Assembly: GCF_007860105.1 (NCBI RefSeq) | Contig: NZ_SJPU01000002.1 | Span: 84,837 to 148,836, forward strand | DNA: 64,000 bases | Direction: 5' to 3' | From: Allorhodopirellula heiligendammensis | GTDB taxonomy: Bacteria > Planctomycetota > Planctomycetia > Pirellulales > Pirellulaceae | Shown: positions 1-64,000 of the stretch, piece after piece | Numbering within the stretch: the first letter of the stretch is position 1 | How the letters are laid out: each line of letters starts with the position of its first letter | Notes under the pieces: generated by a model | The model's database searches: none | What the model was told of the DNA's origin: nothing | Seen by the model: only the letters and a program-made list of their open reading frames with translations | Program-made: the position numbers and the translations under genes

Positions 1-2
1 AA

Positions 3-392
3 CCAATCGCCATCGGCGACCGGTGGATGGTGCCCTCGGAGGTCAAAGTTCGGACGGAGGACCAACAGGTCAAAACCATTAAAACCCGTCAGGTTTTCAC
101 GTTGAAAAAAGTCAGCGCGGGTGTGGCCACCATTGCCATCAAAAGCCAAACGCTAACCCCGATTCATTCCGAAGCACTCCGCGCCCAGGTTATTCAGCAA
201 CTCAGCAACGGTGCGGTTCGCTTCGACATCGACAACGGGTGCCTGCTTAGCAAAGAATTGGAGTGGGACGAGACGGTCGTGGGCTTTCAAGGCCCCGGCA
301 GCATGATGGAGTATCGCGCCAAGATGGACGAGGAGCTGATCGATGAAGAAGTCGTGCTCTCAGCGGCGAAGTCCGGCAAACCACTTCGCTGA
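3..392 (+). CDS. DUF6263-like hypothetical protein, 3' part only
   Basis: The frame is open from the left edge of the window, and the first in-frame ATG (27) lies inside a run reading PIAIGDRWMVPSEV, so this is the C-terminal part of a longer protein that begins outside. About 129 residues are visible. The GDxW start followed by alternating polar and hydrophobic strands, with a late conserved Met/Glu-rich helix (MMEYRAKMDEEL), resembles the C-terminal half of DUF6263 proteins, which are common in planctomycetes and usually secreted. That assignment is from memory of the family pattern. No catalytic motif is visible and no function is claimed. Confidence 0.6.
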   Translation, partial: PIAIGDRWMVPSEVKVRTEDQQVKTIKTRQVFTLKKVSAGVATIAIKSQTLTPIHSEALRAQVIQQLSNGAVRFDIDNGCLLSKELEWDETVVGFQGPGSMMEYRAKMDEELIDEEVVLSAAKSGKPLR

Positions 393-464
393 AAACGAGC
401 GTCCCCGACCAGTGGCTGGCCCTTTCGTTCTTTCGGCCCTTTCGTTCCCAACCGTTGATACTCG

Positions 465-1955
465 ATGACCCCATTTTGTACCTCGGTGCGTCTACTCGCA
501 GCGTGTACCATCATCGCGGCAGTGGGCGACCGTGTTTGGTCCCAAACGCCCGGTGGGCTGCCTCCATCGCTGAGCGATCGCACGCTCTACCAGGTCTGCG
601 ACGACACAGGCACGATCGCCTGCGATGCCATGGCAGGATCTGTAGACGGTGAAATCAGCGGCAGCTGTGATGACGATGGAAGTCACGATAGTAGCGCGGC
701 GCAAGGTGCCACTGGGCATCTAGGCAACTACGCCAGCGACGGCAATTTTGTCAGCTATGATTGCCCCCCTCAAGATCGCCTCCCTGGATACGAAGAGTTA
801 TCCTCACGGAACTGGCTACGGCTCAACACGCCGCTGACCGATGCGATGCTGGATTTCCAGAATCGCCAGACCGATAAGGAGCTTTTCATTCTGGAGTATT
901 ACGCCGCGCATCATTTCGAAGGCCCGCAGGTCATCGTCGGTGGTCAATCGCGTCTGTCGTTGCTGGCCGCGTCTACGAATCGCACGAACAAGTTCCCATA
1001 TTTGGGACGATTCCCCACAGACTTCCGGGGCGATTCGGCGACTGATGCACGAATGTTGCAGGCCAACTCGCAGGCCACTGCACAGTTCACGTCCTACGCG
1101 AGTGTCTACACAGAGCTCTTATTTTCCGACGTGTTCTCCTTCGCAGCCCCCAAACAGGGCAGCCTGCAGGTGCGCCAGGCATACGCCATCGTTGGTGATC
1201 TACGCGTCTCCCCACTCTATCTTTTCATCGGCAAGAAAAACGTAGGGTTCGGTGACCTCAGCACTCTCAGCCCCTTCACGCAAGCCGTGCCTTGGCACTA
1301 TTTCGCCTCGCTCGCCGAGGGCATTGGAGCGGGCTATCACGACGACCACTGGGATTTCACTTTGGCTGGCATTAATGGCGGACGTGGGATTCGTACTGTG
1401 GACTCACCCGAACTGGGAAAACTGAACAACCTTGCTGCGAACGTCAGTTTTCGCGTAGGCGACACTCCCGATTATCACTTGCGAGTCGGTGGCGGGTTCC
1501 TGCTGGGCACGATCTATGACAGCAACGTCGCTGAGCACGTCAATCCCATGATCTACGGCGAGCACTACAACAGTGCGTGGGATATCAACGCGAGGTTGGA
1601 CATCGATCGGCTGACGTTGGCAGGTGAATATGTGACGACCACAGGAGACTGGCCGGTGACGTCTCACCGAGTTTCGGCATACCGCACGGAAGCCGCCTAC
1701 TGGTTTGATCGCGGGTCACGCGGGTCGAATCTAAGCGTGAGTTGGAGCAGCGGAATCCAAGGGCCAGCGGGTAGCGAGTACGAGTTCAACGATCAACTCG
1801 TTCTCGGCTATGGCAAACGCCTTGGCCCCAATTTCCGGGTCTCTGCGGAATACGTTCGGAGCACCGGGTTCGCACCCTTGATCGACATCACGACCGTCAG
1901 TGACCGGGACGTCATTCAGAACAGTCTTGTGTTGGGCATGACCCTGCTCTTGTAA
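465..1955 (+). CDS. Porin-like outer-membrane beta-barrel protein
   Basis: The 496-residue protein has a signal peptide (hydrophobic stretch at about residues 8-20, cleavage probably near WSQ-TPG). A low-complexity Asp/Gly/Ser-rich segment (about 50-85) follows. After that come many alternating aromatic/hydrophobic strands typical of an outer-membrane barrel (for example QAYAIVGDLRVSPLYLFIGK, WDFTLAGINGG), ending in hydrophobic SLVLGMTLLL. The pattern resembles LbtU-type porins and other carbohydrate-porin-like barrels, which are common in planctomycetes. The substrate cannot be read from the sequence. An overlapping start at 455 lies in another frame and gives no barrel. It follows the truncated gene by 72 bp on the same strand and faces the ATP-grasp gene tail to tail. 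Confidence 0.7.
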   Translation: MTPFCTSVRLLAACTIIAAVGDRVWSQTPGGLPPSLSDRTLYQVCDDTGTIACDAMAGSVDGEISGSCDDDGSHDSSAAQGATGHLGNYASDGNFVSYDCPPQDRLPGYEELSSRNWLRLNTPLTDAMLDFQNRQTDKELFILEYYAAHHFEGPQVIVGGQSRLSLLAASTNRTNKFPYLGRFPTDFRGDSATDARMLQANSQATAQFTSYASVYTELLFSDVFSFAAPKQGSLQVRQAYAIVGDLRVSPLYLFIGKKNVGFGDLSTLSPFTQAVPWHYFASLAEGIGAGYHDDHWDFTLAGINGGRGIRTVDSPELGKLNNLAANVSFRVGDTPDYHLRVGGGFLLGTIYDSNVAEHVNPMIYGEHYNSAWDINARLDIDRLTLAGEYVTTTGDWPVTSHRVSAYRTEAAYWFDRGSRGSNLSVSWSSGIQGPAGSEYEFNDQLVLGYGKRLGPNFRVSAEYVRSTGFAPLIDITTVSDRDVIQNSLVLGMTLLL

Positions 1956-2030
1956 CCTGTCTGGCCCCCTGCTCAGACTCCAACTCAGATCCCATGCACC
2001 TTGTCGTACCGTCAGTAATATGGGCAGTCG

Positions 2031-3185
2031 TCAAGTCACGACCGCATGCAGGTTCCAATGGACTGATTCAGCAGGCACGTTAATAGCAGTGGCTTGATCA
2101 GGATTACCCCATAAACGCTGTGTGAGGTTTTCGTCAGTCATTTTTCGCAAGCCGATATACGACGTCGTGAGCCTTGGATTGATCTCGATCACAGCATCAC
2201 AATTGGCGTTCTCGCCCAGCATCAAGTCGATGCCGACGAAGCCCGCCAGCCTGCCGGGCAGGGCCTGGAGCACTCGTGAGGTCAGCGCGTGAGCGCGCTG
2301 CTGCAGTTCGGTGGACAACGGCCCACTGCCACCTTGGTAACTTAGGTGACTGGTAGAGACGCTGTCGCGTGCAGCCGTATGCGGCACCATCTCCAGATTT
2401 TGCCAAACGGCGGGCAGAATGCTGACGCGAGCGTGTTCACTACTGGCAATCACCGATACTGAGGCGGAGCGTCCCGGCCAGTACTGCTGCGTGATCTCAT
2501 CGGGCTTCATCGACGCCAGAGCTGGCTTCAGTTCATCGTAGCGACGAATGCGAGCGGCGCCGCAACCGTCGCGCGGCTTGACGAGGTAGCCAGAACTGGG
2601 GAAGTCACTGAAGATCGGATCGAGTCGGCCGGCAGCGAGTGGCCGCGAGCGGGTATAATGTCGCTCCGCAATTCCATTGCGGCGTCGCTCCAACGACCAC
2701 GTATCGGGATGAGCGATATTGTTTTGATGCAGCCACTTAGCCGTCGCCCATTTATCTGCCGTCAGACCAATGGCGGTACCCGTCGGCGCGAGCACCTGGA
2801 TTCCTGCAGCCCGTAAGAGCGTGATGCCTTTGGTGAGCAACCCGTCGGTTTCGGGGATGATGACGATTGCGACGTCGCACTCACGTGCAATCTCAATCCA
2901 CCCCCCCCAAAGCTCAGCGCAGGGCTGCATCGGCACGGTTTCGAGCTGCCCCGCGAGGGCACTGATGTCGCCAGATAGCTGCGGCAGCCGAGGGTCGACG
3001 GGTGTTCGCACGCTCGCCCAACCAGCCAAATCAGTGACCAGGGCTTGCCACATCGCCATCCCTTCACGCAACAGGGATTTCGATACCGTGTCCAGAGGCG
3101 TGTCGAGCATACCGCCACCGCAGAGATATTCGGCGACGAAAACCCGCAGTGGAGCCGATGGCGTGGACGTTTCCCTGTCGAGCAT
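2031..3185 (-). CDS. ATP-grasp domain protein, possibly for methanofuran-type cofactor synthesis
   Basis: The 384-residue protein begins with LRVFVAEYLCGGG, a Rossmann-like pre-ATP-grasp region. A central ATP-grasp core follows (TADKWATAKWL, SSGYLVKPRDGCGAARIRR, Glu-rich strand) and the C-terminal metal-binding strand is FVGIDLMLGENANCDAVIEINPRLTTSYIGLR, here cited only by its DLM and EINPR elements. Such enzymes ligate a carboxylate to an amine using ATP. It lies 76 bp downstream of the phosphohexomutase on the same strand and close to the divergent fhcA-D-C operon. Known biology: ATP-grasp ligases such as MfnD (tyramine-glutamate ligase) build the methanofuran side chain. A role in making the methanofuran analogue used by Fhc is an inference from position. 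Confidence 0.72.
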   Translation of the reverse strand: MLDRETSTPSAPLRVFVAEYLCGGGMLDTPLDTVSKSLLREGMAMWQALVTDLAGWASVRTPVDPRLPQLSGDISALAGQLETVPMQPCAELWGGWIEIARECDVAIVIIPETDGLLTKGITLLRAAGIQVLAPTGTAIGLTADKWATAKWLHQNNIAHPDTWSLERRRNGIAERHYTRSRPLAAGRLDPIFSDFPSSGYLVKPRDGCGAARIRRYDELKPALASMKPDEITQQYWPGRSASVSVIASSEHARVSILPAVWQNLEMVPHTAARDSVSTSHLSYQGGSGPLSTELQQRAHALTSRVLQALPGRLAGFVGIDLMLGENANCDAVIEINPRLTTSYIGLRKMTDENLTQRLWGNPDQATAINVPAESVHWNLHAVVT

Positions 3186-3261
3186 AGCGTTTGCTTTCGA
3201 AGTCCCGGGGTACTTTCAAAGTCGCTGAGTGATCGATTGACAGCACTGTCGAGCGATGCCG

Positions 3262-4608
3262 CTACGGGTTGATCATCGCAGCGGCTTGGTCACAGAGCGA
3301 CTTGGCCTGTTCGGCTGTCTCTGCTTCCGCGATCATTCGCACGATTGGCTCGGTGTTGCTACCGCGGACGAGCAGCCAGCAATCGTTCCATTGTAGGCGC
3401 AGTCCATCGCCGGTGTCAGCTTGTGCGTCTTGAAATCGGCTTTGGAGTCTTGCGAAGATTGCCGGCAGCTGGCTCACATTGATTTCGGCTTTGTCTTTAT
3501 AGATGGCAAGCTGGGGAAGTTCGTCAGCGAGCTGGCTGAGTGGTTTGCCGGTTCGAGTTAGCAAATCGAGTACTTGGGCCATGCCGACAAAGCTATCGCG
3601 AACATACCCTACCGTAGGGTCGATGGGGCCGCCGTTGCCTTCCCCCCCATACGCGGCAGCATGAGCGATCATCTTGTCGGCGACGTTTGCCTCGCCGACG
3701 GCGCTGCGTAAGGTTTCCACACCAAACTGTTGGGCAACGAGTCCACTCATCGAACTCGTCGCTCCATTAATCACGATGGGCCCGTTAGTGCGTCCGACCA
3801 TCATAGCGCGCTGGACACAGAGTGCCAGCGTGGCTTCTTCGCCAATGTAGCGTCCGTTCTCGTCGATCAGCGCCAATCGATCAGCATCGGGGTCTTGGCA
3901 AAACCCAATCGCGCACCCGCTGCCGGCAACGCGTGCTGCGATCCCGGTGAGGTTGTCAGCGGTCGGCTCGGGCACATGCTCAAAGATGCCGGTGGGTTGC
4001 TGGCCGACCGCTTCGACTTCGCATCCGAGAGACTCGAGCAATCGCACGCCAAGCAATCCGCCGGCGCCATGGTTGCTGTCTAACAGCACCCTAAATTCTC
4101 GTTTTCGAATCTCACCCACATCTACAGTCGCGAGCACTTTCTCAAGGTGCGGGGCATGTGGGTCCGCTTCCGTTTGCGTCGATCCGATAGCGTCGTAGCG
4201 ACACCATCCCGCAGTGCCAGCGAAGTAGCCTTGACGAATTCGAGCGCCCGCGTCGGAGTCGAGCACGCGCCCATCACTGCCAAATAATTTAATGCCGTTG
4301 TACGGGGGTGGATTGTGACTGGCAGAAATCTGCACGCCACCTGCCGCAGACATCTCGCGGACGAGTATGCCGATCGTTGGGGTTGCGGCGACGTCCGCGT
4401 CGATCACATCGCGGCCGCAGGCGTTGATCGCCGCGATGATGGCGGCCTTCAACATTGGCCCCGTGGTACGTCCATCACGTCCGATCACAATGGGGCCGGG
4501 ACCAATCGAAGCAGCGAAGCTCGCGATGTATCGGCAGGCGACGTCCGGAGTCAAGGTTTCGCCGACAATGCCGCGCAGTCCGCTGACACTGATAATCAGT
4601 TCGCTCAT
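3262..4608 (-). CDS. glmM: Phosphoglucosamine mutase / phosphomannomutase family
   Basis: An alpha-D-phosphohexomutase of 448 residues, close to the family's usual 440-460. The phosphoserine loop reads ISASHNPPPYNG (about residues 98-109), the Mg2+ loop is DPDADRLAL, the sugar-binding loop GGEGNGG and the phosphate-binding loop RGSNTEPIVR near the C terminus. The enzyme interconverts hexose 6- and 1-phosphates. GlmM (glucosamine) is the likely assignment, but phosphomannomutase or an archaeal-type mutase cannot be excluded from motifs alone. It is divergent from fhcA, with about 210 bp between them, and shares its strand with the downstream ATP-grasp gene. Confidence 0.85.
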   Translation of the reverse strand: MSELIISVSGLRGIVGETLTPDVACRYIASFAASIGPGPIVIGRDGRTTGPMLKAAIIAAINACGRDVIDADVAATPTIGILVREMSAAGGVQISASHNPPPYNGIKLFGSDGRVLDSDAGARIRQGYFAGTAGWCRYDAIGSTQTEADPHAPHLEKVLATVDVGEIRKREFRVLLDSNHGAGGLLGVRLLESLGCEVEAVGQQPTGIFEHVPEPTADNLTGIAARVAGSGCAIGFCQDPDADRLALIDENGRYIGEEATLALCVQRAMMVGRTNGPIVINGATSSMSGLVAQQFGVETLRSAVGEANVADKMIAHAAAYGGEGNGGPIDPTVGYVRDSFVGMAQVLDLLTRTGKPLSQLADELPQLAIYKDKAEINVSQLPAIFARLQSRFQDAQADTGDGLRLQWNDCWLLVRGSNTEPIVRMIAEAETAEQAKSLCDQAAAMINP

Positions 4609-4818
4609 GAAAGTATTCTTGCGTGAAAGGTTGATGAGAAACCCTAACCTAGTGAATCTACGGGTCGCTTAACATCCGGCAATGAATGCGACGGGCGTGG
4701 CGGTCTACTAAAACTCATTGAATTGTGAGAGAATCGCAGGCCTCGTTCGCAGCCCACCTCGGCCTCAGCACGTCACGTCCCCAGCCCACCACGATTCCAG
4801 CCCGGTAGTTTCGCACTC

Positions 4819-6558
4819 ATGCTCACTTGTATTCGCGGCAGCCGATTGATCGACCCCAGCCGGTCGGTGGACGGGGTGGTGCGCAGTACAACCGAACAGC
4901 GTGATCTTTGGATGCAAGGTGGTTTGATCATCGACGCGCCCCAAGACCCAATTGCCCCCGACGTTGAAATCAATGCGACCGGATGCGTGACAATGGCCGG
5001 CGGCATCGATTTGCATACGCATATCGGAGGTGGAAAAATTTCGCTGGCTCGGCTGCTGTTACGTGATCAAATGCCGCCCTGGCGGAACGCACAGCCTGCG
5101 GGGGCGACTGAACCGGCACAGTCGCACTTTCTTCCGTCGGCCAGCACCACGGCGTCGCGATATCTCGACATGGGCTACACAACCTGCCTTGAGCCCGCCG
5201 TGATTCCCTGCAACGCACGCTCGGCCCATGCGGAAATGGCCGACGTGCGAGGCATCGACACCGGCGGCTACTGTCTGCTCGGCAACGATGATGTGCTGTT
5301 ACAGTTGATCGCAGAGAAGTCACCGCAAGAAACCATCAATGCTTATGTCGCGTGGATGGTGATGGCGACGCGTTGCATCGCCGTCAAGGTCGTCAATCCG
5401 GGAGGCATTCACGCCTTCAAGTTCAATCAGCGGTCTTTCGATGTCGACACGCCGCACCCACACCTCGGGATCACCCCAGGGCAGATCATCCGCACACTCT
5501 GCCGCGCAGTGTACGAAATTGGGTTGGCTCATCCTCTCCATGTCCACTGCAGCAATTTAGGTGTGCCCGGTAACATTTCCTCCACGCTGGCTACCATTGC
5601 CGCAGCTGACGGGTACCCGATTCATCTGACGCACGCACAGTTTCATTGTTACGGAACGGATGGCCCCTATCACTTCTCATCGGCTGCACCGCAGCTGGTT
5701 GAAGCGATGTCCAGACATCCCAACGTAACCATCGATGTCGGCCAAATTCAGTTTGGGCAAACCGTCACTATCAGCGCCGACTCGATGCATCAGCACGAGA
5801 ACGCGGCGTATGCAAAACCACGCAAATCGATATTGGTGGACGTGGAATGCGAAGCAGGGTGCGGCGTCGTACCCTTTCGCTATCGTCGCCGGGAATTCGT
5901 CCACTCACTGCAGTGGGCGATCGGACTGGAATTGTTCTTAATGATCGATGATCCTTCACGTGTTTTTTTGACAACGGATCACCCCAACGGCGGCCCGTTT
6001 ACGGCATACCCCCACCTGCTTGGCCTCCTAGCTGATCGCTCGCTCCGCGAAACGGCGCTGGCAGAAATTCATTCAGAGGCGGCAGGCGCCAGCTCGCTAG
6101 CGGGGATCTCGCGTGAGTACTCGCTCACCGACATTGCCACGATGACGCGGACCGCGCCAGCTCGCATCTTGGGTCTCGCCGATCGCGGCACGCTGGCGGC
6201 AGGCAGCGTCGCAGACATCGTGGTTTACCGTCAGCAGGAGAGCATTGAAAAAATGTTCGCGACCCCACGATTTGTCTTCAAATGCGGGAGATTGATTCGC
6301 CAAGATGGCAATGACATGCATACTGACGAAAACGCCGTAATGGACCGTACGCTGGCCGCGGATTTGACTGCGGCAGGGGACTTTATCGACCGACCTCAGC
6401 TAGCTGATTTCCGATCGAGGTATGCCAAGAACGGCACCTTTGCACTTGATCGATTATGGATTGATGATGGCGAGATGGAAGAGGTGCTCGGCAGTCGACT
6501 GCTTGGTACTGGTTTGCGACAAGAGATGCCCCCGGATCAGTCGGGAGTTGCATCGTGA
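4819..6558 (+). CDS. fhcA: Formylmethanofuran dehydrogenase / formyltransferase-hydrolase complex subunit A
   Basis: The 579-residue protein has an amidohydrolase fold with the metal-binding HTH triplet at residues 66-68 (GGIDLHTHIGGG), further conserved His residues (HPLHVHCSNLG, HLTHAQFHCYG) and the metal-ligand Asp in TTDHPNGGPF. This matches FmdA/FwdA/FhcA. In bacteria, FhcA works with FhcB, C and D to convert formyl-tetrahydromethanopterin to formate via a methanofuran-type carrier; it hydrolyses the formyl group and does not act as a redox enzyme. Its stop overlaps the next start by 4 bp (GTGA), so translation of fhcA-fhcD is probably coupled. No clear ribosome-binding site precedes the ATG. 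Confidence 0.93.
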   Translation: MLTCIRGSRLIDPSRSVDGVVRSTTEQRDLWMQGGLIIDAPQDPIAPDVEINATGCVTMAGGIDLHTHIGGGKISLARLLLRDQMPPWRNAQPAGATEPAQSHFLPSASTTASRYLDMGYTTCLEPAVIPCNARSAHAEMADVRGIDTGGYCLLGNDDVLLQLIAEKSPQETINAYVAWMVMATRCIAVKVVNPGGIHAFKFNQRSFDVDTPHPHLGITPGQIIRTLCRAVYEIGLAHPLHVHCSNLGVPGNISSTLATIAAADGYPIHLTHAQFHCYGTDGPYHFSSAAPQLVEAMSRHPNVTIDVGQIQFGQTVTISADSMHQHENAAYAKPRKSILVDVECEAGCGVVPFRYRRREFVHSLQWAIGLELFLMIDDPSRVFLTTDHPNGGPFTAYPHLLGLLADRSLRETALAEIHSEAAGASSLAGISREYSLTDIATMTRTAPARILGLADRGTLAAGSVADIVVYRQQESIEKMFATPRFVFKCGRLIRQDGNDMHTDENAVMDRTLAADLTAAGDFIDRPQLADFRSRYAKNGTFALDRLWIDDGEMEEVLGSRLLGTGLRQEMPPDQSGVAS

Positions 6559-7577
6559 ATAGTGCAGATGAGGTGGTGTCGGCGGACACTCACCGCTGGG
6601 TCACTGACTCTCCGCTGCGGATTGCAGACGTCCCGATTCACGCGACGTTTGCTGAGGCCTTCGACATGAAGATGACACGGTTGATCATCACGGCGGCAGA
6701 TCAAGAGTGGTGTGACGCAGCGGCTGCAGCGATGGTGGGATTTGGCACGAGCGTGATCGCATGCGGTGTCGAGATCGCAGTCGAACGCCGATTGTTAGCC
6801 TCCGAAACTCCTGACGGGCGACCAGGAGTCGCGATTTTGGCGTTCGCGGTTTCCGGAAAGGAACTCGAGAAACAGATTCCCCGCCGCGCAGGGCAGTGCG
6901 TTCTGACGTGCCCCACGACAGCGCTCTATGCGGGCTTGGATGGTGGTCCGACGGTATATCCGAATCGCGTGCCGCTCGGCAAAACGCTCCGTTACTTTGG
7001 CGATGGATATCAGATTAGTAAGCAGCTTCAGCCACCGCAGGCGAGCGGCGACAATCCCACCACGGAAAATGCCGTTCGATATTGGCGAATTCCAGTGATG
7101 GACGGTGAGTTTGTCTGTCAGCACGATTGCGGGCGTACTGAGGCGATTGGCGGGGGCAACTTTATTCTGCTCGGTCGATCCATCGAGGCGGTGTCGGTCG
7201 CCTGTCGGGCCGCGATTGCGGCGATTTCGCCAATGCATGGCGTCATCACACCTTTTCCCGGCGGAGCAACCCGCAGCGGCTCGAAGGTGGGATCGAAGTA
7301 TGCAGCTTTATTCGCATCGACCAACGAAGCGTTCTGTCCTGCGCTGCGTGAACTAGCGCAAACGGAGCTGCCCGCCGAGACCACGGCCGTGCTCGAGGTC
7401 GTGATTGACGGCATGAGTTTCGGCGAGATCGCCAGTGCTATATCGGTGGGCATTTCAGCGGCCTGCAACGCGGTGGGTAATGGTGGACTCGTCGGCGTAA
7501 CAGCGGGGAACTATGGTGGCAAGCTCGGCCGCCATCACTTTCGCTTGCATGACGTTCTGGCGGAGACAAGATCATGA
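6555..7577 (+). CDS. fhcD: Formylmethanofuran:tetrahydromethanopterin formyltransferase
   Basis: A 340-residue Ftr/FhcD family protein with a GTG start embedded in the stop of fhcA. Family features are the N-terminal TFAEAFDMKMTRLIITA and GFGTSVIACG, the middle ETPDGRPG, the second-lobe FPGGATRSGSKVGSKY and the C-terminal GGKLGRHHFRLHD. It moves the formyl group between tetrahydromethanopterin and the methanofuran-type carrier, in the cytoplasm, as part of C1 oxidation or formaldehyde detoxification. The first 25 or so residues extend past the usual family start and may be extra. An ATGA overlap links it to fhcC. Confidence 0.93.
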   Translation: MNSADEVVSADTHRWVTDSPLRIADVPIHATFAEAFDMKMTRLIITAADQEWCDAAAAAMVGFGTSVIACGVEIAVERRLLASETPDGRPGVAILAFAVSGKELEKQIPRRAGQCVLTCPTTALYAGLDGGPTVYPNRVPLGKTLRYFGDGYQISKQLQPPQASGDNPTTENAVRYWRIPVMDGEFVCQHDCGRTEAIGGGNFILLGRSIEAVSVACRAAIAAISPMHGVITPFPGGATRSGSKVGSKYAALFASTNEAFCPALRELAQTELPAETTAVLEVVIDGMSFGEIASAISVGISAACNAVGNGGLVGVTAGNYGGKLGRHHFRLHDVLAETRS

Positions 7578-8365
7578 AGTCGATCACGCTTCGTCGGCGA
7601 GCAGACAATGTCAGATCGATCGACGCGTCGAGCGTGCGACTCGATCGACTCATGGAAATGTCCGCCGACCAAATCGCCCGCCAATCTGTCCCGGCGCTGT
7701 CCGTTGAGGTGGAGCTGGGGGATCTGTTTGAGATTGATTGCCGAGAGACTGATACCGGGCAACCGATACTGATTTTCCAAGGAGATTGTGGCGGTGTCCA
7801 TCGAGTCGGTCAGCAGCACCGAGTCGGTCAGATCATCGTCGAGGGGAACGTTGGTGATTACTGCGGTGCCTGCATGAGTGGTGGCACGATTGATGTCGCT
7901 GGAAATGCCGGAGCGTATGTGGGAGCGCCGACAGGATCGCGGGGTGTGGGTATGAACGGTGGCCGGATCATGGTTTCGGGCAGCGTGGGCGATTTCGCGG
8001 GGAATCGTATGCGGCGTGGCGAAATTTGGGTCGCAGGCGATGCTGGCTCAGGGCTAGCGTCTTGGCAGGTCGCCGGCACGATCGGGGTGGGAGGGGTGAT
8101 CGGCGACCACGTCGGTTATGGAATGCGTCGCGGGACGCTGGTTCTCGCCACGCCGACTCGATTGCCAGCGGCTCGTTTTACCTCACCGGTCGAGCTGCAA
8201 ACACCCTTTTACGCGTTGTTGCTGAAACGGCCCGAAATGGCGACGAGTTGGCCGCCGGCGGAGTGTCAAAGCGACTCGCTAAAATGGTACACCAGCCGTG
8301 GAGACCGAAGCATCGGCGGAATCGGCGAGGTTTGGTATCCGATATCCCGGGGGACTGCGAGCTAG
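7574..8365 (+). CDS. fhcC: Formyltransferase-hydrolase complex subunit C
   Basis: The 263-residue protein is built of Gly-rich right-handed beta-helix repeats with period about 18-20 (for example GDYCGACMSGGTIDVAG, GDFAGNRMRRGEIWVAG, GDHVGYGMRRGTLVLA). This is the hallmark of FwdC/FhcC and of the glutamate synthase alpha-subunit C-terminal domain. In the Fhc complex it is a structural subunit. It overlaps fhcD by 4 bp and is last in the operon. The molybdopterin-like subunit B gene, expected to complete the complex, is not present in this window. Confidence 0.9.
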   Translation: MKSITLRRRADNVRSIDASSVRLDRLMEMSADQIARQSVPALSVEVELGDLFEIDCRETDTGQPILIFQGDCGGVHRVGQQHRVGQIIVEGNVGDYCGACMSGGTIDVAGNAGAYVGAPTGSRGVGMNGGRIMVSGSVGDFAGNRMRRGEIWVAGDAGSGLASWQVAGTIGVGGVIGDHVGYGMRRGTLVLATPTRLPAARFTSPVELQTPFYALLLKRPEMATSWPPAECQSDSLKWYTSRGDRSIGGIGEVWYPISRGTAS

Positions 8366-8500
8366 CAACGATCGGCCTGTTTCGAGGGGCCCCGCATGGC
8401 GAAATTCTTGCACCATTAATTTCATTCAGATTGATCTTGGTGGGGAATTGGCAAATCACTAGACTGCGGGCGTGATACCCAACTCTCGAAAGGATTTCGA

Positions 8501-9535
8501 ATGTCGTCGCTAGCAGGAAGCCATGTTCTCATTACCGGTGGCACCGGTTCCTTTGGAAAAAAATGTGTTGAGACGCTGCTGCGCGAACATCGCCCTAAGC
8601 GTTTGGTCGTGTTCAGCCGTGATGAGCAGAAACACGTCGACATGGCGCGGAATCATTTCCCCGCTGCGGAGTTTCCCGAAGTCCGTTACTTTGTCGGCGA
8701 TGTTCGTGACAAAAATCGTCTCCAACGCGCTCTTCGTGGAATCGATTACGTGATTCACGCAGCCGCGATGAAGCACGTCGACATTGCAGAATACAATCCA
8801 CAGGAGTGCATCAGCACCAATATCGGTGGTGCCGAAAACCTGATTGACGCGTGTATTGACACAGGTGTGAAGAAGCTCGTCGCGTTGTCCACGGATAAAG
8901 CCGCCGCACCAGTGAATCTCTACGGTGCGACGAAACTCTGTAGTGATAAGCTATTCGCAGCTGCCAACTCACTTTCGGGCGTCGGGGGAACTCGGTTCTG
9001 TGCCGTCCGTTACGGCAATGTCCTCGGATCCAACGGCTCCGTAGTGCCATTCTTCGAGAGCAAACGCAGCGAAGGTGTGCTGCCGATCACGAGCCCCGAC
9101 ATGACGCGATTTGTGATCACGCTCGAGGAAGGCGTTGAGTTCGTTCTCAAATCGTTTGAACGGATGGAAGGTGGGGAGATCTTCGTACCGAAAATCCCGA
9201 GTGTATCCATTATGGATATCGCCAACGCCGTCGCTCCAGAATGCAAAACAAAGGTCATCGGTGTTCGTCCTGGTGAGAAGATGCACGAGTGCATGATTCC
9301 TGCTGACGAAGCACGGATGACTTTGGAATTCGAAGATCATTACATCGTTCAACCGTCCGCTCGCCCTTGGTCCAAAGAGGAACCAAGTTACGTTGCCTCG
9401 GGCAAACAATGTGCGGACGGATTCTGCTATGCCAGCGACAACAATCCTCACTGGTTGACTGTGCAAGAACTGCGAGACACGATCGCGAAGCATTGTGGCC
9501 CAGTTGCGCCTCATCGCTTACGAGTCGCCGCCTAG
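8501..9535 (+). CDS. pseB: UDP-N-acetylglucosamine 4,6-dehydratase (inverting)
   Basis: An extended SDR of 344 residues, with the NAD(P) loop GGTGSFGK at residues 13-20, conserved DVRDKNRL, the AAMKHV segment and catalytic YGATK (Tyr141, Lys145). It matches PseB, the first step of pseudaminic acid synthesis: UDP-GlcNAc to the 4-keto-6-deoxy-AltNAc intermediate with C5 inversion. The ATG is preceded by GAAAGGA. The start of a four-gene nonulosonic-acid group (pseB, pseC, spsF-like, pseI), it lies 135 bp downstream of fhcC. FlaA1-type cytoplasmic dehydratases of this family also serve other glycan pathways, but the neighbours support PseB. Confidence 0.92.
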   Translation: MSSLAGSHVLITGGTGSFGKKCVETLLREHRPKRLVVFSRDEQKHVDMARNHFPAAEFPEVRYFVGDVRDKNRLQRALRGIDYVIHAAAMKHVDIAEYNPQECISTNIGGAENLIDACIDTGVKKLVALSTDKAAAPVNLYGATKLCSDKLFAAANSLSGVGGTRFCAVRYGNVLGSNGSVVPFFESKRSEGVLPITSPDMTRFVITLEEGVEFVLKSFERMEGGEIFVPKIPSVSIMDIANAVAPECKTKVIGVRPGEKMHECMIPADEARMTLEFEDHYIVQPSARPWSKEEPSYVASGKQCADGFCYASDNNPHWLTVQELRDTIAKHCGPVAPHRLRVAA

Positions 9536-9694
9536 CGACTGCGCCCCGCGACCTCGTTGTCACCGTCGAATGATTTGACAGTCCGTACCAGTGTTGCGGC
9601 TCACATTCAAAACGAACGTGCTATCCAACAACACATTGGATGCGGCGGAAAACGAGGTGTTCTGACAAGTTAGCACGACGAATATCGTTTTGGC

Positions 9695-9701
9695 CAAGGA
9701 G
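9695..9701 (+). promoter_or_regulatory. Strong Shine-Dalgarno site that sets the pseC start
   Basis: AAGGAGG lies 9 nt before the GTG at 9711. An in-frame TTG at 9690 would put this site inside the coding region, so the GTG is the better start. Few genes in this window have such a clear site. Confidence 0.75.
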
Positions 9702-9710
9702 GGCCTTCAA

Positions 9711-10907
9711 GTGATTCCATACGGTCGTCAATCGATTGACGAGGCGGACATCGAAGCGGTCGCAGCAGCACTGCGTTCGGACTGGTTGACGCAAGGCCCG
9801 GCAATCGAGGCGTTCGAAGCGTCGCTGGCCCAGCATTGCCGATCACGCTACGCCGTCGCATGCAATTCCGGCACCGCCGCATTGCACATGGCCTATGCCG
9901 CTGCGGGGGTTGGCCCAGGCTCCGTCGTAGTCGTTCCCACCAACACATTCTTGGCAACGGCCAACGCCGCGATCTATCTAGGTGCTGAAGTTCGATTCTG
10001 CGACGTGGATTCTGAAACGGGGCTAATGACCAGCGCTACGCTTGCCGCTGCGCTCCGAACTGACATTGGCAGACGGGTACGTGCGGTCGCTCCGGTGCAC
10101 TTTGCTGGCCAGCCCTGCGAGATGGCTGCAATCAGCGAGACTGTCCAGCGTTTGTGCCCTCGGGCGACGCTGATTGAAGACGCTAGCCATGCAATTGGCG
10201 GCGTCCATCGCGATGGAAGTCCCGTCGGTTCGCTGGGCCACTCTTCGATGGTGACATTCAGTTTCCATCCAGTCAAACACATTGCCGCCGGCGAAGGTGG
10301 CGCCGTAACCACTGATTGCCCTGACCTCCAAAAGCGTTTAAGTAGTTTTCGCTGTCATGGTATGACGAAACAGACCAACGAGCTGCGCCGCCCCACCGAA
10401 GGTCCGTGGTACTATGAGATGCATGCCCCCGGGTTCAATTACCGCATCCCAGAAATGTCCTGCGCCTTGGCGTCCTCACAGTTGAAAAAACTGGATCGTT
10501 TTGTCGCCCGGCGGCGAGAGATTGCGGATCACTATCTACACGAACTGGCGGATATTCCTGGCGTGAGTTTGCCGCCAGCGAACGTGCTCAAAACCTCGGC
10601 CTGGCATCTGTTTTGTCTTCATGTGGACTTTCATGCACTCGGGCGCACTCGAATCGAGGTGATGGAGAGTCTCGCCGGCACGGGGATTGGCACGCAGGTC
10701 CATTACTATCCCGTTTCCTTGCAGCCATTTTATGCCGATCGATATGGCCACACCGCTGCCCAGTTCCCGGGTGCGATGAATCACTACGAGCGTGCCTTGA
10801 GCATACCGGTCTTTCCCGCGATGACGGATGGTGAGGTGAAGCAGGTCATCTCATCCATTCGCCACACCTTCGCTGGTGCTCAAGTCGCTCGATCCATTGC
10901 CGCTTGA
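9711..10907 (+). CDS. pseC: UDP-4-amino-4,6-dideoxy-N-acetyl-beta-L-altrosamine transaminase
   Basis: A DegT/DnrJ/EryC1/StrS family PLP aminotransferase; 398 residues from the GTG at 9711, giving MIPYGRQSIDEADIEAV, the usual PseC N terminus. The PLP lysine is Lys189 in FSFHPVKHIAAGEGG. Other family elements are NSGTAALHMA, EDASHAIGG and the C-terminal HYYPV. The enzyme transfers an amino group from glutamate to C4 of the PseB product. The longer TTG start at 9690 adds seven residues and would bury the ribosome-binding site. It follows pseB by about 175 bp. Confidence 0.92.
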   Translation: MIPYGRQSIDEADIEAVAAALRSDWLTQGPAIEAFEASLAQHCRSRYAVACNSGTAALHMAYAAAGVGPGSVVVVPTNTFLATANAAIYLGAEVRFCDVDSETGLMTSATLAAALRTDIGRRVRAVAPVHFAGQPCEMAAISETVQRLCPRATLIEDASHAIGGVHRDGSPVGSLGHSSMVTFSFHPVKHIAAGEGGAVTTDCPDLQKRLSSFRCHGMTKQTNELRRPTEGPWYYEMHAPGFNYRIPEMSCALASSQLKKLDRFVARRREIADHYLHELADIPGVSLPPANVLKTSAWHLFCLHVDFHALGRTRIEVMESLAGTGIGTQVHYYPVSLQPFYADRYGHTAAQFPGAMNHYERALSIPVFPAMTDGEVKQVISSIRHTFAGAQVARSIAA

Positions 10908-11111
10908 CGCTCGCAATCGCATGACGGCACGAGAACGTGCTTTGAGATACAGCGGGTAGGGGTGGGGCGAAGTGGCTGATGCCCTGGCGACCGCAACGGC
11001 GCTCCGACCGGTGTCGCTACGAAAGCACAATTGATTGAACGGATCGGGGCCGATGCCCGTCCGCAAATGAAGTAGGGCTCTGTTCCATTTTTCGGATCCT
11101 AGGTGAAACCA

Positions 11112-11858
11112 ATGAAAACTGTCGTCATCATCCAAGCGCGTGTTGGCTCGACGCGATTGCCACGCAAGGTTCTCCTTCGTCTGGGCAATGAAACCGTACT
11201 CAGCAGAATCGTCGCTCGGATGCGGCATTGCGAACGGGTCGACGAAGTGGTTGTCGCAACGACGACCGGCGACGCCGACGATGCCATCGTCGACGAATGC
11301 CGACGATGCAAGGTGCGTGTGATTCGTGGCAGCGAGCACGACGTGCTCGCTCGCTACCATCAAGCGGCACTCGTTTCTCGTGCTACTGAAATCATTCGCA
11401 TCACAGCGGATTGCCCATTGATTGACCCCTTGTTAGTCGATGAACTGGTTTTGCGGTACCAGGAAAGGCAGAACAGCGGTTGCCCCGTGGATTACATCTC
11501 CAACACACAACCGCGGACCTATCCGCATGGCCTCGACATGGAGATGTTCAGCATGCGGGCATTGCAGATCGCTCATGAAGCAGCGACGAAGAAGTACGAG
11601 CGTGAACATGTGACGCCATTTTTCTATCAGCACCCCGATCGATTTGTGATTGATAATATCACTCAGTCAATCGATCAATCGTCGATGCGTTGGACGCTCG
11701 ACGAACCCACCGACTTCGTATTCTTCCAGGCCGTGTTCCGAAATTTTCGCCGCGATGAGTTCATCACGACCGATCAAGTACTGGGCTTGCTCGCCCGTCA
11801 ACCTGAACTCAGCCGTATCAATGCGACCGTGAAGCAGAAAGCGTTGAAAGCTGCATGA
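11112..11858 (+). CDS. SpsF-type cytidylyltransferase family protein
   Basis: The 248-residue nucleotidyltransferase-fold protein starts MKTVVIIQARVGSTRLPRK, the SpsF/KdsB-like CTP-binding signature, followed by EVVVATTTGDADD and ITADCPLIDP. Such proteins recur in sialic, legionaminic and pseudaminic acid clusters, where they probably activate the sugar with CTP. It is not a canonical PseF. The ATG at 11112 has AGGTG upstream; a GTG at 11103 is also in frame. Its stop overlaps the pseI start (ATGA), so the two are co-translated. CMP-Pse synthetase activity is an inference from context. Confidence 0.8.
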   Translation: MKTVVIIQARVGSTRLPRKVLLRLGNETVLSRIVARMRHCERVDEVVVATTTGDADDAIVDECRRCKVRVIRGSEHDVLARYHQAALVSRATEIIRITADCPLIDPLLVDELVLRYQERQNSGCPVDYISNTQPRTYPHGLDMEMFSMRALQIAHEAATKKYEREHVTPFFYQHPDRFVIDNITQSIDQSSMRWTLDEPTDFVFFQAVFRNFRRDEFITTDQVLGLLARQPELSRINATVKQKALKAA

Positions 11859-12913
11859 GTATGCCAAGCGTGCAAATCGCCACGACCTCAATCGGTGAGA
11901 AACAACCACCGTTCGTCATTGCAGAAATGTCGGGCAATCACAATCAATCGCTCGATCGCGCCCTCGCGATTGTTGACGCCGCTGCGGATGCAGGCGCACA
12001 CGCGATCAAACTGCAGACATACACCGCCGATACGATGACGCTCGACGTTGATCGAGACGAGTTTAAAATACTGGACCCGGAGAGCCTGTGGTTTGGGCGT
12101 CGATTGCACGAACTCTATCAGGAAGCAGCGACCCCCTGGGATTGGCATCAAGCGATTTTCGACCATGCGAAGAAGCGAGGGATCATTGCATTTAGTTCGC
12201 CGTTCGATGAAACCGCAGTTGATTTTCTCGAAACGCTCGATGCGCCTGCTTACAAAATCGCGTCGTTCGAACTGACCGACCTGCCCTTGATCGCTAAGAC
12301 AGCTGCGACGGGCAAGCCGTTGATCATGTCAACAGGCATGGCAACGCTCGCCGAGATCCATCAGGCAGTGGAGTGCGCCCGCGAGCACGGTAGCGGTGAA
12401 CTGGTGCTACTCAAGTGCACAAGCAACTATCCAGCAACGCCGGAATCTACAAATCTTCATACGATTCCACACCTTCGAGACAGCTTTGGCACTCAGGTGG
12501 GACTTTCGGACCACACCGGAGGGATTGGTGCGGCAGTCGCTGCTGTCGCGTTGGGTGCGACGGTTATCGAAAAGCACTTTACCCTCCGCCGCGCCGATGG
12601 CGGGGTGGACTCTGCGTTCTCACTCGAACCGGAGGAACTAAATAGCCTCGTCGTCGAGACCGAGCGAGCGTGGCAGGCGCTTGGAGAGATCCGCTACGGT
12701 AGCGACGGCCCCCAACAAAAATCACTTATGTTTCGTCGCTCCATATTCATCAGCGAGGACGTCGAGGAAGGTGAATCGGTAGGCCCGCATTGCCTCCGCA
12801 TCGTTCGCCCAGGACATGGGTTGACCCCCAAAGATTGGGTGCTTGTCTGTGGACGCACTGCGAAGCGAAAACTCACCCGCGGCGAGCCTACGAACTGGGA
12901 GATGTTCGTGTGA
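11855..12913 (+). CDS. pseI: Pseudaminic acid synthase
   Basis: A NeuB-family synthase of 352 residues. The N-terminal TIM barrel carries FVIAEMSGNHNQSLDRA and AIKLQTYTADTMTL, the middle GLSDHTGG and the phosphoenolpyruvate-binding IEKHFTL. The C-terminal SAF (antifreeze-like) domain starts near residue 290 (RRSIFISEDVEEGE). It condenses 2,4-diacetamido-2,4,6-trideoxy-L-altrose with phosphoenolpyruvate. LQTYTADTMT distinguishes PseI from NeuB and LegI fairly well. It is last in the group; PseH acetyltransferase and PseG UDP-sugar hydrolase genes are not found here. Confidence 0.92.
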   Translation: MSMPSVQIATTSIGEKQPPFVIAEMSGNHNQSLDRALAIVDAAADAGAHAIKLQTYTADTMTLDVDRDEFKILDPESLWFGRRLHELYQEAATPWDWHQAIFDHAKKRGIIAFSSPFDETAVDFLETLDAPAYKIASFELTDLPLIAKTAATGKPLIMSTGMATLAEIHQAVECAREHGSGELVLLKCTSNYPATPESTNLHTIPHLRDSFGTQVGLSDHTGGIGAAVAAVALGATVIEKHFTLRRADGGVDSAFSLEPEELNSLVVETERAWQALGEIRYGSDGPQQKSLMFRRSIFISEDVEEGESVGPHCLRIVRPGHGLTPKDWVLVCGRTAKRKLTRGEPTNWEMFV

Positions 12914-12916
12914 CGA

Positions 12917-13252
12917 TCAGTCGTCGAGTTGCACCATTGCCACCGGCATGATGATGTCGTCGCTGCGGACGATGCGGATGTTACTACAGCGGTCGAGATA
13001 AAACTGACGAGGCTGTTCTCGGCACAAGCACAAACCGAGAAAGCGATCCGGGGTCGAAAAGCGAATCGGGCTAACGGTGCGGCGAGTTCTTTTCCCTTTG
13101 CTATCTGCATAATCCAGCTCAACGGCCCACTGATCGGAGTCGAGCATCGCGATTCGTAACATCTGCTGTGGCGTCGGTGCTTTCCGGCGCCGCGGAGACG
13201 TGACCATTGCAGGCGTAGTGGAATTGACGGGGTCGAGGGTGAGCGTAGTCAT
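12917..13252 (-). CDS. Small WYL-like domain protein
   Basis: A 111-residue protein from the ATG at 13252 (MTTLTLDPVN). The frame extends to a GTG at 13315, which would add 21 residues. The C-terminal 65 residues read like a WYL domain: WAVELDYADSKGKRTRRTVSP, FLGLCLCREQPRQFYLDRC and a final strand SNIRIVRSDDI. WYL domains bind ligands or nucleic acids and usually sit behind a helix-turn-helix, which is absent here. It ends 3 bp from the pseI stop, convergent. The role is unknown. Confidence 0.65.
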   Translation of the reverse strand: MTTLTLDPVNSTTPAMVTSPRRRKAPTPQQMLRIAMLDSDQWAVELDYADSKGKRTRRTVSPIRFSTPDRFLGLCLCREQPRQFYLDRCSNIRIVRSDDIIMPVAMVQLDD

Positions 13253-13611
13253 GGTTTCGCGAATTGAAAGGTGATTTTGTTGGGATAGTGGTATCATCGC
13301 TCCAAGGGGTGACACGTTTGGTCACCGGGTCAGTAATTAAGTAAATGTGTGGCTGTTTATCGCCCGCTACCCGCAGATCGCCCTCGACAGCGACAGGGGA
13401 CGCTGAGCTATGATCGAAGGCGGTTCATTCCAGCCGTTCAGACCATTTCGTTCCGAGCGACCGGTTGGAGGGGCACTCTCGCGGTTCAACTGTGCCGGTA
13501 CGCCCCCCAGATGCTCGCGAGAAATGATTTCAACGGCCTCGCAGGCACGTAGGGTTCACAACTCAATCGGCCTCGCGATCCACCCTTCCTTGTATTGGAC
13601 GGAGTGCACGC
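13253..13611. other. Intergenic, about 360 bp
   Basis: The space between the small WYL-like gene and the next plus-strand gene. Short frames exist at 13349-13552 and 13410-13700, but they show no domain pattern. It presumably holds divergent promoters; no clear motif was seen. Confidence 0.4.
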
Positions 13612-14586
13612 ATGCTTCATCAACGATCGCCATACCCACCCATGCGGAACGTTTTTGCGTTGGCGTTGGCTGGCGTGTGGATGCTGTGCGGAACGAGTAG
13701 GCTGTGGGCGCAGTTACCGTTGCTGGCTGCTCCATCGTTATCTCCATCGGGAATGATGCCACCGACCTCGGGTGTATCGATGACGCCCGATCAAACTCGA
13801 CAATCAGTCCAGTGGTTGGCTGATCAGCTGATGCAGCACGTACCCCGCCAAATCACCGGCGACGATGATTGGGGTGATACGAAGAAAGTGTGGGCGGGGG
13901 TCAAGGTCCGTCGCGATGGTTGGGAACTGAAGACCAAACGACGTTGGCAAGAACTGCGGCATGGCCGGTGGGTGCGGTACGAAATCGAGCTGCCTGAACG
14001 AAACCTAACCGCACCCGCGATCTCGGGGCCAGGAAACTCCCAAGCGGAAATTCTAAGAGAGGAGCTCCCCGCCGGAGACGTTGCGACGCTTCTGCAACCG
14101 TATAAAGCCACCGACCTTGTCAAAATCCATAGCGTGACGCCAGTCTCTTCCCAAGACGGACTTCAGAGCTGGCGGGCTGATGCGACGGTGTCCACGCCAG
14201 CCCGGTTTTCGATTCGCGTGGAACGCTGGAATTTGGGGGCGAAGTGGTATAGCGTGGAGATCTCCGGAAAAATGGACCTCGCGATGAGGACGACGCTGAC
14301 GATGGGGATGTCGGCGGACTTCGGCGAAGTTCCTCCGGCAATGCAGCTGGATGTGGCAGTCGAGCAGGCGTCCCTCGTGGTGAGCAAGTTCGAAGTGGAA
14401 CGGATCAGTAAATTGGGCGGCGACGCGGCCGAAGAAATCGGTGACTTGGCCGAACACACGATCGGCAAAGTTTGGATTCGCAAAGAAAACTCGCGATTGG
14501 TCAGCCGACTGAACAAGGCCATCGGTGAGAATCAAGACTCTCTCCGGTGGTCGATGGCCGATTGGCTTGCTCAACTGGCGCCATGA
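13612..14586 (+). CDS. Secreted protein of unknown function
   Basis: A 324-residue protein with an N-terminal signal peptide (MRNVFALALAGVWMLCGTSRLWAQ at residues 11-34, cited by its ends). GGAG lies 9 nt before the ATG at 13612. The rest is soluble, mixed alpha/beta, with many charged strands (WELKTKRRWQELRHGRWVRY) and a helical C terminus ending in WLAQLAP. No family was recognised. The last bases overlap the next start (ATGA), which implies a functional or at least translational link with the AcpH-like gene. Confidence 0.8.
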   Translation: MLHQRSPYPPMRNVFALALAGVWMLCGTSRLWAQLPLLAAPSLSPSGMMPPTSGVSMTPDQTRQSVQWLADQLMQHVPRQITGDDDWGDTKKVWAGVKVRRDGWELKTKRRWQELRHGRWVRYEIELPERNLTAPAISGPGNSQAEILREELPAGDVATLLQPYKATDLVKIHSVTPVSSQDGLQSWRADATVSTPARFSIRVERWNLGAKWYSVEISGKMDLAMRTTLTMGMSADFGEVPPAMQLDVAVEQASLVVSKFEVERISKLGGDAAEEIGDLAEHTIGKVWIRKENSRLVSRLNKAIGENQDSLRWSMADWLAQLAP

Positions 14587-15275
14587 ATTTTCTCTGTCAC
14601 GCGCTACCGACGATGAACCGGTCACCTCCGCAGGATGTGCCCGTGCTCGCGATCTGCACCGGTATGCCTGATTTTCTGTCTGTCATTGATCGCCGCATAC
14701 GCGTTCGCCGACGAACCGCAGAGCCGTTCTTAGATTCACCCGATCCGGTGATGCGGAATGTCGCGGCAGGTATCGTCACCCACGTCGCCGATGACCGCTG
14801 GTTCCACGGTGGCGCAACGTTCGCGCGGTTGAACTTGGAATTCGCGGTTCAGTTGCGAGATCGTCTGCCTGGAGACGCGGGATTTCGACCTTCGTTCGTG
14901 GGTCACATTCTGATCGAAATGCTGCTGGATGCGAACTACGCGATTGCGCAACGATGTTGGGTCGATCGCTACTACCATCTATTCCAACAGGCACCGTTGG
15001 ATGAAATTGAGGCTTGTGTCAACCGGATCACAGGCAAGCCGAGCGACCGGATCGCCGATACATTGAGGCGATTCGCCACGACGCAATTCTTGTACGACTA
15101 CACCGACGATACGAAGTTATTGATGCGTCTCAATCAAGTGATGGCGAGAGTAGGCTTGGATCAACTGCCCGAGGCGGTCCAGCGATGGCTACCGGAGGCG
15201 CGGGCGGAAGTGCGGCAGAATCACGACCAATTGCTCAGCGGTTCAGAGAAACCGTCAGCCTATCCGCCCTTGTAA
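14583..15275 (+). CDS. AcpH-like (acyl carrier protein phosphodiesterase-like) protein
   Basis: A 230-residue protein from the ATG at 14583 that overlaps the preceding stop; an in-frame GTG/ATG at 14547 would overlap the upstream gene by 40 bp. The start MNFLCHAL, the GMPDF segment, the GIVTHVADDRWFHGGATF His/Asp motif and a later GHILIEMLLDANY follow the layout of AcpH (MNFLAH start, DxxFHxxxxF, second His/Glu helix). AcpH removes phosphopantetheine from acyl carrier protein. Similarity is only in pattern, so the substrate is uncertain and another small metal-dependent hydrolase is possible. Confidence 0.6.
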   Translation: MNFLCHALPTMNRSPPQDVPVLAICTGMPDFLSVIDRRIRVRRRTAEPFLDSPDPVMRNVAAGIVTHVADDRWFHGGATFARLNLEFAVQLRDRLPGDAGFRPSFVGHILIEMLLDANYAIAQRCWVDRYYHLFQQAPLDEIEACVNRITGKPSDRIADTLRRFATTQFLYDYTDDTKLLMRLNQVMARVGLDQLPEAVQRWLPEARAEVRQNHDQLLSGSEKPSAYPPL

Positions 15276-15456
15276 GATCACAGGCACGGCCGACGGCTCT
15301 GTCCAATATCGATCATTCGCCGACGGAGCGGCTACCCAGTGATGGAGCGACGCCCCAGTTACGACAGTGGCCCGATAGTTCGAGCTAGGGTAAGCTACAT
15401 CGCGAAGTTACGTACGTCCTGTTTCCCCCTCCTGAGTCAAGGTTGAAAAGAATTCG

Positions 15457-16305
15457 ATGAAGTATGGCATGAATCTGTTGTTATGGTCGGGCGAAGTCAC
15501 CGAGGAAATGCTGCCTGTATGTGAACAACTCAAGGCGGCTGGCTTCGACGGGGTGGAGCTACCGATGTTCAATCTCGATCTCGACTACGCAGCGCTTGGC
15601 AAACAACTCGACTCGTTGGGCCTCCAACGCACCGCAGTGACGATCCGAAACGAAGAGGACAATCCAATTTCCCCTGACCCAGCAATTCGAAAGCGAGGTG
15701 TTGAGCTCAACAAACGGACGCTCGACTGCGCCGCTGCCGCTGGCGTTGAAACGATTGTCGGCCCCTACCATTCCGCAATTGGAATCTTCAGTGGAAATGG
15801 TCCGACCGAGGATGAGTGGAAATGGGGAGTCGAAAGCATGCGGGCGACGGCCGAGCATGCGGGCTCGGTGGGCGTGAAACTGGGCGTTGAAGCGCTCAAC
15901 CGCTTTGAGTGTTACTTCCTCAACACACATGCTGACTCGACGCGGTTCGCTCGCGAAGTTGACCATCCTGCATGCGGCATCATGTACGACACCTTCCACA
16001 GCAACATCGAGGAAAAGAGCGTCACCGATGCCGTCAACGCAGGGGGCGATAAGCTATTCCACATCCACATCAGCGAGAACGACCGCAGCACTCCGGGAAC
16101 CGGCGGGATCAACTGGAAAGAGAATTTTGACGCGATCACCGACTGCGGATACGACGGCTGGTTGGTAATCGAAGCCTTCGGATTGGCGCTGCCTGAAATC
16201 GCCGCAGCGACCAAGATCTGGCGGCGGATGTTCACCGATGAAATGACCCTTGCGACAGAAGGATTGGCGTTCATGAAATCGGAAGTCGCCAAACGCCAGG
16301 GTTAG
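15457..16305 (+). CDS. Sugar phosphate isomerase/epimerase (AP-endonuclease 2 family TIM barrel)
   Basis: A 282-residue xylose-isomerase-like TIM barrel. Metal-binding residues are seen in LGVEALNRFECYFLNT (Glu), CGIMYDTFHSNIEE (Asp and His), HIHISENDRSTPGTG (His and Glu) and WLVIEAFG (Glu). The order and spacing match the D-tagatose/D-psicose 3-epimerase branch. It interconverts ketoses or related sugars using Mn2+ or Mg2+. No operon partner is obvious; a terminator-like hairpin follows before the convergent mnmG. Confidence 0.85.
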   Translation: MKYGMNLLLWSGEVTEEMLPVCEQLKAAGFDGVELPMFNLDLDYAALGKQLDSLGLQRTAVTIRNEEDNPISPDPAIRKRGVELNKRTLDCAAAAGVETIVGPYHSAIGIFSGNGPTEDEWKWGVESMRATAEHAGSVGVKLGVEALNRFECYFLNTHADSTRFAREVDHPACGIMYDTFHSNIEEKSVTDAVNAGGDKLFHIHISENDRSTPGTGGINWKENFDAITDCGYDGWLVIEAFGLALPEIAAATKIWRRMFTDEMTLATEGLAFMKSEVAKRQG

Positions 16306-16354
16306 GTTGCCTGACGCTGACCGGTGCCTGTCGGCACTCGGCTCCCAATAGAAT

Positions 16355-16376
16355 CCGTCTCGGCACGCCGAGACGG
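16355..16376. terminator. Hairpin between convergent genes
   Basis: A perfect inverted repeat with 10-bp arms (CCGTCTCGGC and its complement) separated by 2 nt, in the 77 bp between the stops of the isomerase and mnmG. There is no T-tract on either side, so it may be a bidirectional transcript-end structure and not a classic intrinsic terminator. Confidence 0.5.
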
Positions 16377-16382
16377 GCAGCT

Positions 16383-18233
16383 CTAGTGCTCCAAATGCGC
16401 CAGGACCAACGCGATATCCGCTGGCGTAATCCCGCTAATCCGCTTGGCCTGACCTAGGTTCAGTGGGCGCACTTTGGTGAGTTTTTCCCGTGCTTCGGTT
16501 CGCAACGATCCAATCCGTCCGTAGTCAAACGTGACTGGAATCCGCTTCTCACTCATTCGCTGCTGCTTATCGACATCCATCTGCTGCCGTTCCAGATAAC
16601 CTGCATACTTGATATCGATGCAGCACTGTTCAGCGGCCTCAGGAGCGATTTGATTCAACTCTGGAATCGACTGGCACATCATCGCCCAAGTCACTTCGGG
16701 ACGACGCAGATACACGTCTGCAGGCGTCTTATCAATGCGAGCCCTGTTGAGAATATCGCGACCGAGGCGGATTTGTTCGAGCTTGTCAGCAAGACGCTCG
16801 CGTCGCTGCGCGTCGATCAACCCAAGTTGGTCGGCTTGAGCCGTCAAACGACGGTCGGCGTTGTCTTGACGTAGCAGCAGCCGATATTCAGCGCGGCTGG
16901 TGAACATCCGGTAGGGTTCGTCCGTTCCCATTGTCACCAGATCATCCACGAGCACGCCGAGATAGGCGTCCTGCCGCGAGGGTACCCAAGTGGATTGTCC
17001 GGCCACACTCCGAGCAGCATTGAGTCCCGCGATCAAGCCTTGGCCGGCAGCCTCCTCGTAACCCGTCGTACCGTTGATTTGCCCGGCGAGAAACAGGCCT
17101 GCGACCCGTTTCGACTCCAAATGCGGCCACAGCTGCGTTGGCGGACAGTAATCGTACTCCACCGCGTAGCCGTACCGCATGATCGAAGCCCTTTCGAGAC
17201 CAGGAATTAAGCGGAACATGGCGTCTTGGACATCCCGGGGTAGGCTGGTGGAAATCCCGTTAACATAAATTTCCTGGGTTTGGCGACCTTCCGGTTCCAG
17301 AAACAGTTGATGGCTGGACTTGTCGGCGAAACGGACGACCTTGTCTTCGATCGACGGGCAATAGCGAGGTCCCCGAGAATCAATCTGACCGCTGTACATC
17401 GGCGCTCGCGAGAGATTTTGGCGAATCAGGTCATGCACAGCCTCGTTAGTGTGCGCGATATGGCAGGGCATCTGCTCGGCAGTGACCGCATCGGTGAGAT
17501 AACTGAACGGCTGAGGATCATCGTCCCCTGGTTGGACTTCCACTTGGGCAAAGTCGATCGTACGGGCATTCAGACGGGGAGGAGTACCGGTTTTAAAACG
17601 GTCCAACTCGAAATTCAGTCGCTGCAGTGAGCCGCTGATACCAGCCGTTGTGCCCTCGCCTGCCCGTCCGCCCGCACTTTGGGCTTCGCCCGTGTGCATG
17701 ATCGCTTGTAAGAACGTACCCGTGGTCAAAATCACGGTTTGGGCACGATAGATCGCGTCCCCGCGCACCTTCACTCCGACGACCCGATCAGTCGCGATGC
17801 CATCGCTGCGTCCGGCAGAGACCGGCTCGGTAAGTAGATCTTCGACCGTTTCTTGACGCAAATCGAGATTGGGTTGGGATTCAATTTGCCACTTGATGTG
17901 GTTTTGATAGGCCTTCTTGTCTGCCTGCGCGCGTGGACTGTGCATCGCCGGGCCCTTGCGGCGATTGAGCATGCGAAACTGGATCGCTGTGGCATCGATG
18001 GCCACTCCCATCAGCCCGCCGAGCGCATCGACTTCACGGACGATTTGTCCTTTGGCGACGCCGCCGATCGCCGGATTGCAGGACATTTGCCCCACCGTGT
18101 CGATATTTGTGGTCAATAACGCTGTACGTGCGCCCAGTCTCGCGGCAGCTGCCGCAGCTTCGGTACCTGCATGGCCGGCACCAATGACAACGACATCGTA
18201 GTCATAACGATTCTGAAAATGGTCGCGATTCAA
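16383..18233 (-). CDS. mnmG: tRNA uridine-5-carboxymethylaminomethyl modification enzyme MnmG
   Basis: FAD loop [21 protein letters not shown], signature [16 protein letters not shown], and the C-terminal helical domain that binds MnmE, ending in [16 protein letters not shown]. It acts with MnmE to modify U34 of certain tRNAs. The TTG at 18233 gives 616 residues, the usual family length, beginning just before YDYDVVVIG. The frame stays open to an ATG at 18350, but the extra 39 residues do not resemble MnmG and overlap the divergent gene. The start is therefore inferred by length, with no ribosome-binding site seen. Confidence 0.93.
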
Positions 18234-18374
18234 AAGTTGAAGTCCGCAGAGAGAGAATGCCGATAGAGCAAGACAAGGTGTATTTTCGAGCAACGCATCG
18301 AATGACCGTAATTCTCTGATTTTGACCAAACCATGCGATTTGAACAGCACCGAAGTTCAGGAACTGCAAATCAA

Positions 18375-20492
18375 ATGTGGCGAGCGGGCATTGGTAAGCT
18401 TACTGGCAAGCTCATTCCCCTGATGCTGGCGGTATGCTCAGTCACCCCACAGCGGGCTGAAGGGCAAACCGTCACCGATGTGGTGCTCAAATCGGGCTCC
18501 TTCCTGATCCCCTTCAACATTGGTGCCGATGGGGCCCCGCCGCGAGAAGTTCACCTGTACATGGCGTCGGCCGCTGACAACGTGGGGCCAGCTGAGCGTG
18601 CACTGGAGGGCGAGGCGGCAACCAAAAACTGGCGGCTGCTTGATCGGCAGTCTCCGGCGGCAGGTCAGTTTCAGGTTTCCAAGACCCCAGATGGTACGTT
18701 TTGGTTCGCGATTCGTACGATCGACGCGAGCGGTCGACCGCATCCAGCAGGGCCGATCGAACCGGAATTGAAGGTTATTGTCGATACGACCAACCCAGTC
18801 GTGGAGTTGACTGCAGACGCGGATGCCGATGGCAAGATGACCGCTAGTTTCTCGGTGGATGATGCTACCGAGACGTCAAAGATGACTGCGTACTATTTCA
18901 CCGATACCGCTCAGAAGTGGCGTTCCATTCCAGTGGAGCGGACCCAAGGGGGAGGTAAATTTGCATTCGAACCTTCCGAGCCATGGCGCGAGCTATCTCT
19001 GCGTCTGCGGGTAATCGATGGTGCGGGCAACGAAACGATCGTTGCAAAAGATCGAATTCAAAAACCGCGTGTGGCGACCACGGCATCGGCGCGTTTCGCC
19101 TCCAGTCCTCTCGGTTTGGGCAATGCATTCGGACTGGGGGGAGGTCCACAAGGCCCGGGGACAGGGGGCCTGGGGGTAGGGCCAACCACCTTCCCTAATT
19201 TTGCGCAGCCAGGGGGCCCGCAGGTGTCTTCCCTAGCAGGAAATTCTCCCGCCCTACCGCCACCGTCGACCGCTGACCAAATCAGCAACGACTTTGGACG
19301 ATCATCTCCGACCATCGACAATCTCACTTCGAGTGCTGAGGCAACGGCAACAGCGCCCGAAATGTTGGCAGCTCCAACGGGCAAACCAGAAACGCCGATG
19401 CAGGCAATGCGCCCGTTTGCCCCACCAGCCAATTCGAGCGGTGCGGCTCCGCAGTTTGCCCAACCGCAGTCGCCTACCCAGCCCCGTGGCGGTTCATCGG
19501 AACCTTCGGGCGGGCAAGCAAGCCAACCTAATTCGTCAGAGGTGCAACCCCAGACGCCATTTTTCACGGAGTCCATTCCCGCGCCCACCGGAGAGCGTCC
19601 CGCTCCGACTCAGCTCAATCAACCCGCTAGAACAGAAGTTGCGGACTTGGCAGCATCAGACGACGTGGCGTCGTCTCCGTGGACGCCCATCGACACCAAC
19701 CGCAATCCAAGTCGCCAGTTCAGTTCCGAGCCGAGCCTACGGCCCGTCGAGAGAGGATCATTGCGTCCTGCGGAAGACGCCCCCGACTTGCCGCGACGGG
19801 CACGACGCGAGCCGGTTGCGGACAACAACGCGCTCGACCTCGAGCGTCTGTCCCAGCGGGCCGTCGTCCGTTATAGCCTCAGCCACCAGTTCAGTCTGGA
19901 TTATGAGATTGAAGCCATCGGCGGTCGCGGAGTTGATGAGATTGAACTCTATGGCACAACCGACGGAGGGCAAGTCTGGAAAAAATGGGGCGATGATCCC
20001 GACAAGCAAAGCCCATTTGATATCGAAACCAGTGGTGAAGGCATTTTCGGATTTCAAATTGTGGTCGTTGCCACCAACGGATTATCCAGTCCGAGACCGT
20101 TACCAGGAGATGCACCAGATATCGTCGTCGTCGTCGATGAAACGCTTCCTGAGGTCGGCATATCGGGCGCAAAGTACGGAACGGGAGATCGTGCCGGATC
20201 GCTCGTGATCGCTTTCCACTGCGAAGACGAATACCTTGTGTCACGACCGATTACGTTGTCTTTTAGCGACTCGGTGAGTGGACCCTGGACTACCATCGCC
20301 GCTGGTCTTCGCAATACAGGCGACTACGTTTGGCCAGCCGACCCACAACTACCTCGTCAAATCTACTTGCGAATTGATGCCCTCGATCGAGCCGACAATG
20401 TCGGCAGCTACGTGCTTGAGGAACCAATCGATACACAAGGGTTGGCTCCTCGGGCCCGAATTCGAGCCTTTCGCTCGATCCCTGGTCGGTAG
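18375..20492 (+). CDS. Secreted protein with Ig-like ends and a Pro/Gln-rich linker
   Basis: About 705 residues from the ATG at 18375 (an upstream in-frame ATG at 18333 is possible). It has a signal peptide (IPLMLAVCSVTPQRAEGQ). The N-terminal part (to about residue 235) and the C-terminal part (about 495-705) each look like beta-sandwich domains with repeated motifs such as VDTTNPVVELTADADADG, VIDGAGNETIV, VDETLPEVGISG and IDALDRADNVGSYV. Between them lies a roughly 250-residue region rich in Pro, Ser, Gln and Gly. The Ig-like repeats echo those of cell-surface adhesion proteins. No enzymatic motif is visible. It is divergent from mnmG. Confidence 0.75.
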   Translation: MWRAGIGKLTGKLIPLMLAVCSVTPQRAEGQTVTDVVLKSGSFLIPFNIGADGAPPREVHLYMASAADNVGPAERALEGEAATKNWRLLDRQSPAAGQFQVSKTPDGTFWFAIRTIDASGRPHPAGPIEPELKVIVDTTNPVVELTADADADGKMTASFSVDDATETSKMTAYYFTDTAQKWRSIPVERTQGGGKFAFEPSEPWRELSLRLRVIDGAGNETIVAKDRIQKPRVATTASARFASSPLGLGNAFGLGGGPQGPGTGGLGVGPTTFPNFAQPGGPQVSSLAGNSPALPPPSTADQISNDFGRSSPTIDNLTSSAEATATAPEMLAAPTGKPETPMQAMRPFAPPANSSGAAPQFAQPQSPTQPRGGSSEPSGGQASQPNSSEVQPQTPFFTESIPAPTGERPAPTQLNQPARTEVADLAASDDVASSPWTPIDTNRNPSRQFSSEPSLRPVERGSLRPAEDAPDLPRRARREPVADNNALDLERLSQRAVVRYSLSHQFSLDYEIEAIGGRGVDEIELYGTTDGGQVWKKWGDDPDKQSPFDIETSGEGIFGFQIVVVATNGLSSPRPLPGDAPDIVVVVDETLPEVGISGAKYGTGDRAGSLVIAFHCEDEYLVSRPITLSFSDSVSGPWTTIAAGLRNTGDYVWPADPQLPRQIYLRIDALDRADNVGSYVLEEPIDTQGLAPRARIRAFRSIPGR

Positions 20493-20634
20493 CGATATCG
20501 CTTCAAAAGCCGATGAATTCTAAAGATGCCGACCGCGTTATCTAGCCCCCCGGTGACGTTGCCCCCCGGTGACGGTACCTCACCGGTTTGATAGCTGGGA
20601 TTTGTGGGGTGGCAAAGAGGGCTCGCGCCGGAGC

Positions 20635-22023
20635 TCAAAAATCGGCATTGCCTGGCGTGCGTGGGAAGGGGATCACGTCGCGGATATTTGTCATGCCAGT
20701 GGCATACTGGACCGCTCGTTCTAAACCCAAGCCGAACCCCGCGTGGGGCACCGTTCCATACCGCCGTAAATCGACGTACCACCAGTACTCCTGTTCATCC
20801 AGTCCCGCCTCGCCCATTCTTCGCTGCAGAACGTCAAGGCGTTCCTCCCGCTGGCTGCCACCGATGATCTCGCCCACACCGGGTACGAGCACATCCATTG
20901 CTGCCACCGTACTCTCATCATCACTGACGCGCATGTAAAACGGTTTAATCCCAGCGGGGTAGTCGGTGAGGATCAGTGGGCCTCCCACAAACTGCGTCAA
21001 GTATTTTTCGTGCTCAGCCTGCAGATCAATCCCCCACTTCACGGGATACTCAAACGACTCGCCGCAGGATGTCAGCCGTGTGACCGCCTCCGTGTAAGTC
21101 ATGTGTTCGAAAGGCTTGTCGACAACGCCTTGCAGCTGAGCGAGTTTTCCTTTTTCGATGCGTTCATCGATGAACGCCATGTCCTCGGCGCAGTGTTCGA
21201 GACAGTCCGCGAAGATGCGCTTTAAAAACCGTTCGGCGAGTTGCATGTTATCGCGTAGGTCAAAAAAGGCAGCTTCGGGCTCTACCATCCAAAACTCTGC
21301 CAGATGCCGCGAGGTATTGCTATTCTCGGCACGAAAGGTCGGACCAAAGGTGTAGATTTTCGACATCGCAGATGCGTACGTCTCACCTTCGAGTTGTCCG
21401 CTGACGGTTAGGTGCGTGGGTTTGCCAAAGAAGTCTTGCGAGGCATCAAAGGGTCGGTTCGAGCCAGCGAGCTTTTCTAGGTTTAGCGTGGTCACGCGAA
21501 ACATCTCGCCTGCACCCTCGCAATCACTCCCCGTTACGATAGGTGTGTGCAGATAGTAAAAACCGGATTCATCAAAAAAGCGATGGATCGACTGACTCAG
21601 CCGATTGCGAACCCGCATGACCGCGCCGAGCGTGTTGGTGCGCGCCCGCAGGTGGGACCACTCGCGAAGCTTTTCAAACGAGTGTCGCTTTTTCTGCAGC
21701 GGATAGGTTTCACCATCGCACCATCCAATGACCCGCACAGACTCCGCATGCAGTTCGGTTGCCTGACCTTTGGCGGGTGACTCGCACAATTGTCCGTGAA
21801 TGATCACGCTGCATCCAGCGGTGAGCTTCTGCACTTCGCTGGCGTAGTTTTCGAGTTCTGCCGGTACGACGACCTGCAGATTACCTAGACAGGTTCCATC
21901 GTTGATTTCGAGGAAACTAAATCCACCCTTGCTATCGCGCCGCGTCCGTACCCAGCCACGGATTTCCGTTGCAGCGGGCAATTGCTGATGGCGTCGACAA
22001 GCGTCTATTGTGATCCAGTCCAT
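20635..22023 (-). CDS. asnS: Asparaginyl-tRNA synthetase
   Basis: A class IIb aminoacyl-tRNA synthetase of 462 residues, the family length. The N-terminal OB fold binds the anticodon ([25 protein letters not shown]). Motif 2 reads [20 protein letters not shown], the Asn-specific form, and motif 3 is [16 protein letters not shown]. It charges tRNA-Asn. It starts 9 bp after the stop of the SSS symporter, so the two are probably co-transcribed, an unusual pairing of a housekeeping gene with a transporter. Confidence 0.95.
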
Positions 22024-22032
22024 GGAAATTCC

Positions 22033-24012
22033 TTACCAAAAATAGTAGTACATACATGCAGTTACGAGAATGACGCCCACGCCGGCGATCTGAGCTCCCC
22101 GCGAGGAAGTCATGTTCATCGCTTCGTTGACAGGCATCTTCACGGGTGTTTTCAAGGGGTTGGCCAAGGTCACAATCGCTCCGGTCAGCAGCACCGTAAA
22201 GAAGCAAATTGCCATGCGGTCGAGAAACGCAATCTGGTCGCCATACCACCACCCGCCCTGCACAATCCAGTCTCCCAGAAACAGCATCAATGCTCCATAG
22301 GCAATCACATTGATCAGAATGCCCAGCCAACCGAAGTAGCGTGGCGTGCGAGGTGAGAAAAACCCGAGCAAGAATACTGCCAGGATTCCTGGTGAGATGA
22401 AACCTTGAAATTCTTGGATGAACTTGAAGATGCTTTCGAAGCTATCGAGATAGGGAGCCACCGTCGCCGATAACAGCACGAACAGCACCACGAAGACACG
22501 GCCTACCACCACCAGACGCTGTTGGTTGGTTTCCTTGGTAACCTTGGCATAGAGATCCATCGTCGCCAGGGTGGAGGCAGAGTTCAGCATTGATGCCAGC
22601 GAACTGATCACGGCACCAGACAACGCAGCCAAGATAAACCACGAAATCATGGGGTAGGGTTTGATCAGGTTCCGCACCAACACGGGGAACGCGGAGTCAT
22701 AGTCATATCCCACCAACTTGTTAGCCTGCTGCAGCTCAGCATTCTTCACCACAGCGATCTTGGCGTAGTCATTAATCTGGTCGCCTATTTTCTCAGGCGG
22801 GTCGGTGGGGGTGACGTCAAGGCTCTCACCGGCCAGACCCGCGTTCTGCTGCAATGCCTGCCACGCCAGGTCCGGTTGCAACTCCACAAATGAATTGTCC
22901 ACCGTGAAGACTGTCGACGCACCGGCTGTCTCTACCGTGTTGATATTGCGCTGAGATGCTGATTGATGCAGATCGCCGCTGAATAGGTTGAACGCCATGA
23001 TCCCCGGGATCACGACTAAAAAGGGAATGATCAATTTCATGGACGCTGCGAATACAATCCCCTTCTGTCCCTCGGCCAGTGATTTGGAACCCAGCGTTCG
23101 CTGCACGATGTACTGATTGAGTCCCCAATAAAAGAAATTGGGAATCCACAACCCGACGAGCAACGCGGTCCAGGGGATGTCTGAGTCTTCTTTTGGGCGA
23201 ACCATGTGAGTCTTGCCACCGCTGCCGTTCTCTCCATTGACAGCGACGGCTTCGTTATCAACACCATCGTTGAGCAATATGAATCTTCGCCAAAATCCTG
23301 CATTCTCTAGATCCTCGACCGTGGCATTCGAGTTGGCGACCTTCGTCTTGATCAAATCGTCGGCTGGTCGTTCACTGAGTTGAACGAATGCCATCACCAT
23401 CACGATCACGCCGCCGAGAATCAGGGCCGACCCCCACACCAAGTCCGTCCAAGCACAAGCCTTGAGGCCGCCCACAAATACGTAAGCGGCTGCGAACATC
23501 GCGATCAGCCAGCACATCGCGGTCAGATTGTTGAGCACAGGGACTTGGTGATAGTACTCCGAGATGAACTTTGCCCCCGAATAGATCACTGACGATGTGG
23601 CCACGAAGACGAGGGTGACGACAGCCGGGATTGCCATGACAAGGCGGGCGATCCAGTCAAAACGGTATTCCAGAAACTCTGGGATCGTGAACAAGCCCGC
23701 TTTGAGAAAGCGAGGCAGAAAGAAGAAACCGACCAGCACCAATGTCACGGCCGCCATCCATTCATATGACGCGATCGCCATTCCGAGCCAGTTGGCTGCC
23801 GACCCCGACATGCCCACGAACTGCTCGGTCGAAATGTTGGCCGCGATCAGTGAAAAGCCCACCAGCCACCATGTCAGCCCACGGCCAGCCAAGAAATAAT
23901 CCGACGCGTCATCACTCGGATCCCCATCATCGGGTTCCTTCGCCATCCATATCCCTAACGCGATCACGCCAATGACGGATCCGAGAAACAACACGACTTC
24001 AAGAATGTTCAT
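22033..24012 (-). CDS. Sodium:solute symporter (SSS), probably sugar
   Basis: A 659-residue membrane protein with about 14 hydrophobic segments. SSS signatures are seen in DYFLAGRGLTWWLVGFSLIA, NISTEQFVGMSGSA, FTIPEFLEYRFD and SSLASMLNSASTLATMDLY. Two soluble insertions (about residues 225-270 and 355-430) make it longer than the 500-600 usual for the family, as in SGLT-type transporters. It probably carries a sugar with Na+. galM lies upstream on the same strand, which supports a hexose substrate by inference. The 16-bp tandem repeat array lies in its presumed leader. Confidence 0.88.
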   Translation of the reverse strand: MNILEVVLFLGSVIGVIALGIWMAKEPDDGDPSDDASDYFLAGRGLTWWLVGFSLIAANISTEQFVGMSGSAANWLGMAIASYEWMAAVTLVLVGFFFLPRFLKAGLFTIPEFLEYRFDWIARLVMAIPAVVTLVFVATSSVIYSGAKFISEYYHQVPVLNNLTAMCWLIAMFAAAYVFVGGLKACAWTDLVWGSALILGGVIVMVMAFVQLSERPADDLIKTKVANSNATVEDLENAGFWRRFILLNDGVDNEAVAVNGENGSGGKTHMVRPKEDSDIPWTALLVGLWIPNFFYWGLNQYIVQRTLGSKSLAEGQKGIVFAASMKLIIPFLVVIPGIMAFNLFSGDLHQSASQRNINTVETAGASTVFTVDNSFVELQPDLAWQALQQNAGLAGESLDVTPTDPPEKIGDQINDYAKIAVVKNAELQQANKLVGYDYDSAFPVLVRNLIKPYPMISWFILAALSGAVISSLASMLNSASTLATMDLYAKVTKETNQQRLVVVGRVFVVLFVLLSATVAPYLDSFESIFKFIQEFQGFISPGILAVFLLGFFSPRTPRYFGWLGILINVIAYGALMLFLGDWIVQGGWWYGDQIAFLDRMAICFFTVLLTGAIVTLANPLKTPVKMPVNEAMNMTSSRGAQIAGVGVILVTACMYYYFW

Positions 24013-24317
24013 AGCTTGCTGACAACGACACGAGACAAAGTGATTATTACTGGCTGATAGCTGCGTAGTTCTACGCTATTTGGGGGACGCGTGTGAGGTG
24101 AATCGTCAATGACAAATGATTTCTATCCCACCGAGCTGGACCGGCCGCGCCGGTACCGTCATCGCGCGGTACCGTCATCGCGCGGTACCGTCATCGCGCG
24201 GTACCGTCATCGCGCGGTACCGTCATCGCGCGGTACCGTCATCGCGCGGTACCGTCATCGCGCGGTACATCCCGTGCGGTCCCATCGATATCCTCCCACG
24301 GTTTGTCCCCTGTCGGC
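24013..24317. other. Intergenic containing a tandem repeat array
   Basis: The gap between galM and the SSS symporter. Its centre is the 16-bp repeat array. Frames read through the repeats give periodic nonsense peptides and are not taken as genes. Confidence 0.7.
24151..24268. repeat. 16-bp tandem repeat, 7 full copies
   Basis: The unit CGGTACCGTCATCGCG is repeated seven times without a mismatch at 24151-24262, followed by a 6-bp partial copy. Each unit contains the palindrome GGTACC, and the unit junctions form CGCGCG, so a transcript could fold into alternative hairpins. It lies about 140-255 bp upstream of the SSS symporter start. Perfect identity suggests recent expansion. Confidence 0.95.
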
Positions 24318-25376
24318 TTAGCAGGAAAACCGCAGGACAGTGATTTCCTGAAAATCCTCGTCCGGACGAAGCAGCGTGGACGGGAAGTTCGCGTGATTCG
24401 GGGAATCCGGGAAGTGCTGAGTTTCCAAGCAAAATGCATCATGCGGCCCATGATCATTCGAACTCTCGTTGCCGCGTAAATGATTGGCGGTATAGAGCTG
24501 GACTCCGGGTTGAGTCGTTTCAATCTCAAGCACGCGGCCGGACCCCGGGTCAGTAACGCGTGCAGTCGGTCGCAGCTCCCCGCTCTCTCCAGCGATGACG
24601 TAACAGTGGTCGTAGCCCTTCGTCGCTGCCAACGAAGCAATCCGTTTTGCAAACGCAGTGGGCTCGCGAAAATCAAACGGTGTGCCAGTAACGTTGACGA
24701 GTGTCCCAGTGGGAATCAAATCATCATCCACCTGCAAAACCTCATCGGCATGGACGATGGCGACATGATCGAGAGCCGTCCCCGAATCGACTCCGCCCAA
24801 GTTCCAATAACTATGGTTGGTTAAATTGATTGGCGTCACAGCCGTTGTTGACGCCGTGTAGGTGATTGCCAATTCGTTGTCGTCGTTCCAACGATACTCG
24901 GTAGTTACGGTTAGCTCGCCAGGAAAACCTTCGTCTCCGTCGGGGCTGACGAGGGTGTAACGCACACGATCGGCACGCGCATCGGTCTCGCTAGCCGCTG
25001 GATCGCCAGGGATCAATTCCGTGCTCCAGTTACGATGTGAAAAATTCACCGCGCCACCATGTAGGCAGTGTTTACCACTATTGACGGTGACTTGGTAAGG
25101 CTCACCATCGATCGTGAACTTGCCGTACGCGAGACGGTTACAAAATCGACCAATCGTACTGCCGAAACCGGGATGTTTCCCCAGATAGGGTTCGAGTGAA
25201 TCAAAGACGAGATTCACGTTTGCGCGTTTGCCCGCGCGGTCGGGCACTTCTACCTCGAACAGTGAGGCCCCCCAACTCATCAGGCTAACGCGGTTGCCGT
25301 GTCGGTTCGTGAGGGTGATCTTGGTGACGGGCGATCCGTCGCTGGTCTGGCCGAAAGGCGTAGTGCTGATAGTCAT
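24318..25376 (-). CDS. galM: Aldose 1-epimerase (galactose mutarotase)
   Basis: A 352-residue galactose mutarotase from the ATG at 25376 (MTISTTPFGQTSDG); the longer frame to 25475 adds non-family residues. Family features: NRLAYGKFTIDGEPY, the catalytic His in CLHGGAVNFSHRNW, LTNHSYWNLGG with the second His, DVTP-equivalent GTPFDFREP, and a C-terminal Glu in AFCLETQHFPDSPNH. It interconverts alpha and beta anomers of hexoses. It lies upstream of the sugar symporter on the same strand. Confidence 0.93.
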   Translation of the reverse strand: MTISTTPFGQTSDGSPVTKITLTNRHGNRVSLMSWGASLFEVEVPDRAGKRANVNLVFDSLEPYLGKHPGFGSTIGRFCNRLAYGKFTIDGEPYQVTVNSGKHCLHGGAVNFSHRNWSTELIPGDPAASETDARADRVRYTLVSPDGDEGFPGELTVTTEYRWNDDNELAITYTASTTAVTPINLTNHSYWNLGGVDSGTALDHVAIVHADEVLQVDDDLIPTGTLVNVTGTPFDFREPTAFAKRIASLAATKGYDHCYVIAGESGELRPTARVTDPGSGRVLEIETTQPGVQLYTANHLRGNESSNDHGPHDAFCLETQHFPDSPNHANFPSTLLRPDEDFQEITVLRFSC

Positions 25377-25598
25377 GCTGGACGGCCCATAGCGGTCGTG
25401 GAAGGGAATAGCGGGGCATTTTACAACCAGAGCAACTCGAGATGTACCCGGCACTCTCCTCGATACCGCCGGCATCTGGTATCACTGAGGACCATCATGG
25501 ACCATTAGTCTCGCTGGGGGCTCTGAGACGTCGCGACGAAACACCCGCACGCGGCTTGGAAAGCCTAGCAAAACATATTCCTAGAAAAGGTTGACTGC

Positions 25599-26339
25599 GT
25601 GAGCATTGCGTACAGCGTTTATCCAGATCACTTAGCGGCATCTCACCAAGTGGCCAGCCTCATGGCGGAGGCGGTGGCTTCCCACCCCTCCTGCGTCCTT
25701 GGTCTCGCGACCGGTTCGACGCCGCTGCAGGTCTACAGCGAACTGTGTCGGCGACACCGCGAAGATGGCTTGTCCTTTGGTGACGTCACCACGTTCAACC
25801 TCGATGAATACTTGGGTCTGAAGGTGGGGCATCCGCAGAGCTATCGACATTTCATGCAGACACAACTCTTTGACCAGGTCGATATCGACATACCGCGAAC
25901 ACACTTTCCGGACGTGCATGCCGATGACGTGCAGCAGGCATCAGAGCACTACGAACATCAGCTGTCCGAATCGGGAGGTATCGACCTGCAATTACTCGGC
26001 ATCGGCACTAACGGACACATTGGCTTCAATGAACCCGGCACAACGCTGGAGTCTTTGACCCGAGTTGTCGACTTGGCGCCCAGCACGATTCGTAGCAACA
26101 CAAGGTTCTTTGAGTCCGCGGAGCAGGTACCGCGGCAGGCAATCACCATGGGCATCGCCAGTATCCTGCGAGCTAAGAAAGTCGTGCTGTTAGCGACAGG
26201 TGCGGCCAAGGCTGCCGCGGTCGCCGGAGCGATCCAAGGCCCAATTACCGCGGACAATCCAGCGTCATACCTACAGTCGCACGCGGACGTCCTGTTTGTG
26301 CTCGATGAACCCGCGGCAGCCCAACTCGACGCCCGCTAG
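25599..26339 (+). CDS. nagB: Glucosamine-6-phosphate deaminase
   Basis: A 246-residue NagB with a GTG start and AAAAGG 8 nt upstream. Family motifs: LATGSTPLQVYSEL, FNLDEYLGL (catalytic Asp), LLGIGTNGHIGFNEPG (catalytic His region) and ITMGIASIL. It converts glucosamine 6-phosphate to fructose 6-phosphate and ammonia, in amino-sugar catabolism. It is divergent from galM; the 222 bp between them includes the perfect dyad GATACC-N10-GGTATC at 25462-25483, a candidate operator. Confidence 0.93.
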   Translation: MSIAYSVYPDHLAASHQVASLMAEAVASHPSCVLGLATGSTPLQVYSELCRRHREDGLSFGDVTTFNLDEYLGLKVGHPQSYRHFMQTQLFDQVDIDIPRTHFPDVHADDVQQASEHYEHQLSESGGIDLQLLGIGTNGHIGFNEPGTTLESLTRVVDLAPSTIRSNTRFFESAEQVPRQAITMGIASILRAKKVVLLATGAAKAAAVAGAIQGPITADNPASYLQSHADVLFVLDEPAAAQLDAR

Positions 26340-26380
26340 AGTGTGGGGGACGAGCCACGTTAATTGGAATGCGAATTGCA

Positions 26381-26395
26381 TACCACCATAGGGTA
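26381..26395. promoter_or_regulatory. Putative CsoR operator upstream of copA
   Basis: TACC-N7-GGTA, extended to ATACC...GGTAT with the flanking bases. It lies 38 bp before the copA ATG and overlaps the -10-like TATACT at 26394-26399, where a bound repressor would block RNA polymerase. The ATACC(C)...(G)GGTAT pattern agrees with known copper CsoR operators. One of four such sites in the metal island. Confidence 0.65.
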
Positions 26396-26433
26396 TACTG
26401 CAAAATGCCTAATTGACAGCTGAGGAAGCCAAC

Positions 26434-28887
26434 ATGGACCATGACCGACGTAGTAGCTCGTTGCCGGTCGCCGATTTGCAGTCAAAAATCGACCCCGTCT
26501 GCGGGATGACGGTACCCGCGGACAGTCCGCGGACGACAAATTTTGACGGTACGACCTACGTTTTCTGCAGCGATAGTTGCCTGAGGAAGTTCGCAGACGC
26601 TCCCCAGGCTGTGTTGGCGGCGAGAGAAAAGAAAGACAGGAAGGCGGCGGCAGGCGGAGCTGAGGGGCATTCGTGTTGTGGCGGATCAACGAGCACAACG
26701 AATGATAACGACTCCAGCTGCTGCAGCTCCAGCTCTCGGGCTCCCACCTCCGCCTCTGCCGACCCGCAGGCCGTCTACACCTGCCCCATGCACCCAGAGA
26801 TCGAACAAATCGGTCCGGGAGACTGTCCAATTTGCGGCATGGACTTAGAGCCCAAGATCGTCAACGTTTCCGACCAGGGTGATGACGGGCAATACACGGA
26901 TATGCGGCGACGATTTTGGTTCGGTGTGGCATTCTCTGTACCACTTCTCATCATCGCGATGGGGCCGATGGTGGGGCTGCATGTTGCCGACCAGATCAGC
27001 CATTCCGCTGTGGGTTGGTTACAGCTGGCGATGGCGACGCCAGTGGTGTTCTGGTGCGGTTGGCCGCTATTGGTCCGGGGTGTGAAATCGTTTCGCAGCA
27101 TGAACCTCAACATGTTCTCCTTGATTGCGGTGGGGTCGCTTGCTGCGTATCTATTTAGTTTGGCGGTTGTTTTGTTCCCCGCTGCGATCCCTGAAGCTTT
27201 TTTTGAAAATGGGGTTCCGCCGCTTTACTTCGAAGCTGCCGCTGTGATCATTACGCTGGTACTGCTGGGCCAGGTGCTCGAGCTGAGAGCGCGCCAACAG
27301 ACAGGCGGCGCGATTCGCGAATTGATGCAGCTCACGCCCGACACTGCGCACCGGATTACGGAAAACGGCGAAGAAGAGGTGTCGCTCGATGCGGTTGACA
27401 AAGGCGATCAATTGCGTGTTCGACCCGGTGAAAAAGTACCTGTCGACGGACGGGTACTCAGTGGTTCGAGCAGTGTGGATGAGTCCATGCTCACTGGCGA
27501 ACCGCTCCCGATAAAAAAGGCTGAAGGTGATGACGTCACTGGCGGCACGCTGAATCAAACCGGCGCCTTGGTGATTGAAGCGGTGGGAGTCGGGGGCGAC
27601 ACGGTGCTTAGCCGCATCGTTCAAATGGTCGCAGATGCGCAGCGAAGTCGGGCTCCCATCCAAAAACTAGTCGATCAGGTCGCTCGGTATTTTGTTCCGA
27701 CCGTGATCGCGTGCTCCATGGCAGCCTTCATCGGCTGGGCCGTTTTTGGACCCGAACCGCAACTCGCCCACGCGTTTGTCGCCGCCGTTGCGGTACTCAT
27801 CATCGCCTGCCCGTGTGCATTGGGACTGGCAACACCCATGTCCGTGATGGTGGGTGTGGGACGGGGAGCCCAGGAGGGCGTACTGATCAAGAACGCCGAA
27901 GTACTCGAGGTGATGGAGAACGTTGACACGATAGTCGTCGACAAAACCGGAACTCTGACGCAGGGGCGTCCCGAACTGACCGCCATCAAAGTTTACGGTG
28001 ACTGGCAGGAGGCGGATATCATAAAGTTCGCCGCTGCGGTGGAGGCTCAGAGCGAGCATCCATTAGCACAGGCGATCGTTCGACGCGCTAAACACGATGG
28101 CCTCAGCGTTTGCGAAGCTACTAATTTCGACAGTATCACGGGCGGTGGTGTGCACGCATCGGTGGACGGGCGCCAGGTCCTGATCGGCAAAGCTGACTTA
28201 TTGGCAGATCGAAAAATAGATGGAGTGGACGCAGGACGCGAGCAAGCAGCAGCTCAACAGTCAGAAGGCGCGACAGTCGTATTCGTTGCCATTGATAATG
28301 CCTTAGCAGCCACCCTGGCGATTACCGATCCAATAAAAGAGTCGACCCCCGCCGCATTGCTTACGCTTCACGAACTGGGCCTGCGTGTCGTGATGTTGAC
28401 GGGCGACGCCGAGCCCACAGCCAAGGCTGTCGCGGCGAAACTTGGGATCGACGAATTTCATGCGGGCGTTTCCCCCGAAGAAAAGCATGAATTTGTGCGA
28501 AAGCTGAAGAGTAGTGGCAAAACAGTGGCGATGTGTGGTGACGGAATCAATGATGCACCAGCGTTGGCGGCCGCAGACGTCGGGATCGCCATGGGTACGG
28601 GAACGGGGGTCGCTATCGAATCAGCGGGAGTGACGCTGGTCGGAGGTGATCTGCGCGGTGTTGCGGCGGCAGCAAACCTCAGCCGCAAGACCATGAGTAA
28701 CATTCGGCAGAATTTATTCTTTGCATTCGTCTACAACGCCTTGGGAATCCCGGTCGCTGCCGGACTGCTGTATCCGTTTTTGGGTGTGCTACTGAGTCCT
28801 ATGATCGCCGCTGCGGCAATGAGCTTCAGCAGCGTGTCCGTTATCGCGAACGCACTGCGACTCCGAGCAGCAAAGCTGACCAACTAG
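26434..28887 (+). CDS. copA: Copper-translocating P1B-type ATPase with N-terminal YHS and HMBD domains
   Basis: 817 residues from the ATG at 26434, with TGAGGA just upstream; a TTG at 26413 is less likely. Order: YHS domain (about 15-55, DPVCGMTV and [10 protein letters not shown]), a Cys/Ser-rich linker, heavy-metal-binding domain ([11 protein letters not shown] and [11 protein letters not shown]), then eight transmembrane helices. The ion-path CPC is at 459-461 ([13 protein letters not shown]), the phosphorylated Asp at 503 (DKTGTLT), with TGEPLP, SEHPLAQ and [10 protein letters not shown]. It pumps Cu+ or Ag+ out of the cytoplasm. It is first of the plus-strand series copA, tolC, multicopper oxidase, csoR and has a CsoR-type operator in its promoter. 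Confidence 0.93.
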
Positions 28888-28956
28888 CACAGATTGCCCA
28901 GTCAGAATAACCGTAATTCCAATGGGAGGCTCGCCTGATTCCAGATAGGTTCAATG

Positions 28957-28971
28957 TACCCCTAGAGGGTA
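28957..28971. promoter_or_regulatory. Putative CsoR operator upstream of the first TolC gene
   Basis: TACC-N7-GGTA with 5-bp arms TACCC/GGGTA, 148 bp before the TolC-type start, in the 232-bp gap after copA. Same core and spacing as the other three sites. Confidence 0.6.
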
Positions 28972-29119
28972 TCCAGCCGAAAAGACTTGTGCGTCAGCGA
29001 GCTCGGATAACTCGTCGAAGCGGTGGCCCCTATCGTCGCGACATGGAGTGAAACATGTTCGTAATAACATCGCTACTCGTTTGATCGCAGGTTCCCAATC
29101 CAAGCAGGAGCGAACGAGA

Positions 29120-30556
29120 ATGAAACGAAGCTTCGCAAGATCAAAACTGCTAGCGGCTGTCGTGCTGGTTGTCGGTGGTACGCATGCTTCCGCCCAGGAC
29201 CTGTCAATTCGTCAAGATTCGATGGGAAACAGTGCCGGGCGTCACGTACTACCTCCACGCGACTTGCCCCCACTTCCCGAAATGCCATCGGGTTTCATCG
29301 ACAACGATCTGGCGGCTGCCGACTCGAGTCCGCACGCGATAGCGAGCTATACGCTCGATGAGTTACTATGTTTAGCGGCCGCGAATAACCCCACGATTCG
29401 GCAGGCACGACTGCAAATTGGAGGTGAAACGGCGAAAGCATTGCAGGCCGGATTGTATCCCAACCCAGTCTTGATGTACGTGGGCGAGAAGATCAATAGT
29501 GATGGGACTGCGGGCGAATTCCAAGGTTTTGAAGTTCAGCAGCGTTTTGTGACAGCCCACAAACTGCAACTCAGCCGTTTAAAATACTGCCAACGCGCTC
29601 GGGTCTCTGAACACTTAGCAGTCGCGCAGCAATTTCGCGTGAGCAACGATATCCAGCGACACTTCTATCAGGTCCTCGCAGCCATGGAGCGAGTGAATCT
29701 GCAATCGGAATTATTAAAAACCGCCGAAGATGGCAGTGTCACCTCTCGAGAACTCTACAACCAAGGGCAAACGAATCTGCCAGGCATCCATCGTGCAAAC
29801 GTCGAACTGCAGCAACGGCGACTTGCCCTCCTCAACGCCCAGAATGAGTTTGCAGAAGCTTTCCGGCAACTCACATCGATCGTTGGCTGTACGTTGCCAA
29901 TGGGACGAGTCGAGGGCAGCCTGCGTCCTGACGAGACCATCCCATCGTTTGAAACAGTCTACGCCGGCTTGATACAGGATAGTCCCGAGGTGCTCGCCGC
30001 CAGAGCAAAGCTCGTGGCCGATCAAACAACACTGCAAAGAGAGTCGGTACAGTGGGTACCAGACATCGTGGTCACCGGCGGTCCCGGATACAACTTTACC
30101 AATAACGACCCAGTCTACAACGCTGCCGTCCAGATGGAGTTACCCATCTATGATCGAAACCAAGGCACGATTCTGCAAGCCCGGCGAGACCTGCAACGTC
30201 AACAGGCAGAGATCCACCGCGTCGAATTGCAACTGCGTGAACGGCTAGCAATGGCCTATCGCATGTATGCAACCGCCTTGCAACACGCGACGGAATACGA
30301 ACGCGTAATCATTCCAGAACGCGAGGTCGCCTATCGAGAGCTGCTGGAAGGCTATCGCGACAATCGCGTCGACTGGCCTGACGTACTGCACGCCCAAGGT
30401 GAGTACTTTGCAGCGCGACTACAGCAGGTGGACCAGTTCCGTGATGTACGGATCCAAGAGGTGATGATCGACGGCTTCCTACTTGAAGGCGGATTGATGG
30501 CGGCCAAGGGCCCGACACCTCCCGGCCACATCGACGCGGTAGCGAAACCGAGGTAG
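29120..30556 (+). CDS. TolC-type outer-membrane efflux protein (CusC/CzcC-like)
   Basis: 478 residues from the ATG at 29120, with AGGAG 9 nt upstream; a GTG at 29048 would add 24 non-signal residues. Signal peptide LLAAVVLVVGGTHASAQ, then two OEP repeats rich in long coiled helices (YTLDELLCLAAANNPTIRQA opens the first, SFETVYAGLIQDSPEVLAARA the second). Such proteins form the trimeric exit duct of RND metal pumps. It sits between copA and the multicopper oxidase, and is one of two TolC-type genes in the island. Confidence 0.88.
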   Translation: MKRSFARSKLLAAVVLVVGGTHASAQDLSIRQDSMGNSAGRHVLPPRDLPPLPEMPSGFIDNDLAAADSSPHAIASYTLDELLCLAAANNPTIRQARLQIGGETAKALQAGLYPNPVLMYVGEKINSDGTAGEFQGFEVQQRFVTAHKLQLSRLKYCQRARVSEHLAVAQQFRVSNDIQRHFYQVLAAMERVNLQSELLKTAEDGSVTSRELYNQGQTNLPGIHRANVELQQRRLALLNAQNEFAEAFRQLTSIVGCTLPMGRVEGSLRPDETIPSFETVYAGLIQDSPEVLAARAKLVADQTTLQRESVQWVPDIVVTGGPGYNFTNNDPVYNAAVQMELPIYDRNQGTILQARRDLQRQQAEIHRVELQLRERLAMAYRMYATALQHATEYERVIIPEREVAYRELLEGYRDNRVDWPDVLHAQGEYFAARLQQVDQFRDVRIQEVMIDGFLLEGGLMAAKGPTPPGHIDAVAKPR

Positions 30557-30702
30557 GGGAGGGCAGCGGGTAGGGAGATAGGGAGAGCGTGGGGCAGGTG
30601 GCGAGCCGGGGATGGCGTCCGAAAGGGAACGCGGAGGACTCGACCTCTCCTGACTCTCCGCGGACAACAATTTTCAATTATTCAGGGGGAGTTCCAACAA
30701 TC
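30557..30702. repeat. Purine-rich low-complexity spacer
   Basis: A G/A-rich run (30557-30630) followed by a hairpin with arms GCGGAG (30631-30636) and CTCCGC (30656-30661). It resembles the other low-complexity spacers of this window (34680-34840, 36380-36500, 37802-37850, 62095-62172). It separates the TolC and multicopper oxidase genes. Confidence 0.5.
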
Positions 30703-32166
30703 ATGTCTCAGCCAGAAAGACGCCGTCATTTTTTGAAAGCCGGTTCGATTGCCGCAGCCGCGGGCTTGGTTGGAAACTGGATGCGCAGCGATGCCGCCGC
30801 CCAAGCACCAGCTCGCACTTCCCACCCGCCCGTACGAGACGAATACGACGGCTTCTCCCGATTCAAGCCTTCACGAGGGAACGATCCTGACAGCGACTAC
30901 TACCTCGGCAAAATGATCCCGGGCTTTCGCAGTACCGCAGACGGACCAGCCCCCCTCGAAGCACCTGACCTAGAGAGACTGCCATGGAAAATGGTCCGTG
31001 GCGCGAAGGAGTTTCACCTCGTCCCGATGGCAGTCGAACGCGAGTTTCTGCCTGGCTATAAAATGAATGTGTACGGCTTCAACGGTAGTATGCCAGGCCC
31101 CACGATCGAAGTCACTCAAGGAGACCGTGTTCGCATCGTCGTCACCAACGAGCTTCCCGAGCAAACGACAACGCACTGGCACGGATTCGAGTTGCCTGTG
31201 CAGTACGACGGCAGCGAAACGCTGACTCAGAACCCGATCGAACCGGGTGCGTCTTTCGTCTACGAGTTTGATGTACACGAGGAAGGAACGTACTTCTATC
31301 ACTCCCACGTTCCGATGCAGGAAGCATTCGGGAGCGTCGGATGGTTCATTGTCCATCCCAAAAAAGTATTTGATCCACCAGTTGATCGAGACTTCGGGCT
31401 GATCTTCCAAAACTTCTTCATCGACAGTAACCAAAACATCGCTGATAGTTGGCAGATGGACTGGAACTGGCATACGATCAACGGACGCAGCGGCCCCTAT
31501 ACCACGCCGCTGGTTGTCAAGCATGGAGAACGGGTGCGTGTTCGCATCATGGATTTCTCCCCCATGCAGCATCACCCGGTTCATCTACATGGGCACACAT
31601 TCTGGGTGACCGGGCACGAGGGTGCTCGTATTCCTAAATCGGCATGGGTCCCTCGCAATACCGAGTTGATTGGGATCGCGCAAGCCACAGACTTCGAATT
31701 CATCGCAAATAATCCCGGCGACTGGATGTTTCATTGTCACATGGTCCATCACATGATGAACCACATGACTCGGCAAGTCGGCCCCAGGATCCGTCAAGAC
31801 TCCTCGGTGGACAGCTACCTTGCAAACCTCGCGAGCCGGCCTGCGGTCGATGCGGTGCGAACGGATCCAGGTTTTGCGACACCGGGGTACCCGCAAGAAA
31901 TGAAATCGATGAAGATGCCCGAAGCGATGATGAAAACGATCTGGAATCGTCGCGAAGTCCAAGGCATGCGCGCGACGTGGCCGATGTCGGTCATGGGGCT
32001 GATGACAACGCTGCGGGTCCTACCGGACGATCTTTACCACCGCGTGATGGAGACTGACGCAGAGATCCCCCCCGGAAGTATTTTTGAGGAAATTGTCAAC
32101 CGATTCGGCAATCCAGCCGACTACCAGCCCGCAAAAATGGGCGGCATGCCGGGAATGAAGATGTAG
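30703..32166 (+). CDS. Multicopper oxidase (CopA/PcoA/CueO-like), exported
   Basis: 487 residues from the ATG at 30703 with GGGGGAG upstream; the frame to 30589 would read through the spacer. The N terminus ERRRHFLKAGSIAAAAGL looks like a Tat signal (RRRHFLK). Copper sites: HWHG (His158), HSHVPM, HPVHLHGHTFW and HCHMVHHMMNHM (His344), which supply type 1, 2 and 3 coppers; the Met after the last His is a candidate axial ligand. The Met/His-rich C terminus (MKSMKMPEAMMK, MGGMPGMKM) may bind extra copper. Such enzymes oxidise Cu+ to Cu2+ in the periplasm. Confidence 0.92.
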   Translation: MSQPERRRHFLKAGSIAAAAGLVGNWMRSDAAAQAPARTSHPPVRDEYDGFSRFKPSRGNDPDSDYYLGKMIPGFRSTADGPAPLEAPDLERLPWKMVRGAKEFHLVPMAVEREFLPGYKMNVYGFNGSMPGPTIEVTQGDRVRIVVTNELPEQTTTHWHGFELPVQYDGSETLTQNPIEPGASFVYEFDVHEEGTYFYHSHVPMQEAFGSVGWFIVHPKKVFDPPVDRDFGLIFQNFFIDSNQNIADSWQMDWNWHTINGRSGPYTTPLVVKHGERVRVRIMDFSPMQHHPVHLHGHTFWVTGHEGARIPKSAWVPRNTELIGIAQATDFEFIANNPGDWMFHCHMVHHMMNHMTRQVGPRIRQDSSVDSYLANLASRPAVDAVRTDPGFATPGYPQEMKSMKMPEAMMKTIWNRREVQGMRATWPMSVMGLMTTLRVLPDDLYHRVMETDAEIPPGSIFEEIVNRFGNPADYQPAKMGGMPGMKM

Positions 32167-32297
32167 GACATCGGGGAGTCAGCCCGCCCGCGTCGTTCTC
32201 CAGGCCGCTGCACGATGGTAAAAACTCGCTACATTACCGTTTTCCCGCTGTCAAAACGCTAGGCGAAAGGCGTTTGATTATTCACGAACGAATTGCT

Positions 32298-32585
32298 ATG
32301 CACTCCGAAGACGACAAGAAAAAGCTGAATCACCGTTTGCGGCGTGTTGTTGGGCAAGTCGAGGCAGTCAACCGAATGATCGAGGAGGATGCGTACTGCG
32401 TGGACATTCTGATGCAACTATCAGCCGCGACAGGCGCGCTCGGAAAAGTAGGTCAGATTGTTCTGGAAAACCATCTCAAAACGTGCGTGGCCGAGGCGAT
32501 GGAATCCGGCCCGTCGGCAGACCGAGACCAAAAACTCGAAGAACTCTTAACCCTCTTTCGCAAGTACGCCAGTGTGATTGACTGA
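32298..32585 (+). CDS. csoR: CsoR-family copper-sensing repressor
   Basis: A 95-residue all-helical protein from the ATG at 32298 (a TTG at 32274 is also in frame). The family core reads LNHRLRRVVGQVEAVNRMIE, and the Cu+ ligands Cys34 (YCVDIL), His59 and Cys63 (NHLKTCV) give the CHC fingerprint of copper CsoR, in contrast to the RcnR/FrmR types. In known members Cu+ binding releases DNA. It is last in the plus-strand copper group. Four candidate operators with a common TACC-N7-GGTA core occur in the island. Confidence 0.9.
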   Translation: MHSEDDKKKLNHRLRRVVGQVEAVNRMIEEDAYCVDILMQLSAATGALGKVGQIVLENHLKTCVAEAMESGPSADRDQKLEELLTLFRKYASVID

Positions 32586-32656
32586 GCACAGGCAAAGACA
32601 CTCGATCATCACCATCACGGAAGATAGAAAAGGGCAGGGACGGCGTGACCTTCCGC

Positions 32657-32676
32657 CGCGGACAAGCCGCGTTTTT
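32657..32676 (+). terminator. Rho-independent terminator after csoR
   Basis: Stem CGCGG/CCGCG with a 5-nt loop followed by five T, 72 bp after the csoR stop and before the convergent YHS-repeat gene. A short stem, but with the correct T-tract. Confidence 0.55.
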
Positions 32677-32772
32677 CCGGTGACACCGCCCCCGCGCTGT
32701 TTCAAGTGCCGAGACATAGCGACCGAACGTAAATTGTGTTCAGATTCGAATGTCTCGCGGTCGTCGCTGCTC

Positions 32773-33927
32773 CTATCGAAGCCGCGGCGCGTCGACGCCC
32801 TGCCGGGCAAGTTCGGCAAGCCACTTTTGAGGCTCCGCAATAATTTTCTTGGCACAGCCGGGGCAACAGATATAAATTGCCTTGCCGCCTGCATGCACCT
32901 TGTAAGGTCCGCCCATCGCGTCGAGCGGCTCATTCATGACTGGGCACTGTTTCTGAGCAGCGACGAAGGGCTCGTCGGCTGCGGTAATTCTGAAGACCCC
33001 TGCCCGGACTTGCTCTGTTCCTGCTGGCACACTCCCACTATCCGCATCGTCCATAGATACGCTCCTAGTTCCTTGAATCATGGCTAGATACTTCGCGGGT
33101 TCGGCTTCGAGTTTCTTGATGCAGCCCCGGCAACATAAGAAGATGGGCTTGTCGCCAATGAGCACCTTGACCGGCGTGCCCATGCCGCCGAGTGGCTCGT
33201 CCATCACGGGACAAACCTGTTGGCGTTCGATCGCGTCGACGTCAGCGGCAGTTGCAGTCTCAATCTTGATCTGCGGACGTCCCCCTACGTATTTTGCTGG
33301 CTCCGACTCTAGGGCACCAACACAGCCAGCACAGCAAACAAAAACACGCTGATCATTCACATCCACTGCGACAGGATCACCCATGCTACCAAGCGGTTTA
33401 CCAGTGACTGGGCAAATTTTCTGGCGAGTGATCGCTGCGGATGCCAGCTGCAGAGCACCGATGGGCACCGTCGCGACTTCGTTCAGTCGAACTGCTCGGC
33501 TACCAACCGCATGGAGGCCAACCAACTGTATCTGGATTTCAATTTGAAGTCCCGCGATTTCAGACAGGTCGACGGGCGCGATCAAGCCACCCTTGCCGTC
33601 CGGCAGCAGGTCATAGCGATAGCGTTTCGCATTGCCCTCCACTCGCAATGACGCTGCACCACGACCACCATCGACCGCCACGGGTTGCCCGTCGAGATCA
33701 AAGACGAACACCTCGATGCCAGACTGAGACACTACCGTCTCAAGCTGGATGGTTTCCGATTGCTTGAGCGAGCCCCCGTGTGGCCCCGTCGAGATTTCAC
33801 TTATTTGCGAGACTGCCGCATCACCAGGCATCTCGTGATTCCGCTCGGCATGAATATGTTGGGCCATGGCGGTTGACACCGACATGGAGGCGAGCAGGGC
33901 GAGGGAGAGTAGAATTTTGCGTTTCAT
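32773..33927 (-). CDS. Secreted protein with three YHS-like CCxGC repeats
   Basis: 384 residues from the ATG at 33927 (CGGAGTC upstream). Signal peptide LLSLALLASMSVSTAMAQ, then a His-rich start (HIHAERNHE) and a beta-rich domain to about residue 160. Three tandem units follow, each CPV(T/M)xxPLxxMGxPxxV...(V/I)(F/Y)(V/L/I)CCxGC...EPxK(Y/W), about 65-75 residues apart. The Cys and Met layout is that of YHS metal-binding domains, with CCxGC in place of the usual FCSxxC. A periplasmic copper binder is likely by context. It ends the minus-strand series with cusB and cusA, and resembles the two-repeat protein at 46886. Confidence 0.75.
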   Translation of the reverse strand: MKRKILLSLALLASMSVSTAMAQHIHAERNHEMPGDAAVSQISEISTGPHGGSLKQSETIQLETVVSQSGIEVFVFDLDGQPVAVDGGRGAASLRVEGNAKRYRYDLLPDGKGGLIAPVDLSEIAGLQIEIQIQLVGLHAVGSRAVRLNEVATVPIGALQLASAAITRQKICPVTGKPLGSMGDPVAVDVNDQRVFVCCAGCVGALESEPAKYVGGRPQIKIETATAADVDAIERQQVCPVMDEPLGGMGTPVKVLIGDKPIFLCCRGCIKKLEAEPAKYLAMIQGTRSVSMDDADSGSVPAGTEQVRAGVFRITAADEPFVAAQKQCPVMNEPLDAMGGPYKVHAGGKAIYICCPGCAKKIIAEPQKWLAELARQGVDAPRLR

Positions 33928-34036
33928 GATTGAGACTCCGTTAGTTTTTTCGCGGCCAATCCGTTCGGTCGCAGGGTTCATTGATTGGGGGTTCGATGCT
34001 TCGATCGGTTGATTTCTTCACGAAGTTTTTGACAAT

Positions 34037-37000
34037 TCAAGCTGCTTGGGTGAGTCCCTCCTGAGGCATTTCCTCCGTACCCTCCCAAAGTTCGTCGTGC
34101 ATGCCGAACCGCATTTTCATCTCCAGATATCCGCTATAGAGCGTGGGAACGATGAATGATGTGAAGGGTTCGGCGAGCATGCCACCGAACACCGGAATCG
34201 CCATAGCGCGGGCGACATCGGCACCGCGACCAGTAGCGAGCAGCACGGGAATCAGGGCCGCGAGCGTGGTCACGGTCGTCATCATGCAGGGACGAATTCG
34301 TTTCAGACCGGCTTCATAAACCGTCTCCCGAATGTCCTGCACATTGGTGATCCGGCGTTTCCGCAAGAGTTGGTGGATGTACGTTGCCATCACCACGCCG
34401 TCGTCGACCGCCAAACCAAACAATGCGATGAACCCAACCCACACCGCGGTATTCAGTTCCACCTGCATCCAAGCGACCAACACCATCCCGCCGGCAAAGG
34501 CCACTGGAATTCCTGTGAACACCGCCATCGCGATCGGCAAATTTCTGAATTCGAAGTAGATCAAAAGAAGGTTGATTAGAATCACTAATGGAATGATCCA
34601 CATGAGCCGCAGGTTCGCTTCAATCTGGTTCCGGAAACTTCCGACCGCTTCCAGGGAATAACCGGCCGGTAAGTCGAGAGAGAGAGGTTCCGCGACCGGG
34701 GAAGTCGCAGACAGGGAGAGGGGACGCACGGGAGATGTTTCGCGTGTCTCCGTGTCTCCAGAAAACCGTGTCCCCCGATCGCCTCGTCTCGTGCTCTGAC
34801 GTTCCCCCCCTCTCTCCTTCCTCCCTTCGTCCGTGCTTGCCAACTGTGCTAGACGCAACTGTTCCTCGATTGCAGCGACGGACTCCAGATCGCCCTTTGC
34901 TCCACTGGTCATGAAAGCGACATGCGCGACCAGCCGTCCATTCTCGCTATTGATGGCACCGGGTCCCCAGGTCGTTTCAAGTTGGGCGAGCTCTTCGAGC
35001 GGGACGACTGCGCCGCTGTTGGTGACAACGGGTAGCCGGGTTAATTGATCAACTCGCTCCCTCAGCTCGCGGTTATACCGCAATCGAACTGGGTAGCGTT
35101 CACGGCCTTCCACGGTCTTGATCAGGTTCATGCCACCGAGGGCTGTCTCGATCACTTCATTGACCATCTCCGCACTCATGCCATAACGGGATGCGGCATT
35201 TCGATCGACGGTGAATTCAATGTAAGGCTTTCCCATGACGATGTCTGGATTTACCGTACCTGCATTCACCAGTGGTAACTTTTTCAAGATCGCCGCGACA
35301 TCAATCGCTGCGGACGCCAACTCACTCAGATCGTCGCCGTAAATACGAATCGCCATCGATGCCTTGATCCCGGACTGCAGCATCACCACGCGACCTTCGA
35401 TCGGCTGCAAGGCAGATGCGGGCGTGACGCCAGGAAGCGTTGCCACACGATTGATCTCGTCCCAGATGTCCCGCGACGTGACTCCCTCTCGCCACTCGCT
35501 TTCCGGCTTCAGCATCACATAGGTCTCCACCATCGCCGCGGGTGCGGGATCCAGAGCCGACTCAACTCTACCAATCTTACCGAGCACATCTTTGACCTCG
35601 GGAATCTGTCCAATCAGGACGTCCTGTGTCTGCAGCACCTGCATCGCCTGAGAAAAACTGGCGGCAGGATAGAGGGTGGGCATGTAGAACCAACTCCCTT
35701 CATCAAGGGCGATCCAATCATCGCTCTGCAAGCCAGTAAAGACATGCTTGGCATCGACGTATCCTGGGAATTCATTCAATTCGGCACCCAACACGCGAGC
35801 AAGTCGCTCCACGGGTTGCAAGACCGTCGGCAGACCAAAAAAGGCGCCAACGCCGATCAATAGCAAGATCGCCGGGAATGAAAGGGCAAGTACCTTGTGG
35901 TGGAGGGCATGCTTCAATCGTGCTGCGTACAGCCAGTGGACGAATCGACTCGAGGGAATCTCTTCGATGGGCCGGATGCGTTCACGAAGCAGTTGCCAAC
36001 CGAGAAAGAATGCCAGCGGCCCTGTCGCGGCAGTGATGACCCAAGGGGCGACACCCAGGTAAGCTGCCACATCGTCTCCCCACATGAAGTACGACGTCGC
36101 GGTCAACAGACAGCCGAACGAAACTCCTGCAGCGAAGGCAGTCCGCTTTCGATAGCTTGCACTCTTGAGCAAGAGTCGACTGAGCGCGGGCACGATCGTG
36201 ACTGCTGTAATCATTGCGGCAGCAATCGCGAACGTCTTCGTGTACGCCAGCGGAGAGAATAGCCGGTAGTCGCGCCCGGTCAGGAAAAAAACGGGCAGGA
36301 AGCTCACAATCGTTGTTGCCACGGCCGTCACCACCGCAGGCGCCACTTCGATCGTTGCTTCGTAGACCACGTCGCTTCGCGACCGAGGAGCAGAGAGTGG
36401 AGGAGCAGAGAGTGGAGGAGCACAGGAGACCGGGAGATCAGAAATCGAGGAACCGCTGCTCTCAGCGTCTCCTTGTCTCTCACGTGCCATGTCCGCTGGG
36501 CTGCCCCGCTCGGTTTCTTCCCGCTCCCAGTCAGCCAGATGCTGATAAATGTTCTCCGACACGATGATCCCCATATCGACCATGGTACCGATCGCGATCG
36601 CAATGCCAGCCAACGACATGATGTTGGAGCCCACGCCGACCAAATGCATGGCGATGAAAGACATTAATACGGCGGCAGGTAAGCAAATCGCGACTACAAA
36701 GCTCGTGCGGATATGCATTAAGAAAAGCAAAATGATGATAGCCGTGATGATGATCTCGTCTCGCAAAGCGTGAGTGAGAGTCGCCATGGTCTCGTCGATT
36801 AAACCGCTGCGATCGTAGACTCCGTGGATTCGAACACCATTGAGTGCCGGTGTAATTGCCGCAATCTTGTCCTTGATCCGCTCAATCACGACGCGAGGAT
36901 TCTCGCCGTATCGCATCACGACCACACCGCCGACCGCTTCGGATCCGTTGTAATCAAGTGCACCACGACGGAAGTCGGGGCCGAGTTGCACTCGTGCGAC

Positions 37001-37801
37001 GTCACGGACGCGAATGGGAACTCCGCCGCGCTGCAGGATCACCGTGTCTTCGATATCGGAAATTGCTTTCTCTTTTTCTCCGCCGGTACCTAGAAAGCCC
37101 TTACCGCGGACGATGAACTCCATACCCGTCGTTTCGACCGTTTTGGCTCCCACGTCGACGTTGGACGCCTTGATCGCCGTTGCCAGCTTATCGAGGGGAA
37201 CATTGTGATACCGCAATTTGTCGGGATCCACTTCGACTTGGTATTGGCGGATGTAGCCGCCGATCGACGCCACCTCGCTCACTCCCTCGACGGCCTGCAG
37301 TTCGAATTTGATAACGAAGTCTTGCATGCTGCGAAGCTCCGCCAAACTCATCCCGTCTTTTGGCGGCTGGAGCGTGTAGTAATAAATCTGCCCCAATCCA
37401 GTGGCGTCTGGCCCAAGCTGCGGAACGACGCCATCGGGTAACTGCGACGCGGCCGAGCCGATTTGCTCGGAAACGCGACTGCGAGCCCAGTAGAAGTCAA
37501 TCTCGTCTTTGAAGGTCACCTGAACGAAGCTGTAACCGAACATGCTCTTACCCCGAACCGATTCTGCGCCGGGAACCGCCAGCAAAGACACACTCAGGGG
37601 ATAGGTGACTTGATCTTCAATATCTTTCGGCGAACGGCCGGGCCACGGTGTCAGCACGATGACCTGGTTTTCGCCAACGTTAGGTATCGCATCGATGGGA
37701 ACGGCTTGGAACGCGAAGTACCCACCGACCGACGCGGCAATGGCTAGCAATACGACTAGCCATGGTTCTTTCACGCAGAAGCGGATGAGCAAGTTAAGCA
37801 T
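34037..37801 (-). CDS. cusA: Heavy-metal efflux RND pump (CusA/CzcA-like)
   Basis: 1254 residues from MLNLLIRFCVKEPW; an ATG-type start 8 codons earlier is less like the family. It is an HME-RND inner-membrane pump: PWPGRSPKDIEDQVTYPL, YDRSGLIDET, the proton-relay Asp in GTMVDMGIIVSENIY, and FIALFGLAVDDGVVMATYI. The family is usually about 1040 residues. The excess comes from an expanded segment between the first pump half and the second periplasmic loop, plus two low-complexity inserts (about 36376-36516 and 34676-34845). It exports Cu+/Ag+ or a similar ion from periplasm or cytoplasm to the TolC duct. Confidence 0.9.
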   Translation of the reverse strand: MLNLLIRFCVKEPWLVVLLAIAASVGGYFAFQAVPIDAIPNVGENQVIVLTPWPGRSPKDIEDQVTYPLSVSLLAVPGAESVRGKSMFGYSFVQVTFKDEIDFYWARSRVSEQIGSAASQLPDGVVPQLGPDATGLGQIYYYTLQPPKDGMSLAELRSMQDFVIKFELQAVEGVSEVASIGGYIRQYQVEVDPDKLRYHNVPLDKLATAIKASNVDVGAKTVETTGMEFIVRGKGFLGTGGEKEKAISDIEDTVILQRGGVPIRVRDVARVQLGPDFRRGALDYNGSEAVGGVVVMRYGENPRVVIERIKDKIAAITPALNGVRIHGVYDRSGLIDETMATLTHALRDEIIITAIIILLFLMHIRTSFVVAICLPAAVLMSFIAMHLVGVGSNIMSLAGIAIAIGTMVDMGIIVSENIYQHLADWEREETERGSPADMARERQGDAESSGSSISDLPVSCAPPLSAPPLSAPRSRSDVVYEATIEVAPAVVTAVATTIVSFLPVFFLTGRDYRLFSPLAYTKTFAIAAAMITAVTIVPALSRLLLKSASYRKRTAFAAGVSFGCLLTATSYFMWGDDVAAYLGVAPWVITAATGPLAFFLGWQLLRERIRPIEEIPSSRFVHWLYAARLKHALHHKVLALSFPAILLLIGVGAFFGLPTVLQPVERLARVLGAELNEFPGYVDAKHVFTGLQSDDWIALDEGSWFYMPTLYPAASFSQAMQVLQTQDVLIGQIPEVKDVLGKIGRVESALDPAPAAMVETYVMLKPESEWREGVTSRDIWDEINRVATLPGVTPASALQPIEGRVVMLQSGIKASMAIRIYGDDLSELASAAIDVAAILKKLPLVNAGTVNPDIVMGKPYIEFTVDRNAASRYGMSAEMVNEVIETALGGMNLIKTVEGRERYPVRLRYNRELRERVDQLTRLPVVTNSGAVVPLEELAQLETTWGPGAINSENGRLVAHVAFMTSGAKGDLESVAAIEEQLRLAQLASTDEGRKERGGERQSTRRGDRGTRFSGDTETRETSPVRPLSLSATSPVAEPLSLDLPAGYSLEAVGSFRNQIEANLRLMWIIPLVILINLLLIYFEFRNLPIAMAVFTGIPVAFAGGMVLVAWMQVELNTAVWVGFIALFGLAVDDGVVMATYIHQLLRKRRITNVQDIRETVYEAGLKRIRPCMMTTVTTLAALIPVLLATGRGADVARAMAIPVFGGMLAEPFTSFIVPTLYSGYLEMKMRFGMHDELWEGTEEMPQEGLTQAA
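36385..36420. repeat. 15-bp tandem repeat inside cusA
   Basis: GAGGAGCAGAGAGTG occurs twice in tandem (36385-36399, 36400-36414), with a third copy beginning. Read on the minus strand it encodes the five-residue repeat APPLS. It lies within the first low-complexity insertion of the pump and keeps the frame. Confidence 0.85.
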
Positions 37802-37849
37802 GTGGACAGAGCGACGGGGAGACAAGGAAATAGGGAAACACGAAGGGAG

Positions 37850-38341
37850 CTAGAGGAGCAGTTCTGGTTGGTTGATGATGGGGGCTTCCTCCGCTTCATG
37901 CCGGTCAAAACTCCCCTGCACACCTTGCCTCCTACTCTCAGCGTCTTCGTCTCGTGGGCTCTTCCGGATACACCACGTTTTGGGTGATGCAATCATCTGC
38001 ACGATCGTTCGCAGGATCTCGTCGTAGTATTCGCACGCCTTCTTAAGGGTGCTTGCGTCCGGGTCCCCATGCGCAGCGGCATCGTCAATCCAAACCTGCG
38101 TCTCGTCAGCTTCCGCGTTGGCGATATTGAGCGTGCTGCAGAAAAACTTTTCGTAGCGTCGCTTTCGCCATATCTCAGCCAGGTTCGCACTCACGCGTCG
38201 CGATGAGCGTCGCACCTGGTCCGTCAGCGAGTACATCTCCTCCTGTGGAACTTCTTTCGACAATTCAAAACTCCGCTCACCCGCAGAAAATGTCTTCTGG
38301 TAAACGATCAGATCACAATAGCTATAAATCCGGTCACTCAT
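37850..38341 (-). CDS. Four-helix-bundle protein (S23 / IVP-like)
   Basis: A 163-residue protein with AAAGGG before the ATG. The first 120 residues match the four-helix-bundle family of 23S rRNA intervening-sequence proteins: DLIVYQKTFSAGERSFELSK, EEMYSLTDQVRRSSRRVSAN, AEIWRKR and a late helix with DEILRTIVQMI. The last 40 residues are charged and run into a low-complexity spacer. The gene splits cusB from cusA, where no metal-related function is expected, so it looks inserted. Relatives occur within 23S rRNA genes, and the Avd protein of diversity-generating retroelements shares the fold. Its job here is unknown. Confidence 0.8.
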   Translation of the reverse strand: MSDRIYSYCDLIVYQKTFSAGERSFELSKEVPQEEMYSLTDQVRRSSRRVSANLAEIWRKRRYEKFFCSTLNIANAEADETQVWIDDAAAHGDPDASTLKKACEYYDEILRTIVQMIASPKTWCIRKSPRDEDAESRRQGVQGSFDRHEAEEAPIINQPELLL

Positions 38342-38397
38342 TTCAAACCCTTTTGGTCCAAGTCCCTTTCAAGAAAAACCTCCGCCCTTACTCCCTA

Positions 38398-40545
38398 TTA
38401 CCTTGTCTCGCTCAACCCTCCCACAACTTCCCCGCACTCGAGCATCTCACTGCCCCAATAGGGATTGCGAAGTTCCACGTTCGACTGCATCCAGTCCCCA
38501 CCTCCTCCGGGCACCATGGGACAATACATGTGATAAATACTATCTCTGGATTGTGGCCCCATCGCTGATACGGTGGCTCGCAACAGCGCTTGACTGACGC
38601 TCCGAAAGGCCATGCGATCTGATTCCAAGGAGCCGCCCATGCGACGAACACCACGTCTGGCTGCGGCAAACTGCAACTGGGCATCATCGGGAACATTCCC
38701 CAGCAACTCCAATTCGTGCAGTGAATCCAGCAACGTGTTGAGCGTGACCGGTGGCGGTGTTGAGTCGGCCGCCAGGGAGCGTTGGATCTCAAAATAAGCC
38801 TCGTAGGCTCGATCGAACTGCTTACCGGCCTCGCCCGCTAGCGAAACGGGTTCGCGACTGGTGAGGCGGAGCGGACCAGGCGAATAGCTCGGCGCTCGGC
38901 TGGGGTCCAGCAAAGACGGATTGCCCGTGAGCTGCATCTGAGAGTCGATGAGGAAATTACCGTTCGTGGCAACGGTCTCACCCACCGCCAATCCTTCGAC
39001 CATGATCGCGTCGTGGTCATTCATCGCGCCCACGGTGACTCGGCGGATCTCAAACCTACCCGGTTCCGTTTCGACATAGACGACGCCGTATTGCCCGGTT
39101 AACAGCACCGCTTCACGAGGCACCGTAACCACCCGTTGCGCCTCCACTGGCTTGGATGCATAGCCCAGTTGTGACGTCGCGATAAGCTTCATTCCGCATA
39201 GCGGGCACTCGCCCGGTTCGTCACGGATGATCTGAGGGTGCATGGGGCTGATGAACTTGCCTGCCAACGCAGGGTCGTAGACGGTATCGGTCGGAATGGC
39301 GGGCACACGGATGCGCGCTGTCGCAAAATCTCCGGGCCGCAGCTTGCCATCGAGATTCAGCACTTCCACGCGTACTTGAACGGTGCGGGTATTGGGATCC
39401 ACTGTCGGATCGATGAACGCGACCCGGCCAGTAAACACTTCGCCGGGCATTGACTGGATCTCAGCTTCGACTTGCTGGCCAAATCGCACCGATGCGGCGT
39501 CGTCCGGGAATAAATCCAGCATCATCCAAACGGATGTGAGGTCAGCGATGCGGTATATTTTCTGCCCCGTTTTCAGATAGTCGCCCTCGACAGCTGCTTT
39601 CTCCAGCACCGTTCCGGTCTGGGGTGACTTGATACGGATGCGAGACTGGGCCTTTCTGGTTTCACGCAGATCATCGATTTGATCAGCGGTCATTCCAAGT
39701 TCACTCAGATTCTCACGGGCCATCGCCTGCATGTCCGGGCTATTCGCGCTGAAACGCCCCACGGATCTGCTTTCGAGGCTGGTGGTGTACTCGGTCTGTG
39801 CTGAGTAGAGTCTGGGGCTATAGATGAGTGCGAGGTCATCACCCTCAGTGACTTTGACCCCCACATAGTCCGCGTACAACTCTTCTAAGCGTCCGTCGAT
39901 GTAGGCGGAGATCGTCGACAACCGGCTCTCATCAAAATCGATTGAACCAATCGTGCGAATCGTCCGATTCACTTCCCCCAATCTGCTGGTTGCAGTTTGA
40001 ATTCCTACTACACGGCGTGCCGCGGATTCGATCGTAACCGAGATCCCGTCGCCACCGCCGCCGCTAGCCGCTTCGACCAATTCCATTCCGCACACCGGAC
40101 ATCGTCCTGGCTCGTGCGATGGTGGCGTGCACATCATGGGGCAGATGTAGCGTTTTTTTTCACCATTGATGGCAGAGCCCACGGCTTCGAGATTGTCGCT
40201 ACCTGAAAACCCAGTTGCCGTGACCCATTCAGACCGCTGAGCCACGCCGATCAGAAACAGAATCAAAGCGGCAACCGCGACGACCACGCCCGCATTCACC
40301 CCGACACCTAGCAGCCATCGGAAACCAGCTGCTAACGACTCCGCAGATGGATCAGGAACCAGGGGTTTCTCCGCTGGTTCGGCCCCGGCCGCCGGAGCTT
40401 CGGCCGTCAATTTACTCTCCGACTCTGTCGCCTCAGCTTCCTCATCAATTTGAGCGTTGATCGCTACGTTCAAGCTCGACTGAGATGATTGCGATCTACA
40501 AATGTGATCAGGCTCGATATCGCCGTGGGGTATTTCGTCTTTCAT
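38398..40545 (-). CDS. cusB: RND efflux periplasmic adaptor (CusB-like) with two HMBDs and a DUF3347-type C terminus
   Basis: 715 residues. A cytoplasmic Glu/Ala-rich start, one transmembrane helix (about 83-103), then a heavy-metal-binding domain (YICPMMCTPPSHEPG, CPVCGMELV), the membrane-fusion core with barrel-sandwich and hairpin (IKSPQTGTVLEKAAVEGDYL), a second HMBD whose first Cys is Ser (FISPMHPQIIRDEPGECPLC), and a C-terminal domain with YCPMVPGGGGDW and NPYWGSEMLECG, typical of DUF3347 in CusB-like proteins. Periplasmic adaptor linking CusA to TolC and probably handing metal to the pump. GAGG lies before the ATG. Confidence 0.9.
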   Translation of the reverse strand: MKDEIPHGDIEPDHICRSQSSQSSLNVAINAQIDEEAEATESESKLTAEAPAAGAEPAEKPLVPDPSAESLAAGFRWLLGVGVNAGVVVAVAALILFLIGVAQRSEWVTATGFSGSDNLEAVGSAINGEKKRYICPMMCTPPSHEPGRCPVCGMELVEAASGGGGDGISVTIESAARRVVGIQTATSRLGEVNRTIRTIGSIDFDESRLSTISAYIDGRLEELYADYVGVKVTEGDDLALIYSPRLYSAQTEYTTSLESRSVGRFSANSPDMQAMARENLSELGMTADQIDDLRETRKAQSRIRIKSPQTGTVLEKAAVEGDYLKTGQKIYRIADLTSVWMMLDLFPDDAASVRFGQQVEAEIQSMPGEVFTGRVAFIDPTVDPNTRTVQVRVEVLNLDGKLRPGDFATARIRVPAIPTDTVYDPALAGKFISPMHPQIIRDEPGECPLCGMKLIATSQLGYASKPVEAQRVVTVPREAVLLTGQYGVVYVETEPGRFEIRRVTVGAMNDHDAIMVEGLAVGETVATNGNFLIDSQMQLTGNPSLLDPSRAPSYSPGPLRLTSREPVSLAGEAGKQFDRAYEAYFEIQRSLAADSTPPPVTLNTLLDSLHELELLGNVPDDAQLQFAAARRGVRRMGGSLESDRMAFRSVSQALLRATVSAMGPQSRDSIYHMYCPMVPGGGGDWMQSNVELRNPYWGSEMLECGEVVGGLSETR

Positions 40546-40776
40546 GATAGAGACCTCGTTCTTCTCGAATTGGATGCAGGGACACTCGTTCCTACTCGCG
40601 CAAACCGCATCGGTGCCGCGGTGTTACGTATCTTGATGCCTGCCCACGGGGCTAAACTACGCCGATGTGCGTCGAAGCGTATACAGAAACATACTGCTGG
40701 CGTCGTCGACTTGGTCAGTCCACGCAGCTGCGAGAATCACTATGCAGCGAAAAGAAAACTGCCGAAGCAGCCCCCA

Positions 40777-41382
40777 TCACAGCCGCCACATGCAGAGCTG
40801 GATCTGAGAGAAGTGAGGTCGTACGCAATCCACACCACGATCGTTGCGAGGGCGCCGTGGAAGGTGCTGACCACCAAACAGGTCGGCCAAGTCGGAGTGC
40901 CGAATCGCAACCGCATCCCGAGGAGGAATGGTTGGGCGGGTCGGCGCAGGTTCACCCAGAGGAGAGCTCTCGACTCCGCAGTGACAGGTGGAGCTGATGT
41001 CAACATCGCCCGTCGAGTTGGGAATTGCGATCCCCAGGCGAGTATCTAGAGAGGGTTCGGCTGTACTGATCACGATGGTTTTCAGTTCCAGCGTTCCACC
41101 GGACAGTGAAATCCGTTCCGGTGTATCCGAGTCGGCTTCTTCCCTGCAGCAATCATTCTTGTCTGCTGAACGCTCGCCAACGTCGCAGCAGGAACACTTC
41201 AGCTCTGGCGTGGCGACTTGGCAGCATCCACAGCCATCACACGTGTCAGTGGATGCACATGTTGCACCGCAATCCTTCGCACCACATTCACTCGCCCGAG
41301 CCAACGCCATCCCCGGCTGAATCATCATTGCGACGATCAGTGAAAGATTAACGACGGTACGAATTAGACGCGAGCGAAACAC
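40777..41382 (-). CDS. Secreted Cys-rich protein
   Basis: 201 residues from a GTG at 41382 with GGAAGGGG upstream; a longer frame to 41433 would overlap the operator. Signal peptide VVNLSLIVAMMIQPGMALA, then about 12 Cys within 50 residues (ECGAKDCGATCASTDTCDGC, CC, CSCC, DCC). The second half is Ser/Pro/Arg-rich with few Cys. Metallothionein-like metal binding is inferred from composition and place. It is upstream of cusB (232 bp) on the same strand, under a CsoR-type operator at 41402-41416. No known family was recognised. Confidence 0.65.
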   Translation of the reverse strand: MFRSRLIRTVVNLSLIVAMMIQPGMALARASECGAKDCGATCASTDTCDGCGCCQVATPELKCSCCDVGERSADKNDCCREEADSDTPERISLSGGTLELKTIVISTAEPSLDTRLGIAIPNSTGDVDISSTCHCGVESSPLGEPAPTRPTIPPRDAVAIRHSDLADLFGGQHLPRRPRNDRGVDCVRPHFSQIQLCMWRL

Positions 41383-41401
41383 GTTCCCCTTCCGAAACTG
41401 A

Positions 41402-41416
41402 TACCTAGACCCGGTA
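41402..41416. promoter_or_regulatory. Putative CsoR operator in a divergent promoter
   Basis: TACC-N7-GGTA (ATACC...GGTAT with flanks) lies 19 bp before the GTG of the Cys-rich gene and 100 bp before the second TolC gene, so it could control both directions, including the cusB-cusA series downstream of the Cys-rich gene. Confidence 0.65.
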
Positions 41417-41515
41417 TACGAAGTATATCGCAAATCGGGCCGGAAAGTTCAAGGCAAGTCAGAAACTCGCTTTGAACGATCCACTCACAGAGTAACTGGA
41501 TGGAGCCAGTTTGTC

Positions 41516-43183
41516 ATGGCGCGAACTCAAAATCGGGACAATTCCAGCCGGCGAGCGCGTCATTTGTTAGCGCTATCGATCATCGCGTCCTGCACAGCTG
41601 GTTGTGCTACCAGGCGACCAAAATCCACATGGGGGACGCACGCGGTGTTGCCCCCAGCGGTCACCCACGCCGGGCCGGAAACGTCCGGAACGATCGCCCT
41701 TGAACACTCCAGTGAGGAGGCATCCGACCTGCGCTCGGTCGGTTACGAAGACGTCCAGATGGTGAACCGCAGCGACCGAGATGCTGCAGTTCTTGATGCG
41801 CCCGAAACACCCACTCAACTTGATCTGAACGAAGAGGCCACAGCGAAACCATTTAACAGACTCCTTGCGATCGATTTCGACAACGGCAATCAGAGAGATC
41901 GAGATGAGTCTGACGGCGAGCTGGTGCAACCAGGAGACAGGCCGGGATTAGGAACCGCAGACTCTCTCGCTCCCGCCCGCTCATACACCAGCCAACCAGT
42001 CGGCTATTTTGTGCAGCAGGCACTCGCCACGCACCCCAGCATTCAAGCGGCCCGGCAGCGCGTCTATGCGGAACAGGATCGAATCCCACAGGTAACCGCT
42101 CTCCCCGATCCGCAGTTCAACAACACCTTCTGGCCATTGGAAAACAACGCGACGCAAACCGCCGCCGGCCGAGTCGCCAACCAGATGTCGCTGCAACAGG
42201 GAGTGCCGTTTCCAGACAAACTTCGCACCCGAGGAGCAATTGTCAGCCGCGAAGCGCAAATGGCCCAGGCGGAACTCGAACGCATCGAACGACAGGTCAC
42301 CGAATCCGTTCGTCTTGCATATTATGAGGTGTGGTACGCCACCCGGGCGATGCAAGTGATCGAACAGACGCGAGAGCTCGTCGACGACCTCAATAGGGTC
42401 GCTGAAGCCCGCTATCGCGCCGGCGGAACTCAGCAAGACGTCCTCCGTGCTCAACTTGAAATCGATCGGTTGGATGACCAATTGATCCAGCTTCGCAGAC
42501 AAAAGGAGGTCTCCCAGGCCGACCTGGCCGCCCTCATGCAGCAGCCGATCGCATTGATGGCCGAAGCAACCGAAGAACTCGACATTGCTGACGCACCCAT
42601 TCAGTTAGCGGCGTTGATAGCGCAAGCTGAGCATTGCAACCCCAGTCTCCGGGGGCTCGCAGCTGAAATTCAGCGTGATCGCCAACAGCAAAAATTAGCT
42701 TGTTTGCAACAGTATCCTGATTTTATGGTGGGGTTGAACTGGGGCATCGTCAGCGACAACCACGATGTGCTTAGCCCAGTTGCCAACGGCAATGATCAAC
42801 TCAGCCTGACATTCGGCACCACACTGCCAATCTGGCGTGAAAAGATCGATGCTGGAATCCGTGAAGCGAGTCGCCGCACCAGCAGCACTCAACAACGTCT
42901 CGAAGCCGAGCGAAATGAGATTTATGGGCGTCTTCGCCGACTTCTCTCTCAAGCCGATGCGCTCGTCGAGCAGGATGAACTTTACCGAACGCGCCTCGTA
43001 CCGCGGACGGAAGACACGCTGAGGTTGGCGGTCGCGGACTATCGGGGAGAACGCACCGACTTCTACACGCTCATCGAAACCTACCGAGAGCTCCTCATGT
43101 TCGAAACACAACTGGCTCGCATTCACGCCACACTTGCGGGCACAATCGCGCAGATCGACCGCACTGTTGGCTGCCCTTACTGA
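41516..43183 (+). CDS. TolC-type outer-membrane efflux lipoprotein (CusC-like)
   Basis: 555 residues with a lipoprotein-like signal ending in IIASCTAGC (Cys about residue 25). A low-complexity acidic segment of about 120 residues follows, then two OEP repeats of long helices (YFVQQALATHPSIQAARQR opens the first; AALIAQAEHCNPSLRGLAAE the second). It is the probable outer duct for the CusB-CusA pump, with which it is divergent. It differs from the TolC-like protein at 29120 by the long acidic linker and the lipid anchor. Confidence 0.87.
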   Translation: MARTQNRDNSSRRARHLLALSIIASCTAGCATRRPKSTWGTHAVLPPAVTHAGPETSGTIALEHSSEEASDLRSVGYEDVQMVNRSDRDAAVLDAPETPTQLDLNEEATAKPFNRLLAIDFDNGNQRDRDESDGELVQPGDRPGLGTADSLAPARSYTSQPVGYFVQQALATHPSIQAARQRVYAEQDRIPQVTALPDPQFNNTFWPLENNATQTAAGRVANQMSLQQGVPFPDKLRTRGAIVSREAQMAQAELERIERQVTESVRLAYYEVWYATRAMQVIEQTRELVDDLNRVAEARYRAGGTQQDVLRAQLEIDRLDDQLIQLRRQKEVSQADLAALMQQPIALMAEATEELDIADAPIQLAALIAQAEHCNPSLRGLAAEIQRDRQQQKLACLQQYPDFMVGLNWGIVSDNHDVLSPVANGNDQLSLTFGTTLPIWREKIDAGIREASRRTSSTQQRLEAERNEIYGRLRRLLSQADALVEQDELYRTRLVPRTEDTLRLAVADYRGERTDFYTLIETYRELLMFETQLARIHATLAGTIAQIDRTVGCPY

Positions 43184-43252
43184 GACATGAAGACGGAGGG
43201 AGCGAAAGCTCGCGTTCTCCACGCCTCACTCCTCTTTTTGTTCTCCCGTCCC

Positions 43253-43882
43253 TCACCCCCATCCAAGCCGCTCCAGGTGTGCTTTTAACTCACGTCTGGC
43301 CCGATTCAATCGCGAGCCGACTGTGCCCTCCGGGATGTTCATGACCTCCGCAATCTCGGCGTAGGAGAGGTCCTGCACCTCTTTCAACGTCAGCACCACA
43401 CGCAACTCCGGTTCGAGCTTGGCGAGTCCAGCCTCCAAGATTTCAGCGTCCTCCAGCCGGAGTCCGAGATCACTGATCTTGGACTCAGGCTCAACGCTAA
43501 GTGTGTCAACGTCACGTCGCTTGCGACGTCGCAGTAATTGCAATGCCTCGTTCGTCGCGACTCGATAAATCCATGTATCGAGGCTTGACTCACCACGGAA
43601 GCAATCTAGCTTGCGAAAAATCTGCATGAATGCCAACTGCAATGCATCGTCCGCGTCCTGTCGCCCCACCATGCGAACCATCAAGGCGTAGACGCGGCCG
43701 CTACATTGATCGTACAGCCGCGCCATCGCATTGCGGTCACCCGCCAGACACTGCCGAACCATGTAGTCGGTAGCGACAGAATCATCCGAAACTCCACTCA
43801 ATTCGTCATCGCTCGATTCGCGTGGGTGGCTCAACAAGTGGCACTTTTGGGCTGACAAGAGTGTGCGTCCTCGAGGGCACAA
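43253..43882 (-). CDS. ECF-type RNA polymerase sigma factor
   Basis: Up to 209 residues (start uncertain: only TTG codons are in frame in the first 40 positions). Region 2: DYMVRQCLAGDRNAMARLYDQ, DADDALQLAFMQIFRKLDCF, SSLDTWIYRVATNEALQLLRR. Region 4: LEPELRVVLTLKEVQDLSYAEIAEVMNIPEGTVGSRLNRARRELK. It directs transcription of a stress regulon. It has no C-terminal Cys-rich extension like that of CorE-type copper sigma factors. A perfect CsoR-type dyad lies 29 bp upstream, so copper may induce it. The anti-sigma-like gene at 45668 is a candidate partner. Confidence 0.9.
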   Translation of the reverse strand: MCPRGRTLLSAQKCHLLSHPRESSDDELSGVSDDSVATDYMVRQCLAGDRNAMARLYDQCSGRVYALMVRMVGRQDADDALQLAFMQIFRKLDCFRGESSLDTWIYRVATNEALQLLRRRKRRDVDTLSVEPESKISDLGLRLEDAEILEAGLAKLEPELRVVLTLKEVQDLSYAEIAEVMNIPEGTVGSRLNRARRELKAHLERLGWG

Positions 43883-43910
43883 GGAGCAGTACGGTGGACC
43901 AGTCTAGGCA

Positions 43911-43925
43911 TACCCATTAAGGGTA
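43911..43925. promoter_or_regulatory. Putative CsoR operator upstream of the ECF sigma gene
   Basis: TACC-N7-GGTA with perfect 6-bp outer arms (ATACCC and GGGTAT, 43910-43926), 29 bp before the sigma-factor frame. The most symmetrical of the four sites. Confidence 0.65.
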
Positions 43926-43947
43926 TCAAGTCCTGGCGACTGAACCG

Positions 43948-44655
43948 TTACGCGACATGCCGGTGCTTCGCTTCTAGCGTCGCAGCTTGACAACCAAGCG
44001 TTTGACGAATGCGAGTGGACAGTCGAAAGACGTCGCCACCATACTCGATCAATTGAGTAACACCTAGAAAGTCGGCCATCGCGTAGTCATAGACCGCGAC
44101 TTCAGCACCATAAAGGATGACTTGCGTGTCTCCACTGAACGCGGCAAGCTTCGGCGATAGCTTCCATGCATCTACATCGGGAGAGTGAAGTGATGCGACG
44201 ACCAATCGAGGATGATGTGTCCCACAGGCTCTGAGCGTCTCAGCAGCGGAGGTGGCTCGCACCACGCGATGGTCTAACTCCCGCAAGTCACCGGTCAACC
44301 GAGCGAATACCTCATCACGGGGTTCAATCACAAATGCAATGGGACGTCCGTACGGTGAGCGACGTCGATATGCCTCGGGAAGCGACTCGTCGGTCTGCCT
44401 CGGTGGACGGCGCGATGCAGCCCTTTGCATTCCTTGAATGACGGTCGAAATGGATCGCGCAGTCCTGATTCCGTTGGATTGCTCGGTCACGACGAATGTG
44501 CCGTTGCAGTGAACACACGCGACGCTTTCGCGATCGAATTGCTGCGGTACCTGCGCCGGGTGCCCGCAAACGGGACAGTTCATCACGAATGGATCTGTCG
44601 AGGTGCGCTGGTATCTCGGTGTCGCGACGGGCGCAAATAGTTCTTGCATGATCAT
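43948..44655 (-). CDS. Zinc-ribbon plus degenerate receiver-domain protein
   Basis: 235 residues. N-terminal zinc ribbon (NCPVCGHPAQVP, ACVHCNGTF), a linker, then a CheY-like fold from about residue 105 (PIAFVIEPRDEVFARLTGD, RVVRATSAAETLRAC, LVVASLHSPDVDAW). At the position of the phosphoacceptor Asp the sequence reads SL, and the usual late Lys is also missing, so it is probably not phosphorylated in the normal way. It ends 66 bp before the sigma-factor frame on the same strand, but the operator lies between. A regulatory role is inferred. Confidence 0.7.
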   Translation of the reverse strand: MIMQELFAPVATPRYQRTSTDPFVMNCPVCGHPAQVPQQFDRESVACVHCNGTFVVTEQSNGIRTARSISTVIQGMQRAASRRPPRQTDESLPEAYRRRSPYGRPIAFVIEPRDEVFARLTGDLRELDHRVVRATSAAETLRACGTHHPRLVVASLHSPDVDAWKLSPKLAAFSGDTQVILYGAEVAVYDYAMADFLGVTQLIEYGGDVFRLSTRIRQTLGCQAATLEAKHRHVA

Positions 44656-44726
44656 TTAGAAATCACGTTCCGGTGGAGAATGTCGTTTGGTTTGATTGGG
44701 TGGGGCGAATATCCAAAGGACATCCC

Positions 44727-45131
44727 CTACAAACGAAAACGACACAAGAACACGCAAAGAGATGCACCAGCGAGCACATTGGGTGCCCCCTCCGCGGCCA
44801 AGCGAGATCGAGCACGACTGCTGATATGCCAGCGGCAAGCCGGTTCGCTCGCCAAGATTTGCGCGTATGACTTTTGCTGGGGCTCTACACCTTGGTCGGG
44901 AGAGCCCTGCTGGCACCCCCAGGGACAGGATTCACCGCGGGGCAAAGACTCCGCTGCACAGCAACGCTCAGGCGAGCAGCACGACTCGACCGCACCCCAT
45001 GTACCCGCAGTGGGCCCAGTACCGGCTACCGAAAAATCCAGTGGTGACGGGTGATGTGCACAAACGCAGTTCGCTGACCGCGGTGCCCCAGCGGAGAACA
45101 GAGCGACGGCGATCAGTGTGGCGAGTTTCAT
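44727..45131 (-). CDS. Small secreted Cys-rich protein
   Basis: 134 residues from the ATG at 45131 (MKLATLIAVALFSAGAPRSA signal; in-frame ATGs at 45146 and 45155 add a few residues). After the signal are Cys pairs and clusters (CVC, ESCCSPERCCAAES, SCPWGCQQG). A short Cys-containing tail, LCVFLCRFRL, ends it. It is unlike any family I recognise. The same general plan (short signal, Cys clusters) as the 40777 protein suggests a second exported metal-binding peptide. It is divergent from the anti-sigma-like gene. Confidence 0.5.
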   Translation of the reverse strand: MKLATLIAVALFSAGAPRSANCVCAHHPSPLDFSVAGTGPTAGTWGAVESCCSPERCCAAESLPRGESCPWGCQQGSPDQGVEPQQKSYAQILASEPACRWHISSRARSRLAAEGAPNVLAGASLCVFLCRFRL

Positions 45132-45667
45132 CAGGCTATCGAACATTGGGTTCATTGGATCGTCCGTGATCGTGAATCGCTCAACGCCCGATTCCCCGGG
45201 CTGGTCTGGCTAGCTTGGATGCATACTGAGCAGTGGTCCTTCGCGAAATCATGCACAATTCTGAGAAAAAGATGCTCGCGTCTCTCGGGCGTGTTGGAAA
45301 AGCCGCTGCACAGCCCCCCGCTCACGGAAGTTTTGACGGCAGCAGATCGCGGCTGGGACGAGTGCGAGCCATTACCTCGCGACTTCCGACTTGCCAACCA
45401 GGTGGGATGTGGGAGAATTTCTCGGTCAGTGAATCCATTGGTGCTGACACGGAGAGGCCCCACGCTCATATTTAGTTGAGATAGTAAGGTTTTCGTGAAG
45501 AGCACGGCGTCGTCAGGCATCAAATTGAACGTCGGCAGGACCGATGAGTACCGACGTGATGAGTTTAGGCGTAATGGCGATCGCTTCCTGGCCCTCTTTG
45601 ACGCGTTTCCACATTGAACGCAAACCCCGTCCCACGACCGATGTTTACTCAGAATTAGATAACTGCG
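45132..45667. other. Intergenic, about 535 bp, divergent promoter region
   Basis: The space between the Cys-rich gene and the anti-sigma-like gene. Frames at 45152-45523 (minus), 45219-45479 and 45233-45475 (plus) overlap one another and lack domain or signal features. No TACC-N7-GGTA site was found. An ECF-dependent promoter may lie here but could not be identified by eye. Confidence 0.5.
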
Positions 45668-46573
45668 ATGCGTTGCGAATCCGTTTCAGAACAGCTTTCC
45701 GCGCACTTCGACGGCGAGCTTTCGCAGACCCTGTCTCACGAGATCGACTTGCACGTTGGACAGTGCACGACGTGTCGCGAGGAGCTCGATAGTTACGCTC
45801 GAATCAGTAGATTGGTCGGTCAGGATTGGAATGGATCGCAGCCACCGCCGTGGGCGGCGTTCGCGGCGAAGTTGCAGACCGAGCATGCGATGACAGAGAA
45901 CGTGTCAGGCAATTCGCCTGCTGCTCGGAAACGGCAGTCGATGGTCAAGGATATTCTAATTATCGCCGCGTCGTTGGCGGCATCGATCGCAATCTTCACC
46001 TGGTCGTGGCGAGCCTCCCCAGCACCTGAACAGGTCGCCGATGCGGGCCATCGGCACTTGGCGGAACGGCCGCTACATGCGACCTCCATCAGTTTTCAAG
46101 ACACTGTTTCGCTGCAACAGGAAGACACGGAACTGGCGATGAGAGCATTAGCAAAAAAGTATGCGGGTCGCGAAGCCTCGGCTGATGAAGTGGTCAAACA
46201 GGTCGGCTTCCGAACCTTGGTGCAGTCGCCTCTGCCTAGCGGGGCCAAGCTGATTTCAACGCAATTGCTGACGCTGCCGCAATGCGCTTGCGTTGCAGGC
46301 GAGTGTATGTGTGGGCCTGGCGATTGCAACTGCGTCGCGTGCGTCTGCGAACGTCCTGACGGATCAACGTTTCTAGTCATCGAACAGTGCAGTGGACAGA
46401 GTGTGGATTTTGGCGAACTGCCTGTGCGGCTGGTCCAGCATGGCGATCATGAGCTGCATGTAACCGGCAATGAACAGGGGCTGGCTGTGGCATGGACCGC
46501 CAATCAAACGCGGAAAATTGCCATCGGCCTGCGCGATCTCAATGAGATGGATCGTTTGTTAGCAGCCAACTAA
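45668..46573 (+). CDS. Anti-sigma factor with Cys-rich extracytoplasmic domain
   Basis: 301 residues. N-terminal zinc-binding anti-sigma domain (zf-HC2): ESVSEQLSAHFDGEL and HVGQCTTC with His29, Cys33, Cys36. One transmembrane helix at about 93-114 (ILIIAASLAASIAIFTWSW). The outer domain of about 185 residues has eight Cys at 206-227 (CAC, CMC, CNC, CVC spaced by GE, GD and VA) plus another near 241. Such anti-sigma factors hold an ECF sigma at the membrane until a signal arrives. The Cys cluster suggests that the signal is a soft metal, by inference. The ECF gene at 43253-43882 on the other strand is the nearest candidate partner. Confidence 0.8.
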   Translation: MRCESVSEQLSAHFDGELSQTLSHEIDLHVGQCTTCREELDSYARISRLVGQDWNGSQPPPWAAFAAKLQTEHAMTENVSGNSPAARKRQSMVKDILIIAASLAASIAIFTWSWRASPAPEQVADAGHRHLAERPLHATSISFQDTVSLQQEDTELAMRALAKKYAGREASADEVVKQVGFRTLVQSPLPSGAKLISTQLLTLPQCACVAGECMCGPGDCNCVACVCERPDGSTFLVIEQCSGQSVDFGELPVRLVQHGDHELHVTGNEQGLAVAWTANQTRKIAIGLRDLNEMDRLLAAN

Positions 46574-46885
46574 AACGCGGCCACAAAAACATAGCCGCAT
46601 CTGCAAGCAGTCGTTGATCGCCCCACCGACCGACGCGAGCACTGCATTTGCACGATGAGCTCGCCCCAGGACAACGGATCGAGGGAGCGGTCCCCAACAA
46701 TCATTGGAAGGGCAGAAAGCCTATTACCGGAAAGCACTGACTTTCCGTGAAGAAACGGTGCTGCCGAAGCCTCTCAAGAGCAACGTTCAACGCTAAGTGC
46801 GACTCAGGGATGCGGGATCTCACGCGGGATACCGGATCGCCTGCATTGCACCTCTTAAGTTCCCCAATGGAAGGACAAATCACAG
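46574..46885. other. Intergenic, 312 bp
   Basis: Between the anti-sigma-like gene and the two-repeat secreted protein. No gene, tRNA-like fold or TACC-N7-GGTA site was seen. It should hold the promoter for the downstream gene. Confidence 0.5.
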
Positions 46886-47518
46886 ATGAAAGTAGCACGA
46901 TTCCCTAACATCGCCCTCGCCTTGGCCGTATTCGCGGGCGGATTCACAGCGACGTCGAGTTCCGCCGATGACGGCCACGAACATCCTGCGAGCCACGAAC
47001 ATGCGACGGTGTCAAAGGCCGAAAAGCAAATTTCGGCAGCCTTGTCCGGCTTGACACCGGAAGACAAGAAACTGGCGATGAGTCAGCGATTCTGTCCGAT
47101 TAGGACGCACGATCGTCTCGGTGCGATGGGTACACCGCAGAAACTGACGATCGAAGGCAAGCCGGTGTTCGTATGCTGCAAGGGTTGCGTCGATAAAGCT
47201 GTTGCCGGTGGCGCCGCAACGGTTAAAACAGTCGCGAAGCTGCGCGACTCGACACACACGCTGGCGAAATTGCCAGTGGCAGAACGCAAAGCAATCGAAG
47301 CACAGAAGTATTGTGCCGTTGCCAGCCACAGTCTACTCGGTGCGATGGGGGAACCGATCAAGCTAGAAATTGACGGCACCCCCGTGTACCTGTGTTGCAG
47401 CGGGTGCACCAACAGGGCACAGTCCAACCCCGTCGCGACGCTGGCCAAGGTGAAGGAGCTGAATACGGCGGGAACTCGCAACGGTGGCGATCAAGATCAT
47501 GCGGACCACAAGCACTAG
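46886..47518 (+). CDS. Secreted protein with two YHS-like CCxGC repeats
   Basis: 210 residues with AAGGA before the ATG. Signal peptide IALALAVFAGGFTATSSSA, then a His-rich segment (DDGHEHPASHEHAT). Two repeats follow, each with C..., LGAMGxPxKLxIxGxPV(F/Y)(V/L)CCxGC (about residues 70-102 and 145-175). The C terminus is DQDHADHKH. It resembles the three-repeat protein at 32773-33927, sharing the layout and the CCxGC core. A periplasmic metal-binding role is inferred. An intrinsic terminator follows downstream. Confidence 0.75.
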   Translation: MKVARFPNIALALAVFAGGFTATSSSADDGHEHPASHEHATVSKAEKQISAALSGLTPEDKKLAMSQRFCPIRTHDRLGAMGTPQKLTIEGKPVFVCCKGCVDKAVAGGAATVKTVAKLRDSTHTLAKLPVAERKAIEAQKYCAVASHSLLGAMGEPIKLEIDGTPVYLCCSGCTNRAQSNPVATLAKVKELNTAGTRNGGDQDHADHKH

Positions 47519-47607
47519 GTGAAAGCTGAGGGGCCGAAGAATCTCATGCTGAGGCGCAGTCGGTGGCCGTCCACCATACGCCACGGAGCACCTGCATGTC
47601 TGGCACC

Positions 47608-47635
47608 GATTGGCGGACACTGATTGGCGGACACT
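47608..47635. repeat. 14-bp direct repeat, two copies
   Basis: GATTGGCGGACACT is found twice back to back, just upstream of the terminator. Confidence 0.9.
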
Positions 47636-47640
47636 GATTA

Positions 47641-47685
47641 ACCGCATCGACACGTACCCGAAGGTACCTGCCGATGCGGTTTTTC
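47641..47685 (+). terminator. Rho-independent terminator
   Basis: Outer stem ACCGCATCG (47641-47649) with CGATGCGGT (47672-47680), inner hairpin GTACC-CGAA-GGTAC (47654-47667), then TTTT. About 120 bp after the two-repeat secreted protein, and strong for this window. Confidence 0.8.
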
Positions 47686-47991
47686 GTGTTCTGCGGCGTG
47701 GAACGGTAGTCAGGTGCCCTGCTTTATCGGATCCACATTGAGGACACACTCACACAGGCAAAACGGGCGGATCCCCTGTGAAGAGCGGCTAAAAATACTG
47801 CTTTCGATGACAGTCTCGATCGCGTGGTGGGACGGAATGGTAGCCGGAGTGTAATCGTGGCGCAATATTCGCTAAGAAATGGCTCTCGAGCCGAGGACAC
47901 GGGCCTCGATTTCGATTAAAAACTTGGTAACTCAACAAGTACATCCGTGAGCCGGTCGCTCACCGATCAACGCATCGGGAAAAGGGCATTC

Positions 47992-48639
47992 ATGCTGAAA
48001 ATGGAATCAACTACGGAGGAGACTGCACCGCAGCCTCACGAAAGTCACTTTTATCATAACTTGGTCCCTGCCTACCAAGCGGTATGGCCAGCGGTGGCGA
48101 AGCGACGCATCCAGACGAATTTGACCGCCCTCAATATCCCATCGGGGGCAAAAGTGCTTGAAGTTGGTGTGGGGACGGGTTTGTCCCTCGACTCCTACCC
48201 GCGTCATGCGGACGTTCTCGGAGTGGATCTATCGGAGTCGATGCTGGCCGAGGCCGAAGTCCTGATTAAAAAAAATCAGTGGAACCACGTCCAGGTGCGG
48301 CCGATGAACGCCGAGGAACTCGAGTTTGACGACGCCAGCTTTGATTTGGTCACCTCGTTTCACACGATCAGCGTGGTCTCGCGGCCAGACAAAATGATGC
48401 GCGAGATGGTGCGAGTATGCAAACCTGGCGGGCGAATCCTCGTCATCAATCACTTCCGTAGCGGAAACCCCCTGATCGCACGTGTCGTCGATTCGGCCGG
48501 CGGAATCACCCGCCGCTTGGGTTGGCGCACCGATCTGGAAGTCAATGAACTGCTGACGGAACTACCCATCGAAGTCGAAAGTTGCCACAAGAACAATCCA
48601 CTTTCGCTCTTCCGCGTGTTGGTCGCTAAAAGAATTTGA
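47992..48639 (+). CDS. Class I SAM-dependent methyltransferase (PmtA-like)
   Basis: 215 residues from the ATG at 47992 (AAAAGGGC upstream; a GTG at 47947 is in frame). Motif I VLEVGVGTGLSLDSYP, motif II DVLGVDLSESML, and post-motifs FDLVTSFHTISVV and VCKPGGRILVINH. The general pattern, with the start SHFYHNLVPAYQAVWP, recalls PmtA-type phosphatidylethanolamine N-methyltransferases, but small-molecule methyltransferases share it. It lies just beyond the copper island; the terminator before it separates it from the metal genes. Confidence 0.8.
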   Translation: MLKMESTTEETAPQPHESHFYHNLVPAYQAVWPAVAKRRIQTNLTALNIPSGAKVLEVGVGTGLSLDSYPRHADVLGVDLSESMLAEAEVLIKKNQWNHVQVRPMNAEELEFDDASFDLVTSFHTISVVSRPDKMMREMVRVCKPGGRILVINHFRSGNPLIARVVDSAGGITRRLGWRTDLEVNELLTELPIEVESCHKNNPLSLFRVLVAKRI

Positions 48640-48667
48640 ATCATTCGATTCAATCTGAGTTTTCGTG

Positions 48668-48702
48668 AGGCGGAACTCGCCGGGAGTTTCGCCTGCCGAT
48701 TT
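48668..48702. terminator. Terminator-like hairpin between convergent genes
   Basis: Stem AGGCG...CGCCT (48668-48672, 48690-48694) with inner AACTC...GAGTT and one mismatch, followed by TTTT at 48699. It sits between the methyltransferase and the aldolase stops. Confidence 0.55.
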
Positions 48703-48770
48703 TAATGGGAACGAGAGTCTTCACTTATTGTCGATGACTTCCACGGCTTCGCGTGTGAAGCAGCGCGGGC

Positions 48771-50081
48771 CTAATCGTTCAATCCGAACGCTTCTCGCAG
48801 TTCGCTGATCACATCGTTGGGCATCGCCGAAAGTGGTCCGATGGCCCGGGATTGAACAAGCGCCTCCGCCGTCGACTCAAAGACTTCCAAGCGATCGAAC
48901 GTCGCCAAAATGCTCGATCCTGTTATCAAGACGCCATCGTTTTCCAACACCGCGGTGGGCGATGACGAGGAAATATGATCAGCTATCGAGCCATCGCTGC
49001 GATACTGAATGCCGTACGGCACGCGGCTGACATCTCGTAAAAACACGTAGCTTTCCGGGATTGTTTTCGAGTCAAAGATGGCGTCGGTGACACTGAACGC
49101 TGTCGCAGCAACAGGATGAGCAAACGCAATGGCGTGAACATCGGGATGTTTTTGGTAAATTGCTTGGTGCGCCAGCACGGCGCGACTGGCTTTCTTGCCT
49201 GCCTCGCGTGCCCCACCCGCCACATAGACCAGATCACCAGCCACCAAGGTTTCCCGATCACGCTGCGTCGGCGTGATCACGAAGGCATCGTCGGCGACCC
49301 GGGCGGAAAAGCTCCCCTCGGTACTGATTAACAGTCCCTGCCGGCAACCCCTGCGAACGAACTCACGCAGCGTGCGGCGAAGCTCGAGTTCTTCGGATGT
49401 CGGCTGATGGTTGTCGAGAGATTCAAGCTGGACGCTGCGCTCGCGGGCTAGTTTCAATTGCGCTTCGTCGAGGTAGTTGATCTTTCCGATCTGCCCAGCG
49501 TGGATCAGTGTTTTGGCACAGAACTCAAAGGCCTCGAAACGCTCGAACGACTGCGACAACGTTTCACCACCCACGACCACACCGTGGTTTTCTAGAATCA
49601 CGCTATCGCAACCTGTCTTGAATTGTGTCGCGATGGATTGGCCGAGTCGGTCACTGCCAGGCAAGGCATAGGGCGCAAACCCGGTCGTACCGCAGACCGC
49701 GTTGGCCTGATGAAATATTCGTGTGTCTGGTGTACGACCACAAATACTGAAGGCCACCAAGGCGACCGGATGGGCGTGGACGATGGCCCCGATGTCCGGG
49801 CGCACGTCGTAGATCGCTTTGTGAAACGGAAACTCTGAGGACGGCGGATGTTTCCCATCGAGCGAACCATCCGCCCTGACACATACGATGTCCTCGCGTT
49901 TCAGACGGCCTTTATCAACCCGAGCTGGCGTGATCCAAATATCTCCGTTGGTATCACGAATCGACAGGTTACCACCTGACGTCGTTGTCATCCGCGAGCG
50001 ATAGATCCGCTGCATTGTGGCGATAATCTCGTCGCGAGGATGCGTCCACTGGAGACAGGGGGTGGTGGTAGACTGGGGCAT
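48771..50081 (-). CDS. Tandem class II aldolase/adducin protein, probable rhamnulose-1-phosphate aldolase
   Basis: 436 residues from the ATG at 50081 (a frame to 50165 has no ribosome-binding site). It contains two class II aldolase/adducin domains: the first (about 15-215) has [31 protein letters not shown] and [11 protein letters not shown]; the second (about 235-436) has [31 protein letters not shown] and [10 protein letters not shown]. In the second the usual zinc His of LENHG is Asp, so it may be inactive. The rhamnose isomerase gene is immediately upstream on the same strand, which supports the rhamnulose-1-phosphate substrate. Confidence 0.72.
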
Positions 50082-50214
50082 GACGGGGTTCGCTCTGGTA
50101 GTAGGCACTTCGTGGCAGTTCAATTGATGGATCACACGGTATGGTTGCTTGGCGTCCCGGCACATGCCGAACAGCTTCCCGGGACTTGCTTCACTCGTTC
50201 GCGAGGCATCTATC

Positions 50215-51474
50215 CTAGCGTTTGGCTAATACATCCGCATCGTATTGCCGGACAGCCGTCAGCCATTGACGTCCGACGGGGACACCCGACGCGTCACAGT
50301 AGTAGTCCCAGACGGCACCAAACGGCATCGTTCGCTGTTCTTCCATCAATGCGAGGCGAGCGGTAAAGTCACCTTCTCGCTCGAGTTGTTGGAGGTCTGC
50401 GGTCGGTTCGAGGAGCGCCATCAAAATCGCCTTGAGAGTATTCCGGGTACCGATCACCCAAGCAGCGATTCGGTTGATGCTCGCGTCAAAGAAGTCCAGC
50501 CCGATATGAACCCGATCAAGGTATTGACCGCGAACGATCTCCTGCATGATCGCTTGTAACTCATCCGTCATGGTCACAACGTGATCGCTGTCCCATCGAA
50601 CGCCGCGGCTGACATGCAGCAGCAGCTCGGGAACATACAGCAGCGTCGCTGAAATCTTGTCCGAGATGACTTCAGTAGGATGGAAATGTCCTGCATCGAG
50701 ACACAAGACTTTGTTGCGTGTGATCGCGTAGCCCATGTAGAACTCATGTGAGCCGACGACGTAACTCTCCGATCCGATTCCGAACAGTTTGCATTCAACG
50801 GCGTCGAGCATGCGTGAACTGTCGATCGGATCGGCGAACATCTTGTCAAGCGAGTCAGTCAAACGTTGCCGCGGTGCCGTCCGGTCGGCAGGAGTGTCTT
50901 TATAACCATCGGGGACCCACACGTTGTTGATGCAGGCGTTGCCCTGTGCATCGCCCATCGCAGCCGCGATCTGGCGACAGGCGATCCCGTGATCAATCCA
51001 GAACTGGCGAATGCCCTTATCGGGATGGGCGAGCGTGAGGCCATCGGCGGCCTGGGGGTGAGAGAAGAAGCTTGGGTTAAAGTCCAGTGACACGTGCTGG
51101 TCGCGTGCCCAATCCATCCAGCCTTGGAAGTGTTCAACGCCGATTTCGTCACGATCAACAGGCCTATCGAATTCGCCATACATGGCGTGCAAATTCAAAC
51201 GCTGCTGCCCCGGAATCAGCGAATAAGCCATCTCCAGGTCGCCGCGAAGCTCCTCCGCCGTGCGGGCGCGACCACGATAGTTTCCAGTGACCGCCAGACC
51301 GCTGCCCAGCTCTCCAACATGGTCAAATCCCGCGACATCGTCGCCTTGCCAGCAGTGCATCGAAACTGCGGTTTGGGCGAGCGTTTTCAATGCTGCGTCC
51401 ACATCGACGCCGATCGTTTGGTAGTGCTCAGTCGCCAATGAAAACGCGGCATCGAGGTTCGAGGTACTGCTCAT
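50215..51474 (-). CDS. rhaA: L-rhamnose isomerase
   Basis: 419 residues from the ATG at 51474, the same length as the enterobacterial enzyme; the frame to 51543 adds 23 extra residues. It is a TIM-barrel metal isomerase with [14 protein letters not shown] near the start, the metal sites in [38 protein letters not shown] and WDSDHVV. It interconverts L-rhamnose and L-rhamnulose. The aldolase follows by 133 bp; rhamnulokinase is not in the window. Confidence 0.95.
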
Positions 51475-51591
51475 GGTCCAGTAAAAAAGACGTTGTGGAT
51501 TGAATGATTTCACAATAGTACGCAATTCTCGGCCTCTGCGCACGCCACCGGCGAAATGTTTCGCTGCCAGGAAATTGTCGCTAGACGGCCT

Positions 51592-52545
51592 TCACGCCCG
51601 CGGGTGAAATTCGCGGTGGACACGCTGCAGGCGGCTATGTTCGACGTGGGTATAGATTTGAGTGGTCTGGATGCTGGCGTGGCCAAGCATCTCTTGGACC
51701 TGACGGAGGTCCGCACCGCCAGCGAGGAGATGTGTGGCAAAACTGTGCCGCAGTGAATGTGGGCTGATCTCCGAGAGAATTCCGGCGCGCTGGGAATATC
51801 GTTTCACCAGTCTCCACAATTGGATGCGATCTAAGGGGCGGCCACCCCGAGAGAGAAACAACTCGTCGCAGAGCGCAGGAGCCCGTGCAGCGAGCATTCC
51901 ACGCGACTGCGACAGATACAGTTCGATCGCAGCGATCGCCCGCCCGCCGATCGGTACCATCCGCTGTTTATCCCCTTTCCCGTGGCAGCGTAAATGCTTC
52001 TCACCCAGCGAAAGATCTCGAACTCGCAATGAACAGACCTCGGAGGCGCGGCACCCCGTGGCATAGAGTACTTCGAGCAAGGCTCGATCACGTTCCCAGA
52101 ACGAGTCGCTCTTCTTAACCGCGAATAGGAATGCATCGACTTCTGACGGCGACATCACGCCTGGCATCCGCTGCCAAGCCTTTTGGGTGGCAATCAATTC
52201 GGCGGGATTCTCGGTCGCCAGACCCTCGAGCTGGAGATACTTGTAAAACATTCGCACCGCGACGATGTTGCGCGAAATCGACGCTGGCGCGAGATCGCGG
52301 TCGTGAAGAAAACCGACGAAGTCCGACAATTCGGTTACGTTCACTTCGGCCGGTTTACGCCCCCCCAACCATGCGACAAATTGTTTCATATCGCGGCTGT
52401 ACGCAGCGATGGTGTTCTTAGCCAGATGGCACTCGCGTTTCAGATAGGTCAGAAAATCGGCGCAAATCGAGTCGCTCGCATCGACTTTTTTGGGGGCCGA
52501 GCCACCGTTTTGGAGCTGCTGCAGCTTCGTGATTCGTTTGGCCAT
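51592..52545 (-). CDS. xerD: Site-specific tyrosine recombinase (XerC/XerD)
   Basis: 317 residues. N-terminal SAM-like DNA-binding domain (ICADFLTYLKRECHLAKNT), C-terminal catalytic domain with Arg in ATGCRASE, Lys in GKGDKQR, HSLRHSFATH, LGHASIQTTQ and Tyr in IYTHV. It resolves chromosome dimers at dif sites. The housekeeping length and the lack of phage neighbours argue against a mobile integrase. XerC and XerD cannot be told apart with confidence; XerD is the better guess. It is divergent from galE, 75 bp away. Confidence 0.9.
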   Translation of the reverse strand: MAKRITKLQQLQNGGSAPKKVDASDSICADFLTYLKRECHLAKNTIAAYSRDMKQFVAWLGGRKPAEVNVTELSDFVGFLHDRDLAPASISRNIVAVRMFYKYLQLEGLATENPAELIATQKAWQRMPGVMSPSEVDAFLFAVKKSDSFWERDRALLEVLYATGCRASEVCSLRVRDLSLGEKHLRCHGKGDKQRMVPIGGRAIAAIELYLSQSRGMLAARAPALCDELFLSRGGRPLDRIQLWRLVKRYSQRAGILSEISPHSLRHSFATHLLAGGADLRQVQEMLGHASIQTTQIYTHVEHSRLQRVHREFHPRA

Positions 52546-52620
52546 CAGTAGTCCCTCGCGTGTGATTTCGCTATCCTCTGCTACTTCTTATCGACCCAAC
52601 TTTTGCTTGGAATGAAGTAG

Positions 52621-53604
52621 ATGAACGTTTTGGTAGTAGGTGGTGCTGGATACATTGGCTCGCACGCCGTTGCACGGCTCATCGCCGCCGGCCACAAAGT
52701 CGTTGTGTTGGACAATCTTTCACGTGGTCATGCCGCAGCGGTACCTGACGGGGCGCTCATTCGCGGCGACTTGAACGACACCGATTTCGTCGAAAATACG
52801 CTGCGCGACCATTCGATCGATGTTGTCATGCACTTTGCAGCCTTTGCCGAAGTCGGGGAATCCGTCAAAGACCCCGCTGCGTACTATCAAAACAATGTGG
52901 TCGCTGCACTGTCACTGCTTGAAGCGATGCGGCGGGCCGACGTCAAAAAGATTGTTTTCAGCAGCACGACCGCGACCTATGGGCAACCCGACACGGTGCC
53001 GATCGCGGAATCGACCCCGCAAAATCCGATCAATCCCTACGGGTTCACCAAACTTGTGATCGAGCGAGCACTCGCCGACTACGCACACGCCTATGGATTC
53101 GCCTACGCGGCACTGCGATACTTCAACGCGGCTGGGGCTCACCCCGATGGCCACATTGGCGAGCATCATGACCCCGAATCGCACCTGATCCCGATCGTCC
53201 TGCAAGTCGCCTTGGGCCAACGTGAAAGCATCACGATTTTCGGCGACGATTATCCCACACCCGATGGGACATGCATTCGCGACTATATTCACGTGGAAGA
53301 TCTCGCCGACGCGCATTTGCGTGCGATGGATCGACTCGAACCAGGCCAAGGAATTTGTGTCAATCTCGGCACCGGCAAAGGCATTAGCGTTCGGGAAATC
53401 ATTGAAGCTTGCCGAGAGGTCACCGGACATGAGATCCCGGTCGTGATGGGTGATCGCCGTCCTGGAGACCCTGCCGAACTGGTCGCCGATGCACGCTTGG
53501 CAGAGGAATTGCTAGATTGGAATGCCAAATACACCGACGTCAAAGAAGTTGTCGACACGGCGTGGCGGTGGCACCAATCCCATCCGCGCGGATACGATTC
53601 CTAG
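52621..53604 (+). CDS. galE: UDP-glucose 4-epimerase
   Basis: A 327-residue extended SDR. NAD loop VGGAGYIGSHAV at 6-17, LDNLSRGH, catalytic Ser (FSSTTATYG) and YGFTK, and C-terminal CIRDYIHVEDLADAH and GDRRPGDPAEL. It interconverts UDP-glucose and UDP-galactose for glycan synthesis and the Leloir pathway. Its ATG closely follows GAATGAAGTAG, with no strong ribosome-binding site. The YkgJ-like gene follows 13 bp later. Confidence 0.94.
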   Translation: MNVLVVGGAGYIGSHAVARLIAAGHKVVVLDNLSRGHAAAVPDGALIRGDLNDTDFVENTLRDHSIDVVMHFAAFAEVGESVKDPAAYYQNNVVAALSLLEAMRRADVKKIVFSSTTATYGQPDTVPIAESTPQNPINPYGFTKLVIERALADYAHAYGFAYAALRYFNAAGAHPDGHIGEHHDPESHLIPIVLQVALGQRESITIFGDDYPTPDGTCIRDYIHVEDLADAHLRAMDRLEPGQGICVNLGTGKGISVREIIEACREVTGHEIPVVMGDRRPGDPAELVADARLAEELLDWNAKYTDVKEVVDTAWRWHQSHPRGYDS

Positions 53605-53617
53605 TCAACTGAGACCC

Positions 53618-54064
53618 ATGCCAACACCGAAATCCCGCTCGACCGCACCCGTCCGCTCGCCGTGGTACGCAGATGGACTGCGTTTTGAATGTACCCAGTG
53701 TGGTGCCTGTTGCAGTGGCGAACCCGGGTACGTATTCATCGACGAGTCAGAGACCGCCGCGATGGCGAAAGAACTTGAATTGAGCGTTGCGGAATTTGAG
53801 CGAAAATTCACCCGCCCGGTGGGAAACCAAACCAGCCTGATCGAGTATCCCGACGGCGACTGTATCTTTTTGGATCCCAAATCGCGACATTGCCTGGTCT
53901 ACCAAGCACGCCCAATCCAGTGCCGAACGTGGCCGTTTTGGGACAGTACGCTGGAAACACCCGCTGATTGGCAGGATACTTGCGATGTGTGCCCGGGCGC
54001 TGGAAGTGGTCAGTTGTACACTTTGGACCAGATCGAAATCCGCCGCCGAGAGAAATCTGTCTGA
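53618..54064 (+). CDS. YkgJ-family cysteine cluster protein
   Basis: 148 residues from the ATG at 53618 (the frame extends back into galE but not usefully). CTQCGACCSGEPGYVF starts the family's Cys cluster, and further Cys lie in DGDCIF, SRHCLVY, QCRTWPFW and DTCDVCPGA. The proteins are thought to bind an Fe-S or zinc centre; the function is not established. It immediately follows galE on the same strand. Confidence 0.85.
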   Translation: MPTPKSRSTAPVRSPWYADGLRFECTQCGACCSGEPGYVFIDESETAAMAKELELSVAEFERKFTRPVGNQTSLIEYPDGDCIFLDPKSRHCLVYQARPIQCRTWPFWDSTLETPADWQDTCDVCPGAGSGQLYTLDQIEIRRREKSV

Positions 54065-54378
54065 ACGCTCGCGACGCGACGCCAACAAACTCAAATTATT
54101 CTCAGTTTGATTGGACTTTGACGATTGTGACGGTCGATACCCTAATTGCGGGTCAATGTGGCGCGGAGTCTACAGCCTCGGTAACGAGGTGAACGACAGG
54201 CAGTCAGCTGGCAAAATTCTGTTTCGCCTGACTTTCTGCCCCCACGCCGCTTGACACTCGCCCGCTCACGTCCATACAGTGACGACTCCTAAGTCGAGCA
54301 GCTTTAAAGGTTTGCGTCAACACGATGCTGACTTAGCTGTGCATCTGAACGAGTCAACTGGATGGGAGTGTCAGCGGA
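54065..54378. other. Intergenic, 314 bp
   Basis: Between the Cys-cluster and HU-like genes. It contains short imperfect symmetrical stretches but no gene or RNA fold that I can support. It is expected to hold the HU-like promoter. Confidence 0.45.
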
Positions 54379-54831
54379 GTGACCAAGAAAGAGATCGTAC
54401 GCGTCATCTCCGAAGAACTCGGTTTGACGCAACAACAGACCAAAGAAGTGGTGCAACGGACCTTCGACTCGATTATCGAGATGTTGGTCCGCGAGGGACG
54501 AATTGAACTGCGAAACTTTGGCGTCTTCGAGGTGAAACTTCGAGCCGCTCGCAGTGCGAGAAATCCCAAGACCAGTCAACAAGTTCATGTTCCTGAAAAA
54601 TACGTCGTCAGCTTCAAACCCGGTAAGGAGATGGAGCAACGAGTGCAGGATCTGAGCGAGCAACCCGGACGTCCGGCATGGCTCGATTCAGACCATGAAC
54701 CGCAGGGCACGCCACCGCTTAAACCGACCGCCGACGCAACCGAGCAATCCGCTCGATCCACGCACAGCCAAAATTCGAAACCAGCTCGCGAAGCTGACCG
54801 TCCGATTCGCCCTACCGGCGAGTGGGGGTGA
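54379..54831 (+). CDS. HU/IHF-family DNA-binding protein with a long C-terminal tail
   Basis: 150 residues from a GTG at 54379, against about 90 for HU. The first 95 residues match the HU fold: [60 protein letters not shown] and [10 protein letters not shown]. The remaining 55 residues are low-complexity, rich in Pro, Ser, Glu and Arg. The tail may be disordered and contact DNA or other proteins, by inference. It is a nucleoid protein; a small lipoprotein-like gene follows closely. Confidence 0.85.
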
Positions 54832-54872
54832 TTCAATTTCGCGAGCCCATGTTGTTCACGGAGGAACTCCCC

Positions 54873-55184
54873 ATGAAACTTGCGACCACGGCGATCGACG
54901 CCACCCCAGCGACCGAAACGACCGGCCGGGCAAAGCGAAGTCCCTCGGCATCACTTCGAGCGCTCGCTTCCCGATTGATCCTCGGCATCGCTTTAATGAT
55001 GGTGATCACGACTTCGGTCGGATGTTTTCTTCCAATTTACTCCGCCCGCCCCGAACGCCGGGTTCAGCAGTTGCTGTATACCTCGGAAAACTTGCGTGCA
55101 ATGGTTGACGAGTGGGAACGATTCTGGCAGCTCGACGCCCCGAGTCACCTGACACCCATTCGAACTCACGGCGGCGTGCTCTAA
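54873..55184 (+). CDS. Small membrane-anchored or lipoprotein-like protein of unknown function
   Basis: 103 residues from the ATG at 54873, with GGAGG 8 nt upstream; the frame to 54822 would overlap the HU-like gene. It has one hydrophobic segment (LASRLILGIALMMVITTSVGC) that could be a lipoprotein signal with VGC at the cleavage site, then a charged helix (ARPERRVQQLLYTSENLRAM, EWERFW). No family was recognised. The strong ribosome-binding site supports a real gene. Confidence 0.6.
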   Translation: MKLATTAIDATPATETTGRAKRSPSASLRALASRLILGIALMMVITTSVGCFLPIYSARPERRVQQLLYTSENLRAMVDEWERFWQLDAPSHLTPIRTHGGVL

Positions 55185-55533
55185 CGGGGGACCAACGTTA
55201 CTCCGAGGCTGCGAGATTGGTAGGTCCATCCAAATTTACCCTGGGTCACTCCCACAGGTGGATTCTCAAGGGTGGAGACACATCGGCGGCTGGGCTGGCG
55301 CCACGGCTCAGTGCATGACAGCACTCGGCTCACCCTCGACTCGGCTCACCCTCGACTCGGCTCACCCTTACGTCACTAAGGTCGATGCTATCAACCGCCC
55401 GTTGACGACCTCCGCGACCTGCCCGATTGACTGCCAGTAACGACTCCGCCACCGCGGTACATTGTGGGCTGGTGGCACCATCGCGGTTAACTAGGGCTTG
55501 CTCGACTCAGCTTGCTCGACGCTGACGCTAGGA
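55185..55533. other. Intergenic, 349 bp, with short tandem repeat
   Basis: Between the small membrane protein and the convergent exchanger gene. It holds the 16-bp repeat at 55323-55368. No gene was seen. Confidence 0.5.
55323..55368. repeat. 16-bp tandem repeat, nearly three copies
   Basis: ACTCGGCTCACCCTCG occurs at 55323-55338 and 55339-55354, with a 14-bp third copy. The unit differs from the 24151 array. Confidence 0.9.
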
Positions 55534-56505
55534 TCATGCCCAAATCAGCAGGTAGTTGTAAGCTGCGAAGCCGATCAAGAACACAACTCCCTCAGTCCGA
55601 GAGATGCGACTGCCTGTAAAGACAATGGGCAAACACGCTGCCGCCACCAGAACCATGATGGGAATGTCAAAGCGAATCGCATCGGGGCTCACCGGAATCC
55701 CAGCTGGCGAGATGACACCGGTCAAACCGAGAACACAGGCGAGATTGAAAATGTTGCTGCCCACAACATTGCCAACGGCGATATCCCGCTCGCCTCGAAT
55801 ACTCGCGACCACCGACGTCACGACCTCAGGTAGCGACGTGCCCGCGGCAACGATGGTCAGTCCGATAACCAGTTCGCTCACGCCGAACCAGGTCGCGATC
55901 GCCACAGCGCCACTGACTAGCCACTTTGCTCCCAACCCAAGACAAACCAGACCCGCGGCGATCAACGCGAATTGCACCGACATACGAACTGGTTTTTTGC
56001 TGTCGCTGGCATACTCCGCCGCGAACTCCTGCTGGACCTGCTTGGACTCCCTCCGCGCCGTTCGCAAGCAGATGGCGAGGTAGACGATGAGGACCGAGAA
56101 CAGCACCATCCCATCGATTTGGCTGAGCACGCCGTCACTCGTAAGTCCCCAGGTCAGGCAGGACAGAGCGATCATCAAAGGCACATCAAACCGGATGAGT
56201 TGGCTCGACACCACTAACGGGGTAACGAGCGACGAGATGCCGAGGATCAGTAACACGTTAAAAATGTTGCTCCCAACGACGTTCCCCACTGCGACATCGG
56301 AGGCGCCCGAAAATGCCGCTTGCAAACTGACGCCGAGTTCAGGGGCACTCGTGCCAAAAGCCACCACGGTCAGTCCAATGACAAGCGGCGGTATCCGAAA
56401 TGCCGCCGCGACAGCCGAGGCACCTCGCACGAGCACCTCGCCGCCAATGATGAGTGCCACCAACCCAGAGAGAATCAGCAAACCCGAAAGAAGATGCTCG
56501 TTCAT
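55534..56505 (-). CDS. Na+/Ca2+ exchanger family protein (YrbG-like)
   Basis: 323 residues from MNEHLLSG (an ATG three codons earlier is in frame). Two inverted repeats are plain: VVAFGTSAPELGVS with VGNVVGSNIFNVLLILG, and VAAGTSLPEVVTS with VGNVVGSNIFNLACVLG, the alpha-1 and alpha-2 motifs of CaCA exchangers. About ten transmembrane helices. It exchanges Ca2+ (perhaps with K+) for Na+ in the inner membrane. Confidence 0.92.
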   Translation of the reverse strand: MNEHLLSGLLILSGLVALIIGGEVLVRGASAVAAAFRIPPLVIGLTVVAFGTSAPELGVSLQAAFSGASDVAVGNVVGSNIFNVLLILGISSLVTPLVVSSQLIRFDVPLMIALSCLTWGLTSDGVLSQIDGMVLFSVLIVYLAICLRTARRESKQVQQEFAAEYASDSKKPVRMSVQFALIAAGLVCLGLGAKWLVSGAVAIATWFGVSELVIGLTIVAAGTSLPEVVTSVVASIRGERDIAVGNVVGSNIFNLACVLGLTGVISPAGIPVSPDAIRFDIPIMVLVAAACLPIVFTGSRISRTEGVVFLIGFAAYNYLLIWA

Positions 56506-56772
56506 ACCGCACATTTCAAAGTGCCGCGATCACGGATTGGCAGACGCCAACCAGAACGAAACCGCTCGAAACGAACAAGATTGCTGAAGCCCAAAAAATG
56601 TCAATGTGAGATTTTACAAATCAAGAGAGATCCGCGTTAAAGTATCTCGTCCCCACCCAACCGCGTTGCCCTTTCTTGAGCTGGTCCATTGAACGCATTT
56701 TTCCTCTCGGCAATCTATACTGAGGCTCACGCAAGCTCTGACGCTGGCAGTATCCGGCTCGGCGCGATTGAT

Positions 56773-58470
56773 ATGCTCACCGCCATCACGTACCTGATCG
56801 GCATCGTCGCGATCGGCTTGTTCGCTGCTTGGCGTCACAAAAAGAAACAGGGCGCTGCCGAGGAGTACTTTCTCGCCGGCAAGAGCCTCGGTTGGCTCAG
56901 TATCGGCTTGGCGCTCTTTGCGACAAATATTTCAACGCTGCATTTGGTGAGCTTCGCGCAAAACGGTTTCGACACTGGGCTGCTCAACGGTAATTTTGAA
57001 TGGATGGCCGGGTTCACGCTCATACTCTTAGGACTTTTTTTCGCTCCCTTCTACATCCGCTCATCGATCGCGACGCTGCCTGATTTTCTCGAGCGACGTT
57101 ACAACCGGATCTGCCGCGATGTGTTGGCGTTGATCTCGATCGTGTCTGCGATCGTCATTCACATCGCGTTTGCACTGCTCACCGGTGGTATCATTTTGGA
57201 GGAACTGCTCGGCGTTTCGATGATGCTCAGTATCGTCGTGCTGTGCGTCTTAACGGGTGTCTATACCATTGTGGGCGGACTGTTGGCGGTCGTCGTGACA
57301 GAGTGCATTCAGACCGTAGTGTTGCTCGCCGGCGCGGCGCTGATCACTGGCTTAGCCTATTATCAACTCGGCGGAACAGCGGACTCGCCGGGGGGTTGGG
57401 ATGGGTGGTCGAATCTGACCTCCCTACTCGGCCGTGAAGACGAAATGCAAAAATTATCGATGCTGCGACCCCACGGTGACCCCGACAACATGCCCTGGTA
57501 CGCAATTTTGCTGGGTTACCCCGTACTCGGTATCTGGTATTGGTGCGCTGATCAAACGATCGTCCAGCGGGTACTCGGTGCCAAGGACGAACTCAACGCG
57601 AGACAGGGGCCGATATTTGCAGGGGTGCTCAAAATCCTGCCAGTGTTCCTGTTTGTACTACCTGGATTGCTGGCATATGCGTTGCACCTCGACGGACGAT
57701 TGGACCTGTCGCTGATTACCGTCGACGGCAAAGTGAAGAGCAAGGGTATCTATGCGAGCATGATCACCGAACTGTTGCCCATCGGCTTACGCGGCGTGTT
57801 AGTCGCAGCCTTGATGGCAGCACTGATGAGCACCGTTTCGGGGGCACTCAATTCAATCTCGACACTGGTTAGCTATGACTTGATCAAGCGGTTTCGTCCC
57901 ACGGTCGATGACACGTCGCTCGTTCGATTCGGCAGGATTTCAGCCACCGTCGCACTCATATTTGCAGTGGCGTTGGTGCCGGCACTGAACATGTTCGAGA
58001 GTATTTTCAATGGCATGGCGACAATCATTTCTCACATCGCACCACCGATTAGTGCGGTGCTCGTAATGGGAGTGTTTTGGCGGGGATCGAGTTCACGTGC
58101 TGCCGCGACGACGTTGATTGCCGGCTCGCTACTAGGAGTGGCCGTGTTCACCAACAATACACTGCGCCCCGATAGTGAATTAAATCATCTACCGGGTGGT
58201 TTCATGATGATGGCGTTCAATTTGTTTGTCATCTGCTGCATCTTGCAGGTCGGTCTCAGTCTCCTATGGCCTGATCGACCTCGGATCAGTTCCGACGCAT
58301 CACCCGGTGCAGAACCGCGGAGTGGGCGCCAATTGATGGGCGCTGACCTGGCCTGGGAGACTCCCCTGGCCGCCCTCAAAATCCCCGCCCCGACTCGTTT
58401 AGGCGACCCTAGAATTCTGTCGCTCGGGTTAGTTGTCGTGATGGTAGGCTTGTATTGGGTATTTCGTTGA
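56773..58470 (+). CDS. Sodium:solute symporter (SSS)
   Basis: 565 residues from the ATG at 56773; a TTG at 56689 lies upstream of a -10-like TATACT (56716-56721). Signatures YFLAGKSLGWLSIGLALFAT, NISTLHLVSFAQNG, TLPDFLERRYN and MSTVSGALNSISTLVSYDL (about residue 365). A galactose/myo-inositol-type sugar symporter is likely from length and CADQTIVQRVLGAKD, which is common in SGLT-like members. It shows the same SSS motifs as the 22033 gene, but the two differ in insertions. Confidence 0.9.
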   Translation: MLTAITYLIGIVAIGLFAAWRHKKKQGAAEEYFLAGKSLGWLSIGLALFATNISTLHLVSFAQNGFDTGLLNGNFEWMAGFTLILLGLFFAPFYIRSSIATLPDFLERRYNRICRDVLALISIVSAIVIHIAFALLTGGIILEELLGVSMMLSIVVLCVLTGVYTIVGGLLAVVVTECIQTVVLLAGAALITGLAYYQLGGTADSPGGWDGWSNLTSLLGREDEMQKLSMLRPHGDPDNMPWYAILLGYPVLGIWYWCADQTIVQRVLGAKDELNARQGPIFAGVLKILPVFLFVLPGLLAYALHLDGRLDLSLITVDGKVKSKGIYASMITELLPIGLRGVLVAALMAALMSTVSGALNSISTLVSYDLIKRFRPTVDDTSLVRFGRISATVALIFAVALVPALNMFESIFNGMATIISHIAPPISAVLVMGVFWRGSSSRAAATTLIAGSLLGVAVFTNNTLRPDSELNHLPGGFMMMAFNLFVICCILQVGLSLLWPDRPRISSDASPGAEPRSGRQLMGADLAWETPLAALKIPAPTRLGDPRILSLGLVVVMVGLYWVFR

Positions 58471-58637
58471 CACGTCGCTGGATCCCCCTGCTCCCTTGGG
58501 ACCCTCACCCTAGCACGTTCCGCGTCCACGCTACTCACGGCCCCATGATTTACGAACCGCCCACGACAGGCAGCCATTCGTTAGAATCGAGCTCTCCCGC
58601 TTTCTACCTTCCCCCGAAAATCCCACCGGAGCCTTCG

Positions 58638-59552
58638 ATGCGATTGTGCGTCTCTGTTTTTCTATTTTCCTGCCTGAGCCTAATTTACATAGTTCCATGC
58701 TCCGCTCAGTCGTCTGGATCGACAACGACGGTCAAGCTTTGGCAAGACGGGATTCCGGGTTCGGACTTGAAGGAAGACGGTGACACTCCGGAACTGATCA
58801 TCCACCAAGTGGTTTCCGATCAACCAACTGCGGGCGTAGTGATTTTGCCCGGGGGAGGCTACGGCCATCATGCGATCGGTCACGAGGGGCATGCATTCGC
58901 AGAGTGGTTTGACTCCATGGGGATCTCCTCGGCGATCTGCACCTATCGAATGCGTGGCAAGGGAAATGAGGGCCAGGGGTACGGCCATCCGGCACCGATG
59001 ATCGACGCCCAGCGTGCCATCCAGACGCTGCGAAGCCGCGCCCAGGAGCTCAATCTGGACCCCAATCGGATTGGCGTGATCGGATTTTCCGCTGGTGGGC
59101 ACTTGGCCTCGACGGTGGCGACTCAGTTTGCCCAAGTCGACCCCAACGCTACCGACCCGGTGTTGCGAGTTTCATCTCGGCCCGATTTTTGCATCCTTTG
59201 CTACCCGGTGATTGCATTGGGAAAACCGTTCACTCATCAGGGAAGTCAAAAAAACCTATTGGGTGCTGATGCCGGGGCGGATCTGGTTGAATCACTGTCC
59301 AATGAGACTCGCGTGAGCGAACAAACACCGCCGACATTTCTATTCCACACCGCTGCCGACAAGGCCGTTCCTGTGCAAAATAGCTTGGTTTATTACGAAG
59401 CATGCGTCGCCCACGGCGTCGATGTGGAGATGCACTTGTTCAATGACGGACGCCACGGCTTGGGATTGGCCGCCTCCACTCCGGGCGCCTCGCAGTGGGC
59501 GGACCTATGTCAGCAATGGCTCATCCGCCACGCCATGACGACCGCCAACTAA
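58638..59552 (+). CDS. Secreted alpha/beta hydrolase (acetyl-xylan-esterase-like)
   Basis: 304 residues from the ATG at 58638 (GGAG 7 nt upstream; the frame to 58455 lies in non-coding sequence). Signal peptide CVSVFLFSCLSLIYIVPCSAQ. Oxyanion VILPGGGYGHHA, nucleophile GFSAGGHLAS, acid in HTAADKAVPVQNS and His in DGRHGLGL. This is the pattern of carbohydrate esterases active on acetylated polysaccharides. Planctomycetes use many exported sugar hydrolases; the exact substrate is unknown. Confidence 0.88.
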   Translation: MRLCVSVFLFSCLSLIYIVPCSAQSSGSTTTVKLWQDGIPGSDLKEDGDTPELIIHQVVSDQPTAGVVILPGGGYGHHAIGHEGHAFAEWFDSMGISSAICTYRMRGKGNEGQGYGHPAPMIDAQRAIQTLRSRAQELNLDPNRIGVIGFSAGGHLASTVATQFAQVDPNATDPVLRVSSRPDFCILCYPVIALGKPFTHQGSQKNLLGADAGADLVESLSNETRVSEQTPPTFLFHTAADKAVPVQNSLVYYEACVAHGVDVEMHLFNDGRHGLGLAASTPGASQWADLCQQWLIRHAMTTAN

Positions 59553-59603
59553 ACCGCGGACTGCCTTGGATACGTTTGACCTTCCAAACTGAAAGCACTT
59601 GAC

Positions 59604-60209
59604 ATGACTCATCCGAAACACGCCGAGCCGAATCATCCTGTCCACGACTTAATCACCCGTCGCTGGAGCCCCTATGCGTTTGCTGACCGGGGCGTCTCCC
59701 GAGAGGATCTGCGTTCGCTCTTTGAGGCTGCTCGCTGGGCAGCGTCGTCATACAACGAGCAGCCGTGGAGCTACCTCGTGGCAAGGCGTGAGGACACCGA
59801 CGCTTTTGAGCGTCTGCTGTCTTGCCTCGTGGAAGGGAACCAGGAGTGGGCGAAGCACGTCCCCGTCTTGGCGATCGGATGCATCAGTTTGAAGTTTTCA
59901 CGCAACGGTCAAACCAATGCCGCCGCTGAACATGACCTGGGTCTCGCCAGCGCCAATTTGACTTTCGAAGCGACGTCGAGAGGGCTAGTCGTACACCAGA
60001 TGATCGGGATTTTTCCCGGCCGGGTCAGGAGCCTGTACGGTCTTCCGGATGATGTGGAAGCCAAAACGGGGCTCGCGATCGGCTACGCGGCGCCGGTCGA
60101 ATCCGTTCCCGACGAGCTTCGAGATCGCGATTTGAAACCACGCCAGCGAAAGCCTCTGCAGGAGTTTGTGTTTGGCGATAAGTGGGGCGAGTCGCACGAT
60201 CTGGCGTAG
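59604..60209 (+). CDS. Nitroreductase family protein
   Basis: 201 residues, an FMN-dependent fold. N-terminal TRRWSPYAFADRGVSREDLR, followed by ARWAASSYNEQPWSYLVARR, a motif for FMN and substrate binding; later HDLGLASANLTFEATSRGL and FPGRVRSLYGLPDD. The substrate of such proteins varies. It lies on its own between the esterase and the convergent TerC gene. Confidence 0.87.
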   Translation: MTHPKHAEPNHPVHDLITRRWSPYAFADRGVSREDLRSLFEAARWAASSYNEQPWSYLVARREDTDAFERLLSCLVEGNQEWAKHVPVLAIGCISLKFSRNGQTNAAAEHDLGLASANLTFEATSRGLVVHQMIGIFPGRVRSLYGLPDDVEAKTGLAIGYAAPVESVPDELRDRDLKPRQRKPLQEFVFGDKWGESHDLA

Positions 60210-60309
60210 CGATTCAGACGCCGAAACCAATCGTCCGACTGTCGGTTCAGTCTGGAACGATTCACTCTGCCTCGATAGCCTGCACGCCTTCGAGGACCGG
60301 TTTGGGTGG

Positions 60310-61113
60310 TTAGCCCTCGGCGACCTTCGCGGCAGACTCTCTCGCTTCCTGCTTTGCCATCAAACGTTTCTGATAACGTGTTTGCACGATATCGACCACA
60401 ATCAATGTCGCCAACACAAAGTAGAACGTGCTCTTGGGCATATGGTGGACTTCATGTCCGAATAGAACCACCTGTGCCAGTTCCCCGCCTTCGCTGACCA
60501 ACATGACACCCACGATGAATAAGATGAACAGCCCCAGGACCTCGAACATTCGGTTCTTCTTGATGAACTCAGAGACCTGATCAGCGAGCAGCAACATCAT
60601 CACACCCGAAATGATGATCGCTATAGACATGATCCACAGATTCTTCGTGAGTGCCATCGCGCTGAGGATGGAGTCAAATGAAAACACGAGGTTCATCACG
60701 ATGATCAATGTCACAGCCTTGCCCACGCTGGAAGTCGGCTTTTCTTCGCCGGACCCTACATTGGGATCTGACAGCAAGTGATGAATTTCCTTCATCGCCG
60801 TCCACAGAATGAACGCGCCGCCGAACAAGACAATCAAACTATGGCCGGAAACTGCCATGTCAACATACCCGTTGTGGATCTCAAAGAACGAATCCTCAAG
60901 CAACTGAATCAGATTGACGACCACAAACAGCAGTGCAATCCGCAAGACGATCGCGACCCCAATCCCAAGCTTGCGAACCATGGACTGCTTGTCTTCAGCA
61001 ACCCGTTTACTCTCAATTGAGATGTATAGCAGGTTATCAAACCCCAACACCGCTTGTAGCAGCACAAGCATGCCCAGGGTAAACAGCCCAGATACAGAAA
61101 AGAGTTCCGACAT
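60310..61113 (-). CDS. TerC-family integral membrane protein
   Basis: 267 residues, about seven transmembrane segments. Family signatures: LQAVLGFDNLLYISIESKRV near the start and NLVFSFDSILSAMALT in the middle, whose Asp residues are thought to bind metal. Linked with tellurite resistance and Mn2+ or Ca2+ homeostasis in other bacteria. It starts 9 bp after the nucleoside hydrolase stop and is likely co-transcribed with it. Confidence 0.9.
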   Translation of the reverse strand: MSELFSVSGLFTLGMLVLLQAVLGFDNLLYISIESKRVAEDKQSMVRKLGIGVAIVLRIALLFVVVNLIQLLEDSFFEIHNGYVDMAVSGHSLIVLFGGAFILWTAMKEIHHLLSDPNVGSGEEKPTSSVGKAVTLIIVMNLVFSFDSILSAMALTKNLWIMSIAIIISGVMMLLLADQVSEFIKKNRMFEVLGLFILFIVGVMLVSEGGELAQVVLFGHEVHHMPKSTFYFVLATLIVVDIVQTRYQKRLMAKQEARESAAKVAEG

Positions 61114-61122
61114 AAATATTTT

Positions 61123-62064
61123 CTAAGTTTGTTGACCAGCGTACCGCAAGCCACGGATGATCGCGTCACGAACGTCGGAAGCAGACGCACGCCGCGCAAC
61201 TTCCATATTGGTTTTCCACTCCGGTCGCATACGGCGATCGAACAAAGTCATTCCACGCGTGAGCGTACCGCTCACTTCAACGTCACCCGCCATCTCTTCC
61301 CATTGGAATAGTTCCGGTTCCACCAGCGAGATCATCGTGACAGCGTCTTGGAGCGGCATCACTTCACGCCCCAGTTTCTGGTGTCCGACGCGAAATTTAT
61401 AGGTCAATATTTTATGCAGCAACCATCCGGCACGTGTCGCCTCGCTCGGCAGATTTTCGATCAGATCAAGCCCAAAGGTGATCGAGTCGGTCACATCGAG
61501 CGGCACCAGACTTTTCGTCGTTGGTGAGGCAAATACTTCACGAGCACTGGTGGGGTCGAAGAAAAAGTTCATTTCAGCGACCGCGCTGGCATTCCCACTA
61601 TGGGCGACCGCTCCACCGCTGACGATCACCTTGTCAATCAGGGGTATTAACATCGGGTCGCGGCGCAGCAAGCGGGCGAGATTCGACAAGGGCCCTAAAC
61701 ATACAATGGTCACCTCACCTGGATACCGCCGAATCAAATCGGCCATCACCTTATCGCTGGGGTGATCGTTCTGACGCGTCGCCGTAGGAAAATGACAACC
61801 CGCTAATCCATCGGGCCCATTGAGATGCAGGTCATCGAGGACAGGTGCATCCAAAGGCGGCACTGCTGAGCCGATCCGCGGGTACCGCGCCGGATCGAGC
61901 TTGGCAATGATCGCCGCCGTATTCGTATTGGCCTGCTCTGCGTCCACCGTCCCGGCAGTGGAAGTGACTGCCAACACATTCAAGCGTGGGTCAAACAAGG
62001 CCATCGTGATGGCAACTGCACCGTCGATCCCAGGATCACAGTCGAGTATGATTTTTCGTGACAT
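61123..62064 (-). CDS. Nucleoside hydrolase family protein with altered Asp motif
   Basis: 313 residues from the ATG at 62064; the frame to 62166 runs through the low-complexity spacer. The N-terminal motif reads DCDPGIDGAVAI, whereas active members have DxDPGxDD: the last Asp, a Ca2+ ligand, is Gly here. Other pieces are present: VCLGPLSNLARLL, IVSGGAV and the late Asp in MPLQDAVTM. The family hydrolyses ribonucleosides. Activity is in doubt. The start lies next to the 8-bp microsatellite at 62125. Confidence 0.85.
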   Translation of the reverse strand: MSRKIILDCDPGIDGAVAITMALFDPRLNVLAVTSTAGTVDAEQANTNTAAIIAKLDPARYPRIGSAVPPLDAPVLDDLHLNGPDGLAGCHFPTATRQNDHPSDKVMADLIRRYPGEVTIVCLGPLSNLARLLRRDPMLIPLIDKVIVSGGAVAHSGNASAVAEMNFFFDPTSAREVFASPTTKSLVPLDVTDSITFGLDLIENLPSEATRAGWLLHKILTYKFRVGHQKLGREVMPLQDAVTMISLVEPELFQWEEMAGDVEVSGTLTRGMTLFDRRMRPEWKTNMEVARRASASDVRDAIIRGLRYAGQQT

Positions 62065-62124
62065 GCCCTTCAGTCTAGGAACTCCGCCCCCGGTGGAGAA
62101 GAGGAGAAGGGACAAGATAAGCCT

Positions 62125-62172
62125 ACTCTCCCACTCTCCCACTCTCCCACTCTCCCACTCTCCCACGCTCCC
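62125..62172. repeat. 8-bp microsatellite next to trpD
   Basis: ACTCTCCC is repeated five times exactly (62125-62164), with a sixth copy carrying one change (ACGCTCCC). It ends 2 nt before the trpD ATG and lies in the leader of the divergent nucleoside hydrolase. Confidence 0.95.
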
Positions 62173-62174
62173 AC

Positions 62175-63182
62175 ATGCTCGACTTCCCTACCGCAACCGC
62201 TCTCGCCCTTGCTGGCACCGATCTGACGTCGGAGCAGACCGGCCACCTGATTGACACCATGCTGCGTGGCGAAGCCGCTGAGGAGAATATTGGCGAGTTG
62301 CTGCTTGCCCTTCGCGAGAAAGGCGAGTCGGTCAGCGAACTCGTCGGGGCGGCCACGGCGATGCGCGGTCACATGACGCGCATCGAGCATGGGCACGATA
62401 TCCTGCTTGATACCTGCGGTACGGGTGGCAGCGGATCGGGCACTTTTAACATTTCGACCGCGGTGGCAATCCTGGCAGCGGCGTGCGGCGTGGCAGTCGC
62501 CAAACATGGTAACCGGGCGGCCACAAGTCGCTCGGGATCGGCCGACGTTCTCGAGCACCTCGGAGTGCCCATTGAATCCGACGCTGCCGAAGTCGCACGC
62601 AGCCTCAACGATATCGGCATCTGTTTCTGCTTTGCCGCAAAATTGCATCCAGCAATGCGTCACGTCGTCGCCATTCGGCGCCGCCTCGGCGTGCCAACAC
62701 TGTTTAACTTGCTCGGACCGCTATGCAATCCCGCCGCCGCCACGCATCAACTTCTCGGTACCGTCTCACCGATCGCGCAAGCTAAGATCGCGGCAGCGCT
62801 GAGCCAGCTCGATACTCAGCGAAGCTTCGTCGTGCGTGCCGAAGATGGTCAAGACGAAATTTCACTCGATGGAATCACGCAGTGCATCGAAGTCTGCTCG
62901 TCAGAGCAAACCAAGCATCATTGGACCGCCACTGACTTCGGACTCCCTGCAGCGAAGGCGGAGGCGCTCGTCGTCGCCGACCCAGCCGAGAGCGCTCAAG
63001 TCATTCGCGACATCTTTGCAGGTCAACCCGGCCCTCCACGCGACACCGTCATCGCCGGCTGCGCCGCCGCACTCCTCCTAGTCGGAAAATCGGACAATTT
63101 GCAGCAAGCCGCGCGCATCGCCGCAGACGCCATCGACAGCGGCGCGGCCCAAGAAAAAATGCGACAACTCTGTCGAAGGTAG
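62175..63182 (+). CDS. trpD: Anthranilate phosphoribosyltransferase
   Basis: 335 residues, the usual length. PRPP site DTCGTGGSGSGTFNISTAVA, KHGNRAATSRSGSADVLEHL, GICFCFAAKLHPAMRHV and FNLLGPLCNPA. It transfers phosphoribose to anthranilate in tryptophan synthesis. The ATG has no Shine-Dalgarno site; the ACTCTCCC microsatellite lies right before it. It is not next to other trp genes in this window. Confidence 0.94.
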   Translation: MLDFPTATALALAGTDLTSEQTGHLIDTMLRGEAAEENIGELLLALREKGESVSELVGAATAMRGHMTRIEHGHDILLDTCGTGGSGSGTFNISTAVAILAAACGVAVAKHGNRAATSRSGSADVLEHLGVPIESDAAEVARSLNDIGICFCFAAKLHPAMRHVVAIRRRLGVPTLFNLLGPLCNPAAATHQLLGTVSPIAQAKIAAALSQLDTQRSFVVRAEDGQDEISLDGITQCIEVCSSEQTKHHWTATDFGLPAAKAEALVVADPAESAQVIRDIFAGQPGPPRDTVIAGCAAALLLVGKSDNLQQAARIAADAIDSGAAQEKMRQLCRR

Positions 63183-63215
63183 GCGCGAATGGGACTACGG
63201 AAATGTCATTCGCCT
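63181..63215 (+). terminator. Possible hairpin after trpD
   Basis: AGGCG-c-GAATG pairs with CATTCGCCT across a 15-nt loop, immediately after the trpD stop. No T-tract follows, so it is only a weak candidate. Confidence 0.3.
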
Positions 63216-63392
63216 GTTGTCGGTAGGCCGGGGTGTCCAAGCTGCAGCTGCACGTGACTGCAAATCGGCATTTACCTTTCCAACATCACCCCGCACTGCT
63301 CGCAATTCGGTCAATGAACGTGGGATTGGCTCGCTGAAACGTTAGAACCATATGCCGAGACGTCCGCAGGGACTCCGCGTTTTGCCATGCCC

Positions 63393-64000
63393 TCAATACG
63401 GCGTGACTCGCCGTCGCTCAGCTCGTTTGCGTTGGCTGTAGAAACAGCCCGCGATGAGAATCAGCGTCGTGAGGGCGGCCGGTTCAGGGACCGCGGCGAT
63501 CGCGCCGGTCAGTTGAATCGTTGCTGCGGGTGTTGAACCTGCGAGTGGACTGAATCCGAAGACTCCGTCGCTGCGTGCGGCCTGACTGCCAATCAAACGA
63601 AACTCGGCCGAGCGAGCGGTGCGAGCTGTCAAGTCGATCCGCGGCATGTAGGGATCGAGTCGAAAGGGTGTGCTGAGCGACAGCAGGTTCTCAAATGATG
63701 CACCATCGAAGCTTGCAAAAATATCGACCACCTCTGGACCGAGCGCCGAACTGAACGCGATGTCTAAAGTGCCCAAGTCAATCGGCAACGTACTTTCGTA
63801 TCCAAAGGTGATGAATTGACCGGGGGTGGCTGCACCAGTTGAGAAACCCTGGTACGCAAGAGTGCCGCTGCCACGCCGGTATGTCAGCCCGATCGCAGTT
63901 AACGGGTTCGCCATGATGCCAGCACTGAATACTTGCGATGGCGCCGTCCCGTCCACAGTCTCATTCGGCGCGTACGATAGGATCAGCCCCGCGGAGACGG
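63393..64000 (-). CDS. PEP-CTERM exported protein, 5' end beyond the window
   Basis: The frame is open from the right edge; the GTG at 63956 lies inside it, so the N-terminal part is outside. About 200 residues are visible, mainly beta-rich (FITFGYESTLPIDLGTLDIA). The C terminus reads AAVPEPAALTTLILIAGCFYSQRKRAERR: a PEP motif (VPEP), a hydrophobic helix and an Arg-rich tail, the PEP-CTERM sorting signal. In such bacteria an exosortase processes the tail. No enzymatic motif was seen. Confidence 0.8.
   Translation of the reverse strand, partial: VSAGLILSYAPNETVDGTAPSQVFSAGIMANPLTAIGLTYRRGSGTLAYQGFSTGAATPGQFITFGYESTLPIDLGTLDIAFSSALGPEVVDIFASFDGASFENLLSLSTPFRLDPYMPRIDLTARTARSAEFRLIGSQAARSDGVFGFSPLAGSTPAATIQLTGAIAAVPEPAALTTLILIAGCFYSQRKRAERRRVTPY

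Follow-up and report, generated by a model that had tools for sequence, protein, structure and literature searches.

The locus and its metal-efflux setting

The window, the whole stretch of 64,000 nucleotides of Allorhodopirellula heiligendammensis DNA that was analyzed, contains a gene for an anti-sigma factor with a cysteine-rich outer domain, a gene for an ECF sigma factor and a series of genes linked to metal handling. The source of the anti-sigma protein is a marine bacterium. The genes, and the parts of the anti-sigma protein, are the following.

26413..28887, forward strand: copper P1B-type ATPase CopA (TIGR01511 ATPase-IB1_Cu, 582.4 bits, cut-off 397)
30589..32166, forward strand: multicopper oxidase (copper_res_A 149 bits, below the cut-off of 478.95; a homolog lies behind the sigma/anti-sigma pair of R. 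europaea 6C)
32773..33981, reverse strand: probably exported protein with three TRASH-like metal motifs recognized by eye (homologs in loci of relatives; no NCBIfam match)
34037..37825, reverse strand: CusA/CzcA-type heavy-metal RND pump (TIGR00914, 802.6 bits, cut-off 701.45)
38398..40545, reverse strand: CusB-type adaptor with heavy-metal-binding domains (PF16576, PF19335)
41516..43183, forward strand: TolC-type outer membrane channel beside the sigma gene (PF02321; synteny)
43253..43882, reverse strand: ECF sigma factor without Cys-rich tail, the proposed partner (Sigma70_r2 and r4; only group member found; co-occurrence)
43948..44655, reverse strand: small protein whose parts by eye resemble a zinc ribbon and a receiver, presumably transcribed together with sigma (homolog beside sigma in locus L169; no family above cut-off in Pfam and NCBIfam)
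44727..45155, reverse strand: small Cys-rich protein, probably exported, whose gene presumably opens the sigma unit (in L173 a homolog adjoins the same receiver-like gene; none detected in L169)
45668..46573, forward strand: anti-sigma factor of the Cys-cluster subfamily (reading frame, zf-HC2, family alignments and tree)
45668..45829, forward strand: zinc anti-sigma domain, residues 1-54, with His29, Cys33 and Cys36 (Pfam PF13490, structure and profile matches)
45953..46009, forward strand: single membrane helix, about residues 96-114
46067..46570, forward strand: outer domain, residues 134-301, predicted fold like the RseB C-terminal domain
46283..46348, forward strand: Cys cluster of the outer domain, residues 206-227, within its loop and second strand (kept in 17 aligned members except C225)
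46388..46390, forward strand: Cys241, invariant ninth outer Cys, adjoining the position of His240 in plain CCxC relatives (17/17 in the subfamily, 0/24 in plain relatives)
46886..47518, forward strand: protein with TRASH-like metal motifs, probably exported and probably part of the regulon (weak TRASH-type Pfam matches below cut-off; promoter motif before homologs)

The anti-sigma reading frame starts with ATG and encodes 301 amino acids. In a Pfam scan zf-HC2 (PF13490) matched residues 3-37 with 28.2 bits against a cut-off of 22.2 and was the only domain above cut-off; DUF1109 was absent. His29, Cys33 and Cys36, arranged as His-x3-Cys-x2-Cys, are invariant in all 18 aligned sequences (the window protein and 17 relatives), bearing out the zinc anti-sigma domain that the original prediction had built on these residues. 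The predicted structure of the N-terminal domain matches MucA(cyto) (Z 7.2) and RslA (Z 7.1), and a 26-sequence profile compared with solved anti-sigma domains found RsiW (1e-6), DdvA (6e-6) and RsrA (8e-4). Sequence and predicted models also agree with the earlier claim of one membrane helix followed by an outer domain: one long helix is predicted, spanning residues 84-116 in the model, with a hydrophobic core at about 96-114 by eye. The predicted topology is a single membrane span with domains on both sides. Judged by its domain, its span and its genetic link to an ECF sigma factor, the protein appears to be of the class I zinc anti-sigma (zf-HC2) type.

Genes for metal handling are frequent around relatives of this anti-sigma factor. 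A homolog of CusA, CusB, CopA or the multicopper oxidase, scoring at least 100 bits to the window's proteins, occurs in 35 of 43 family loci versus 1 of 14 control loci (p ~1e-6), the loose 100-bit set taking in distant RND pumps. The control comprises loci of other ECF factors of the same genome. With strict cut-offs (CusA 500, CusB 250, CopA 500 and multicopper oxidase 300 bits) the counts are 24 of 43 versus 0 of 14 (p ~1e-4). L097, L137, L138 and the sigma-centered L127-L136 were left out of these counts. At the strict cut-offs a metal gene accompanies 8 of the 18 Cys-cluster loci other than the window, a low figure because many neighbors are more distant RND pumps of unspecified metal. 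Eight of the 43 family loci have no such homolog in the examined stretch even at the loose setting.

If, as proposed below, metal bound by the outer cysteines frees the sigma factor, that metal need not be copper; the same circuit could respond mainly to silver or to soft metals of the Cd/Zn/Hg type on the thiolate cluster. CxC clusters bind soft metals in general. The window's pump passes a CusA/CzcA model that does not separate metals, and the RND pumps near many Cys-cluster relatives are only distantly like the window's CusA. Against this stand the window's CopA, which reaches 582 bits with the copper P1B model at a cut-off of 397, and the locus of R. europaea 6C, the one locus returned by a search seeded with four Cys-cluster sequences. 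There CopA and a multicopper oxidase flank the pair in the order CopA, sigma, Cys-cluster anti-sigma, multicopper oxidase, all on one strand. We consider a metal other than copper unlikely, if well worth keeping in mind, and copper is the metal that we prefer in what follows.

A proposed pairing with an ECF sigma factor, and a promoter motif common to both units

The sigma factor encoded at 43253-43882 contains regions 2 and 4; it ends directly after region 4, with no Cys-rich C-terminal extension, as had been claimed for it. In near relatives an ECF sigma reading frame of the same group lies just upstream of the anti-sigma gene, on the same strand, in 15 of 26 loci (13 within 14 nt, one at 57 nt and one at 370 nt; L023 and L024, which match by the zinc finger only, were set aside). 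Among 59 relatives, both group sigma and anti-sigma occur in 20 genomes and neither in 39, with 0 mixed cases (Fisher p 4e-16), the genomes being related and the cut-offs having been chosen after the tables were seen. Any sigma with at least 114 bits to that of the window was counted as a group sigma, and genomes lacking one reach 101.6 at best; the own genome and the weak, zinc-finger-only matches of G020 and G049 were left out. These data support, at the level of sequence, an anti-sigma family that goes with this ECF sigma group, often in metal-efflux loci.

In the window's own genome, the sigma that adjoins the Cys-cluster anti-sigma of genome G007 finds the window sigma with 144 bits and the next with 69.5. 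A closer dedicated sigma elsewhere in the genome, which the original prediction had held would speak against the pairing, was looked for and none was found in the assembly (97.6% complete, 35 contigs).

The trees add a complication. In the anti-sigma tree the window protein groups with those of G615 (two), G620, G624 and G572 (100/99), next to G007, G005 and G618 (96/90). In the sigma tree the window sigma forms a clade with those of G624, G615 (two) and G620 (100/99). The next to join is a second sigma found in G007, G005 and G618 (95/87); the sigmas adjoining the Cys-cluster anti-sigmas of these three genomes fall outside this group. In a smaller tree this separation of sister lineages is borderline (AU p 0.0486, the tested group having been chosen with the tree already in view). 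The Cys-cluster anti-sigmas of G007, G005 and G618 each have their own adjacent sigma, with the window-type sigma 16-21 kb off and, in G007 and G005, adjoining a TolC gene. From these placements, two sister sigma lineages appear to accompany Cys-cluster anti-sigmas, one mostly in an adjacent operon and one as a nearby separate gene. In all 11 cases the window-type sigma has a Cys-cluster anti-sigma at a distance of 0.6-25 kb, a linkage weaker than it appears because eight of the genomes were searched for the sigma as already holding a Cys-cluster anti-sigma, and because both genes lie in metal regions.

The sigma and anti-sigma units run divergently, the sigma and anti-sigma genes being separated by 1.8 kb in the window and by 1.0 kb in G624. 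In the latter (L169) the order is homolog of gene 46886, anti-sigma, receiver-like gene, sigma, TolC, small Cys-rich gene, CusB and CusA, which is the window's order with only gene 44727 not detected. We rejected a private rearrangement of this strain as the origin of the split pair, since G624 belongs to another genus and has the same layout; the arrangement is no private accident.

Upstream regions in the window carry copies of a candidate ECF-type promoter motif, located by motif scan.

33992..34022, reverse strand: motif before the triple TRASH-like gene behind CusA (exact)
45215..45245, reverse strand: motif 60 nt before the Cys-rich/receiver-like/sigma unit (one mismatch)
45494..45524, forward strand: motif upstream of the anti-sigma gene (long form with one mismatch)
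46746..46776, forward strand: degenerate copy before gene 46886 (two mismatches)

The candidate consensus is CGTGAAGRA-N14-GCATCNAA. When two-part words were enumerated upstream of 33 selected genes, of which eleven lie in the window, GTGAA/CATC pairs turned up in 12 sequences, versus at most 3-5 in 20 shuffles. Since the motif was derived partly from the window's own upstream regions, counts within the window are not fully independent. In 52 family loci (1.0 Mb) the two words occur at spacing 17 on 76 occasions (72 distinct) and at each other spacing from 8 to 26 between 0 and 15 times, the 15 belonging to spacing 16; 14 control loci (0.28 Mb) hold spacing 17 once. L087, L088, L090, L097 and L135 were left out of this count, and L084 and L136 overlap. 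The strict form GTGAAG-N17-CATCNAA is found at three places in the 7.18-Mb genome, namely before the anti-sigma gene, before the triple TRASH-like gene and once elsewhere, and its backward-read control at none. Allowing up to one mismatch to the long form gives four places in the genome, three of them in the window, and two mismatches give 21 versus 11 in the control, so that only the stricter class is informative. Sixty simulated windows held on average 0 (one mismatch) and 0.18 sites (two mismatches), compared with 3 and 4 found.

In relatives the strict motif precedes the homologs of gene 46886 in L168, L169, L170, L172, L173, L174 and L175. Of 65 distinct sites in the loci, 35 lie before a labeled gene (11 sigma, 10 of the gene-46886 type, 6 triple TRASH-like, 5 anti-sigma, 2 receiver-like and 1 CusB) and 30 before none labeled. 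The motif is also found directly before adjacent-type sigma genes (L077, L078, L171). The simplest reading is that the window's sigma factor, presumably the one that reads the motif, drives its own unit, the anti-sigma gene and metal-handling genes.

Another possibility is that the anti-sigma factor is an orphan whose true sigma lineage was lost, the nearby sigma being free or held by another protein. In its favor, the lineages to which this sigma and this anti-sigma belong occur apart in some other genomes, and the true sigma gene may be missing because the assembly is incomplete. Several observations argue against this: no second anti-sigma of the family was found in the genome, the window-type sigma lies near a Cys-cluster anti-sigma in all 11 cases (even if eight of the searched genomes were pre-chosen for that anti-sigma), both trees contain similar clades (window, G615 twice, G620 and G624, with G572 close by), and the divergent sigma and anti-sigma units of L169 carry one motif each. 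We judge an orphan anti-sigma to be quite unlikely and keep the sigma at 43253-43882 as the candidate partner, a pairing that the sequences partly support. As this sigma belongs to a sister lineage, the pairing rests on linkage, co-occurrence and the shared promoter motif, together with its being the only group sigma found, and not on an adjacent operon passed down as such.

The outer domain and its cysteine cluster

Eight cysteines of the outer domain (206, 208, 213, 215, 220, 222, 225 and 227) lie within 22 residues, and a ninth follows at 241. The homolog search for zf-HC2 together with this Cys pattern that had been suggested was run and found 19 dense-cluster genes in 17 genomes, the own included. 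Seventeen were aligned; L078, a near copy of L077, and L182, identical to L181, do not enter the Cys count. The genes covered do not include a further match of this group at G484:C123. C206, C208, C213, C215, C220, C227 and C241 are Cys in all 17 aligned members (window included), C222 in 16 and C225 in 8. The subfamily pattern is C-x-C-x4-C-x-C-x3/4-C-x-C-x4-C, followed by an E-x-C that ends at 241. The alignment indicates that the outer Cys cluster is conserved beyond chance. All eight cysteines of the original prediction are present, and its cluster is conserved; the conserved set is likewise of eight but not exactly the same eight, since C225 is weakly kept and Cys241 belongs to it. The importance of all eight listed residues was accordingly rejected for C225.

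Matches to the anti-sigma family occur in 23 of 60 near-relative genomes (own included) at E 0.001 and in 71 of 241 genomes of the bacterial family at E 1e-8. Over the phylum, the whole-family profile matches 335 of 392 genomes, which we rejected as a family count because matches beyond the first six among those listed cover mainly the zinc finger. The full-span matches among those listed number six, in five genomes.

Comparison with these relatives suggests that the Cys-cluster subfamily of Pirellulaceae is an elaboration of a wider anti-sigma family with a CCxC motif. In a joint alignment, 24 plain relatives lack a 14-residue stretch of the Cys-cluster members and have CC-x-C in 23 cases, Cys227 in 17, His240 in all 24 and a further Cys at 258 in 23. 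Their CC-x-C aligns at 205, 206 and 208 in the larger alignment versus 219-222 in the 18-row alignment, leaving its exact counterpart within the cluster ambiguous. As Cys241 takes over from His240 and further CxC pairs appear, we infer what looks like a re-built metal site.

Modeled alone (pLDDT 91.3, pTM 0.88), the outer domain begins at about residue 134 and consists of three helices, seven strands and a last helix, with the eight cysteines placed after the first strand and no further than the second. Its best fold match is RseB 217-312 (2p4b) with Z 9.0 over 96 aa at 2.8 Å, followed by MucB (Z 7.6), TM1622 (7.1) and then 5.8. For the whole-protein model the next matches are TM1622 (Z 7.8), an immunity protein complex (7.0) and Dip2269 (6.8); a best Z of 7-8 is, by the tool's own note, usual for models without a clear match. 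Both models, built from overlapping alignments, thus place the outer domain nearest to RseB. The Foldseek match to RseB is weak (E 0.05), MucB_RseB_C (PF17188) has no match in the own genome at E up to 10, and an RseB-type domain is absent from the Pfam matches of 26 family members. With a structure match and no profile agreement, the predicted likeness of the outer domain to the C-terminal part of RseB is one of fold and not of family membership. The C-terminal domain of RseB and MucB is described as the primary grip on the anti-sigma factor, which both proteins shield from cutting (PMC7400510). This grip leads to the hypothesis, by analogy, that the outer domain may be a built-in clamp that copper would open.

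The outer cysteines might instead sense redox or thiol stress, a disulfide change releasing the sigma factor and copper acting only as an oxidant. Cysteines in the periplasm are exposed to oxidation. There is also a precedent in NrsF, reported to need two periplasmic Cys to hold sigma F (PMC3511200). The seven invariant cysteines, the repeated CxC spacing and the His240/Cys241 exchange would fit metal ligands better, however, and the metal-efflux context of the family loci also speaks against a redox sensor, which we find improbable.

Six of the eight family loci without metal genes keep the Cys motif (L087, L090, L096 and L185 with CCxC; L173 and L175 with the Cys cluster), and the other two, L091 and L095 of one genus, have lost CCxC. 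That the cluster is a structural or buffering, metallothionein-like metal site, the signal coming from elsewhere, for example from a lipid or protein ligand of the RseB type, would suit an outer fold shared with part of a non-metal sensor, but the cluster is elaborated and conserved in the subfamily and L091 and L095 lack both CCxC and metal genes (even if six loci with the motif also lack such genes), and we give this reading little chance.

A candidate copper-responsive circuit and its relatives

The anti-sigma factor is most likely copper-responsive; its metal binding, the identity of the metal, the interaction with sigma and the release are what we infer from the genes and models. In the circuit that we propose, the membrane-bound zinc anti-sigma factor would keep the sigma factor 43253-43882 inactive at the inner membrane. 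The loop CxC-x4-CxC-x4-CxC-x4-C of the outer domain, together with Cys241, would bind copper, most likely as Cu(I) held by thiolates in one site or a small cluster. The bound metal would alter the outer domain and release sigma directly; alternatively, a site-1 protease and then a membrane protease might cut the anti-sigma factor. Site-2-protease-type matches in the genome comprise seven stretches, about five genes, which would allow proteolytic release without demonstrating it. The freed sigma would transcribe the anti-sigma gene, its own unit and nearby metal-handling genes, forming a self-limiting loop. Taken as a whole, a circuit in which the anti-sigma factor holds this sigma, copper on the outer cysteines releases it and the sigma reads GTGAAG-N17-CATCNAA promoters is one we hold with moderate confidence.

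A more far-reaching version can be put forward only tentatively, and we lean somewhat against its holding in full. Here a single protein would combine an RseA-like zinc domain, a membrane helix and an RseB-like clamp with an inserted metallothionein-like CxC loop, and periplasmic copper would open the clamp and free sigma. In Pirellulaceae such proteins would make up a separate class of extracytoplasmic copper sensors, with several parallel sigma/anti-sigma pairs in some cells and exchangeable partners. The apparent exchange of partners between sister sigma and anti-sigma lineages would offer a natural test case for pair specificity.

Overall, the pairing and the metal link are stronger than on the evidence available to the original prediction. 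Its core, an anti-sigma factor with an outer Cys cluster, stood; the cluster is conserved, the family often lies in metal-efflux loci, and the proposed sigma is the only group member found in the genome. The claim of a wholly different mode of sensing has to be toned down. A literature search gave no description of the family in titles and abstract starts among the matches listed, and broader surveys of ECF factors or planctomycetes may mention it. Gene regulation in planctomycetes is little studied, and this system offers a specific candidate partner, a promoter motif and individual Cys residues to mutate. Periplasmic copper sensing is known largely through two-component systems (as reviewed in PMC10141476). 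If the proposal is true, a single-chain anti-sigma factor that reads outside copper would be a compact, testable further route beside these and CorE.

Among characterized anti-sigma factors, RsiW, DdvA, RsrA and ChrR share the zf-HC2-type domain by profile, the RsiW-, DdvA- and RsrA-type matches covering the N-terminal domain only. These proteins respond to other signals and have other outer parts. RseA/RseB and MucA/MucB combine a membrane anti-sigma factor with a periplasmic regulator, the C-terminal domain of RseB being the best fold match of the outer domain. RseB and MucB are, as described, separate proteins with a lipid-sensing N-terminal part, whereas here a domain predicted to be like their C-terminal one in fold is part of the anti-sigma factor and carries a Cys cluster, with no match in sequence.

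The original prediction had seen here a different way of sensing metal outside the cytoplasm. This was overstated, as anti-sigma complexes offer precedents in CnrX/CnrY (PMC7689651) and NrsF (PMC3511200). In CnrYXH of Cupriavidus metallidurans, metal outside the cytoplasm frees a membrane-held ECF sigma factor whose target is an RND metal pump, and the sensor CnrX is reported as a bundle of helices with a Met among its ligands for Co/Ni (PMC7689651); CnrY is classed as a class II anti-sigma factor (PMC8103513). The membrane-held sigma, its release by extracytoplasmic metal and the RND pump as target are what CnrYXH, as reported, has in common with our proposal. Sensor and anti-sigma factor are two proteins there, whereas here zf-HC2 and a beta-rich Cys-cluster domain form one chain. 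NrsF of Caulobacter crescentus is described as a putative anti-sigma factor of sigma F in the response to Cr and Cd, a DUF1109 protein with six membrane helices and two conserved, probably periplasmic Cys needed for holding sigma (PMC3511200). It differs from the present protein, with its one helix, zf-HC2 and Cys cluster; a cluster of this kind is not described for NrsF in the consulted part of that report. CorE of Myxococcus xanthus (ECF238, formerly ECF44) is likewise a copper-linked ECF system with a Cys-rich element, and its reported targets are a multicopper oxidase and a copper ATPase (PMC3107203, PMC10141476). Its Cys-rich domain sits on the sigma factor itself, as the original prediction had correctly stated (PMC3107203), and no linked anti-sigma factor was found according to the same accounts (PMC3107203, PMC10141476), whereas here the Cys-rich element is on the anti-sigma factor. 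Compared with these systems, the new element appears to be the build, a zinc anti-sigma domain and a thiolate-rich outer domain in one chain.

An ECF-type promoter motif

Pattern searching placed an ECF-type promoter motif, with the consensus CGTGAAGRA-N14-GCATCNAA, at four sites in the window:

33992-34022, minus strand, ECF-type motif preceding the triple TRASH-like gene
45215-45245, minus strand, ECF-type motif preceding the unit of the sigma gene
45494-45524, plus strand, ECF-type motif preceding the anti-sigma gene
46746-46776, plus strand, ECF-type motif preceding gene 46886

Across the whole genome the strict form is almost confined to the window region, and the motif recurs across the family loci of relatives.

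Proteins encoded beside the sigma factor and the pump

Four further genes lie near the sigma gene or the pump genes:

37850-38341, minus strand, ORF between CusA and CusB, within the pump gene row
40777-41433, minus strand, small Cys-rich protein, probably exported
43948-44655, minus strand, zinc-ribbon-like N-terminal part, then a receiver-like remainder (by eye)
44727-45155, minus strand, small Cys-rich protein, probably exported

The receiver-like protein is kept adjoining the sigma factor in relative locus L169, and a family search with it returned none over the cut-off. The two Cys-rich proteins, possibly periplasmic metal binders, matched no family in a Pfam scan; homologues of 40777-41433 adjoin TolC/CusB in relatives, and one of 44727-45155 adjoins the receiver-like gene in L173. 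The ORF between CusA and CusB may resemble the 23S rRNA intervening-sequence type of four-helix-bundle protein.

Sigma/anti-sigma sets in relatives

One relative's genome (G615, 10.8 Mb) contains four sigma factors of the window sigma's group; its anti-sigma matches comprise nine stretches, spread over eight genes. Every group sigma there has an anti-sigma at a distance of 12-25 kb, and these sets could be read as parallel circuits within one cell. The group sigma genes of L206 (G618) and L110 (G018) each carry one in-frame stop inside the match, possibly reflecting decay or a match running past the true start.

In L091 (G030) and L095 (G396) the outer-domain CCxC motif of the anti-sigma is lost, replaced by HGDA and QGDC. 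No homologues of CusA, CusB, CopA or the multicopper oxidase occur within the fetched stretch of either locus. Both retain the adjoining sigma despite the loss, and together they offer a ready-made natural control.
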